A DNA stretch of 64,000 nucleotides from Xestospongia muta. Lineage: Eukaryota; Porifera; Demospongiae; Haplosclerida; Petrosiidae. The DNA lies in the NCBI GenBank assembly GCA_963693285.1, contig OY848931.1, forward strand, positions 4,940,079 to 5,004,078, in the 5' to 3' direction. The notes below the pieces were generated by a model. That model saw nothing but the letters and a program-made list of their open reading frames with translations, searched no databases and was not told where the DNA came from. Positions within the stretch are counted from its first letter, which is position 1. Each line of letters opens with the position of its first letter. A program made the translations under genes and the position numbers. Of this stretch, positions 1 through 64,000 are shown one piece after another.

Positions 1-3000
1 ACCAATTGTGAGGTTTTTCAGTGAAACAGCCATTTTTGATAAAGTCTTTACAGAGCAAAGGAACAATCTCAACATAACACCAAATATTGTAGATTATCAT
101 GTTAGCAATTTTCTCCATGGAGCCCTTGAAAAAGTTAGTATGGACAATAACAACCTTTGATATATCAGTACTAAATTCAAAAAACACTTTGCCATTGGGA
201 AAAAGTGATACAGGCAAAAGTCCCCATTTGATATTTAATGAATAATGGCGGATACATATATTTAGTCCAGCTTGATCATTCCAGGAGTGGTGATTTTGAA
301 ATTGTAGAACAGATTGGTAAAGTAATTTAGTTTCGTTGTTTACTTTCATGTACACAATTCCAGCACATATGTAGCCAAAAACGTTGTAGGCTATAGAGTC
401 GATGAACTTGACACCTGTACTATCACGTTGGAAGACGATGTCTTTATCACTGATTTCTTTGTCTAAAGTAGTCAGGGGATTTTTGACAAAAACAGTATCA
501 GCATCAGCTAAGAGGATTCTTTTTACATCACAAGATAACAAGCGAAGGATTATTTTTGTTCTTTCTATCATAAATTTTTGATAATCAGCTTCCCCGAATG
601 TAGTTGCAGCCAGTCTTAAGTTCCCTTCAGAATGACAAGCAACATGTGGAAACTGTGAACAAACACCAGGTTGAACAGTGATTAGGAAAATATTATCAAG
701 CAATCCAACTTTTTTAGCAGAACATATCCAATTTTTAGTCATGTTGATCCAACCTGAGTTAACAAACGTCACTATAACAACATCACGTTTTGGGAGATTA
801 GGAAAATTGCAGGGGTACTTTTGAGAAATCTGATATAGTGTTTTTTTATTTTCATAAGAACTACAATGTACATATCCCAAAACTTGTTTGGGGGTAAATC
901 TAAATTCCTTGATTGGACGTAATTGATATATAAGCATGACAAACACACTTATGACTGACATTACAATAATTAAGAGGACAATTCTTCGTGACAAGCACTA
1001 GAAAAAGAAAATAAAAAACCACATTTGAATAAACAAAAAATTAAAGCACTATAATAGTATAAAGATACATGTGTTTATATAATCAATCTATTACAAAGGG
1101 AAAGTAGTTACATCATCTGTTTGTAACAACACTTGGGCTAACCAATATATACATATAAATGAATTAGGAGTCAGACCATTCTGTTAGGTACTCAACACGA
1201 AGCATTGTATAGGAAGACCCATATATATTTTCATTAAAACATTATTGTAAATTAAAACAATTATAGAAATGGTCATCCCTACATCTTGATAAGGAGTTTA
1301 AGCAAGACTACTTTTAATAAATCCTTATATTTTTGGTAATCTTTTAAAAGAAAATATGAAAAAAGTAATTAAAATAATGACACTGTCAAAAGAATACTAA
1401 GAAAATGTCAATCACTTCGTGATTTCATCATGAGAGATAGGACTCCAAGTATCAAAACTAACATTTATAGCAATGATTAAAAATCAATTTGCAAGGTCAC
1501 ACAAAAGTATTAGGAACATATATATAAAAGAGAAGGAATGTCAAATTTTATTATAGTACTATTCTAACCATATATGACATGCACTATATGGCCTTAAATT
1601 TTTGTGGCATAATTATTTTATTACACAAATCAAGTAATAAATAATAAAGACCATATTGTATGTATAATGGTCTCCAAACAGAGAAGCAAAGAAAGCATCT
1701 CTGAGTAAACTAAGCTGTTTACTGTACTTAAGCACAAGGTCAAAAACATGCAGTGCAAAAGCTCATGGTTCAAGAGCTTCAAGTAACTTGGCAGAAAACA
1801 TAATACAGTGGTTAGACACTCCTTCCCTGTCTTCACATTTTAAGTTCAATATGCGTTTCATATTATGTCACTCTCTAGTTTTCTTTTCATGGTGATGATG
1901 TACACAGTTTTAAACATTTCTAAAGTACATGTGTAGACAGAATTGAATACATCAAATGACATTAACAAATAGTTAAGCCATCAAAGATATTTAGAAATTG
2001 TTTACACCTATGTACTACAGTTGTAACATGTACAACTCTTTAAATTATTGAGCTATAAATATGTCATAGCCCAACCCACATCTCAGTAGCCCAGCCTATT
2101 CTATGTGCCTTAAATACTTCCTTTGTCACTGTGTACTATGGTTTGAACTTGAAGTTGGTATAAGTTGTTTCTTTGTGCTATTATTGCCTACTAAGCATCA
2201 GATGTATGTTGCTATATACCTTGCTAACTTATCAGAGAGTGACAGAGACACATGCTAAATTGCTAACTAACACAACACAGGACTAAACAGTAATGTAATA
2301 GAGATGTAATATGAATTACATACATGCATTACTTTCCCTTCTATTACTATTACTATTACTACCACACCACTATTTTCAAACATATTACTACTACTATTAC
2401 TATTACATGAAAAAATGTAATCGTTGCTATTACTATTACCAGGAGCGCATGAGTGTCGCGAAGGAGCGTCAAACTGCCATTATATTTGTATTCTAACCAT
2501 TGTCGAAACACGATCAAGGATTATTCCATATAAGGAAAATACACTTACGTAGCATAAGTACTGCTAAGTACGTGACAGAGCAATGAATATTATTACAATC
2601 ATCTATGGCAAGTAGAACGAAGAAGTCAAAACTAAGAAAGAAGTTATGTACATCAAGAAACGTTTAAAAGAATTGGACTTGGAGGTTATGGAGGTTTTTG
2701 TCATCAAAGAAGTGGAAACAGTTGAACAACATATATCACTTTATTCAACAAGACTAGTTCTCTGGCACTACATGTCGGAATATAATGATATATGTTGTTC
2801 AAGGTCGCTTGGCCATCTTCTTGACTTCTTGACTTCTCTTAAATTTATGTATTTAAAGCACACCTACTAAGAGGTTACAGCCCAGAAGCTATTAAAATGC
2901 AAAACACTTAGCAGTTATGTCCATATATGGACATATGCCCTAAGCCTTGATTCGACAACAGTTGGTGAAGGGAGTTTGACGCTCCTTCACGTCGCTCACG

Positions 3001-4223
3001 AGCTCCTGCTATTACATATCACTATTACCCCAGGCCTGTATCTTACTATAGTATTTATATTTATTCATACACATTATGTGAGTAAATGAGGGGCGTTAAT
3101 ATAGATAAAGGAGGCTTAATGTATATAACTTCTTGCATAAGATTGATTAATAATTTAGGCATGCCCACAATAATTGCCAGCACATTCTCACTGAAGTAAT
3201 AATGTATGAAGCCTGCATGCTAAGACGCAGAATGTTTGGACAAATTCTGTAAATATTATTATACATAAATAAAATTTTAGCTTAAAATGATAAAATAGCA
3301 TAAATTTCTTAAAGGAATATAAATTACCAATATATTACAGATACAATGTCCCGTGACATAATTACCTTTGGATCTGCACTGGTGTATATGTTACTTAATA
3401 TGATAAATTCAAATTAAAAAGATTCAAAAAGTGTATTATCAAACACACTAGCCAATTTAAACATACTTTATAAACTATCACACAGTTGACTTGCATATAC
3501 CAATGTACCTACAAGCTTTTCATGTCAACTGTACATATATAATGTGTTAACATGCACCGGTTACTAAGCCAACAAACTATCTGGCTTCACACGTATGTGA
3601 ACAATCAACACTTCAAACACTTTAGAATTTAATTTATTAATTAAATGAATTGAATTTTAATTTATAGTTTTAGAATTATTCTAAACAGTCATTCCATTCT
3701 AGTACTAGCATAATTTATATTTTGTTGACAGTATACTTTTAGTAACTTGATATCACATCGTGTATCTTACCTAGCAAATTCATAAGTATACTATAATGTA
3801 GCTCAACTATATGGAACCTGTCCTGTTGAAGGAATATTTATTAAACTATGCTGTATCTGACTATTGGTAGCTCCACAGAGAACAACTACACACTTTATTG
3901 AATGCCAAGAGGAACAAACCTTACAACATTCATGATGTATATGGTCCTGTACTAAAGCTGGTCAGTGCATGGAATTATAATTTAATAGCACATCAAATGT
4001 AGCAAAAACGTTTAAAAAGGGTTAGGCAATGTGAAAGATTTCACAAAATATTGCAGTCCATGTTTTGTGTCATTGAACTTGTCAAGATAAGTCTACTCCC
4101 TGTATTATAAATAAGACAAGAGCTTAGAAAAACTATGGACGATTATAAGTAATATATATAAGTGTCAGACGATTAGAGTTATAGTATTCTCACCTTTTGC
4201 GAAGAGCCCAATGTCGTAAGCAT
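1..4223 (-). CDS. Type II membrane nucleotide-sugar transferase, 3' end beyond window
   Basis: A single long reverse-strand exon, 1-997, stays open to the window edge. Its acceptor (TTTCTTTTTCTAG) ends at 998. A hydrophobic stretch (RRIVLLIIVMSVISVFVMLI) near the start looks like a signal anchor. Further in are a Val-rich beta strand followed by NSGW, and LLADADTVFVKNP, whose DAD fits the DxD metal/nucleotide-sugar site of GT-A fold enzymes. A later GYICAGIVYM and WNDQAGLN also fit the Nucleotid_trans family. The probable first coding exon is 4194-4223 (ATG at 4223, donor GTGAGA). It joins the main exon in phase across a 3.2-kb intron, but an internal ATG at 961 is also possible. The likely role is a Golgi transferase; acceptor and donor are unknown. 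Family assignment is fairly firm and the first exon tentative. Confidence 0.62.
2330..2440. repeat. ATT/TAC-type trinucleotide microsatellite
   Basis: Imperfect runs of TTACTA/CTATTA lie inside the long intron of the transferase gene. They abut the left arm of the inverted-repeat element that follows. Confidence 0.7.
2424..3030. mobile_element. Non-autonomous element with ~55-bp imperfect terminal inverted repeats
   Basis: The left arm (2424-2478) contains GCGAAGGAGCGTCAAACT. The right arm (2971-3029) is its imperfect inverse and contains GTTTGACGCTCCTTCACG. Outside this core both arms run into CTATTAC-type sequence. The interior of about 490 bp has only a 74-codon open frame (2646-2870) with no recognisable domain. 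I read it as a MITE or foldback element. Its superfamily cannot be assigned and no target duplication was pinned down. Confidence 0.55.
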
Positions 4224-4882
4224 CCTGGAGTCCTCTCGACAGTTCTACTATGGAAGAAGATACTATAAAGCTGATCTAAGCCACCGTGCGTGATTTTGGT
4301 GTAAAGGTAATTGAATTACAATTGTCAATAAGATTCCGTACGTGGGCGGAAGGACGTAGCACCTTGTATAGTTTGCGTTTGCCAACAGAGTGACTAATGG
4401 TTCAATATATATCCAGCTGATAACCATGACAAAATGGTCCTGTCTCTTGTCTTTTTCGATAGTTCACTCCATAACCTTCATTATGTGTAATACTTATGGT
4501 ATGTGCAAGAAAGTTTGAGACAGCATGGTCAAAAGAATTCATAGCTATTTTTCTTATGAAAACAACGTATTTAGTCAGTGGGTTTATCCAGTAGTTTGTA
4601 TAGTAAATAAATAAATGATATCACATTTTCATACACTTATCATGAACACAACATTTAGATAATAAATATTGCAAAATTGACCTATCATTGATGTATTCTT
4701 GATGACAGTGTCAGAAAGTAAAATGTATCTCACTGCATGGAGGGAATACCTACTACCTTTATCTTCTAACTATTAACAACTCACGAACAACTACATGATT
4801 GCTCTTTGGTGATCTCAATATCACGTAGTCTCCTCAAAGTTTATCTACCACCCAATTAACTGCGATCAAAAATATATATGGC

Positions 4883-5026
4883 AGTGTCTACAGGTCTGGT
4901 AGAAAAAAGCCATACTTTAATGTGAAATTAATACTATACTCTGGACCCTACACCCAAAACACTAGACCCTAAATGTATTAATTTCACATTAAAGTATGGC
5001 TTTTTTCTACCAGACCTGTAGACACT
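4883..5026. mobile_element. Hairpin MITE with perfect 52-bp inverted repeats
   Basis: Bases 4883-4934 are the exact reverse complement of 4975-5026, starting AGTGTCTACAGG. A 40-bp spacer separates the arms. Perfect arms suggest a recent insertion or gene conversion. It lies between the 5' exon of the transferase gene and the 3' end of the lipase gene, in AT-rich sequence. Confidence 0.8.
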
Positions 5027-5201
5027 TCGAATATATATACCAACCAAGATCTAAACTAAATCAATTTTTTTGTAGTTATGTGTATTTATTTTCAAAGTTA
5101 AGTTAATCAAGTCCATTGGTTTACTAAATCATAAGTTAATGACAACACTCAACAATGTTGTAAAAAAATCTATGTTGTTCTAATTATTTGGACTACCTGA
5201 T

Positions 5202-8200
5202 TTAAGTTTGCATGATAACTTCTTGTTCTGCTTCTTCTTGGACTGCTACCGGTAGAACAGGTCCATTTAGTCTAGCAAGAATCCATGCTGAAATCAATTG
5301 TCGAGCTCTCTCTTGTTCTTTGTCATGAAGAATTTCATGAAAACTTTCAGCAAACAACTAACAAAATCAATCAGAGAAACTATATCATATATTCCTTTAC
5401 CTCATATGTTTTGTCAGTACTAGCAGCATTATTATATATCAACTCTGATGCATGGAGTGGGACCACATGATCAGCAGTACCATGCATCAAAAAAAGAGGT
5501 AAACTGATCTCATGGACTCGTGGTTGATAGAGCTCTATTGATTTCAATAGTGCAGCTCCCGTACCAGCTTTGATAGGAGTATGAATTACGAGAGGATCAT
5601 TGTTATATTCTTCAGCCTATATAGCAAAAGACATAGTAATTCTTTCATTGAATTAAAAGAAATTACAAGCTCATTTCTCCTTACAAGGCTATAGGCTTCA
5701 ATTACAGGATTTAATTAATTCACACACTATGTTCAAACAGCTCGTATAGTCGTTTTTACTACACATGGCTGGTAGAAACTTTCCAAACTGGTTAAAGCTT
5801 ATACATTCAATATGAATTTTATTGAATTGTAGGCTTCAAATCTTCAATATAAAATAAAAATACTTCCAATTATACTATTCAAGGTGAAACATTGATCAGG
5901 AGAAACCAATGGAGCATTTCTATAGCCCAACATAGTCAAGTTAAATATTAAAACAAACAAAGTAAATATCATTGCATAGTACATATAATGGCTATACCTC
6001 TTCTGGTATGCTACTTATTAGATGATAGTCAAAAGGTTTAACACCAACTTTGGGAATAATAGCACTTAACACTTTGGCCAGAAATTTCTAAAGAGAAAAT
6101 AAAAAGTAATGAAATTATAATTATATGCCAAAAGATATATTTATATGATAAAGTCAGTAAATATAAAAAAATTATATTGCATTCTCTTTACAGTGCACTT
6201 GTTGGAAATAAAAATTTGTACATTTTATTAACCATTTACACTCGTGTTTCTTTACTCTACCTTCTGTATTTGTGTTATATATTAGAAAAGTAATGTGTCC
6301 AAATATATAGTAACTGGTCATGCTCACTAAAAAGATTCCTGCTTCCGCAGGATTAATGTCGAGTGCAGGAGAAGAAAGAAGAAGGCCAGTGAATAGATCA
6401 GCTCTTTGAATAGCAACCATTGCAGCAATGAGACCGCCCTATAAGAAGATGAACAAAGAGAAACAATGTAGAGAACTTACCATTGAGTGTCCCATAAGAA
6501 ACATTGGTACTGAAGGATATTTAGCCTTCATATCTTCTATATAGGCAATGACATCAGTTGCATAGGACTGGATATCAAGAATGTATCCACGGTCACCTTC
6601 ACTCCTCCCATGACCAACTAATTATAACATCATCCATGAACACATATGTTAATATGTCTTACCTAGATCTAATCCAAATACTAGTATGTTGTTGTTCTTT
6701 AAATGTTGAGCTACTAGTTCATAACGTCCCATATATTCATGAATACCATGACAAAGATACAATAGAGCTCTGTTATAAGAAAATTACATTTCATTAAATA
6801 AAAGTGGATGTATTAATAATATTCTATACATTACCTTAAGCCTACTTTCAATCGAATGTACTAATTTTTACAAATTTAACTACTGTAATAATCCCTAAAA
6901 TTATACATGATAAATCTGAAAATTTTAAATAGTTGAAATACAGCTATATTTAGTAAACTACCATTACTTTAAGTAATAGTAGTTTTAGGTAAAGGCGTTT
7001 ACCAGACATAAATTTTGTCAATATTGGATTCATAAATGTAACATTCTAACTGAAGTAATACTACAGAAGTGAACTAGTTTTAGTGAAAAATATATTACAT
7101 TGAGTCATTGATACATGTGGTCAAATAGACATGTGAATGTCATGTCATCATGAAGCAGTGATTAAGTCACTTCTAGTAATGAACCTTTGCAAATAGTATG
7201 CATAAATTAAGCTAATAGCATTATTGGTTCAACTATACTCTGTTCATGTTGAAAATGAGCACTAACTCAGTGCTATAACTCTGGCTAGGAATGAGCTTGA
7301 GAGAAATGGTTTACACCATTCAAAACGCCTTGCATGTCAGCAAATTTTATCAAAATCTAGAGTGCTAGCTACCTAGGAAAGTCATAAACCAGAACTCCCT
7401 TTACGACTGATGTCACACATATAATTATTAATAAATGCTTGCACAAGCACTCTCCAGCTTCAGCAGAAAAGTTTAGAAAACATTGAAAATACCTTTAATA
7501 CTAAAAGTAAGATAATTTAAGAAAATTAGCTGCCAAGAACCACAAAAAGTGTCACTATGACTCATCAAAAACTTTGAAACTACAATAGCACACCCAAGTT
7601 ATGTTGATGACATTGTCATAATTTAATTTCCACTAAACCATTCAACACAAACAGAGTATATTATATTAGCTTATGCATTGCAACTTGTATTGCCTCTAAT
7701 TATACTGGTAGTAAAGGCAAGTGACATTATAGAATGACTCACTTGATGTCTCCTGTTGGCTCCCAAGTATAAGTATGTAATACATGATTCTGGAAAGAAC
7801 TTCTCCTCTGCTCAGAGCAGCTCACTTCAAGACTAGGCTGTTCTCTTTGTTGTTCGTCATGCCTAGGGTCTTGTTGATCTTGCTGGCCTTGTTCTTGGTC
7901 TTGATGATCTTGTAGGGCTTGTTCTTGGTCTTGTTGGCCTTGTTTTGGTTCTGTTTCTTGTTGATCTTGCTGGGCTTGTTCTTGTTGATCTTGCTGGGCT
8001 TGTTCTTGTTGATCTTGCTGGGCTTGTTCTTGTTGATCTTGCTGGGATTGTTCTTGTTCTTGTTCATGTTGGCTTTGTTTTGGATCTTGATCCTGCTGGC
8101 TCTGTTCTGGAACTTGTTGATCTTGTGCTGGCTGTTGATCCTTCTCCATTTGTTCAGGATCTTGGTCTTGATTCTGTTGATCTTCTAATTGATCTTTCCC

Positions 8201-8323
8201 TGTGTCTTGTTGATCTTGATTCTTTTGACTCTGTTCTGAATCCTGATCTATTCCTTGATCATGTTGTGGAGTCTCTGCTTCTTTTGGGTCTTCCTTTAGC
8301 TGCTGTGTCCCTTCAGAGCTCAT
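5202..8323 (-). CDS. MGLL: Monoacylglycerol lipase-like alpha/beta hydrolase with Gln-rich N-terminal extension (paralogue A)
   Basis: Seven exons join in phase: 7743-8323, 6663-6769, 6481-6617, 6328-6438, 5998-6087, 5401-5616 and 5202-5357 (466 codons with stop). The hydrolase part has CHGIHEYMGRY after the first strand and FLMGHSMGG as nucleophile elbow (Ser about 274). HGTADHVVP supplies the Asp (about 391) and SFHEILHD the His (about 421), so the triad is complete. In this family the enzyme cleaves monoacylglycerols to fatty acid and glycerol. Residues 1 to about 165 are a low-complexity Q/D/E tract with repeats such as QQDQQEQA. That tract is absent from paralogue B and from typical ~300-residue family members. 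The start codon is 68 bp from the divergent FNTB start. Confidence 0.85.
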
Positions 8324-8391
8324 CTTCCTGTCAAGTATTCAAAGAAGGCGTGGTCGTCTCTTACACAGTTCATTTAGATGCCCCATGTGTG
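8324..8391. promoter_or_regulatory. Very short bidirectional interval between lipase A and FNTB start codons
   Basis: Only 68 bp separate the two divergent ATGs. Both 5' leaders and the core promoters must therefore overlap this stretch or extend into the opposing gene. No TATA box is visible. Confidence 0.5.
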
Positions 8392-9068
8392 ATGTGGCGC
8401 AAGCAATTGGACTCCTTGATCTTAAATGAAGATGGCTTGTCTACAAAAACGACACAAGAGCAAGTAATTACCTTTTAACGGCAATTCTATAACATTAACA
8501 CAATATACACAAGTATATATAAGTATTATGTAGCACTGCTTTTAATTGTGTGGTATTGGTATATGTTTTATTGTAGTTAAGGTATAATTAAGATTGAATC
8601 ATTTCTATCAATTCTGACTGTTCTGTAGATGTTAAAAATAAACTATTTTATAGGTTAAAGTAGAATTTGAGGTCTCAAGGATATACAGAAATTTGAGAGA
8701 TCGTCAAGCTATGCTGACAGATAGGTAAATTTATTTTTTTACTTAATACTATGAATAAAGATAGTCCTATATAATGTAAGTTATATTAAAGACAGCAACA
8801 CTATTTTTCATATTGCTATTATAACGATTGCCCCACCCATCCCCACCTAACAATAGAGTTCACTTAATGAAAGAGAGACACCTGGCTTATCTCAAAGAGG
8901 GTATACGTCATCTCCCTTTTCATTATGAGGTACATTATGTGATAGAATTAGCAATTACTGTGTGCCTGTTCAGTGTTTAGATGCTAGTCGACCTTGGTTG
9001 TGTTACTGGATATTACAATCTATGTCTCTTCTTAAGTATCCTATATCTCAGCAGCTGACTTCTGAGTA

Positions 9069-9160
<92 letters not shown>

Positions 9161-11603
9161 GAGGGAAATAAAAAGAGTCTATCTTGTTATTAAGTTTTAT
9201 CTTCTTTAGTATCATTGATTTCTTAAAGAGATGTCAAGATCCTAAAGGAGGATTTGCAGGTGTGTGTATATAATTATTAATTTAGTGAAAACTCCTGAAC
9301 CAAGCATCGGTCCACACATAGAATTGACAAGTTTTTGCTGGACAACAGGATAAATTTGCTTGTTTTACTTATTGTGTATACTGTAGGTGGTCCTGGTCAG
9401 CTACCACATTTAGCTCCCACATATGCTGCAGTCCTCTCATTATGTATACTGGGTACAGAGGAGGCATATAAAGCCATTGATCGGTCAGTTATGTCCCTTG
9501 ATATATTGTCAATTCCCTATCCAGACCATCTCTGCAGTTATTTCTTACCAAGATGCATCAAGCTGATGGGAGTTTTGTAATGCATCCTGATGGAGAAGTG
9601 GATATCAGGTAGAACATTGGAAAGACTTTTGATTTTGTTATTACGTTACTTTCTCTTAGAGGTACATATTGTGCTATTGTAGCTGCAGTCTTAACTAACA
9701 CATTAACTGATGATATGGTGAAGGATACTGCTGAATGGATAGCGAGGTTACCAAAATATAAATGTAGATAGACGGATGGAATGAGATCACTTCCATTGCA
9801 AAGTACATCCTAATTTTTTAAAGATTGTTTTGGACCATGTGTTATGTATATATATATATAATGTAATGGGTTATTTTATGACTTTTAACACGTACTTTTT
9901 ATCTTGTCAAATAGATACAGGTATATAATACTAATAGGATTATGTAATTGTGAGGGCACAGATAATTTACAGGATATGAATTTAATGAAAGGAGGAAATA
10001 TGTGGTTATGTTATTAAGATTATCTAGATTAGATAATTCAGTGAATGTTATAAATGGATGAATAGATGTTAAATGGATATATGAGATGACACTAAATCAA
10101 GTACATTTTATTTTCTATAGTTGTCAGACTTATGAAGGAGGGTTCTCAGCTGTTCCTGGAACAGAAGCACATGGAGGATATGCATTTTGTTCATTTGCTG
10201 CTTTGTTATTGCTACGGCAACACCAACTATGTGATATTCAAAAATTATTGGTATGTCATTAAGATTATGTAACATGATTTGAATAGTTAACTGTTAGAAG
10301 TGGGCAAGTAATCGTCAAATGAAATTGGAAGGAGGTTTCCAGGTAGTAACTAAGTATTAACATTATCATTATTGTGTTGGTATTATAGGGACGTACTAAT
10401 AAGTTAGTGGATGGTTGTTACTCTTTTTGGATGGGAGGGCTCTTTCCTCTTCTATACATGGCTCTAAAACATTGTGGTAAGACTATTCGTAGGATAAGGA
10501 GAATAGAGGTCACATGAATTATATCAAGCATAAAAATTATTGTAATTTTTCTTTTGGCAATCTAGTTTTAATTTGGTTATTAATTGATTTATTGCACAAT
10601 AATTGATGGAGCCAAGAGCTACATTTTAGAATGTATTATCTCTATTTTTACAGTACAGTATGGTTTCAGATTTATAAGTTGCATTTAACTCTATCACTAC
10701 AATTTTAGGTGACAAAGCTTTACATCCTCAACTCTGGCAATTTCATCAAGGTATATAAACTATTTAATGAGTATAATATTGTAATCTCTCTCTCCCCCCT
10801 CTCTCTCACTTTCACCCTCACTCACAGAAGCATTACAGGAATATATTCTCTTTTGTTGTCAATCACCTTATGGTGGTCTTGTTGACAAACCTGGCAAGTA
10901 AGTGTAATTTGTAAGACATCAAACATAACTTATTAATATTGCCTATATAGAAGCAAAGATTTCTATCACACGTGTTATTGTTTAAGTGGACTCTCTGTCT
11001 CACAACATTGCTTTGGTGAAGAGAAGGTCATCAACATCACTGGAGACTCCAATAATGAATTGGTTAGTATCGTAGTTGCTAGTAAACTAAAATTGGTATC
11101 AACAGTAGATAAGAGGGAAAGTGGCATGACATGTGACATAGTTCTCTAAATTAGTACATAATCTTATAGTAAACTCACCATGATCTGCACTTAGATCAAA
11201 CATGTTGACCTTTTTAGGCTTATGTTTACTTTTGTTTGTACTGAACTTGTGCTTTCTTAGCACAGACACAGTTTCCTCTGTGTTAACAGTACAGCAGTTG
11301 AATTATGATGTCATAGTGAAAATTTCCTATAAGATTACATTCTAATTTACTTGAGTATGTCACATGCAAATCATGTTACCTTCCATACAGTGTGTCCATG
11401 GTACTATGCAATGTTTAATCCCTCTTATCTATTCTTGCTTGTATACTAGAAGATATATCATTTATAGCAATGAAGTTGTTATTTTTTGATTTTAGGTTCA
11501 TACTCATCCACTGTTTAATATTCCTGTTACCAAGGTCAAACAGGCAATGGACTATTTCACAGCTCTCCCTAAAATCTCGCTAGTACACTTTGAAAGTTCA
11601 TGA
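8392..11603 (+). CDS. FNTB: Protein farnesyltransferase subunit beta
   Basis: Fifteen exons join in phase into 407 codons with stop: 8392-8463, 8654-8724, 8857-8929, 8974-9065, 9210-9259, 9387-9483, 9525-9608, 9660-9746, 10121-10250, 10298-10342, 10389-10476, 10709-10750, 10828-10897, 10951-11062 and 11496-11603. Family landmarks are CLDASRPWLCYWI, GGPGQLPHLAPTYAA, DGSF, CQTYEGGF, EAHGGYAF, NKLVDGCYSFW, GGLVDKPGKSKDFYHTCYC and THPLFNIP. The last two regions hold the conserved Asp/Cys and His zinc ligands. The protein forms the catalytic half of the FTase heterodimer that adds farnesyl to CaaX proteins in the cytosol. The 41-bp intron before 9525 and the 45-bp exon at 10298 were chosen because they restore the family pattern. 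Length is close to the usual ~430. Confidence 0.95.
9069..9155. repeat. (GA)n microsatellite in an FNTB intron
   Basis: About 87 bp of nearly pure GA dinucleotide starts immediately after the donor of FNTB exon 4. Confidence 0.97.
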
Positions 11604-13133
11604 TTATATTATATTAATTACCTAGTTTTATCAAGTTCACTGGACTCCATCATTCCAAATAATAGTTGATTATTTTCGACTTGTGTGTACATACATGACA
11701 AATTAAAATAATTGGTATCTTACCTTACAATACTTAAACACTCTTCTTCATTCTAAATTTATAACAGCTCCTTTAGTTCTTCGAATGCTCTAGATGAGTA
11801 TATTTGGATAACTTTCTCCAGATAATGGCTGTTGACTTACCTTGTCATAGCTATGATTAGCTAATTATAGAGGGTCAACGTAAGACTGTTTATATAACAG
11901 TTAATACAAAAATTGACATTCATAATTTTATGTATCAATTTTATAAGAAGTGGTGCCATAACTTTAAGCTTTTAAAAAAGTGAAATGTAAAGACATAGTA
12001 CATCAAGAGAAACTGGGTTCTTTCTATTGCCTGCAAGTTTACATTTTCTATATGAAAAGTGCATGTACACTTGTACCTTCATGTAATTGCTGAATGGATT
12101 TTGTTGAATGATTTTCTGGAATTAACAGGACTAACCTATGTTATTGGTGAATGAATGTACAAAATACATTTTTGTACATAGATTAGTGTCACTGCAAGAC
12201 AACAAGACCCAGGAATTTGAAAGATGCAACAATCTAAGACAAAATTTGTCTAACACAATAAATACTGTGAATTCTATTGTACTGAGCAGAGAAAGTATAC
12301 TACTCATTATATTAGTGAAGAAAGACCATATAATGCAACAAGAACATTGCATAATGAAATTCATACAGTAGATGAAATAGTGATGACAGAAATGAACATC
12401 AACTCTGCATTTACTTCTGTCATAACAACTGGAGTTGAAGATGTTGTGTAACTGTTATAAGTATTTTTACCTTTCACTTGTGAATGGGGTGATCCTATTA
12501 CAATTATATATATATATATTTTCTAATGTATACTAATTTAAATGAAAAATCACTGGTTGTTGTAGGGACCTCTACATTATTTGTTGCAGATATATGTATG
12601 TATGTTAGGCCAATAGCTCCTGGGCCAGCTACAATGTACTTTGTTCTTTAATTGCTTATACAATTTCCAAATTTACAAACTGGTTATGATAGCCTCGTCT
12701 TTAGACTTTGTACCTGCTCATCCAAATAGAAACTGAAACTACATGGCATGTGAAAAACGCCATGCTCTAACTGTCTCCTCCCCTCAAATAATTGTACCAA
12801 ATACAAAGCAGATTTCAATAAAAGGCTTAAAGGGACCATGCCCAATTCAGGAGAACATGCTATAATTGATAGTACTGATATAAGTCACAAACTTGGGGAA
12901 TTTTTGTAATTATCGATGATACTTTTGTTTAATGTATAACTTATAAATACCACTGATGAGAATTTTGTACATCCAATAGTTTGGAGTTAATATACTGTAC
13001 TCAATCAATGACCACAGGACAATAACTATGATTAATTCAAGATCAAATACAAATTGAATCATCAGTATGAAAATACTGTGAAAGGTAATATTATAGTAGT
13101 TTATCAGTTTTATGTTGTGGGACTAACAAGACA
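11604..13133. other. Convergent intergenic region, no supported gene
   Basis: AT-rich spacer between the FNTB stop and the lipase B stop. Both strands have a 77-codon open frame at 12131-12371, but neither shows a recognisable domain or a splice context. A short TA run sits near 12508. Confidence 0.6.
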
Positions 13134-15250
13134 TCAGATAAGTCTTGCAAGAATCCACCCTGTAATCGTATCCCTAGCTTTCACTTGCTCTTTATCATGA
13201 AGAACTTCATGATAGCTACCAGTGAACAACTATGAGAAGATCAAACAATTTATATTATAATTTGCATTTCATTTACTTCATATGTTTTATCAACACTGCT
13301 GACATTTTTATCTACCAACTCAGATGCATAGAGTGGGACAATTTGATCAGCCGTACCTTGCATCAAAAAGAGTGGCATACTAATCTCATTGAGTTGTGGC
13401 TGATATTGTTGTATTGAATTTATCATTGCTGCTGTAAGAGCAGCTTTGGCAGGAGAATGAATTATAAGTGGATCATTCTGATATTTCTCAACCTATATGG
13501 TAAAAGAAGTAGAAATTTTTTAAAGGTATAATTCTTACTATATGGAAATGTTGCTAGGAAATTTTATTACTGATATTTTTATCAAAACACACACATTATA
13601 GAACAATGAATAAATATATCGTATCTTATAAAAGGTAATTATGAAAATATATTGAAACTGTACCTCTTCTGGGATAGTACTTATTAGATTAGGGTCAATA
13701 GGTAGTATACCCATCTGGGGACAACAAACAGCCAATATTTTGACAAGAATGTTCTAAAAATATATAGAACCAACAATGACATTACAAACAAAAGGTGAAT
13801 CATTTAGCAAAGTGATATTTAAAATTTGAATAAATTGATTTAAATTATGAGCAATGCTGAAATATACTAGTATGCTGATCAAAAGTAAGTAGAGTGAACT
13901 GACTACACAATCCTTACATTTTGCGCTATGGATTGAAGGTAAAAACAAGTAAATGTTTCATGTAGAGGAAAGCTAATAATTGATGTCTTTTTAATAATAC
14001 AAGATATTGACTACCGATAATGTGTCTTATTATAATACATATGTATTCATGCTTACAATAACTGGTCCCATTTGATCAACATAAATTGCAGGAGCAGAAA
14101 GTAGAAGGCCAGTTAGCAGATCAGGCCTTTGAATAGCAATCATAATAGCAGTAAGTCCACCCTAGTAATTGATGAGTGGAACGAAATAAATGAAAAAAGA
14201 AATAGCGCAGAGAGCTTACCATTGAGTGTCCCATAAGAAACATTGGCACTGAAGGATATTTGGCCTTCATATCTTCTATATAGGCAATTGCATCAGTTGC
14301 ATAGGATTGGATATCAAGAATGTATCCACGGTCACCTTCACTCCTCCCATGTCCAACTAATTATAACATTATCCATGAACACATAAGTTAATATGTCTCA
14401 CCTAGATCTAATCCAAATACAAAAATCTTCTTTTTCATTAACTGTCCAGCTAGCTCTTTATAACGTCCCATATATTCATGCACGCCATGAGTAATGTGCA
14501 CTAGAGCTCTAATATAGAAGGATGATTACTATAATATAATATTCTTTATTGTCATGTGATGTTATGATTATGACTATTAAAGTATTAGGAAAAGTGGCTA
14601 GCATTGTGTAGCAACACAGAACCAGGAAAAGCAACAACCTGAGTGAGATAAAACTATCAATTAATATTCTATAAGAAAATCAAACAATAAAGCCAATTGA
14701 TTAAAAACATGAAAATTATAAAGAAAGCATTAATGATTTATAGGTAAGATAGTTATCAACAAATTGAAACATACAACATCAAACATGAACAATAAAAGGT
14801 TATAGTATCAACTTAAGTGTTTAATAAGGAAAGTATCAGTGAACAGGCAAACATAAGGAAAGCACGAACAAGTAACATGAAATGGCTATGAAAGATAGTA
14901 TTATATACTTATATAAGGAAATTATTATTGAACAATGACAATGCAACAAACAGTCTAGTATAAGGAAAATATTGGACAGTGACAACAAACAGTCTAGTCA
15001 AGATAGCTATCAACACAAGGAAACACTAAACATCGACGACGAACAGTCTAGGCTAGATACAAAAGATATCAATTTTAGAAAGCATTGAGCAGCCAGCAAC
15101 AACAACTTCACACAAAGCAGAGGTCTAAATTAGCTACGCAACTTTACCAATAGAAAATCCAAACCATAGTTTGTTATACTTCATTTAATGTAATTTAATT
15201 TAGTTTAATATAATTACCTCAACAACTACATCTAGATCTTAGACAATCAC

Positions 15251-15291
<41 letters not shown>

Positions 15292-15594
15292 TTACATATC
15301 TTTGTGTTATTGATGTTTACTCGTCTTTGTTCTTTTAATTGCTTTAAAGTCTTATTGTTAATAATAATAATAATAATTAACAAAATAAATAATTATACAT
15401 ACACAAAGCAAGTCAACATTGTATTAAATACATTCTCCATTCAATACATACTACAACCATCTAATATGTACAGTACAACGAGTCAAAGCTCAATTTACAT
15501 AAATAACTTACTTGATTTCTCCTAACGGCTTCCAAATGTAGGTTTGTAATAAATTGCCTTCAAAACAACTTGTCCTCTTTTCTCCTAATGCCAT
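13134..15594 (-). CDS. MGLL: Monoacylglycerol lipase-like alpha/beta hydrolase (paralogue B)
   Basis: Seven exons mirror paralogue A in number and phase: 15512-15594, 14402-14508, 14220-14356, 14057-14161, 13664-13753, 13277-13492 and 13134-13229 (278 codons with stop). The nucleophile elbow MGHSMGG (Ser about 108), QGTADQIVP (Asp about 223) and SYHEVLHD (His about 253) give a full triad. The first exon encodes only 27 residues before the shared SFQ/CFEG...TYxW segment. It therefore lacks the long Q-rich head of paralogue A and has the usual family length. The C-terminus is shorter than in A and ends soon after ILARL. The two genes are probably old tandem duplicates now separated by FNTB. Intron 1 (14509-15511) is AT-rich, with degenerate repeats around CAGTCTAG. 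Confidence 0.87.
15254..15288. repeat. (TA)n microsatellite
   Basis: About 35 bp of pure TA in intron 1 of lipase B. An (AAT)n stretch follows at 15360-15378. Confidence 0.95.
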
Positions 15595-15612
15595 TTCTAT
15601 TTTTCGTTCTTT

Positions 15613-15916
15613 TTGCAATCTATGCTGTACAGGCTATATACTGAAGGATTGACGTATCTTTCCTTCTCTTTGTGTCAAGATACGAACTGTGTCCATTATT
15701 TATAACGAATCCTATTTGCAGCGAGAGCCGCTAAGTCACGTGCACCGTAAATTTAACCCTAGTTCTAACTTGTCCCCGGAAAAGAAACGCATTCAAAACT
15801 CAAAGAAATCCAGTATGCTTGCAATATTATGGTTGCTGTACAGGCTATACTACAGGACTGACGTGCTTTCTTTCTCTTTGTGTCAAGATGCGAACTGTGT
15901 CCAGTATTTATAACGG
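15613..15916. repeat. ~90-bp direct duplication just upstream of lipase B
   Basis: Segments 15613-15709 and about 15819-15916 share GCTGTACAGGCTATA, then GACGT, TCTCTTTGTGTCAAGAT, CGAACTGTGTCCA and TATTTATAACG in the same order and orientation. The offset is about 205 bp. The pair spans and extends upstream of the lipase B start codon, so it may be a duplicated promoter module. Confidence 0.75.
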
Positions 15917-16303
15917 TGGAAGTACGACGCCAATAATAATAATTCTACGAAGACGAATTAATAATAAATTAATTATAATTTATAATTAATTAATTACAAT
16001 TTATAATTTTTTAAATAATAATTAACCTCGTACTATAAATAACTAGGCTTGTGGGTTCATAAAGGAAAAGATGGTTCCATTTCAAAATGACAAAAGATTC
16101 TTCGAAAAACCAACAGCAATGTAAATCATTAAACAATGCAGAAAAGTATATACACACAACTCATTAAAGAACACACAATGTTCATTCTAAAAATAGTAAC
16201 AAAGAAAATCAAACTAGCACAAAAAGCTAACCCAGTCACCCCATAATAATAATTATTATTATTACTTAATAAACCTATTATATTAAGTTATTAATATTAG
16301 AGG
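15917..16303. other. AT-rich intergenic spacer, no gene seen
   Basis: Runs of TAATTA/AATTAT and poly(ATT) lie between the duplicated leader of lipase B and the GDI stop codon. No coding or structured feature is visible. Confidence 0.6.
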
Positions 16304-20217
<3,914 letters not shown>

Positions 20218-20547
20218 TGCCGGACGTAACTCGATTAGCTAACAAGTTAGAAGACAGCAAATCAGGACAGCAAATCAGCACTTACAAGAGCCCGGCTCAC
20301 GTGATAGATATTATAATATATACGGAGCTAAACGGTAGTTTACATCACCCACGTGGTGATTGGAGGAGGAGACAAAAGTGGTGCAATAATAGGTAAGGAT
20401 GTGTCTGATGCAATTGGCAGTTCTCTAGTCGTAACAAGCACCTCAAACACAAATACACACAATATAAAAGTTTTGTTTTAATATTTCTTTGTCTTTGTAT
20501 TTTCTTTACTTAGTAGCACTGAGAGAATTAAACTAATGACGTTAGTA
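20218..20547. promoter_or_regulatory. Bidirectional promoter interval, GDI / XPOT
   Basis: 330 bp separate the divergent start codons. The stretch contains two CACGTG-like sites (TCACGTGATAG near 20297 and CCACGTGGTG near 20349). These E-box-type hexamers are more G+C-rich than their surroundings. Function is inferred from position only. Confidence 0.5.
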
Positions 20548-21654
20548 ATGGATGATACTGCACTCTGTGGTCTCTATGATGGTTGTAGTCAGTTGGAGAG
20601 ACAATTGGTATGTTATTGGCGATATTTTTAGTATATTTAAGCTGTTTGTATGAACTGAGTGTATTTTATAATAGCAGAGTATCCAGGTTGTTGAATATAA
20701 CCAATGGTGGCTTCTGTGTCACATGTAGTCAGTCACTTTATTTAATAGGAACTTACCAATGAGCCTTAAATTTTAGTATTAATTTTGTATTAAAGTGTAT
20801 AGTATATGTCACAAAAGACAAGTGTTTTGTTATTCATACTTGACTGTATTCTAGTGATCATGTGTTTTTTACCATCTATTTTGAAAGAGATGGTTGTGGC
20901 ATTACTTATGTATAGTTGATTAAAAAGAACTAATAGAGAGAAGAGACATAATTTTGTAATATCATTTCAGACAATGCAATATTTTGATCATTTACGGAAC
21001 TCATGTGATGCATGGAAATTATGTTTGACAGATTTCTCAGAGAGAGCAGATAGGTAAGTGGGTCATTATAATGCCATCATTACTTATCACTCACTTCACT
21101 ATAGAGATGATCGTGTACGATTTCTGTGTTTACAAGTACTTGAACATCATGTGAAAACAAGGTTAACTGACAATGATTGGTAGTATATATGATGTATCTA
21201 ACTGTTATAATTAACAACTTAACTGTCCTTACATTATTGGTATCTATTATCTTATTGTTTTATTACAATCAATGATATTATAAATATGCTGTCCTTTTAG
21301 ATATTCCACTAGTAGCAATGAAGATATTCTCTATTTAAGAGGAGTATTATTGAATTGGTTAAAACCTTATCAGGTAATGCTGGCAGGCTATACAGTGTGA
21401 TGGATGTGAGAGATTGTACTTGTAACATAAGAAAGTATTATAATTATTGTAATAGTTTGAGTATTTCCCCTTTGTGAACAATTATACAGCAACTACTTGT
21501 ATTTGTAGTTCATTATAACTTTTTTTTTATTTTTTAGAATGGACACTCACATAAATCTTTCATCAAAAATAAGATGGCACAAATTATTGCTTTGACATTT
21601 GTCAACGATTACCCAATAAAAGTAATAATACTTTGTTTTTTGTAGTTAATCTAA

Positions 21655-21692
<38 letters not shown>

Positions 21693-24600
21693 AGTGGCCA
21701 CAGTTCTTTTCTAACTTGCTTACACTTTTAGACCAACATAACACAGTAGCTACTATTGATATCTATCTTCGAATACTACTAGCTATAGACTCAGAGATAG
21801 TAGACAGAGATGTTATACATACACAAGAGGTATAGTTAATGGAAACATGATTGGATGGATGGTATATATTGTTTTTATGTTTAGGAAAATATTCGAAATA
21901 CAACTATCAAAGATTATATGAGAGATACTTGTGTTCCTCAACTGGTAGAATCATGGTATCAAATTTTGGTATGTTTATATGTTTATTAAGTTTATATGAT
22001 TTTCTCATTGTCCAGTCATCACATGAATTAATAGATCATGAAGTATTGTGTTTAGTTATGTCTGTTATTGGATCATATGTGTCATGGATAGACATCAATT
22101 TAATAGCTAATAACAAATTTGTTAGGTTAGTGATAGAATTGATCTTGTAGCATCCACACAATAAACTGTTACTATATTAAGTGTGCTTCCATTTCCGAAA
22201 CTATAATAGTCTCATTTTCTAGTCTTTTGTTACAATATTTGTCTGTACCTACTTTAAGAGAGGGTGCTGCAGACTGTTTACATGACATCATTAACAAAGG
22301 TAAACAATCTTAACAACATTATATTGTATACTGGTGTTTAGGAATGGAGCCTCTTTCTAAATTAGAACTTGTAGAGTCTTTAGTGAAATTGTTAGAAAGA
22401 GCTGGTGTGTTTACATCACACGAGGTCAGCAATATTATCACTATGGTTACAAGAGGACACACATTGTATAGGATGACGAGAGTTCTATTGACTTTCAGAG
22501 TAAAATGTCTCAATTAATTAATGGTATTGGACTAGCACTTATTACTAGCTATCAAAGGTAAGTATACTTGACTACTAGTAATATGATATAGTATACTGCA
22601 ATGACAGTACTGACAACAAGTATATTGCACTTATTACAATACATATTACCATGATTTAGTAGATTCACCAAATTTGTTGCCACACCCACAATTAGAGTGT
22701 TCAGAATTTCATATCAATGGCATAATTTTTAACCTGTTAATCACATGTATAGTGACACCAAGTGTTATAATAGTAGTTATGTAGTGTATTATTTTAAAGA
22801 TTTAAGTTCATTTCTTTCAGGTTATTGAAGGTAGGTGATCTTGATAATGCAAGCCTTGTGTTGAATGCTATAGAAGCTAAACTTCCTTACATGTTACAGT
22901 AAGTCATCTTGATCATGTGACTGTCATATGAGAGTCACATGACATTCATTTAGCTATCTCACTGATGAAGATGATGGAGTCTCAGAAAATGTAGTTAACT
23001 TTGCTACACAATATATTGTTACATTAAAGGTACACAAAATATTCCAAAAAAAATTATTAAGTTTGATATCACAGCATCAAACAAATTTATCTGATGAGAA
23101 CAGACAAAACATTCAGGTATTGTGTTACTTGATATGTTTTAAGTCTCTATTATCTTATTTTCAGACTATGTTATATGCTGTGATTACAAAACTCAAATAT
23201 GATGAAAGTTATAATTTTTCAAATCCAGTATGTTGTTAAATACTATAGTGGAAATAAGATCTGACCTGTGTCCTAGCCATATATATGATAGACATTAAAG
23301 GACACTAAATTATTTTAAAAACTATATTTTAAGCACTGTCATATAGTGGCATAGACATTATTAAATATCACAATTAAAGGAGCATTCTCATCAGAAATTA
23401 AGAACACTATCTCCAGTTAACAAGATAACAAAACTTTATTGATAGAGAAAAATTTTTATGATAATTTTTTTACAACATTTGACTTTTAGACATCTGTTAA
23501 TGAGATGTATTATGTTTTCTCTCTTGATCAACAATTTATCATAAAAGAGAGATGGACTCTCTTTGTGATATTAATGACTTTGATATAATTATTATTTAGT
23601 CCCTGTAGTAAAGTCTTACAGTGTTAGCACTGATAATAGTAATACTCGTTAATAATATTATCTTATATATTCTGTGCTTTTATGAACGCAGGGTGAAGAT
23701 GAAGGACTTTTTATGGAGTTTCGTAATAAACTTCGCATTCTTTTTGACAACATAGCTCAACTTGTGAGTACAGTATTGTTATAGAACATGTATATTGTGC
23801 TTTTTAGGTTCCTTCACTTGTATTGGAAGTGGTGAAGTCATTGCTGAGTAAAACCCTATCCAATTTAGTTAACGAACCCTTTAATAACATAGAAGTAGCT
23901 TTGTTAGTATTTTTCTATGTGGCTGATAACAACTTTGAAAAGGTTAGTAACATTACATGCTTGATACTATTCTTTTTGTATTTAAAATAGGTATTTGGTT
24001 CAGCAGCTATTCCAGAGTCACCATTTCATGAGATGACCTTATTAGTAAGTACTTCTCTATAGTACAATATGTATATATGAGCATTATGTAGATAGTTGAA
24101 AGTCGTATGTCTTATCATACTCACTCAGCAGTCTTGTTACAGGTAGGATTATATCCCTGTCCCCCCCCCCCCCTCTCTCTCTCTCTCTCCCATTACCATA
24201 TCCAATTTTATTCACTAGTACTATGAGACCATATTGAGACATGACAAGTTTTTCTCTACTTCAACTCAATACATTCCTCAAGTCATAGTAAGTTAATAAA
24301 CCACTGTGGTATTATTAATTTTGGTATTTCTAGGGATGCTTTTTAGACCACAGAGGTCTTCGTCATGACAACCCTGCTGTTAGAAGCCGTCTATCATATC
24401 AGTTCCTCCGTTTTATCAAGTCAGTGAGAATCCATATTGGTGATATTGCTGAGGAAGTGTTAGGGAGAATTCAAGACTTGCTTGTAATGGCATTAGTGAG
24501 TATCAATATATACTACAGCACTGTATGAGTGATGTCTATTATATGTGCATTGATATACTACAGCACTGTATGAGTGATGTCTATTATATGTGCATTGATA

Positions 24601-27179
24601 TACTACAGCACTGTATGAGTGATGTCTATTATATATGTGGATTGACTCAATAGACATTTATAATAACTCTCTCTTGTTTAGGAACTTCCTCATGGCACAG
24701 GGTTGATTACTGGTAATGATATGTTGTTTCTTTATGAAAATGCTGGTTTTCTTATAGTGTATTCTAATAGATCTCCAGAGGTGCGAGAGTCTTTTTAAAT
24801 GCTCATTACATGTCTTCTCCCCCCCTCTAGAGTAAAGGTGAACTAATGAATTTAATATGGACTCCATTACTAGAGAAATTTAATTATTATTTATCAGAGG
24901 TAATAATAAGTGATGAAATAAAGAGTTTGTTTAAATTAGTCAGTCATATTTTCAATTTCTACTTTATAATAATAGTATCAATATATGAACTTTGACATTA
25001 TAGCCATGTCTTTTCTGCAGTTCTGTGTTGCTACTACACCTCAACAACAAGATGATATCTCCCAAATGTTACATTATATTCTCTCTTATGCCAGGTATTA
25101 TTAATGCTGTATTATTGATAATAATTTGATAATATACTTTCTTTAGTCGTACAAGTAAAGTGTTTCCTAATCATCAAACAACACAACAAAGTGGATGTCT
25201 ACAGTGTTTTGCTAATGTAAGTACATGTTTATCAGCTCTTATTAAACATGGAAGATTTACTTATTATTTGAAAGACCATTACTGTACACTTGTACATGCT
25301 GCCATTATAGAAAGCTAGTACTGTATGGAATGAAAATTTGCTTTTTTACAAAATTTTTGCAAAGTACTGAATTTATTTTTTTAATTCATAATTTTAAGGG
25401 TATTATTCACTTTTGGAGTTCAAAAGTGAACGAAATTATTTTGGGAGGAAAAATTATTGATTATAAGTAATAACAATAATACAATCACATCTATTAATGT
25501 ATGTACATGTATTATAGGCACTGCCAGTATTTCTTCAAGGTTTACAAGTGACAGTTTATCGAGAGCGTCTTCACTCTGGTGTGAGACAATATCTTCATCG
25601 TATGATTATTTGTTTGGGAGATGAGCTACTGAAATATGTTCCATTGACAATATCACTGCTACTCAAAGACTCTGAAGTAAGCTGGTACCACTAACATACC
25701 AAATTGAATGTCTCTTTTAATACTTGTTATTACAATATTTAATAACTCTTGTATTTTTGTAGTCACGTGATATTCAAGAGTTTATTCCTTTAATTAATCA
25801 ACTAATTGCCAAGTACAAAGGGAGAATTGCTCCCTTTCTGCAGGAAGTCTTTATGCCTGTAGTAGAGGCTATTATCACTTGTCTGAATAGACCATTTGAT
25901 CCACTGGATACTGAGGTCAGTACATAGTTAGTTAATAATGTCTTCATTAGAACAAATTATCTGTGGTTATTTGAGACTTCAGAGGCCATGTTTCTCTAGA
26001 GTAGAGTTAAATATTAACATAGCCCTAATGATAAATTAACATTATAGTAATATGGTTTAAAAGATAACAAAGTGATCTGATGTACATTTTTAGGAATTGC
26101 GAGACAGACTGAATTTGCAGAAGTCTTATTTTCTATTTATTCATTCACTTTGTGTTAATGAAGTCACTGATGTTATAGCTAACCAAAGTATGATCAGATA
26201 TAGTTGGCCAAAACCTTACTACTATTACAGGTACCCGACAGTTACACAATGTGCTCAAAACTATAATAGATGGAGCAAAAACATTACCAGATTCTTCAGT
26301 AAGTTCATTTGTGTATATATACATAATATAATGCATGCTACATGAAATATATTGCACAAGGGGTGTGGTCTCATGGTCATACAGCGCTTGACTTATCTCT
26401 CATGCTGCACGAGCATCTCGACCACATCCTTTGTGCAATATATCCCATATTTCATTGTGAACAGTGCTTAACTATTATGTAGTGATTATAATGAGTTGTA
26501 TTATTTGTAGGTGAAGAGAACATGTTTTGTGATTCTTAAGAAATTAGTAGAAGCTTGGGGTAAGGAAAGAAATATTATTATTGTCACAAAGAAATACTTT
26601 GTTACTGATCCATTACTTATATGAGTTTATAATTGTATTTCTCCTGTTGTACAGCTGGTGATAGACTAGTCGATGGATTTGTTAAGTATAGTTATGAAGA
26701 AATATTACCTGTCTGTTTTGTGGCACCTCTTCAACATGAATTCGATCTCAATGATGCTCAATGTTTCTTGGTTAGTACTACATGTTTAAATTATATCATT
26801 AGTATTATAATTAGTGTCTGGGAGAGATTGCTGGTGTTTTAAAAGCACTCATTAATCTTCGGGTAAATAATTTACTGCTCCTTATTTATTACCTCATTAC
26901 ATATATTCTCCTTAGGGGAATGAATTTTTATTGTATCTTCAAAATGAGTATTTACCTTCATTACAACTACCACCTGATTTGACAGAGGTATGGAGTATTT
27001 ATCAAGATTAGTAGATCTAGTACATTATTATATATGTTATAGGAATTATTGATCAAATTACAACAAACGGATATAAAATCTTTAAAACCATATCTAAAAG
27101 TGAGTTATTGTTTTATGATTAGATTGCTTTATTTGTTTCAATGTAGGCATTGTTTATTAAGATAAGAACATGTTTGTAA
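20548..27179 (+). CDS. XPOT: Exportin-T (tRNA nuclear export receptor)
   Basis: Thirty-five exons join in phase into 965 codons with stop, against ~962 residues in vertebrates. The first exons are 20548-20607, 20971-21053, 21105-21161 and 21301-21373; the last are 26815-26862, 26916-26987, 27043-27099 and 27147-27179. Family landmarks are DDRVRFLCLQVLEHHVK, YLRILLAIDSEIVDRDV, YVSWIDINLIAN, CFLDHRGLRH, EFIPLINQLIAKYKG and DGFVKYSYEEILPVCF. The protein is an importin-beta-type HEAT-repeat receptor that carries mature tRNA out of the nucleus with RanGTP. The start at 20548 (MDDTALCGL) fits the family; an in-frame ATG lies 12 bp upstream. Introns hold (CT)n runs, a 45-bp tandem repeat and a MITE. 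The 3' part (exons 23-35) lies inside copy 1 of the 5-kb duplication. Confidence 0.95.
24507..24645. repeat. Three 45-bp tandem units in an XPOT intron
   Basis: The unit TACTACAGCACTGTATGAGT plus GATGTCTATTATATG repeats three times with 45-bp spacing (24511, 24556, 24601) and almost no divergence. Confidence 0.92.
26343..26454. mobile_element. Short MITE in an XPOT intron
   Basis: Imperfect inverted repeats ATATTGCACAAGGGGTGTGG and CCACATCCTTTGTGCAATAT bound a ~110-bp unit with little spacer beyond a secondary stem. The copy at 31389-31508 carries an 8-bp insertion (CACTCTCA-like) relative to this one. Confidence 0.7.
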
Positions 27180-27546
27180 TATTATTATTTTTAATTTCCA
27201 AATTGAATCTTTTAAAATTTTGTAAATAAGTATATTGTATTTTGTAAAAATATTTTACATAATATAATAATAAAATTAAAATACAAAAATTATATTATTT
27301 ATGAGGACATTGTAATTATAATAAATTGACATTTTAAAAATGGATGTACTTAAGACAGTGACATCAGTGTCATGTACATTAGTATATATGACAGATTTCA
27401 GCAGCTAATGTCGAGAGAGAGAGAGAGAGAAGCTGTCAATATCAGATTGTCTTAGGGATTTGTTTTTTTCTTAATAGTTATTATTATTATTGTAAACAAA
27501 ATATCAATGAGGTAATTTAAATATAATTGCAATTGTAATTACAACA
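27180..27546. other. XPOT 3' flank, AT-rich, no gene
   Basis: Holds poly(T) and ATTATT tracts, a short (GA)n at 27414-27430, and the probable XPOT 3' UTR. No other feature is visible. Confidence 0.6.
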
Positions 27547-27930
27547 GCTAGTAGCAAGAATGGCCTGGTACTTTCTAGATATACTTCAAAAGGAGAAAAA
27601 GGTGGAGAAGAAGGAAGAAATTGGTGGAAATACGAATTAGTTGAAACACTTTTTCATTTCCCCTCTCCCTTTGTTCAAAGATATTTCATTAATTACATTG
27701 TACATATTATGATTATTAACAAAGTATATATATTGAATACATGATTAATGGAAAATGTAAATATATAGAATATATGATTATTAATAAAAATTGTAAATAT
27801 ATTAGCAATGCATTCACACACACCAATTCCTGGCAAGTATATTCTTTACATTGTTTCAGAAGTGACTGGCTCTTTTGATGCCTCCCTTCAGTTGAATGGA
27901 ATCATTCTATCTTCTATTATATGTGAGATT
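27547..27930. mobile_element. Terminal fragment of the large transposon family
   Basis: It begins with AGCTAGTAGCAAGAATGGCC, which matches in inverse the right end of the element at 48.2 kb. Next comes a purine-rich tract, then GAAACACTTTTTCATTTCCC resembling 51315-51350. Finally TGACTGGCTCTTTTGATGCC matches the transposase C-terminal coding region (compare 51802). It is the C-terminal end of an element truncated internally. It abuts the last recognisable NUBPL exon. Confidence 0.7.
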
Positions 27931-27957
27931 ATTATATAATATGTGTTACATATGTAC

Positions 27958-28401
27958 TCATGTACGTGGTGAGAGCTCTGGCTGCCCAGATAAATTCATC
28001 AATTTAGGAATAGAGGGATCATACACATCAGCATCCAATAATCCAACAGATAACCCCTAAATATAATAATACATGTAACCATAGCAACCTTAGTACCTTA
28101 CCCTCTGAATAGTAGACATACCTAATGCTAAATTGACTAGTAAACATCAGTGAAATTATTACAACAAATAAATATATTATTTACCTGCAGTTGTTGATTT
28201 TCCTACTCCACCTTTACCTGACGCTACTAGTACCACATGTTTTACTCCAGCAATAGGGCATTTACGAGGTAGTCTTCTCTTAGCTAATTCATCTTGTCCA
28301 GTAGCTGTAGATAAAAATGTCTTTGTCTCTCTCAATATCATAAGACATCTACGTATGGTTAAAGAGAGGAATCTGTCTATCAGAAATTCATGAATGGGCA
28401 T
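27958..28401 (-). pseudogene. NUBPL: Truncated NUBPL-like iron-sulfur carrier P-loop protein (copy 1)
   Basis: Three exons join in phase: 28185-28401, 28102-28136 and 27958-28056 (117 codons with stop). They encode a possible mitochondrial presequence, then [20 protein letters not shown], the P-loop [11 protein letters not shown] and [27 protein letters not shown] follows, then a stop soon after PELSP. NUBPL/IND1 delivers Fe-S clusters to respiratory complex I and is normally ~320 residues. Here the second half is missing, including the cluster-binding CxxC region. The sequence continues into a transposon fragment instead. A possible unused donor (CGTACA) lies at the break. I call it a 3'-truncated gene; a short expressed product cannot be excluded. 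Confidence 0.8.
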
Positions 28402-28713
28402 TCAGTTGTGATTACAGATCCATGAACAATAAATAAACAGATTTTGGATGTAATAAATCTATACTATTAGTCACAATGAAGGATGGGGATCAACTCCCTT
28501 CTGGAGAATGAATCCACTGGCATAGAATATATCTGATAAAAAATGTTATAATTAGTAATGTTGTTCTAGTTTGCTTAAGTTGGACTAGTTTTATTCTTGG
28601 CGATTTAAAATACAGTTTAAATTTTAGTTATTTCTATAGCCTTTTAGTTCGGTGATGGTAGTAATCATATTCATAGTCATCGTTAATGAGATTCATAACG
28701 TTACCAGTCGCGC

Positions 28714-28776
28714 CCCACAAGGGCATGAAGACAAAATCTGCAGTGAATATATAAGGAAACCAAAACATCCTTGGTT
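28714..28776 (+). promoter_or_regulatory. snRNA-type Pol III promoter (PSE + TATA) of structured RNA gene
   Basis: CCCACAAGGGCATGAAGACA at 28714 and AATATATAAGGAAACC around 28746 align base for base, with equal spacing, to the region before the U6 start (CCCACAAGAGTTTGAAAACA at 51036 and AAATATAAAAGAAAACC around 51068). Both are followed by AAA(A/G)CATCC(T/C)TGGTTG, whose last G is the predicted start. The distance from CCCAC to that G is 63 bp in both. I interpret these as a proximal sequence element and a TATA box. Confidence 0.75.
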
Positions 28777-29131
28777 GCCAGTGTGTTGTAGGCCAGCGTC
28801 TGCAATGCATCATGACCTCTGAGATGGTTACCAGCATACTCTTCGGAGTATCCGAAAGGCGGACTAGGATACGGCTGGTAGTCTCCCTTTAAACGAGATG
28901 AGGCTTGGTGTATTGTAGTCCCGGTTTAGTAATGACGATGATTTATTCCCGAAGCTAGAAACCCAGTACGGCTGGTTCGAAGTTAGGGCGAAGTTCCAGC
29001 CAGGATTACCTCGTCTTCGGACGAGGGTTACCAAGCCAGGTGGCGGTCCCAGTAGGGAATCCTGGAGCCTAAGTGGAAGCCTGTGTGGAATTGAGTCACG
29101 AAAGATCGTTTGGGCAACACACAAGGGTTTT
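28777..29131 (+). ncRNA. Structured ~355-nt Pol III-type RNA, family unidentified (copy 1)
   Basis: G+C-richer than its surroundings and bounded by a U6-like promoter and a T9 run (29128-29136). It contains two UUCG-capped hairpins, ATACTC-TTCG-GAGTAT and CCTCGTC-TTCG-GACGAGG. ACCAGC/GCTGGT closes the first domain. The ends pair (GTGTGTTG near 28782 with CAACACAC near 29115). These are marks of a long Pol III type-3 transcript. Candidates by size and promoter class are RNase P RNA, RNase MRP RNA and 7SK. I could not match conserved cores of any of them, nor of SRP RNA. An 86-codon open frame on the other strand has no recognisable domain. Confidence 0.72.
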
Positions 29132-29260
29132 TTTTTATAATTTTAATTATAACTCTATTTAATTATAAATAAATCTTAATTATCTATTTAACTATAAATC
29201 ATTTTAAGAGTATTTAAAGAATATAATTTTAATAAGAGTATTTAGGAGGTGAGTCAGTAG

Positions 29261-29306
29261 GATGTGAGTCAGGAAAGATTGTTTGGACATCACACAAGGT
29301 TTTTTA
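29261..29306 (+). pseudogene. Duplicated 3' end of the structured RNA
   Basis: GAGTCAGGAAAGATTGTTTG then CATCACACAAGG and a T6 run resembles the last ~45 nt of the RNA at 29092-29136 (GAGTCACGAAAGATCGTTTG then CAACACACAAGGG and T9). It is repeated at 34311-34356 by the large duplication. Confidence 0.65.
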
Positions 29307-29817
29307 TTAATCTTAAATGTATTTAATAGAATGTCAATGGAACTGGTCCTCAGTCTGTCGAGAGAACATTCCACAAATTTGATTAAGTTGTATGATATAT
29401 ACAAAATATAAAATTGGTATTATAAATATACGAATGACAAAGAAAATGTTCATTAAAATATTATTAGCATAAACTTGATCAGATAATAATTTTTAAATTG
29501 GTTTTACTGGTTTATTAGATGCATTGAAATTCTGATATTGAGAGTCTAATAAAAAATTAAAGACATGATATTAAAAATACAAAAAAGTTAATGGTATCAG
29601 ACTATCAGTGTCATTATGATTGAAGTCATAATACTCATTGTTGGCCACTATTAACAATTATAGTCAACAAAATGTTAAATAATTGGTTTTATTTTTCAAT
29701 TTTTTCTAACTCAAAGGGATAAGCAACTCCATAAAAATCAAGTCATTTTGTTGCTTATCATCTTGGGGTATTTTTATCATGACACTGTACCACTTATTGT
29801 GTCAAGGCTGGAGACAC
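29307..29817. other. AT-rich spacer, no confident feature
   Basis: Nothing recognisable except, at the far end, an open frame that in copy 2 (34744-34874) may feed the PHD-finger exons. Confidence 0.5.
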
Positions 29818-29877
29818 CTTCAGAGGTGCAAGAGTCTTCTTTTTAAATGCTCGTTACATGTCTTCTCCCCCTTCTAG

Positions 29878-32229
29878 AGTAAAGGTGAACTAATGAATTT
29901 AATATGGACTCCATTACTAGAGAAATTTAATTATTATTTATCAGAGGTAATAATAAGTGATGAAATAAAGAGTTTGTTTAAATTAATCAGTCATATTTTC
30001 AATATCTACTTTATAATAATAGTATCATTATATGAACTTTGATATTATAGCCATGTCTTTCTGCAGTTCTGTGTTGCTACTACACCTCAACAACAAGATG
30101 ATATCTCCCAAATGTTACATTATATTCTCTCTTATGCCAGGTATTATTAACGCTGTATTATTGATAATAATTTGATAATATACTTTCTTTAGTCGTACAA
30201 GTAAAGTGTTTCCTAATCATCAAACAACACAACAAAGTGGATGTCTACAGTGTTTTGCTAATGTAAGTACATGTTTATCAGCTCTTATTAAACATGGAAG
30301 ATTTACTTATTATTTGAAAGACCATTACTGTACACTTGTACATGCTGCCATTATAGAAAGCTAGTACTGTATGGAATGAAAATTTGCTTTTTTACAAAAT
30401 TTTTGTAGAGTACTGAATTTATTTTTTTAATTCATAATTTTAAGGGTATTATTCACTTTTGGAGTTCAAAAGTGAACGAAATTATTTTGGGAGGAAAAAT
30501 TATTGATTATAAGTAATAACAATAATACAATCACATCTATTAATGTATGTACATGTATTATAGGCACTGCCAGTATTTCTTCAAAGTTTACAAGTGACAG
30601 TTCATCGAGAGCGTCTTCACTCTGGTGTGAGACAATATCTTCATCGTATGATTATTTGTTTGGGAGATGAGCTACTGAAATATGTTCCATTGACAATATC
30701 ACTGCTACTCAAAGACTCTGAAGTAAGCTGGTACCACTAACATAGCAAATTGAATGTCTCTTTTAATACTTGTTATTACAGTACTTTATAACTCTTGTAT
30801 TTTTGTAGTCACGTGATATTCAAGAGTTTATTCCTTTAATTAATCAACTAATTGCCAAGTACAAAGGGAGAATTGCTCCCTTTCTGCAGGAAGTATTTAT
30901 GCCTGTAGTAGAGGCTATTATCACTTGTCTGAACAGACCATTTGATCCACTGGATACTGAGGTCAGTACATAGTTAGTTAATGATGTCTTCATTAGAACA
31001 AATTATCTGTGGTTATTTGAGACTTCAGAGGCCATGTTTCTCTAGAGTAGAGTTAAATATTAACATAGCCCTAATGATAGATTAACATTATAGTAATATG
31101 GTTTAAAAGATAATAAAGTGATCTGATGTATATTTTTAGGAATTGCGAGACAGACTGAATTTGCAGAAGTCTTATTTTCTATTTATTCATTCACTTTGTG
31201 TTAATGAAGTCACTGATGTTATAGCTAACCAAAGTATGATCAGATATAGTTGGCCAAAACCTTACTACTATTACAGGTACCCGACAGTTACACAATGTGC
31301 TCAAAACTATAATAGATGGAGCAAAAACATTACCAGATTCTTCAGTAAGTTCATTTGTGTATATATACATAATATAATGCATGCTACATGAAATATATTG
31401 CACAAGGGGTGTGGTCTCATCACTCTCATGGTCATACAGCGCTTGACTTATCTCTCATGCTGCACGAGCATCTCGACCACATCCTTTGTGCAATATATCC
31501 CATATTTCATTGTGAACAGTGCTTAACTATTATGTAGTGATTATAATGAGTTGTATTATTTGTAGGTAAAGAGAACATGTTTTGTGATTCTTAAGAAATT
31601 AGTAGAAGCTTGGGGTAAGGAAAGAAATATTATTGTCAAAGAAATACTTTGTTACTGATCCATTACTTTATATGAGTTTATGATGGTATCTCTCCTGTTG
31701 TACAGCTGGTGATAGACTAGTCGATGGATTTGTTAAGTATAGTTATGAAGAAATATTACCTGTCTGTTTTGTGGCACCTCTTCAACATGAATTCGATCTC
31801 AATGATGCTCAATGTTTCTTGGTTAGTACTGCATTTTAAATTATATCATTAGTATTATAATTAGTGTCTGGGAGAGATTGCTGGTGTTTTAAAAGCACTC
31901 ATTAATCTTCGGGTAAATAATTTACTGCTCCTTATTTATTACCTCATTACATATATTCTCCTTAGGGGAATGAATTTTTGTTGTATCTTCAAAATGAGTA
32001 TTTACCTTCATTACAACTACCACCTGATTTGACAGAGGTATGGAGTATTTATCAAGATTAGTAGATCTAGTACATTATTATATATGTTATAGGAATTATT
32101 GATCAAATTACAACAAATGGATATAAAATCTTTAAAACCATATCTAAAAGTGAGTTATTGTTTTATGATTAGATTGCTTTATTTGTTTCAATGTAGGCAT
32201 TGTTTATTAAGATAAGAACATGTTTTTAA
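29878..32229 (+). pseudogene. XPOT: Duplicated XPOT 3' half (exons 23-35 only)
   Basis: Equivalents of XPOT exons 23 to 35 recur with splice sites kept and only a few substitutions, for example GGT to AGT and TAT to CAT in the exon near 30564. The terminal TGT-TTG-TAA has become TGT-TTT-TAA. Exons 1-22, the start codon and the promoter are missing. A normal exportin cannot be made from it, although readthrough splicing from copy 1 could in principle use these exons. Confidence 0.9.
31389..31508. mobile_element. MITE, copy in duplicated segment
   Basis: Counterpart of the element at 26343-26454, with the same inverted ends and a small internal insertion. Confidence 0.7.
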
Positions 32230-32596
32230 TATTATTATTTTTAATTTCCAAATTGAATCTTTTAAAATTTTGTAAATAAGTATATTGTATTTTGTAAAAA
32301 TATTTTACATAATATAATAATAAAATTAAAATACAAAAATTATATTATTTATGAGGACATTGTAATTATAATAAATTGACATTTTAAAAATGGATGTACT
32401 TAAGACAGTGACATCAGTGTCATGTACATTAGTATATATGACAGATTTCAGCAGCTAATGTCAAGAGAGAGAGAGAGAGAAGCTGTCAATATCAGATTGT
32501 CTTAGGGATTTGTTTTTTTCTTAATAGTTATTATTATTATTGTAAACAAAATATCAATGAGGTAATTTAAATATAATTGCAATTGTAATTACAACA

Positions 32597-32980
32597 GCTA
32601 GTAGCAAGAATGGCCTGGTACTTTCTAGATATACTTCAAAAGGAGAAAAAGGTGGAGGAGAAGGAAGAAATTGGTGGAAATACGAATTAGTTGAAACACT
32701 TTTTCATTTCCCCTCTCCCTTTGTTCAAAGATATTCCATTAATTACATTGTACATATTATGATTATTAACAAAGTATATATATTGAATATATGATTAATG
32801 GAAAATGTAAATATATAGAATATATGATTATTAATAAAAATTGTAAATATATTAGCAATGCATTCACACACACCAATTCCTGGCAAGTATATTCTTTACA
32901 TTGTTTCAGAAGTGACTGGCTCTTTCGATGCCTCCCTTCAGTTGAATGGAATCATTCTATCTTCTATTATATGTGAGATT
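32597..32980. mobile_element. Transposon-end fragment, duplicated copy
   Basis: Same sequence as 27547-27930 shifted by 5050 bp. It again sits directly downstream of truncated NUBPL, so the transposon truncation predates the segmental duplication. Confidence 0.7.
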
Positions 32981-33007
32981 ATTATATAATATGTGTTACA
33001 TATGTAC

Positions 33008-33451
33008 TCATGTACGTGGTGAGAGCTCTGGCTGCCCAGATAAATTCATCAATTTAGGAATAGAGGGACCATACACGTCAGCATCCAATAATCCAACAGA
33101 TAACCCCTAAATATAATAATACATGTAACCATAGCAACCTTAGTACCTTACCCTCTGAATAGTAGACATACCTAATGCTAAATTGACTAGTAAACATCAG
33201 TGAAATTATTACAACAAATAAATATATTATTTACCTGCAGTTGTTGATTTTCCTACTCCACCTTTACCTGACGCTACTAGTACCACATGTTTTACTCCAG
33301 CAATAGGGCATTTACGAGGTAGTCTTCTCTTAGCTAATTCATCTTGTCCAGTAGCTGTAGATAAAAATGTCTTTGTCTCTCTCAATATCATAAGACATCT
33401 ACGTATGGTTAAAGAGAGGAATCTGTCTATCAGAAATTCATGAATGGGCAT
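33008..33451 (-). pseudogene. NUBPL: Truncated NUBPL-like gene (copy 2)
   Basis: Exons 33235-33451, 33152-33186 and 33008-33106, with the same P-loop and the same early end as copy 1. The few substitutions seen do not open the frame further. Confidence 0.8.
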
Positions 33452-33763
33452 TCAGTTGTGATTACAGATCCATGAACAATAAATAAACAGATTTTGGATG
33501 TAATAAATCTATACTATTAGTCACAATGAAGGATGGGGATCAACTCCCTTCTGGAGAATGAATCCACTGGTATAGAATATATCTGATAAAAAATGTTATA
33601 ATTAGTAATGTTGTTCTAGTTTGCTTAAGTTGGACTAGTTTTATTCTTGGCGATTTAAAATACAGTTTGAATTTTAGTTATTTCTATAGCCTTTTAGTTC
33701 GGTGATGGTAGTAATCATATTCATAGTCATCGTTAATGAGATTCATAACGTTACCAGTCGCGC

Positions 33764-33826
33764 CCCACAAGGGCATGAAGACAAAATCTGCAGTGAATAT
33801 ATAAGGAAACCAAAACATCCTTGGTT
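33764..33826 (+). promoter_or_regulatory. PSE/TATA promoter of RNA gene, copy 2
   Basis: Same as 28714-28776 with an offset of 5050; no change was seen in the PSE or TATA blocks. Confidence 0.75.
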
Positions 33827-34181
33827 GCCAGTGTGTTGTAGGCCAGCGTCTGCAATGCATCATGACCTCTGAGATGGTTACCAGCATACTCTTCGGAGTA
33901 TCCGAAAGGCGGACTAGGATACGGCTGGTAGTCTCCCTTTAAACGAGATGAGGCTTGGTGTATTGTAGTCCCGGTTTAGTAATGACGATGATTTATTCCC
34001 GAAGCTAGAAACCCAGTACGGCTGGTTCGAAGTTAGGGCGAAGTTCCAGCCAGGATTACCTCGTCTTCGGACGAGGGTTACCAAGCCAGGTGGCGGTCCC
34101 AGCAGGGAATCCTGGAGCCTAAGTGGAAGCCTGTGTGGAATTGAGTCACGAAAGATCGTTTGGGCAACACACAAGGGTTTT
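33827..34181 (+). ncRNA. Structured Pol III-type RNA, copy 2
   Basis: Only one substitution was noticed against copy 1 (CCCAGTAGGG versus CCCAGCAGGG). Promoter, both UUCG hairpins and the T9 terminator (34178-34186) are retained. Both copies may therefore be expressed. Confidence 0.72.
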
Positions 34182-34937
34182 TTTTTATAATTTTAATTAT
34201 AACTCTATTTAATTATAAATAAATCTTAATTATCTATTTAACTATAAATTATTTTAAGAGTATTTAAAGAATATAATTTTAATAAGAGTATTTAGGAGGT
34301 GAGTCAGTAGGATGTGAGTCAGGAAAGATTGTTTGGACATCACACAAGGTTTTTTATTAATCTTAAATGTATTTAAAGGAATGTCAATGGAACTGGTCCT
34401 CAGTCTGTCGAGAGAACATTCCACGAATTTGATTAAGTTGTATGATATATACAAAATATAAAATTGGTATTATAAATATACGAATAACAAAGAAAATGTT
34501 CATTAAAATATTATTAGCATAAACTTGATCAGATAATAATTTTTAAATTGGTTTTACTGGTTTATTAGATGCATTGAAATTCTGATATTGAGAGTCTAAT
34601 AAAAAATTAAAGACATGATATTAAAAATACAAAAAAGTTAATGGTATCAGACTATCAGTGTCATTATGATTGAAGTCATAATACTCATTGCTGGCCACTA
34701 TTAACAATTATAGTCAACAAAATGTTAAATAATTGGTTTTATTTTGCAATTTTTTCTAACTCAAAGGGATAACCAACTCCATAAAAATCAAGTCATTTTG
34801 TTGCTTATCATCTTGGGGTATTTTTATCATGACACTGTACCACTTATTGTGTCAAGGCTGGAGACACTGGTACAAATTAAAAAGAAATTGAGCAACCTAC
34901 CAGATGATATAATCAACTTCAATATACTAACATACAG

Positions 34938-35313
34938 GATTACATAACAAAAGAAACATGGGAAGTATTACAAAAACTAGGTAAGGTGGCATTTCATTGA
35001 ATTATGATCATTAACACAAAACTACAGTAAGTACTAAATGTCTTGAATGGATGTGCTCTCATTGCCAACTATCTACAACACACAGAGACATGATAGAATG
35101 TGATGACTGCTGTAGATGGTTTCACTGGTAAGTATATTAAATGTATATATACTACAATAGATATCAATATATAGACTAAGAATTTTAACACATAATATGT
35201 CAATAGTTTACCTTCTACTTTGTAGGACATGTGTGAACATGGACATTCCACCAACTGCTGTGTGGATTTGCTCGAGTTGCATTAAAATAAAGTTAATGAA
35301 AATAGAGAAATGA
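34938..35313 (+). CDS. 3' exons of a PHD-finger protein (fragment)
   Basis: Exons 34938-34980, 35028-35127 and 35226-35313 join in phase and end at TGA. They encode a C4HC3 PHD finger: CSHC, then ECDDCCRWFHW, TCVNM and WICSSC. PHD fingers usually read histone H3 tails. A preceding frame ending at 34874 (VSRLETL, donor GTACAA) joins in phase and lies in duplicated DNA, so the true 5' part may have been disrupted by the duplication. The parent gene, or whether this finger came from a transposon, cannot be decided here. Confidence 0.6.
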
Positions 35314-35617
35314 TTAAAACAGTTGAGTTTTGTCCAAGTGAATTATTTTTGCTCCACCCTTTGATCAAAGTTGTCATGAATATATAATCCATTCCTGTGA
35401 AAAAATTCCTGTCTTTAGCCACTTCTAAGACATCTTCTACAGGCCATCTTAAGTGGTGGAGCTGAAAACATTATGAAACCAAAATATTATTTTTATAAAA
35501 CAAAACTTTACAAAATAACTTAATGACCTGACAACCTAGTTTTGAAAACCTAAGTTGCTATAGTAATTACTATAGCAATTTAGGTTTTCAAAGGACACTA
35601 CAAAACTGATGAAGGGA
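35314..35617. other. Spacer with a long perfect-type palindrome
   Basis: AT-rich sequence. Bases 35539-35591 form an almost uninterrupted palindrome: GAAAACCTAAGTTGCTATAG faces CTATAGCAATTTAGGTTTTC around a TAATTA centre. The rest shows nothing recognisable. Confidence 0.7.
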
Positions 35618-36245
35618 CTATATCATGACTGTGTGTGACGTTTCTTTAACAGGACTACCAGATAAATTTAATGAGGTATCTGTAGTACTCTTCCTTAATG
35701 TACTACTGGTATGTCCTGTGGGAAGTTTTGGTGATGAAAGACTCATATTGCAGAGCTCCTTTTTTCTCTTCACTGATTTGAAGTTCATCTTCAAGTCATC
35801 ACAGCTGAGCATTTAGAATGTGTTCTTTCTCTCTCATTTTGTTTCAAATTTTGTTCCTGTTCTTTCAGACGTACCTGCCAATAGCTCACACTATGACTAG
35901 CGCTGGCAGGTCTACTACTGCGAGGAGAAACACGGAGTCTCTCTTCACACTTACGCTGGAGTTCCTGATTCAAGCGAGTCACTTCACAATGTTTTTGAAT
36001 CAACTCGTTCAGATCAGATCAATCCCCAAGTGTGAAACTAGAAGCTGTAGCCATCCAGTTATCACCACCAGTAGCATGAAGGTCAGGTAAAGAAGTTGTT
36101 GACTTCATTACCTGTAGATCTCCTCAAGTTAGCTAGACGTAATTCTGTGACCTCAATTCTTAGTCTTCTGTTAGCATCTTCTTCAGCTTCTAGTCGAGCT
36201 TGAAGTCGAGTTATTTCAGATCTCAATCGATCCACTTCCTCTTGC
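35618..36245 (-). pseudogene. Coiled-coil protein fragment
   Basis: Reverse-strand stretches rich in Glu, Arg and Leu heptads: EVDRLRSEITRLQARLEAEE and EVTRLNQELQRKCEERLR, then SYWQVRLKEQEQNLKQ. Frames are interrupted by a stop near 36023 and by possible splice sites. A transposon fragment abuts the upstream side near 36245. It looks like exons of a cytoskeletal or centrosomal-type coiled-coil protein, but the gene is not recognised. Confidence 0.5.
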
Positions 36246-37160
36246 AAACTTTACTGGTGGAGGCATCATGAGAAGATATAGCTAGTGATGTTAATGGTGT
36301 AGCTGGTGATGGTAATGGTGATGTCTCAATCGAAATAGCAGAGGACAATAGGGCCACCTTCTTCTGTGTTTTGCTTTTGGAGATGTGGTAGGGAGATGTG
36401 CTGAAGGAGAGACGTTGATGAACATAAATTTGAAGATGGTACTTCCACCTACCTTTTAATGGCTGTAACACTACCATGTCCTGATCAAGACAACTTGGTT
36501 TCAAGCAAAGCAGCCCTATAATCTCTTTGCCTTGCTTCATATGACATTATATTTTTTATCAAAGTCAAGGAGCTCATTATAGAGACATTTGATCTCTCTG
36601 GTCTCATTTTAGTTACAGACAGATTATGAAGGTCAAGTAATGCTCTTGCAAATCTGTCAACTCGATCCCGTCCTCCAATTCTCCAAGCATCAACAGACTC
36701 TTCACCCCAAGTTGATTCTTCTTATAAATTGATCCACAATAAGACTAAGCATTTTTGGAGATATAGGAACACACCTCTTCCTCTTCACTACTATCACTGT
36801 CATCATCCAAGTCCTCTGACATTGCAATGGTTGGTTCATCTACTTCATCTACAAATGGTGGCATAGTTACTTCGCCAAAATATCCAAATCCCTTATCAAT
36901 CTCATTGTTAGGGTCCATCTTAAGAAGGGAGAGACAATTTTGATGATAGATAAATGAATTCAACCCCAAAGAGCTCTCCAGGATACTGGTATGGTAGTCT
37001 GTAGGGAGGAAACATGGTATTCCCACGAAGAGAGAGAGAGATCATTCACATGGTGTTTCAGTGATGTATTGAATGTCCTCAGAGATACAAACAATGGTTG
37101 AAGAGACTGTGAGGCTATGGTGGTGTTTCAATGAATGATACCATTGAACAGATACACTTG
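36245..37160 (-). mobile_element. Decayed transposase fragment of the large family
   Basis: Out-of-frame pieces match the intact transposase near its C-terminal linker (SSAISIETSPLPSP, compare 51920). The acidic segment (EDLDDDSDSSEEEEVC) and the YHQNCLSLLKMDPNNEIDKG segment also match. Large internal deletions and frameshifts are evident. Confidence 0.75.
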
Positions 37161-37359
37161 AAAGTTCACTGCAATGGCACACGATCCAGGGATAAAGCGT
37201 GTAAGGTGTAGGTGAAAAGTCTCCAAAGATGTGAGTAGCTATTAATAGCAAACAAAGTTGTAGTATTGACAAAGATATAAATAATGAAGGTAAAGGCATA
37301 GCTGAAAAAACTGAATATGACATAGCTTATGTAGATATAAAGGATGGTAAGTTGTTGTT

Positions 37360-37690
37360 GCCCACATTTTATGCCTATGGCCTGCAATGGACAACAAAGT
37401 GACCAAAACATCTATACTAACAGTACTCATTCTGGACAATAGCTAGCATCAAGGACGGTCTGGTATTTCCAGATGTACTTGTTCTGTTGTTCCACCTTCT
37501 CTTTCCTGCTGTTAGATTAGGGAGGATCCAAGGGCACCCAATTTGGAACAATTGGAATTTTTGGAACATTTTCCAAATGTTTTAAAACTTGGAACAATTG
37601 AAACATTTGGAATATGAAATTTTTAAACATTGTCCCAATATGGGAGGAAGCAAATCATAGACAACTTGTGGCTCATTTCAGGGAGTGTTT
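37360..37690. mobile_element. Transposon terminus in inverted orientation with GTTCCAA-rich repeat
   Basis: CATTCTGGACAATAGCTAGC and GGTCTGGTATTTCCAG are the inverse of 48226-48262. TTGGAACAATTGG repeats follow, matching in inverse the array at 47.9-48.2 kb. This is the far (N-terminal side) end of a family member, opposite in orientation to the 44-48 kb copy. Confidence 0.65.
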
Positions 37691-38150
37691 GAGTATAACA
37701 AGGTTTTAAGACAGTAGGGAGAGAGAAACAAACTGCTTCTTCTTCCACTGGTAACTCTCCTGCTAACTTGAGCAATAGCTGGGCCTCTCCTTTGGGAGGT
37801 AAATTACCTAATGCTAAACTAAATATATCTCCTGTCTTCTCTTCTCCAAGAGCTGCAGTCAGTCCGGAAACAATGGTATCATCATAAGTACCACGAGCTT
37901 CTTTTTCTTGTACCTATAGAGATTGTATCATATGATAGTCACATGACCAACTAATGTAACATAACCATCCATGAATAATTCTTCCATCAATTTAGCCTCC
38001 AGTCCTACAACAGTCATACCTTCATCTACTGGGAACCTGAACATGACCTCCAGAGGATATCTGAGGGGTTCCGATAACTCAAGGTGATATCTAGTCCAAC
38101 CACATATCCTTTGATATCTCCAGAGACTGCTACACTCTCCAAATTAAAGG
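37690..38150 (-). pseudogene. Truncated VIT-domain copy of the VWA5A-like gene
   Basis: Partial exon 1 (about 38145 down to 37970) and the first part of exon 2 (37916-37690) resemble the intact reverse-strand gene just downstream. Small indels (GATATCTGAGGGG for GATCATCTGAGAGG) disrupt exon 1, and the copy stops where transposon sequence begins. Confidence 0.85.
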
Positions 38151-38358
38151 AACGGTACATTTACCTCTTCTACAATGAATAACTGACTAGGAAATTAATG
38201 CAGTTGCAGCATTGATAATGGATATTATCATTTTATAATAGATTTGAGTTAAAATAGATTGAGTTTAAGTATCTTTTACTATTTCAAACTTTTTTTAGTA
38301 AAAAAAATAATTGTTAAAATGATTTAAAAAAGGAATATACACACTACAAATATCCACT

Positions 38359-41039
38359 TCATTTCAGATTCTGACTAGCTATCTGTTTGAGTGAGTCTAC
38401 AGTTGATGGTAGTGGTTGACTTTGTAGCCAGAACTCAGCTTTCATAGCAACCAGTTCCCACTCATCACGATGACTAGTAAACTGTTTCTCCAGAAAAGCT
38501 AACGCTAGTAAAGTAGCCCACATCACTTCTGTACATCCAGCAGGACAAGTACTCTTTAACTCAATGAGGGTACAAGCAATCAATGAGGCTAGACTTTGGT
38601 CTAGAGTCCAGAATCCTTCAGCTGATTGAAGAGTTATCAATTGAGAAAGAGCAGAACTAGGTGTAATAGAATTACGTGCACCATTTTTTTTGGATAGGTC
38701 CCTACAATCGAGACCATCACTTACTACGCTCTCAAATAAATTATCATTTAATAAAGGGGGTGAACCGATTTTACGTAGAACACGACATTGTCCACTAAGT
38801 GGAAGTGAACGTACATTATTTTCTAGAAGTTGTGGTATGCAACTTGGTGGAGGGGGTGGAGCACCACTTGGTGGAGGAGGTGGAGCACCACCTGGTGGAG
38901 GAGGTGGAGCACCAAAATAATTAATTGGAGGATACGATGATAATGATGATTGAAGATCTACAGGCATATGGAGGGTAGCACCCATGGGTTGTAATATGTT
39001 GAACTGGGGTTGATTCTTCATAAGATGATAACCACCATACATACCTATAAAAAAACTCAAAACATGACACTTACTTAGCTACCTAAGTGAACACTAACCA
39101 GTCTCAATAGCTGTTAGATCCCATGTCTTAATAGCTCCCTCTATTGGTTTCTCTTGATCTTCATCTACTGCTACGTAAGCAGTAAGAGATGACACAACAC
39201 TAGACTCTACACTCATTTTAATAATGGCTGCTTTCTTCTCTGCTTTATCCTCCCAATCTTTAATTAAACTCTTAGCTGCTAACTGGTGGACAATTGGTAA
39301 AGCTGACAGAGGACTTTCATCACCACCAACTTCAAAATCCATACAATGTTCTATATCACTACCCAATACTTTGCCCTTAAGTTTAACAGAACAATGTCCA
39401 CTCAAACTACCACCACCTCCCTTTAATATTCCATACATAACCAACTTGTCTCCGTTAAATATTGGAGGGATCTTACTGGGAGCCTGGAGGACTCTAACTC
39501 CAGCTGGTACAGAGAACGTCAGTTCTACATTTGTCACTGAAGGTTGAAGAGCTTTTTTAAGACTACTGATGACCTAAATATAATGTACTTGTTGTTATGT
39601 TGTCATACATATCTTTAATTGATACCTTTGATTGCATTCTTTCTCCTTCTTTGATGAATTCAGCACTTCCATTACCAGCCCTGGCCAGACCCTTAACTAG
39701 AGCACTAGATGCTCCAGACCCTATACCAAATGTGAACACTCTGTGATACAAAGAGCAGACAGTACTGGTTGGATCTCATTGAATAAGAAATATCTAACCT
39801 AGCAACATGAGAGTTCTTCTTGGTCTCATCAATACATGCTTGAGTGTTACCAACAGATCCATCTGTTAGCACAAATACTTGACGTGGTAGTCCTGGTAAC
39901 AACTTCTGACCAAACACAAAATTAAGAGGTTGGAGTAACTCTGTGCCACCAAGATTAGCTTGTATTGTTTGAGCTAGTTTCATAGCTTTGTCTAAGTTAG
40001 TCTGGTTGTAAGGAACACTCTTTGGAAAGAGGTGTTCATAACGTGATCCAAATCCAATAATATTAAAGTAACAACCAGGAGGAATGCTCTTTAGAAAGAG
40101 AACTAAAGTTTCCTTAGCACTGTTAATATACGCTCCTGACATACTGCCACTTTGATCAACTACAAACACAAATTCACATGCTGCTTGTAAACTGGTAAAT
40201 TTTGGAAAGAAATCCAACATGACTGCTGGATTACTCAGTAACTCGTTAGTTCCTTCACGTCCGTTCTCCACTGTAGCATGAGGTGTGTGTGGCTCATTGT
40301 AACTGATCAAGACAACAAGATCTTTATCTAGAGGACCTTGTTCCTTCAATGTAACTTCTATCAACCCTCCCTTGTCTGTGGTATTGATACCATGAGTAGG
40401 TGAGGTGACAGAGGAGATACCCGTGGGATTTGTAATCTTCAAAGAGAAGCTAGACACAGCTGGAGCATGGCCCTTTTCCACTTGAGTCCCTTCACTTGAT
40501 ATGGGAGCAAGAGGATCTACTGAACCTTGTGGAGTATAACGAGGTTTTAAGACAGTAGGGAGAGAGAAACGAACTGCCTCTTCTTCCACTGGTAACTCTC
40601 CTGCTAACTTGAGCAATAGCTGGGCCTCTCCTTTGGGAGGTAAATTACCTAATGCTAAACTAAATATATCTCCTGTCTTCTCTTCTCCAAGAGCTGCAGT
40701 CAGTCCGGAAGCAATGGCATCATCATAAGTAGCACGAGCTTCTTCTTTTTCTTGTACCTATAGACATTGTATCATATGACAGTCACATGACCAACTAATG
40801 GAACATACCACTCCATGAATAGTTCTTCCATCAATTTTAGCCTCCAGTCCTACAACAGTCATACCTTCATCTACTGGGAACCTGAACATGACCTCCAGAG
40901 GATCATCTGAGAGGTTCCGGTAACTCAAGGTGGTATCTAGTCCAACCACATATCCTTTGATATCTCCAGAGACTGCTACACTCTCCAAAGGAACAGTACC
41001 TCCTCTACCCTGGATAACTAAACCATGTTGGGATGACAT
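38359..41039 (-). CDS. VWA5A: VIT + VWA domain protein with proline-rich linker (VWA5A-like, copy 1)
   Basis: Exons 40809-41039, 39799-40757, 39626-39740, 39099-39573 and 38359-39044 join in phase (822 codons with stop). The N-terminal VIT domain holds VPLESVAVSGDIKGYVVGLD and FRFPVDEGM. The VWA domain has the MIDAS motif VVDQSGSMSG and VFVLTDGSVG. The linker region carries repeated APPPPPxG blocks (around 38850-38920) and an extra intron (39045-39098) absent from the divergent partner. The C-terminal domain (STLSQLITLQSAEGFWTLD or similar) is shared. Family members are intracellular proteins of poorly known role. The gene is complete, with a truncated sister directly downstream. Confidence 0.9.
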
Positions 41040-41264
41040 AGCTCACAATAAAATAAGGACTAGTGACTGATCGTTTATATTTAATCAGATCTAGATTACG
41101 TAATGTCTAAAAATAGAATCACAGCTCATTCCAAACTCGGTACGAACCGGGTTGTAGAAGTAAAACACTATAATAAGTTTATTTAATAATAATAAGCTGA
41201 GTCATTGTGTGTTGCTAGAGAATATAAAGTCCAAAACATAGCCTAGCAAATAACAAACATAGCT
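41040..41264. promoter_or_regulatory. Bidirectional promoter interval of the divergent VWA5A-like pair
   Basis: 225 bp separate the two ATGs, with very similar coding DNA leading away on each side. The interval contains AATAATAATAAG and a small ACTCGGTACGAACCGGGT palindrome-like motif. The two halves are not obvious mirror images of each other, so the inversion junction lies at or near the gene starts. Confidence 0.5.
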
Positions 41265-43792
41265 ATGTCATCTCAATATGGTCTAGTTATCCAGGGTAGA
41301 GGAGGTACTGTTCCTTTGGAGAGTGTAGCAGTCTCTGGAGATATCAAAGGATATGTGGTTGGACTAGATACCACCTTGAGTTACCGGAACCTCTCAGATG
41401 ATCCTCTGGAGGTCATGTTCAGGTTCCCAGTAGATGAAGGTATGGCTGTTGTAGGACTGGAGGCTAAAATTAACGGAAGAACTATTCATGGAGTGGTATG
41501 TTCCATTAGTTGGTCATGTGACTGTCATATGATACAATGTCTATAGGTACAAGAAAAAGAAGAAGCTCGTGCTACTTATGATGATGCCATTGCTTCCGGA
41601 CTGACTGCAGCTCTTGGAGAAGAGAAGACAGGAGATATATTTAGTTTAGCATTAGGTAATTTACCTCCCAAAGGAGAGGCCCAGCTATTGCTCAAGTTAG
41701 CAGGAGAGTTACCAGTGGAAGAAGAGGCAGTTCGTTTCTCTCTCCCTACTGTCTTAAAACCTCGTTATACTCCACAAGGTTCAGTAGATCCTCTTGCTCC
41801 CATATCAAGTGAAGGGACTCAAGTGGAAAAGGGCCATGCTCCAGCTGTGTCTAGCTTCTCTTTGAAGATTACAAATCCCACGGGTATCTCCTCTGTCACC
41901 TCACCTACTCATGGTATCAATACCACAGACAAGGGAGGGTTGATAGAAGTTACATTGAAGGAACAAGGTCCTCTAGATAAAGATCTTGTTGTCTTGATCA
42001 GTTACAATGAGCCACACACACCTCATGCTACAGTGGAGAACGGACGTGAAGGAACTAACGAGTTACTGAGTAATCCAGCAGTCATGTTAGATTTCTTTCC
42101 AAAATTTACCAGTTTACAAGCAGCATGTGAATTTGTGTTTGTAGTTGATCGAAGTGGCAGTATGTCAGGAGCGTATATTAACAGTGCTAAGGAAACTTTA
42201 GTTCTCTTTCTAAAGAGTATTCCTCCTGGTTGTTACTTTAATATTATTGGATTTGGATCACGTTATGAACACCTCTTTCCAAAGAGTGTTCCTTACAACC
42301 AGACTAACTTAGACAAAGCTATGAAACTAGCTCAAACAATGCAAGCTAATCTTGGCGGCACAGAGTTACTCCAACCTCTTAATTTTGTGTTTGGTCAGAA
42401 GTTATTACCAGGACTACCACGTCAAGTATTTGTACTAACAGATGGATCTGTTAGTAATACTCAAGCATGTATTGATGAGACCAAGAAGAACTCTCATGTT
42501 GCTAGGTTAGATATTTCTTATTCAATGAGATCCAACCAGTACTGTCTGCTCTTTGTATTACAGAGTGTTCACATTTGGTATAGGGTCTGGAGCATCTAGT
42601 GCTCTAGTTAAGGGTCTGGCCAGGGCTGGTAATGGAAGTGCTGAATTCATCAAAGAAGGAGAAAGAATGCAATCAAAGGTATCAATTAAAGCTATGTACG
42701 ACAACATAACAACAAGTACATTATATTTAGGTCATCAGTAGTCTTAAAAAAGCTCTTCAACCTTCAGTGACAGATGTAGAACTGACATTCTCTGTACCAG
42801 CTGGAGTTAGTGTCCTACAGGCTCCCAGTAAGATCCCTCCAATATTTAACGGAGACAAGTTGGTTATGTATGGGATATTAAAGGGAGGTGGTGGTAGTTT
42901 GAGTGGACATTGTTCTGTTACACTTAAAGGCAAAGTATTGGGTAGTGATATAGAACATTGTATGGAGTTTGAAGTTGGTGGTGATGAAGGCTCTCTGTCA
43001 GCTTTACCAATTGTCCACCAGTTAGCAGCTAAGAGTTTAATTAAAGATTGGGAGGATAAAGCAGAGAAGAAAGCAGCCATTATTAAAATGAGTGTAGAGT
43101 CTAGTGTTGTGTCACCTCTTACTGCTTACGTAGCAGTAGATGAAGATCAAGACAAACCAATAGAGGGAGCTATTAAGACATGGGATCTAACAGCTATTGA
43201 AGCACAAGGAAGGCCAAGTAGGGGATTTAGAGGTGGAGGGTTTGGAGGAGGTGGAGTTCGTATGCTTAAGTGTGCGGCACCTAGAAGTAGAGCTAAACCT
43301 TCTGGAGCTCTTGGTGGTATAATTTTAATGAATAAACTGAAAAAGAAGTCAGCCCCTAAATTTGACCTCATGAGTGAGAGTGCAGCCGCTTGTGAGATAT
43401 CTTCAGTCATGGATGATGAAATGGCTGATGAAGATATGGAGTTTTCACCTACTCATTCTACCTCATTATATTCACCACAGTCTGCTGTTGGTAGCTCCAC
43501 ACTTTCTCAATTGATAACTCTTCAATCAGCTGAAGGATTCTGGACTCTAGACCAAAGTCTAGCCTCATTGATTGGTTGTACCCTCGTTGAGTTAAAGAGT
43601 ACTTGTCCTGCTGGATGTACAGAAGTGATGTGGGCTACTTTACTAGCGTTAGCTTTTCTGGAGAAACAGTTTACTAGTCATCGTGATGAGTGGGAACTGG
43701 TTGCTATGAAAGCTGAGTTCTGGCTACAAAGTCAACCACTACCATCAACTGTAGACTCACTCAAACAGATAGCTAGTCAGAATCTGAAATAA
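41265..43792 (+). CDS. VWA5A: VIT + VWA domain protein with glycine-rich linker (VWA5A-like, copy 2)
   Basis: Exons 41265-41495, 41547-42505, 42564-42678 and 42731-43792 join in phase (789 codons with stop; human VWA5A is ~786). VIT, MIDAS (VVDRSGSMSG) and the C-terminal domain are nearly identical to copy 1. The linker is instead GFRGGGFGGGGVRM, followed by a basic LMNKLKKKS and acidic DDEMADEDMEF segment. This linker arrangement resembles typical VWA5A better than the proline-rich version. Identity is very high in the exons on either side of the linker, which suggests recent duplication or conversion. Confidence 0.92.
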
Positions 43793-43974
43793 ACTGGATA
43801 TACAACTGTTTTATGCCCTTATATCATAATTAGTATGTTTGTTTTAATTTGCCCCTGAGACATTTTGTGCTATTTTTGGAATCAAAATTGCTGATATTTT
43901 ACAATCATTGAAGTTTTTAAAATAATAAATAATAAGCCATAAGTTTATAATAGGGCATGTTTTTAACCCTTAAG
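43793..43974. other. 3' flank of VWA5A-like copy 2
   Basis: Short AT-rich spacer, probably 3' UTR, ahead of the transposon remnant. No other feature. Confidence 0.6.
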
Positions 43975-46900
43975 GTGTAGCATTGTACCCACTCTCTCTC
44001 CCTTTTGTTCAAACATAGTGTATTACATATATTATACAAAAGATAGTGCATTACTTATATTATACAAAAGATAGTGTATTACATATACTATACAAAAGAT
44101 AGTATTACTTATATAAAAGATAGTACATTATATATATATAAAATGTGGATATACTGTTCAAAATATAAATATAATATTAAAAATGTAAATATATTATTTC
44201 TTAAGAAGTTAAACTTTTTTGAGCCAGCCACTCCTCCTTCGGTATTTGACTGGGTGCATGGAGACAGTACTGGTGACCACGAAATTGTGTGTGGCTAGAA
44301 TCAGATGTTGCATTCCCACACACCTGGCAAGAATATTTTTTTGTTGCTTTGGAAGTGTTTGGCTCTTTCAATGCCTCTACTCAGTTGTTCTAGAAAGTTC
44401 ATTAGAGGAGGCACCAGACAATGTATGTAGATGGTTTAGATGATAATGATAGTTAACTAGTGGAGACATCAGATGGTGCAGCTGGTAATGGTGATGTCTC
44501 GGTGGGAATAGCAGAGGACAATGGATCCAGCTTCCTCAGTTTTTGGGCCTGACTCATGGTACTGGTGGCTCAGGGAAAGGGTGTGGTCATTAGTAGGAGG
44601 TTGAGGTGTAGTAGAGATTTTTTTGCAGGAAGGAGAGATGTTGATGAGCATTAATTTGGAAATAGTAGTTTCAAACCCCACATCAACATTTTTATCTCAT
44701 CTCTCCTTACATTATTTTTGTACCACCTAACTAATGTGGTCCTGTTGATGGGAAAGAACACAAGGCTTGTACCCTCCAATAATTCCTGACTATTGAAGAG
44801 CCTCACCTTTATCCCATTGTACTCTGCTAATATTAATCCTCACAGAGACATATATGGCACCTGATGCCTACTGTCTGCCCTCCTCAGTTGTGTGATTTAT
44901 TGGCAACCAGTCTACTTTTAGCTGGTGATGAAGCTGGTGACCCAGCAGACAGAAAACACCTGAATTAATTTACAATAAATGATTTTTGAAAACCCATTGA
45001 ATATCTACCTCTTCATGGCTATAAGACTAATATGTCCAGACCAAGACATCTTGGTTCGAGCAAAAGTGGCCCTGTGATCTATTTGGCCTTGCTTCATATG
45101 ACATTGTTTTTTTGTCAAAGTGAAGGAGCTCATTATAGAGATATTTGATCTCTCTGGCTTCATCATTACTTAGAGCGAGACCACAAAGGTCAAGTAACGG
45201 TCTCATCAATCTGAGCATCTATAGACTTTCCACCCTGAGTTGATTCTTCTTATAAATTGATCCACAATAAGAGTAAACAATTTTGGAGATATTGGAACAT
45301 ACCTCTTCCTCTTCACCACTATCACTGTCATCGTCTGAGCCCTCTGGAATTGCAACTATTGGTTCATCTTCATCTACAATTGGTGGTGACATACTTACAT
45401 CATCAATGATAAAGGTACTCAATCCCAAAGAGCTGGTTGAAGAGCTTGTGAGGCCTCATTAATGTTCCAATGAGTGATATCATCCAGCAGATATGTTTGA
45501 AAGGTCACTGCGTTGGCACACAATCCAGAGATGAACCGTAACATATGTAAATGAAACTTTTCTAAAGAGGTTGACCCCTGACGCAGAGAAAAACAGGAAG
45601 TCTGACACCTCCCTTCATTGAACAGCTCATGGTAGAGCTGAGTGTTGGGAGGATCTTGAAGACAATGGGCATGGTGCTTTCGCTCCACCCAGATCTTTTT
45701 CATATCTTCCCTTAACACAGGCACTTCAAGAGGGTCTGTGGCAGTTGACAAACTCAGCAAAAGTTTTAAGAGATCAAAGTCATTTGCATCCCACTCGAAG
45801 ATGCAGTTTGACAATTCCCCATAAATGTACCAAACAGAGGATCTGACTCACTAGTGCAACCACAAGCTAGTCTTCGTATAAAGTCCCATATACCGAGACA
45901 AACATGTAAGACAGACTACCTGGAGAAAAGATCATTGAATTTTGAGGGACCATTTTGAAAGTAACAATGTCGATCAATGTAGGAGGAGATTCTGTCCATC
46001 AAACCATCGGCGAGTTTCTACAAATCTAATATTCCTTCTGACTGAAGCAGGACAGAGATAAGAATCTCTCCCTTCTCATTATCTACATTAGTGGCCCATG
46101 CAGCTGTGTCTGCATCAGCTCCCTGTAATTTCTTACAGACCTTCTTAGTTGAGTCAATCTTCAAGATTGACCTATACACAGTAACTTCAACAAGAAGGGT
46201 AGGGAGCCTACTCCATACATCTCTCATATACATAGCTAGGAACCACTCAGGTGTCGGAAGAAACTTGAAGGGTAGTGTCTGATAGTAACAGGGGACGAGC
46301 TGGTGGAACTGCTCAAGTCCTCGTTTATGATGTTGACAGTCAGTGAGGTAGCGAAGTTATCTCCTAAACCATTCCTCACTATGTACCTCCTCGAGCTGAT
46401 TTCGTAGCAGAGTAGAACTGTTCCCAAGTGTTCTGGAATGTAGAAGAGTAACCACAGACTGGTCACAGGCATACTTCCAGGTTAAAACAACTGGAAAGCG
46501 TGCTCTGACACCATCAGAAAGCTGCTCTAACATCCTGTTGTCCCACGACACAAATGTACCGTTACAGGCATTACAATCCATGTATTCTCCCGCCAGATAA
46601 TAAAAGTGATATCCACATGTACAATGAACCTTCCCATCAAATGGATTGAGACCTTGTCTGTTTTTATGTCTTGAGCATTGCTCGATTTTCAGTATTTCTC
46701 TTGCCCAATGAGAGTCGCTTGGAGGTTTCATTCCTGGCCTAAATTAGAATTCTTCATTGGCGAACACAAATAACTTCTTGCGCCATTTAGATGATGGTAA
46801 AGCTGTCTTCGGCATTTCAAACAGCTAGAACAATAACACCTTAGCAGAATATTTCAAATATTTTGAACTTACAGAAATTAATAGCAGCAGAACAGCTTCA

Positions 46901-48310
46901 GTAACACTTTGCAACAAAAATTAACATATTTTTGGCCGAAGGCTCAGAGTGACACTAAGAGAGACTTTGGGAGACAGCTGGAGAAATTGTTTGTGGAATG
47001 GGAAAGGAGCTGGTAGACCTGATAAAATTGATAATAGCAGAGGAGATTATGGTGATGAAGGAGGAACTGGGAAATGGAGAGAGTATCAGAGAAAACTGAA
47101 GAGGTGGATGGTGGACATGTGGTTCAGACTGATGTGGTGAAGTGAGGAGCTGATGGTAGAGATGTTCAGCTGAAAAGTTCCTTGGACAAACCCAACCAAC
47201 CTCTTCCTCCACTCTGATGCTGGTAAACTTGTCTTTGACATTCTAAATATAAATAATTATGTAAAGCATTTCAAATAATTTGAACTTACAACTTACAACA
47301 AGCTTCTACAAAAACACTTGCAAAGAACAGCTCCACACTAACATCTCCTTCGCTCACTGTTACTACACCTCTCTACCATACATTGCTGCAGGATTAAAAT
47401 GAACACACCAATATAATAATGCCCATGTTTTTTGTTCATGCAAGTGTGTTTGCACACATTGTAGACATTACTCATTGCAGAAATGCATGCAAAGGACTCT
47501 GGCTGCAGTATTGACTTACCGGGGGAGAAGGACGAAAAGGAAGAGGATTGGGAGAAGGAAGAGGATTAGGAGAAGGAAGAGGAGGGGATCATTTATTGAA
47601 GTAGTATCTGTACTCTCCATCAAAGAGGCCTAAATTGCAGGAAACATCTCAATAATTGTGTGCCATTTTATTAAAAATCTCACTCACTTCATCAAGGAGC
47701 AAATGATCTTCCATCTGCAGTAAAAAAAGTAACACCAGTGACACAAACACATATTGAAACTTACAATTGTCAGCTAAATCAATAATGGCAGGTAAAAAAC
47801 CAAGCTTTTTATGCACCAACAGTCTGAGGTCACAAGTCTTTGTTCAATTTTGGGCCAGTGAGCTCTCTCAGCTCACATGATCGTGTTCAAAGTTTCATTT
47901 GTTTCAAATGTTTCAATTGTTCCAAATGTTTCAAATGTTTCAATTTTTGCACACGTGAGCGCTCTCAGCTCACGTGATCTTGTTCCAAATGTTTCATTTG
48001 TTTCAAATGTTTCAATTGTTCCAAATGTTTCAAATGTTTCAATTTTTTGCACACGTGAGCGCTCTCAGCTCACGTGATCTTGTTCCAAATGTTTCATTTG
48101 TTTCAAATGTTTCAATTGTTTCAAATGTTTCAAAATTTGAAACATTTGGAATAATTTTAATTATTCTAAAATTTGGAACGTGTTCTAATTGTTCCAAATT
48201 CACTACCTGCAGGTGCTGCCTGGAATATACCAGACCATCATTGATACTAGCTATTGTCCAGAATGAGTGCTGTTACTAAAGTTTTGGTCACTTTGTTGTC
48301 TATAGCATGC
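43975..48310 (-). mobile_element. Decayed full-length-type copy of the large transposon (element 2)
   Basis: Reverse-strand pieces follow the order of the intact element. They are a C-terminal cysteine region (about 44200-44340), linker (44470-44700), acidic segment (45300), transposase core (45419-46020), DUF6729-like domain (46236-46600) and N-terminus (46600-46815). Multiple frameshifts, stops and deletions break it. One is the loss of the segment between CTCGYH and FYYLAGEYMDC, which are directly fused (near 46600). The right end reaches the AATAGCTAGTATC-type terminus about 48250-48310. Confidence 0.8.
47865..48165. repeat. ~98-bp subterminal tandem repeats, CACGTG- and GTTTCAAATG-rich
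   Basis: About three units of AGCTCACGTGATCTTGTTCC plus many TGTTTCAAA/TTCCAAATG motifs. Each full unit holds CACGTGAGCG...AGCTCACGTG, a near-palindrome. Similar shorter units occur at 56390-56570 in the intact element. Confidence 0.85.
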
Positions 48311-48605
48311 AAGACAATAGATGCTTACAATAACTAGTTGTTCGGCACCGCTGTTAAATATTATGTTTTTATAAAATTGTAAAAAGAATGATTAAAATCA
48401 TAAAATTGCTTAATTATGAAACTAAAAACACATGATTAAAACAATTATTTTATACAAGAATTATATACAATTATTAAAATTATTAATAATATATTTCGGT
48501 TTGATATTGTGATCTGATTGACAAAATAACGGGACAATGTAGATATATACAAAGGAAACATTGACAATGAAAGTTAAAAATGTTAACAAGAGTTAATTGA
48601 AGGAG

Positions 48606-50848
48606 CTAACAGACTGAAAAGTCCCATAATTTAACACTTTTATCATAGGATCCAGACACAATCACTTGATCATTAAATTGCAGACAAGTTACTCCATCAG
48701 TGTGTGATTTTAAAGTAAGTAGTCTCTCTCCACTACGTACACTCCATACCTAAAAATATAATCACCAGATAATCTGAGATAGCTACATAGTTATAAGGCT
48801 TATGTATCTTATAACTATCGCATAATGTGGGAGATTACCTTTAGTGTTTTATCATCTGCTGCACTAACAATTTTCCAACTGTCAGCTTGTAAGTGTCTGA
48901 AATAAAAAAAGTGTACTGTGATGTTTAGTGATATAAATCTCACCTAACAACTCCAGTGTGACCTTCTGACTTAATCCAGTCCATTGTATGTAAACACTAC
49001 AAAAGAAAGTGATAAAACCTAAACACTAAAAATAAAATAGTAGCTATTGCATATATAAGAATAGAGAGATCTTTTAATACAATGTACTATAATAATGACC
49101 TGGCCAGTAACTAGGTTCCATATCTTGATCAATCTATCCAGAGCTCCACTAATAATTCGACTATCATCAAACTGTAGACAAGTTACAGCTCCTTCATGGC
49201 CATGTAAAGTAAGTTGACACTTTCCATCATTTAATGCCCACAACTATAGAAGCACAAAGTGAATTTGATGCAGAATTTATTAGAGTTGCTTACTTTGATG
49301 GTTGTATCTTTTGATCCTGAAATCACTTTGTGTTTATCAAATTGGAGACACAGTACAGCATCAGTATGACCACTGTATTATGTAAATATATTACTTCTAA
49401 TTGTGTAATACAATCATCATTACCTTAATGTCATGGTACAATGTCCTGACTTGAGATCCCAGACTTTCAAGGTGTGATCATAAGATCCACTTACAACTTT
49501 ACTGTCATCTGCCTATAGAAATAAATGGACAGAGACAAACAGACTGACAATAGCTAACAAATAGTTATCATACCTGGAGACATCTTACAGTATGTAAATG
49601 ACCAATCATTGTAGCTCGACAAGCTGCTCCTATCCAACCAACATTGTTAGTAGCTAAATCCCACACCTAATATACACAATACAATAAAGATCCCTCTTCT
49701 TGTCACAAAGCCCTGCTATTACTCACTTTAATTGTCCTGTCTGAGGATCCACTTACAAGACGATTGCCATGAAGATGAAGACAGCGTACAGTACCTGAGT
49801 GACCAGCTAATGTAAGGGCAGCCCAAGCTGTGTTAGTTCGACGATTCCATACCTACTCACAGACAGACGAAAGTGAATGACAAAATATCAAATAAAACAA
49901 TGCAGAAATACAGTACAACTATATATAGGATGACAATGCATTGTCTTAAATACTAAATACAATACCTTTATAGTTTTGTCCCAAGATCCACTGACTATTC
50001 TGGTATCATCAAACTGAACACAAGATATACCTAAAAAAGAAAATCATAGCTTCACAACATTTCTGTTGATATAATATACCTTGAGTGTGGCCTTCAAATG
50101 TTCTCACAGTACAATAACCTTTGAGCCAGTTACGTTTTAATCTAAACATTTCAACAAACATCTGCTTCCACTGAAATATTATTATTTAGTCAATACAATT
50201 TAATGATGAATATTTGGGTTACCTGCACAGATCCATCATAGTTTGTGAATGATTGCTTTTGCTTAGAGAAACCACAAGGAGACAGTTGCCAATCGGGACA
50301 TCTAAAACAATCAATATAAATATTACATCAACTAGATTATAATATACTTACAAACATAATTGCTTCCATAATTTAGGGTCATTGGCCATTGTATACCAGC
50401 TACGACTCACTTGACTGACACGACATAAACTCACTGGAAACAAAATAAAATAGATTTACTATAAGATGATGGTTTATAGTACCTGGATCAAGAAATGACA
50501 ATATTCTTGAACCAATACCCGGTGGCAACCACGTTAGCAGATCCTGACAGTTGTGGGGGCAACTTTGATGAAGGATAGGTTCCATTTGAACAGAAAGCAT
50601 ATGCATTTGTACACAGTTACATTGTTCCTAAGAATGGAAGAGATAATTTAAGATCAACACCTACTTGGCAAGCACTTAAAAGTAAGTCTGGATCAACAGC
50701 ACTTACTTAGAAAGCACTTATTACAGCAAGTAGTGATTAGGAGGTACTTCATTCATACAAATAAAGTATTATGATAACTTACCAATAATTTATGTAACAT
50801 TGAGTTTCTCTGTTGATCGGTAAATTCACTAAACCACTGAGTAATCAA
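48606..50848 (-). CDS. F-box / WD40-repeat protein (5' exon not found)
   Basis: Fourteen exons join in phase from 50783-50848 to 48606-48749 (438 codons with stop). Others include 50483-50627, 50352-50433, 50080-50170, 49727-49852 and 49100-49243. LITQWFSEFTDQQRNSMLHK precedes the F-box (LTWLPPGIGSRILSFLDPG then VSLCRVSQVSRSWY). Seven WD repeats follow, with signatures such as CVQFDDTRIVSGSWDKTIK, VSGSYDHTLKVWDL and VSGSYDKSVKLWDF. Such proteins are substrate receptors of SCF ubiquitin ligases: the F-box binds Skp1 and the propeller binds phosphodegrons. It resembles the CDC4/FBXW class, but a specific orthologue is not claimed. The initiator exon should lie beyond 50849, toward the split U6 gene. 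Confidence 0.88.
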
Positions 50849-51035
50849 CTAAAATAAGGAAATAAAACAAACTATTATATCTATTTTATTTTATTATGAA
50901 GGCACTCAAACAATAATAACATATAGTAAACAAACAGTAAACAAACAATCAATCACTCATAACACAATAGACAAATATAACAACATCCTTCTTATAATGA
51001 TATTCATGACCATTACAAGCCAATGCAATAATACA

Positions 51036-51098
51036 CCCACAAGAGTTTGAAAACAAAATTGTCAGTAAATATAAAAGAAAACCAAAGCATCCCTGGTT
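51036..51098 (+). promoter_or_regulatory. U6 promoter (PSE + TATA)
   Basis: CCCACAAGAGTTTGAAAACA (51036) and AAATATAAAAG (51067-51077) lie 63 and about 30 bp upstream of the U6 start. They match the same blocks ahead of the structured RNA gene at 28777. Confidence 0.78.
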
Positions 51099-51113
51099 GT
51101 ACCGCAAAGCGGT

Positions 51114-51153
<40 letters not shown>

Positions 51154-51166
51154 GGCCCCTGCGCAA
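51099..51166 (+). pseudogene. RNU6: U6 snRNA gene, 5' part (split by transposon)
   Basis: GTACCGCAAAGCGGTAC forms the 5' stem-loop. ATATACTAAAATTGGAACGA, then ATACAGAGA (ACAGAGA box) and AGATTAGCATGGCCCCTGCG follow the universal U6 sequence up to GCGCAA. The gene then breaks into transposon sequence. Its 3' part resumes at 56593. Confidence 0.96.
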
Positions 51167-51635
51167 AAGCTATCAGCCAATCTTCTCTACAATGGGGGAA
51201 AAAGGGGGGAAGAAGGGGGGAAAAGAGAAAAGGGAGGAGAAAGGAAGGAGGAGGTGGAGGAGGAAGGAAAAAAGGGAGGAGGAGGAAGAAAGTGGTGGGA
51301 AATATGAATTGTTGAAACATGTTTTTCCTTTCTCTCTCCCTTTGGTTCAAACACAGTGTGTTGAAACATGTTTTTCCTTTCTCTCTCCCTTGGGTTCAAA
51401 CACAGTGTGTTACTTATATTATAGAAAAGATAGTGCATTAATTAGAATAACAACTTTGTGGGAACACAAGGATTTAGTCAAAACATGTTTTCCTTTCCCC
51501 TCTCTTCTCCTTTTTGTTCAAACATAGTGCGTTACATATATTATACAGAAAATAGTGCATTTAAGTAAAGATATAAAAGATAGTACATTAAATGTATATA
51601 TAAAATATAAATATTCAAAATATAAATATACTATG

Positions 51636-54600
51636 TTATTTCTTCAAAAGTTGTGTTTTGATTTGAGCCAGCCACTCCTCTTTTGGTATTTGACCAGGTG
51701 CGTGGGGACAGTAGCGGTAGCCACGATATTGTGTGTGGCCAGGGTCAGATGTTGCATTCCCACACACCCGGCAAGAATATTGTTTTCGCTGTTTTGGGAG
51801 TGACTGGCTCTTTCGATGCCTCCACTCGGTTGTTCTTGAGATTTTACTTGAGGAGGCATCAGAAGGTGTAGAGAGCTTGCTAGTGGTGGCATCTGATGGT
51901 GTAGGTGGTAATGGTGATGTCTCGGCAGGAATAAAAGAGGACAATGGAACCACCTTCCTCCGTGTTTGGGCTTGGCCCATGGTATCTGGTGGCTCAGGGA
52001 AGGGGTGTGGATCATTAGTAAGAGGTGGAGGTGTAGTAGGGAGATTTTGTGCAGGAGGGAGAGATGTTGATGAACATAAATTTGGAAATGGTAGTTCCAA
52101 ACCTTGCATCAACATTTTTATTTCATCCCTCCTTACATTATTTTTGTACCACCTAACTAATGTGGTCTTGTTGATGGGGAAGAGCACGAGGCTCGTTCCC
52201 TCCAACAATTCCTGACTGTTGAAGAGCCTCACCCTTATCCCATTGTACTCTGTTAATATTAATCCCCACCGAGACATATATGGTACCTGATGCCTACTGT
52301 CTGCCCTCCTCGGATGAGTAATTTTTTGGCATAAGTAAATGCAGATGGCCTCAACCAGTCTGCTTTTAGCTGGTGATAAAGCTGGTGACCCCGCAGACAG
52401 AAAACACCTGAATTAATTGACAATGAATGATAAAAACCCATTGAATACCTACCTCTTCATGGCTGTAATACCTACATGTCCTGACCGAGATGACTTGGTT
52501 CGAGCAAAGCGCCCCTGTGATCTCTTTGCCCTTGCTTCGTATGACATAGGTTTTTTGTCAAAGTCAAGGAGCTCATCATAGAGACGTTTGATCTCTCTGG
52601 CTTCATCACTACTAACAGAGAGACCACGAAGGTCAAGCAATGCTCTCGCCAATCTGTCAACTCGATCCCATCCTCCAATTCCCCGAATATCAATAGACTC
52701 TCCACCCTGAGTTAATTCATCCTATAAATAAATAAGACTAAACATTTTTGGAGATATTGGAACATACTTCTTCCTCTTCACCACTATCACTGTCATCATC
52801 TGAGGCCTCTGGAATTGCAATTGTTGGCTCATCTACATCTACAAGTGGTGGTGGCGTACTTGCGTCATCAATATCCCCAAACCCCTCATCGATTTCTGTG
52901 TCAAGGTCCTTCTTAAGAAGGGAGAGACAACTTTGATGGTAAAGGTACTCAACTCCAAAGAGCTCTCCAGTATATTTATGTGGAGGTCGGTAAAGGGGGA
53001 AGATGGTGCTCCCATGCAGAGATTGAGAGAGGACATTCACGCGGTGTTTCAGAGATGTGTCAAATGTCCTTAGAGATATAGAAGATGACTGAAGAGCTTG
53101 TGAAGCACGCTCAGCATTCCAACGAGTGATACCATCAAGCAGATATGCTTGAAAGTTCACTGCATTGGCACACGATCCAGGGATGAATCGTGACAGATGT
53201 AAATGAAAACTCTCCAAAGAGGTTGACCCCCTGGCGCAGCGAAAAACAGGAAGTCTGACACCCCCCTTCATTGAATAGCTCATGATGGTATAGAGCTGAA
53301 TGTTGGGAGGATCTTGAAGACAACGGACATGGTGCTTTTGCTCCGCCCAGATGTCTTTCATGTCTTCCCTTAACACAGGCACTCCAAGAGGGTCTGTGGC
53401 AGTTGACAAACCCAGCAAAAGTTTTTCAATGAGATCTGTTGTCCACTCAGTTCCTCGAGTTCTTCTCCGACAGTGTCTGGCTAACTCATCCTTTGTTATG
53501 GCATTCTTTGCAGCATTGTCAGATGGATTAGCAATGCCTGCTTTGACTAGCTCACTCTTTTTGGCACTAATTAAGAGGTCAAAGTCATCTGCATCCCACT
53601 CGAAGATGCAGTTTGACAATTTCCCCATAAATGTACCATACAGAGGATGTGACTCACTAGTGCAACCACAAGCTAATCTCCGCATAAAGTGCCATATATC
53701 GAGACAAACATGTAAGCCAGACCACCTGGAGAAAAGAACATTGAACTTTGAGGGACCATTTTGAGAACAACAGTCTCGATCGGTGTAAAGGATTTGAGGA
53801 GATTCTTGCTGAGCATTATCAAACCTGTCCATCAAACCATTGGCGAGCCTCTGCAAATCCAGTATTCCTTCCGACTGAGTCAGGACAGAGATAAGAATCT
53901 CTCCCTTCTCATTACCTACATTAGTGGCCCATGCAGCTGTGTCTGCATCAGCTCCCTGTAATTTCTTACAGACCTTCTTAGTTGAATCAATCTTCAAGAT
54001 TGACCCATATACAGAAGTAGCTTCAGCAAGAAGAGTAGGAAGCCTACTCCACACGTCTCTCACGTACACAGCTAGGAACCACTTAGGTGTCGGAAGAGGT
54101 TTGAAGGGTGGTGTCTGGTCGTAACAGGGGACGAGCTGGTGGAACTGCTCAAGTCCTCGTTTATGATGTTGACAGTCAGTGAGGTAGTGTAGTTGTCTTC
54201 TAAGCCATTCCTCACTATGTACCTCCTCGAGCTGATTTCGCAGCGCAGTAGAACTGTTCCCAAGTGTTCTGGAACGTAAAAGAGTAACCACAGACTGGTC
54301 ACAGGCATACTTCCGGGTTAAAACAACTGGAAAGCGTGCTCTGACACCATCAGAAAGCTGCTCTAACATCCTGTTGTCCCATGACACAAATGTACCATTA
54401 CAGGCATTACAATCCATGTATTCTCCCGCCAGATAATAAAAGTCCCTGATGTCAAGGACCAGGCGAACATGGTTGTAAACACCTTTTGATCTTAGATGTT
54501 GTCGGCTCTTACAATGTGGACAGTGGAATAGAACTTGCCACATTCTAAGTGGCATCCACAGAAAGAGCCGTTTGTGGTAGTAATTTTCAACCACTGGTTT

Positions 54601-56021
54601 TGATTTTGGCAGCATTTCTGATGGGGGGTGCCACCAAAGGCTTAAATTGTTTGTCAATTTGCCCTTAGAGACAAACAGAGCACGACCAATCCAATTCCTG
54701 TCCCCTTCAGCAATATTCTGCAACCAGCCCTTAGGAAGACGTAGAGTGTAGTCTATTGACTGTCGTGGTGGGGATTGGAACGAAGTTGAAGATGAAGATG
54801 GTACTGACGATAATACGGATATCTAATTTACAATAATAATAATATTAACAAAAAATTATCAATTAAGAAATACCTGGGGTTGAGTACCAGGCTCAGAGTG
54901 ACACGGAGAGAGATTTGAGAGAGATGGGGAAATTGAGAGAGGAGCTGGTGGTGATGGTGGTAGAATTGATGATGACAGAGGAGAGGATAATGACAGAGGA
55001 GATGATGGTGATGAAGGAGGAACTGGGGAAGCGGAGAGAGTACTGGTGAAAACTGATGAGGTGATGAAAACTGATGAGGTGGATGGTGGACAACTGGTTG
55101 TGACCGATGAGGTGAAACGAGGAGCTGATGATAGAGATGTGGTTGAGGCCAGAGGAGGGAGAAGTATTGAAGATGTGGATGGTGACATGGGAGGACACTA
55201 TGGTCAAAAAAGAAATCAACAACAACTCAACTAGTTTTAACTAGTTTCTACAAGGCCTATATGGTAGTTGCATATACCTCAGTTGAGCAAGTCCTCTTTG
55301 AAATAGGAGAGAGATTTGAGATCGTCGGTTTGTATACTTTCTAAAGTGAATGGATGTCTTAAACTCAGACTCACATATGAAATTACTACCTTTGGAACAC
55401 CTCCAAGAGTAAAGCCTGCTTTTCTCTTTGTTGATAAAGAGCATACATTAGATTGAAACTTGTTACTAATAATTATCTTACTTTGGAAGCGGTGAGAAGA
55501 GATGATTGAGCTGATGGTACCTATATGCAAGGTAAATTATCTCTTTGGAAACATATTACTAATGATTATCTTACTTTAGAGGTAGTGGGAAGAGATGATG
55601 GAGATGGCTGAGATGATGGTACCTATATGCAAGGTAAATTATCTCTTTGGAAACATATCACTAATGATTATCTTACTTTAGAGGTAGTGGGAAGAGATGA
55701 TGGAGATGGCTGAGATGATGATTGAGACTGAGATGATAACTGAGATGGTTCCTACATACAGTATTACATTAACTGTGATACTCTATTTTCTTGTTTATAT
55801 CAACCTACCGAGTGATATCCACACGTACAATGAACCTTCCCACCAAATGGATCGAGACCTCGTCTGTTTTTATGTCTTGAGCATTGCTCGATTTTTAGTA
55901 TTTCTCTTGCCCAATGAGAGTCGCTTGGAGGTTTCATTCCTCGCCTAAATTGGAATTCTCCATTAGCGAACGCAAATAACCTCTTGCGCCATTCTGATGA
56001 TGGTAAAGCTGTCTTCGGCAT
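51636..56021 (-). CDS. Transposase, 1,287 residues (DUF6729-like + DDE/RNase-H-like core)
   Basis: Exons 55809-56021, 55677-55751, 55575-55622, 55482-55520, 55390-55458, 54874-55197, 52768-54822, 52453-52721 and 51636-52407 join in frame with no stop. In order: an N-terminal Cys/His segment (KVHCTCGYH); Ser/Pro-rich linkers; and a DUF6729-like domain (RLFLWMPLRMW, HCPHCKS, MDCNACNGTF, LRSRTLGNSS). The core has KIDSTKKVCKK, YTDRDCC and GSTSLESFHLH as likely Asp-Asp-Glu, plus LDIWHFMRR. Then come an acidic DDDSDSGEEEE tract and a C-terminal CRVCGN...YCPHAPG cysteine cluster. Related proteins are numerous in fish genomes. All frames and splice sites are open, so recent activity is plausible. The small linker exons are less certain than the large ones. 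Confidence 0.85.
55512..55728. repeat. Tandem duplication of a small transposase linker exon with its intron
   Basis: A ~108-bp unit occurs twice. It contains ACCTATATGCAAGGTAAATT, ATCTCTTTGGAAACATAT and the exon reading VPSSQPSPSSLPTTSK-like residues. A diverged third relative lies at 55440-55520. Each copy keeps acceptor and donor, so the Ser/Pro linker grows in modules. Confidence 0.8.
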
Positions 56022-56389
56022 TTGAAATAGCTAGAATAACACCTTAGCAAAATATTTCAAATATTTTGAACTTACAGAAATTAATAGCAGCAGAACAACT
56101 TCAATAACACTTTGCAACAAAAAAACCCAGCTAGACCTTAGCTAATTAATAGCAGCAGAACAGCTCCAGTAACACTTTGCAAACAAAAAACAGCTAGAAG
56201 AATAACACCTTAGCAAAATATTTCAAATATTTTGAACTTACAGAAATTAATAGCAGCAGAACAGCTCCAGTAACACTTTGCAAACAAAAAACAGCTAGAA
56301 GAATAACACCTTAGCAAAATATTTCAAATATTTTGAACTTACAGAAATTAATAGCAGCAGAACAGCTTCAATAACACTGCAGCTGAAAA

Positions 56390-56575
56390 ATGACCACGTG
56401 TTTTGTTTCAAATGTTTCAATTTTTGCTCACGTGATCTTCCGCAGCTCACGTGATCCTGTTCCAAATGTTTCAATTTTTGCTCACGTGATCTTCCGCAGC
56501 TCACGTGATCCTGTTCCAAATGTTTCAATTTGTTTCAATTGTTTCAAATGTTTCAAATGTTTCAATTTATGGCGA
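56390..56575. repeat. Subterminal CACGTG/GTTTCAAATG repeats at the transposon right end
   Basis: Two ~57-bp units (TTTTTGCTCACGTGATCTTC plus CGCAGCTCACGTGATCCTG) are followed by TGTTTCAAA repeats. They are related to 47865-48165. Confidence 0.85.
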
Positions 56576-56592
56576 AGCACGGGCGATAATAG

Positions 56593-56636
56593 GCGCAAGG
56601 ATGACACGCAAATTCGTGAAGCGTTCCAAATTTTTT
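56593..56636 (+). pseudogene. RNU6: U6 snRNA gene, 3' part
   Basis: GCGCAAGGATGACACGCAAA, then TTCGTGAAGCGTTCCAAA and a T6 terminator follow the universal U6 3' half. The first six bases duplicate the end of the 5' part. Joined without the insert, the two parts make a normal-length U6 of about 106 nt. Confidence 0.96.
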
Positions 56637-56729
56637 CGTATTTTTTTAATACCTTTCACATCAAACACTCTAAATTTATAGTTTACAGTAATATCATTTA
56701 ACAGGTTTATGACCATAGAAGGTGAAGTG

Positions 56730-57130
56730 GGCCTAGTCAAGAAAAGTACTTGCTAAGTGAAAGTAAGTGCAACCACTTGGTGATTAATTTATTCAGTGTT
56801 AACAATTTTGATGGCTACGAGGTGTAACCAGTGATGACCACATATGGGTCAAGTAGCTTAGTCAGAAGTACTCGTTAAGTGGAATAAGTGCATCTACTTA
56901 ATTATTCAGTGTTAATTAGAGTTAATTATTTTGATGACTACAAGATGTGCCCAGTGATGACCACATATGGGTCAAGTAGCTTAGTCAGAAGGTAGGTACT
57001 TGCTAAGTGGAAACAAGTGCAACCACTTATTATAGTAATTAATAATTTATGCAGTATTAAATGATGATTATTATTTTGATGAACCACATGGTGTGACTAG
57101 TGATCATATACGAGACAAGTGGGACGAGGA
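56730..57130. repeat. ~125-bp minisatellite, three to four units
   Basis: Units contain GATGACCACATATGGGTCAA, GTAGCTTAGTCAGAAG, TACTTGCTAAGTGG and TTATTTTGATG. Full units begin near 56705, 56830 and 56957, and a decayed one lies near 57085. No coding content. Confidence 0.8.
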
Positions 57131-57339
57131 AAAACAGTGAAAATAATAGAAAATCACACACAGAAAACAATCTTTACTCAAGAAGACTGAACTCTACATT
57201 TATGTCGTTTCCATCATTTCTGTTGTCTCTTCTTGCCCAGTCAAGTGACTGTGGTGACCATATATGGGACAAGGAGAAACAACAGAAACAGTGAAAATCA
57301 CACTCCTGCTGTTTCTCCTTGTCTGGTCAAGTGATCTGG
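57131..57339. other. Decayed repeat spacer
   Basis: Loose repeats of CTGTTTCTCCTTGTC / GAGAAACAACAGAAAC; nothing else recognised. Confidence 0.5.
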
Positions 57340-58165
57340 ACACTTTGGTGATATTCAATGGGTTTTCAATCATTCATTGCAAATTAATTCAGGTGTTTTC
57401 TGCCTGCTGGGTCACCAGCTTCATCACCAGCTAAAAGCAGACTGGTTGAGGCCATCTGTATTTATCTATGCCAATAAATCACACAACTGAGGAGGGCAGA
57501 CAGTAGACATCAGGTGCCATATATGTCTCCATGAGGATTAATATTAGCAGATTACAATGGAATAAGGGTGAGGCTCTTCAATAGTCATGAATTGTTGGAA
57601 GGAACAAGGCTTGTGTTCTACCCCATCAACAAGACCACATTAGTTAGATGGTACAAAAATAATGTAAGGAGAGATGAGATAAAAGTGTTGATCCAAGATT
57701 GGGAACTACCATTTCCAAATTTATGTTCATCAACATCTCTCCTTTCTGCACAAAATCTCCCTACTACACCTCCACCTCCTACTAATGACCACACCCTTTC
57801 CCTGAGCCACCAGTACCATGGGTTAAGCCCAAACACGGAGGAAGGTGGCTCCATTGTCCTTTGTTATCTCTGTTATTCCCACCGAAATATCACTATTACC
57901 AGCTACACCATCTGATGTCTCTAGCAAAATATCATTACTATCTACACCTCTGATGCCTCTTCTAGTAAAGTTTCTAGAACAACTAAGTAGAGACATTGAA
58001 AGAGCCAGTCACTTCCCAAACAACGAAAACAATATTCTTGCAGGGTGGGTATGTGGGAATGCAACATCTGACTCTGGCCACACACAATTTTGTGGCCACC
58101 AGTACTGTCCCCACACACCCGGTCAAAAACCAAAGGAGTGGCTGGCTCAAATAAAAACCTAACTT
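57340..58165 (+). mobile_element. Transposase C-terminal exon fragment, plus orientation
   Basis: Matches in inverse the last transposase exon (51636-52407): SPAKSRLVEAICIYLC, VRLFNS-ELLEGT, TTLVRWYKNNVRRDEIK, the NLPTTPPP linker and the C-terminal cysteine segment. Frame breaks include a stop after the first Cys-rich stretch and a shift near 57860. A second short part of the same exon recurs at 58195-58330. Confidence 0.82.
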
Positions 58166-59007
58166 CTTAAGAAATAACATATATTGACATTTTTAATCAC
58201 AGCTTCGTCACTAGCAAAAGCAGACTGGTTGAGGCCATCTGCATATGTCTCTGCAAAAAGATATCACAACCAGGGAGGGCAAACAGTAAACATCAGGTGC
58301 CATGTAAGTCTCAGTAGGTATTAATATTAGCGAAGATTATTGATATCAATGTCTCTTTGTGCTATAGAATACAATCAGATATACTAACTGTGATAAGAGA
58401 TTTTATTTGTTTTTTAGGCTTCGACAATAATAATATTTACTCAGGTAATTTGTAGTAATTTTGATACTTGGGTCAACCTGAGGTTTAAGTCAGTCTGGAG
58501 TTAGCTGTAGTAAAAAAGGAAGACATTTCATCCTTGATAAAACTGCTAGTGTAACACAATGCACTACTAGATATGAAAAACAAAAGTGAGTATTGAAATT
58601 GAGGAAGACCATCTTAAGAAAGACAAATTCAGTCTAGATTTAGTTGCAGTGAAAAAGGAAGACATTTCATCCTTGATAAAACTGCTAGTGTAACACAAAG
58701 CACTACTAGATATGAAAAACAAAAGTGAGTATTGAAATTGAGGAAGGCCATCTTAAGAAAGACAAATTCAGTCTAGATTTAGTTGCAGGAAAAAGGAAGA
58801 CATTTCACCCTTGATAAAACTGCTAGTGTAACACAATGCACTACTAGATATGAAAAAAAGCTGTTCTGCTGCTATTAATTAGGTAAGGTGTTATTCTTCT
58901 AGCTGTTTTTGTTGCAAAGTGTTATTGAAGTTGTTCTGCTGCTATTAATTTTTGTAAGTTCAAAATATTTGAAATATTTTGCTAAGGTGTTATTCTAGCT
59001 GTTTCAA

Positions 59008-59478
59008 ATGCCGAAGACAGCTTTACCATCATCTGAACGGTGCAAGAGGTTATTTGTGCTCGCCAATGGAGAATTCCAATTTAGGCCAGGAATGAAACCT
59101 CCAAGTGACTCTCATTGGGCAAGAGAAATACTGAAAATCGAGCAATGCTCAAGACATAAAAACAGACAAGGTCTCGATCCATTTGGTGGGAAGGTTCATT
59201 GTACGTGTGGATATCACTTTTATTATTTGGCAGGAGAATACATGGATTGTAATGCCTGTAATGATACATTTGTGTCATGGGACAACAGGATGTTAGAGCA
59301 GCTTTCTGATGGTGTCAGAGCACGCTTTCCAGTTGTTTTAACCCGGAAGTATGCCTGTGACCAGTCTGTGGTTACTCTTCTACGTTCCAGAACACTTGGG
59401 AACAGTTCTACTGTGCTACGAAATCAGCTCGAGGAGGTACATAGTGAGGTAGAAAGCTGTTCTGCTGCTATTAATTAG
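59008..59478 (+). pseudogene. Amplified transposase N-terminal exon, unit 1
   Basis: 156 open codons: MPKTALPSSERCKRLF through KVHCTCGYH fused to FYYLAGEYMDC and ending EEVHSEVESCSAAIN. Stop follows in the next leader repeat, so only the N-terminal domain could be made. Confidence 0.85.
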
Positions 59479-59603
59479 GTAAGGTGTTATTCTTCTAGCT
59501 GTTTTTGTTGCAAAGTGTTATTGAAGTTGTTCTGCTGCTATTAATTTTTGTAAGTTCAAAATATTTGAAATATTTTGCTAAGGTGTTATTCTAGCTGTTT
59601 CAA

Positions 59604-60080
59604 ATGCCGAAGACAGCTTTACCATCATCTGAACGGTGCAAGAGGTTATTTGTGCTCGCCAATGGAGAATTCCAATTTAGGCCAGGAATGAAACCTCCAA
59701 GCGACTCTCATTGGGCAAGAGAAATACTGAAAATCGAGCAATGCTCAAGACATAAAAACAGACAAGGTCTCGATCCATTTGGTGGGAAGGTTCATTGTAC
59801 GTGTGGATATCACTTTTATTATTTGGCGGGAGAATACATGGATTGTAATGCCTGTAATGGTACATTTGTGTCGTGGGACAACAGGATGTTAGAGCAGCTT
59901 TCTGATGGTGTCAGAGCACGCTTTTCAGTTGTTTTAACCCGGAAGTATGCCTGTGACCAGTCTGTGGTTACTCTTCTACGTTCCAGAACACTTGGGAACA
60001 GTTCTACTGCGCTACGAAATCAGCTCGAGGAGGTACATAGTGAGGTAGTTGCAGTAAAAAGAAGACATTTCACACCTTGA
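59604..60080 (+). pseudogene. Amplified transposase N-terminal exon, unit 2
   Basis: 158 open codons with the same fused CGYH-FYYLAG junction. The frame leaves the transposase at EEVHSEV and ends VAVKRRHFTP inside a minisatellite unit. Confidence 0.85.
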
Positions 60081-60545
60081 TAAAACTACTAGTGTAACAC
60101 AATGCACTACTAGATATGAAAAACAAAGTGAGTATTGAAATTGAGGACAGACATCTTAAGAAAGACAAATTCAGTCTAGATTTACTTGCAATAAAAAGAA
60201 GACATTTCACCCTTGATAAAACTGCTAGTGTAACACAATGCACTACTAGATATGAAAAACAAAGTGAGTATTGAAATTGAGGACGAACATCTTAAGGAAG
60301 ACAAATTCAGTCTAGATTTAGTTGCAGGAAAAAGGAAGACATTTCACCCTTGATAAAACTGCTAGTGTAACACAATGCACTACTAGATATGAAAAAAGCT
60401 GTTCTGCTGCTATTAATTAGGTAAGGTGTTATTCTTCTAGCTGTTTTTGTTGCAAAGTGTTATTGAAGTTGTTCTGCTGCTATTAATTTTTGTAAGTTCA
60501 AAATATTTGAAATATTTTGCTAAGGTGTTATTCTAGCTGTTTCAA

Positions 60546-61022
60546 ATGCCGAAGACAGCTTTACCATCATCTGAACGGTGCAAGAGGTTATTTGTGCTCG
60601 CCAATGGAGAATTCCAATTTAGGCCAGGAATGAAACCTCCAAGCGACTCTCATTGGGCAAGAGAAATACTGAAAATCGAGCAATGCTCAAGACATAAAAA
60701 CAGACAAGGTCTCGATCCATTTGGTGGGAAGGTTCATTGTACGTGTGGATATCACTTTTATTATTTGGCGGGAGAATACATGGATTGTAATGCCTGTAAT
60801 GGTACATTTGTGTCGTGGGACAACAGGATGTTAGAGCAGCTTTCTGATGGTGCCAGAGCACACTTTCCAGTTGTTTTAACCCGGAAGTATGCCTGTGACC
60901 AGTCTGTGGTTACTCTTCTACGTTCCAGAACACTTGGGAACAGTTCTACTGCGCTACGAAATCAGCTCGAGGAGGTACATAGTGAGGTAGTTGCAGTAAA
61001 AAGAAGACATTTCACACCTTGA
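60546..61022 (+). pseudogene. Amplified transposase N-terminal exon, unit 3
   Basis: Same as unit 2 with a few substitutions (DGARAHFP for DGVRARFS). Flanks are nearly identical, indicating recent amplification or conversion. Confidence 0.85.
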
Positions 61023-61628
61023 TAAAACTACTAGTGTAACACAATGGACTACTAGATATGAAAAACAAAGTGAGTATTGAAATTGAGGACAGACATCTTA
61101 AGGAAGACAAATTCAGTCTAGATTTACTTGCAATAAAAAGAAGACATTTCACACCTTGATAAAACTACTAGTGTAACACAATGCACTACTAGATATGAAA
61201 AACAAAAGTGAGTATTGAAATTGAGGAAGGCCATCTTAAGAAAGACAAATTCAGTCTAGATTTAGTTGCAGTGAAAAAGGAAGACATTTCACCCTTGATA
61301 AAACTGCTAGTGTAACACAAAGCACTACTAGATATGAAAAACAAAAGTGAGTATTGAAATTGAGGAAGGCCATCTTAAGAAAGACAAATTCAGTCTAGAT
61401 TTAGTTGCAGTAAAAAGGAAGACATTTCACCCTTGATAAAACTGCTAGTGTAACACAATGCACTACTAGATATGAAAAAAGCTGTTCTGCTGCTATTAAT
61501 TAGGTAAGGTGTTATTCTTCTAGCTGTTTTTGTTGCAAAGTGTTATTGAAGTTGTTCTGCTGCTATTAATTTTTGTAAGTTCAAAATATTTGAAATATTT
61601 TGCTAAGGTGTTATTCTAGCTGTTTCAA

Positions 61629-62156
61629 ATGCCGAAGACAGCTTTACCATCATCTGAACGGTGCAAGAGGTTATTTGTGCTCGCCAATGGAGAATTCCAA
61701 TTTAGGCCAGGAATGAAACCTCCAAGTGACTCTCATTGGGCAAGAGAAATACTGAAAATCGAGCAATGCTCAAGACATAAAAACAGACGAGGTCTCGATT
61801 CATTTGGTGGGAAGGTTCATTGTACGTGTGGATATCACTTTTATTATTTGGCAGGAGAATACATGGATTGTAATGATTGTAATGATACATTTGTGTCGTG
61901 GGACAACAGGATGTTAGAGCAGCTTTCTGATGGTGTCAGAGCACGCTTTTCAGTTGTTTTAACCCGGAAGTATGCCTGTGACCAGTCTGTGGTTACTCTT
62001 CTACGTTCCAGAACACTTGGGAACAGTTCTACTGCGCTACGAAATCAGCTCGAGGAGGTACATAGTGAGGTAGTTGAAATCGAGGACAGACATCTTAAGG
62101 AAGACAAATTCAGTCTAGATTTACTTGCAATAAAAAGAAGACATTTCACACCTTGA
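61629..62156 (+). pseudogene. Amplified transposase N-terminal exon, unit 4
   Basis: 175 open codons. After EEVHSEV the frame runs through VEIEDRHLKEDKFSLDLLAI, which is minisatellite-encoded. One metal-ligand position changed (NACN to NDCN), as expected without selection. Confidence 0.85.
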
Positions 62157-62454
62157 TAAAACTACTAGTGTAACACAATGCACTACTAGATATGAAAAAC
62201 AAAGTGAGTATTGAAATTGAGGATGGACATCTTAACGAAAACAAATTCAGTCTAGATTTAGTTGCAGTAAAAAGAAGACATTTCACACCCTTGATAAAAC
62301 TACTAGTGTTACACAAAGCACTACTAGATATGAAAAACAAAGTGAGTATTGAAATTGAGGACGAACATCTTAAGGAAGACAAATTCAGTCTAGATTTAGT
62401 TGCAGGAAAAAGGAAGACATGTCACCCTTGTTAAAACTGCTAGTGTAACACAAT

Positions 62455-63990
62455 TAGGCCTGGGCATATTATTCCGGAATAATTTTGGGAATAACAGGAA
62501 GCTGGAGACTCCTGGGACAATAGGAATAATAGGTGGGTGGGTACTGGTGTACTGGGTAGACAGTATTATTAATCATGTGAACTAACACGTGTACATTGTG
62601 TAGACTAACAGAAATGGATGACAGTGGCTCCTGGATGGATTAAGATTCCATTCTAATATCTGTTTCAGACTTTGAAGATGTCGAAGTTGAGAGTATTATT
62701 AATAGTAGCACAACAAATATTAGTAATTCAACTTCTAGTGCTACTTTGACAGTTATGAATGGACTTCATGCACCGAAATTGTCCAAAATTTCCAGGAAGA
62801 GGAAGGTACACAGGAATCCACCTCCTTCTAAACGGAAACGACATAGCTGTTCCAGGGGTCATTGTGATCCTAAATCTGTAACTCCAGGCTAGACTGTCAA
62901 GGAACATCCTAGTGAAGAGTTGACGGTCTCTAATAGCAAACTTTCCTTGCCAAGAAGAACTGAGTCTAAAAGCCAATATTGTAAGAAATTATATTAAATC
63001 AACAAAGCATGAAAATGGAAAGAAAAATTGAAGTGGAAGGAAGCTAGAGAAAAAGAAATAAGTGTGGCATTACAATTGCATAATGAGAAGGCTCATGAAG
63101 AAGATGAATCATTGCCAATTGACTAGCAAGTTTTTTGAGTTAAAGTCATCACAGCATTTCTTCAAGCTGGTGTACCAATCAATAAACTTTATTGATTGGT
63201 ACACCACAACTGTACTTCATCTAAAAGACCAAGGAAAAATGAGATACTCGATTCTTCAATACTGGGCACTGTGGTGCATGATGGCAGATGATTCAGGTGA
63301 CTTGTTCTTAATGGCAGGAGGACACATCTTGATCATAAACGTCTTTTCTACTAAGAAATTGACACACAGATGTATTATAGAATCTGAAATTGAATCTATA
63401 GTATAAGATGGAAACCAAGTCTTTACACACTGAGCAATTAGATCATCTTAGACAGTTTGTTGCTGTTTGTCAGATGAGACTGTCACTAAAGTTAATGATA
63501 GATACATAAATTTTAAAATCAGAGCAGTGGGATCTTGCTAAGCAAATAGCAAATGTACTTCATCCTTTTGAAGTTGCCAAAACATTCTTAAGCTATGAGG
63601 AAATGCATCCATTTCTGTTATACTACAAGTACTATATGGTTTAAAAGAATCATTTTGCACTGATTGAGGGTATGATCAATTGCTTGTGAGTCTCTTGACT
63701 TAATGCAAATAGCTTTGTTGTGTGTGGTGGATCCAGCTCAAGTACGATAATCAAAAGACTCATGAACAAGTCTTCTCTGAGCTTGTGCAATATATAAAAG
63801 TAACAGCAAACAAACATTGTCTAGTAATACTGGCAATGAATCAACACAATCTAAAGAACAGAACTATTTTTGACTATTTTTAGTAATTGCAGCCCTTAAG
63901 AACACTGATTCTGATTATTATAATTATGTTGTACTCACAGTGTTGTAATCTGGCCAATTAGTCTATGTTTGTTTATCCCTGTATCTCACT
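62455..63990 (+). mobile_element. Degenerate hAT-type transposon remnant
   Basis: The start (TAGGCCTGGGCATATTATTC) resembles hAT terminal sequences. Broken plus-strand frames follow. They include a basic segment (KLSKISRKRKVHRN, KRKRH), KVITAFLQAGVPINKLYW typical of one hAT transposase group, and WDLAKQIANVLHPFEVA from the later part of the protein. Stops and frameshifts are frequent. A hairpin (TGTACCAATCAATAAA facing TTTATTGATTGGTACA) lies at 63168-63203. The window ends inside this region. Confidence 0.6.
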
Positions 63991-64000
63991 CTCTATAAAA

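Follow-up and report, generated by a model that had tools for sequence, protein, structure and literature searches.

A very probable Dada-U6 DNA transposon inserted in a U6 snRNA gene of the demosponge Xestospongia muta

Members of the Dada superfamily duplicate 6-7 bp of target sequence, and Dada-U6 elements were reported at the sequence GCGCAA of U6 genes in zebrafish, Daphnia, and Capitella (PMC3706591). The same text describes the subterminal repeats TCTTCTCTG and CAGAGAAGA, located at equal distances from the duplication, as shared by all Dada-U6 families without being a defining trait. It also proposes copy number as a main constraint on target choice, and a relation of Dada to the IS256, P, and hAT transposons. 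As of 2022, the phyla listed for Dada-U6 were Chordata, Arthropoda, Mollusca, and Annelida (PMC8869645), whereas the element described here resides in Porifera. By title and abstract, no report of Dada or Dada-U6 in sponges was found in a search of mainly open-access literature; among the matches listed, the co-mention of Dada and Porifera was, by title and abstract, in a study of a Tc1/mariner family. The present locus is a near-intact member of a known family in a new host phylum, and the scarce target together with the phylum takes it beyond a routine case.

The window, a stretch of 64,000 nucleotides of Xestospongia muta DNA, carries a U6 gene split by a long insert. The genome assembly consists of 158 Mb in 28 contigs, of which C1, C2, C7, and C28 are referred to here. 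COX1 of C28, translated with genetic code 4, agrees at 518/518 residues with a UniRef entry labelled Demospongiae (I6LIL5_XESMU, an identifier pointing to Xestospongia muta of Haplosclerida, Petrosiidae), and further matches have 93% identity or lower; by this gene the host is a demosponge, probably of Haplosclerida. The features of the U6 gene and the insert are as follows.

51054..51075, + strand, external promoter of U6, upstream element into TATA-like box (pattern CAAAATYSTCAGTAAAYATAAA)
51099..51166, + strand, U6 5' part (Rfam RF00026)
51138..51146, + strand, CAGAGAAGA, the U6 ACAGAGA box, upstream of the duplicated target by 14 nt (by sequence)
51161..51166, + strand, target site duplication GCGCAA, left copy (by sequence)
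51167..56592, - strand (transposase strand), very probable Dada-U6 transposon of 5,426 bp (by the near-identical copy on C2)
56593..56598, + strand, target site duplication GCGCAA, right copy (by sequence)
56599..56636, + strand, U6 3' part with T6 terminator (38/38 nt identical to the U6 gene on C7)

The Rfam match to the 5' part (67.6 bits against the gathering score of 44; model positions 1-68) ends exactly at GCGCAA, and the second GCGCAA at 56593-56598 is followed by the remaining U6 and a T6 run. Since U6 stops at, and then resumes from, this hexamer, the 5,426-bp insert is bounded to the base, and since the adjoining base differs on either side of GCGCAA, the duplication is exactly 6 bp. 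After joining the flanks with a single GCGCAA, a U6 of 106 nt was obtained, of which 104 nt agreed with the uninterrupted U6 on C7; this U6 retains its T6 terminator, and the two mismatches (positions 5 and 13) both fall within the 5' stem. An earlier note on this DNA had described an insert of about 5.4 kb splitting U6 with a 6-bp target duplication and flanks that jointly give a full U6 with T6 terminator, and these measurements bear out that description. In the sponge locus GCGCAA corresponds to U6 nucleotides 63-68, and the published Dada-U6 site is numbered 65-70. We take the two numberings to be equivalent through a 2-nt difference in the U6 5' stem, and the insertion site, as judged by sequence, is the published Dada-U6 target in U6. 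The 9-mer CAGAGAAGA of U6 is the one described for Dada-U6 (PMC3706591).

The insert was considered, with high confidence, to be an autonomous Dada-U6 DNA transposon. The traits of the Dada superfamily were all observed, including a DDE catalytic domain with DxxH, a CCCC finger, a CCHC finger, a 6-bp duplication, and a small RNA gene as target; with the published motifs, DUF6729, and the U6 site in place, the assignment to Dada in the earlier note was upheld. The transposase is predicted to be encoded by an open reverse-strand gene of eight exons and 1,264 codons, antisense to U6. The earlier note had counted nine exons open on the reverse strand: the gene is indeed open, and the number of exons in the gene model is eight. 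The small linker exons are the least certain part of this model, which is composed as follows.

55809..56021, - strand, exon 1 with the start ATG and an N-terminal motif rich in C/H (GT donor)
55677..55751, - strand, exon 2, predicted Ser/Pro linker (GT-AG, phase 0)
55575..55622, - strand, exon 3, predicted linker, inside a tandem duplication (GT-AG, phase 0)
55482..55520, - strand, exon 4, predicted linker (GT-AG, phase 0)
54874..55197, - strand, exon 5, predicted, Ser/Pro-rich (GT-AG, phase 0)
52768..54822, - strand, exon 6, DUF6729 (including the CCCC finger) followed by the DDE catalytic domain and its DxxH (Pfam, motifs)
52453..52721, - strand, exon 7 (GT-AG; within the stretch aligned to homologues)
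51636..52407, - strand, exon 8, C-terminal region, CCHC finger, stop (AG acceptor, CCHC motif)

The start of exon 1 and the N terminus align with the hagfish homologue. Exon 6 includes DUF6729 (Pfam PF20499, E 3.5e-84), and the catalytic residues were located at D512, D581, DIWH at 608, and E770. The two Asp residues are separated by 69 residues against 68 published for Dada. From Asp to Glu, the latter assigned by conservation, the spacing amounts to 189, compared with 176 for the zebrafish protein as published. The N-terminal CCCC finger is formed by C334, C337, C371, and C374, while the C-terminal CCHC finger is CRVC-GNATSDPG-H-TQYRGYRY-C at 1220-1241. The exon 6 domains were modelled with a pLDDT of 86.1. 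Foldseek with this model gave no match below E 0.001, and the sequence profile search of PDB yielded a single match, a phosphatase with E 0.42, which was taken as chance. By a second aligner together with the motifs, the modelled catalytic fold comes closest to the transposase of ISCth4, which we take to belong to the IS256 family. The transposases of ISCth4, P element, and Hermes (hAT) would share the same catalytic-domain fold on this model, with 7-11% identity in the aligned parts; to our knowledge, none of the three inserts at one set position of a small RNA gene. The sponge element is shorter than Dada-U6_DR of zebrafish (5,426 vs 8,963 bp), and its orientation is opposite to that of the Capitella Dada-U6 elements (PMC3706591).

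The second insert with U6 arms was found on contig C2 in the same orientation as the window copy, with the same junctions and the same 6-bp duplication. Only one mismatch was detected between the two copies within 5,575 positions (51062-56636), and since the same insert is thus present at the same base in a second U6 gene (5,574/5,575 identical), the split of U6 is not due to chance. The mismatch at 51719 gives a Tyr codon in the window copy and a His codon in the C2 copy, at a site in the C-terminal finger loop that is occupied by Gln, Lys, and other residues in homologues. As this sole difference changes an amino acid, at a position variable among homologues, the two copies need not be equally active. 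In the genome search, using the left 534 bp and the right end with best candidates scored and very common words skipped, complete element ends were found in two copies only, both in U6 at the same base; the check put forward in the earlier note, whether other copies sit at this base, thus gave 2/2 complete-ended copies with the same 6-bp duplication. As both copies are open and near-identical, the element may still be active.

How the second copy arose was considered from the flanking sequences. That one U6 locus was recently duplicated as a segment together with the element could be imagined from the presence, elsewhere in the genome, of a duplicated relative of the C2 locus. This relative, L009, shares 88.5% identity over 572 bp and 89.8% over 837 bp with the flanks of the C2 copy; its U6 body is masked, and its length equals that of an uninterrupted gene with no room for the element. 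L009 is an empty paralogue of the C2 U6 site within the same genome, and since it is without the element, the C2 insertion most likely took place after the C2/L009 duplication. In addition, the flanks of the window and C2 copies are unrelated outside the U6 gene, with 8-21 matches on the left and 13-23 on the right in ungapped 50-bp blocks, the block with 23 matches beginning inside U6, and the left flank of the window copy matched only its own place in the genome search. These unrelated flanks led us to reject segmental duplication as the origin of the C2 insert, and we regard it as hardly credible. An alternative that deserves more weight, albeit rather unlikely, is that a single real insertion was followed by ectopic gene conversion through the U6 arms. 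The identity extends from the U6 promoter (51062) to just past the terminator (56637), approximately the limits of U6 homology, and a 46-bp stretch from the promoter through the U6 start (51066-51111) is shared without any difference by three of the four U6 loci, both in favour of conversion. From general knowledge, however, a tract of more than 5.4 kb carried on arms of about 100 and 40 bp would be unusual, and the same pattern would follow from an independent jump, free of this difficulty. In the case of conversion the element would still be Dada-U6, but its near-identity would report the conversion and not a recent jump, because the second copy would have been pasted.

The presence of only two intact copies, each with a long open frame, could also be read as a domesticated host gene within a dead U6 copy, and carp-like fishes do possess a Dada-U6 gene that has been domesticated (PMC8869645). 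In that fish gene, the two Asp residues are often mutated and DxxH is changed to DxxQ (PMC8869645), whereas the sponge transposase keeps the catalytic residues and DxxH. The ends, the duplication, and the occupation of this site by another copy in a second U6 gene are features of a transposon, and domestication was judged very unlikely in comparison with an autonomous Dada-U6 element.

With respect to the element ends, the sequence on the left is close to the published repeat and that on the right is not.

51181..51189, + strand, TCTTCTCTA, subterminal repeat of the left end, separated from the duplication by 14 nt (8/9 against published TCTTCTCTG)
56570..56578, + strand, TGGCGAAGC, where the subterminal repeat of the right end would lie, separated from the duplication by 14 nt (5/9 against CAGAGAAGA)

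Matches of at least 8/9 to TCTTCTCTG occur at four of 10,836 places in the element on both strands, while a 5/9 match is, by arithmetic, reached by about one in 20 random 9-mers. The right repeat is degenerate, unlike those of the Dada-U6 families described in PMC3706591. In U6, the complementary CAGAGAAGA is located 14 bases beyond the duplication, on the opposite side from the left repeat. In register, the left end and the U6 reverse complement agree at 15 of 26 positions, including 12/14 within GCCAATCTTCTCTA, a stretch chosen after looking. At least 15/26 agreement with U6 was reached by five of 10,800 element windows, the left end included, one of the others being at 16; since four other windows equal or exceed the left end, its likeness to U6 counts for its position. 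For the right end, agreement with U6 was 8/26, which is the chance level. The left and right ends agree with each other at 14/26; 22 of 10,800 windows, both ends included, attain this level. Mimicry of the target at the left end is plausible, chiefly from its position, and that at the right end is unproven. The transposase, perhaps by means of its zinc fingers, might bind the CAGAGAAGA region of U6. Because the left end carries a near-copy of this region at the same distance of 14 nt, one protein surface could read both the left element end and the U6 target. The transposase would then cut the target with a 6-bp stagger and join the element there, and the latest transposition, or else the transfer of one copy to the second gene, would be recent. 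The host is proposed to survive because its other U6 genes stay empty. With its compact size of 5.4 kb, two open copies, and target likeness at one end, the element should be convenient for studying recognition of the hexamer.

The number of recognisable U6 loci in the 158-Mb genome was four, two filled by the element and two empty, Rfam scoring having covered 47 of the 16,106 first-look candidates. The U6-start pattern gave 13 matches (three for the reversed control), four without mismatch and nine with two, and inspection of these nine identified no U6. The promoter pattern CAAAATYSTCAGTAAAYATAAA gave 223 matches (48 for the reversed control), four exact, six with one mismatch, and 213 with two or three; none of the six one-mismatch sites was U6 on inspection. 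Among the 90 listed of the 213 sites with two or three mismatches, many represent one repeat type. Each pattern matched the same four places without mismatch, and both favour these loci because they were written from them. The count of four refers to recognisable loci, and copies with altered promoter or stem, masked copies, and collapsed arrays could escape it. In zebrafish, in contrast to these four loci, 654 intact U6 genes were counted (PMC3706591). As the target looks scarce, the element serves as a natural test of the minimum number of target genes. It could be proposed tentatively, with more doubt than confidence, that Dada has targeted the U6 hexamer since the origin of animals without depending on a large gene family, and that about four sponge loci, half of them occupied, contradict high target copy number as a primary requirement.

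Relatives with DUF6729 occur in many animals including bony fishes. The DUF6729 proteins of Halichondria, Dysidea, Actinostola, Myxine, and Branchiostoma, annotated as uncharacterised, are 47-59% identical to the sponge transposase, and the relatives examined carry the same motifs, with Asn in place of the second catalytic Asp in the Halichondria protein. For tree construction, 50 sequences were chosen, consisting of the window transposase, 28 named sequences, and 21 unnamed sequences of the 120 matches listed; after Merluccius was dropped for its short aligned piece, 49 rows were retained, with no labelled Dada-U6 among them. The window transposase was placed with unnamed proteins, P0001 (99% identical) and then P0006 (99/90), within a set of 16 (94/92) that includes Halichondria and 14 unnamed rows. 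A branch of 97/94 separates the window side from 12 rows of bony fishes, with Dysidea on the fish side and hagfish and lancelets on the side of the window transposase. Three changes are required to place the four sponge rows, against a mean of 3.9 after shuffling, a value as low being obtained in 40 of 500. The history of the transposase therefore does not simply follow that of its hosts. If the Dada-U6 proteins of fishes fall in the fish part of the tree, U6 specificity would span it. The sponge host makes an animal-wide and very old U6 specificity testable, either by vertical descent or by repeated transfer. Among viral contigs, 49 stretches matched a search pattern, none of which was a relative.

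In total, 40 transposase matches were detected in the genome: the window and C2 copies are full-length without stops, and the remaining 38 are fragments, of which 28 contain stops and 10 are open and short, including four tandem units of the window. Older degenerate Dada pieces lie near the intact element at 43988-48133, 57352-58329, 36240-37232, 27590-27894, and 32640-32944; they are about 70-97% identical, depending on the piece, and are crowded around the intact element on the same contig. Elsewhere in the genome, transposase relics were found on contig C1 only. Between 22.97 and 23.16 Mb of C1, Dada fragments of about 60% protein identity (L039-L044 and others) recur every 13-50 kb. In several of them residues near 293 are joined to those near 565, so that these have much the same internal deletion, and all six large fragments contain stops. 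The four tandem units, at 58857-62070 on the + strand, each combine satellite repeats of about 138 bp with a fused piece of the Dada transposase, in which exon 1 is joined to part of DUF6729; 147 codons are open in 4/4 units, and the same fusion is present in the relic at 46.6 kb. Pairwise comparison of the units gave nonsynonymous:synonymous codons of 3:3, 4:3, 5:1, 3:0, 4:2, and 7:2, the former being equal or higher in 6/6 pairs, while comparison with the nearby relic, which contains a stop, gave 13-17 nonsynonymous and 3-6 synonymous codons. A role of these units as a domesticated repressor was rejected, as purifying selection was not seen, and for the same reason recent duplication is the simpler reading.

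Some other sequences carry promoters similar to that of U6. An abundant repeat (L068, L069, L071, and many others) has the U6-like promoter CAAAATCGTAAGTACATATAAA and its variants upstream of a shared GGCCAGCGT...TGACCTCTGAGATGGTTACCAGC; the three inspected repeats, L068, L069, and L071, gave no Rfam match, and the family is possibly a Pol III gene family or SINE. In L066 and L067, a U6-type promoter is followed by other short, structured-looking sequences; L066 weakly matches a small RNA family of nematodes, at 29.6 bits and under the gathering score of 38. Within the window, a large inverted repeat of a VWA-domain gene occupies 38359-43792, its arms being nearly identical in protein; among the 120 listed of 650 matches to this VWA-domain protein, none carried a name.

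38359..40757, - strand, VWA-domain ORF
41547..43792, + strand, VWA-domain ORF

In addition, a reverse-strand ORF of 199 amino acids at 7739-8338 is very rich in repeats of Gln, Asp, and Glu.
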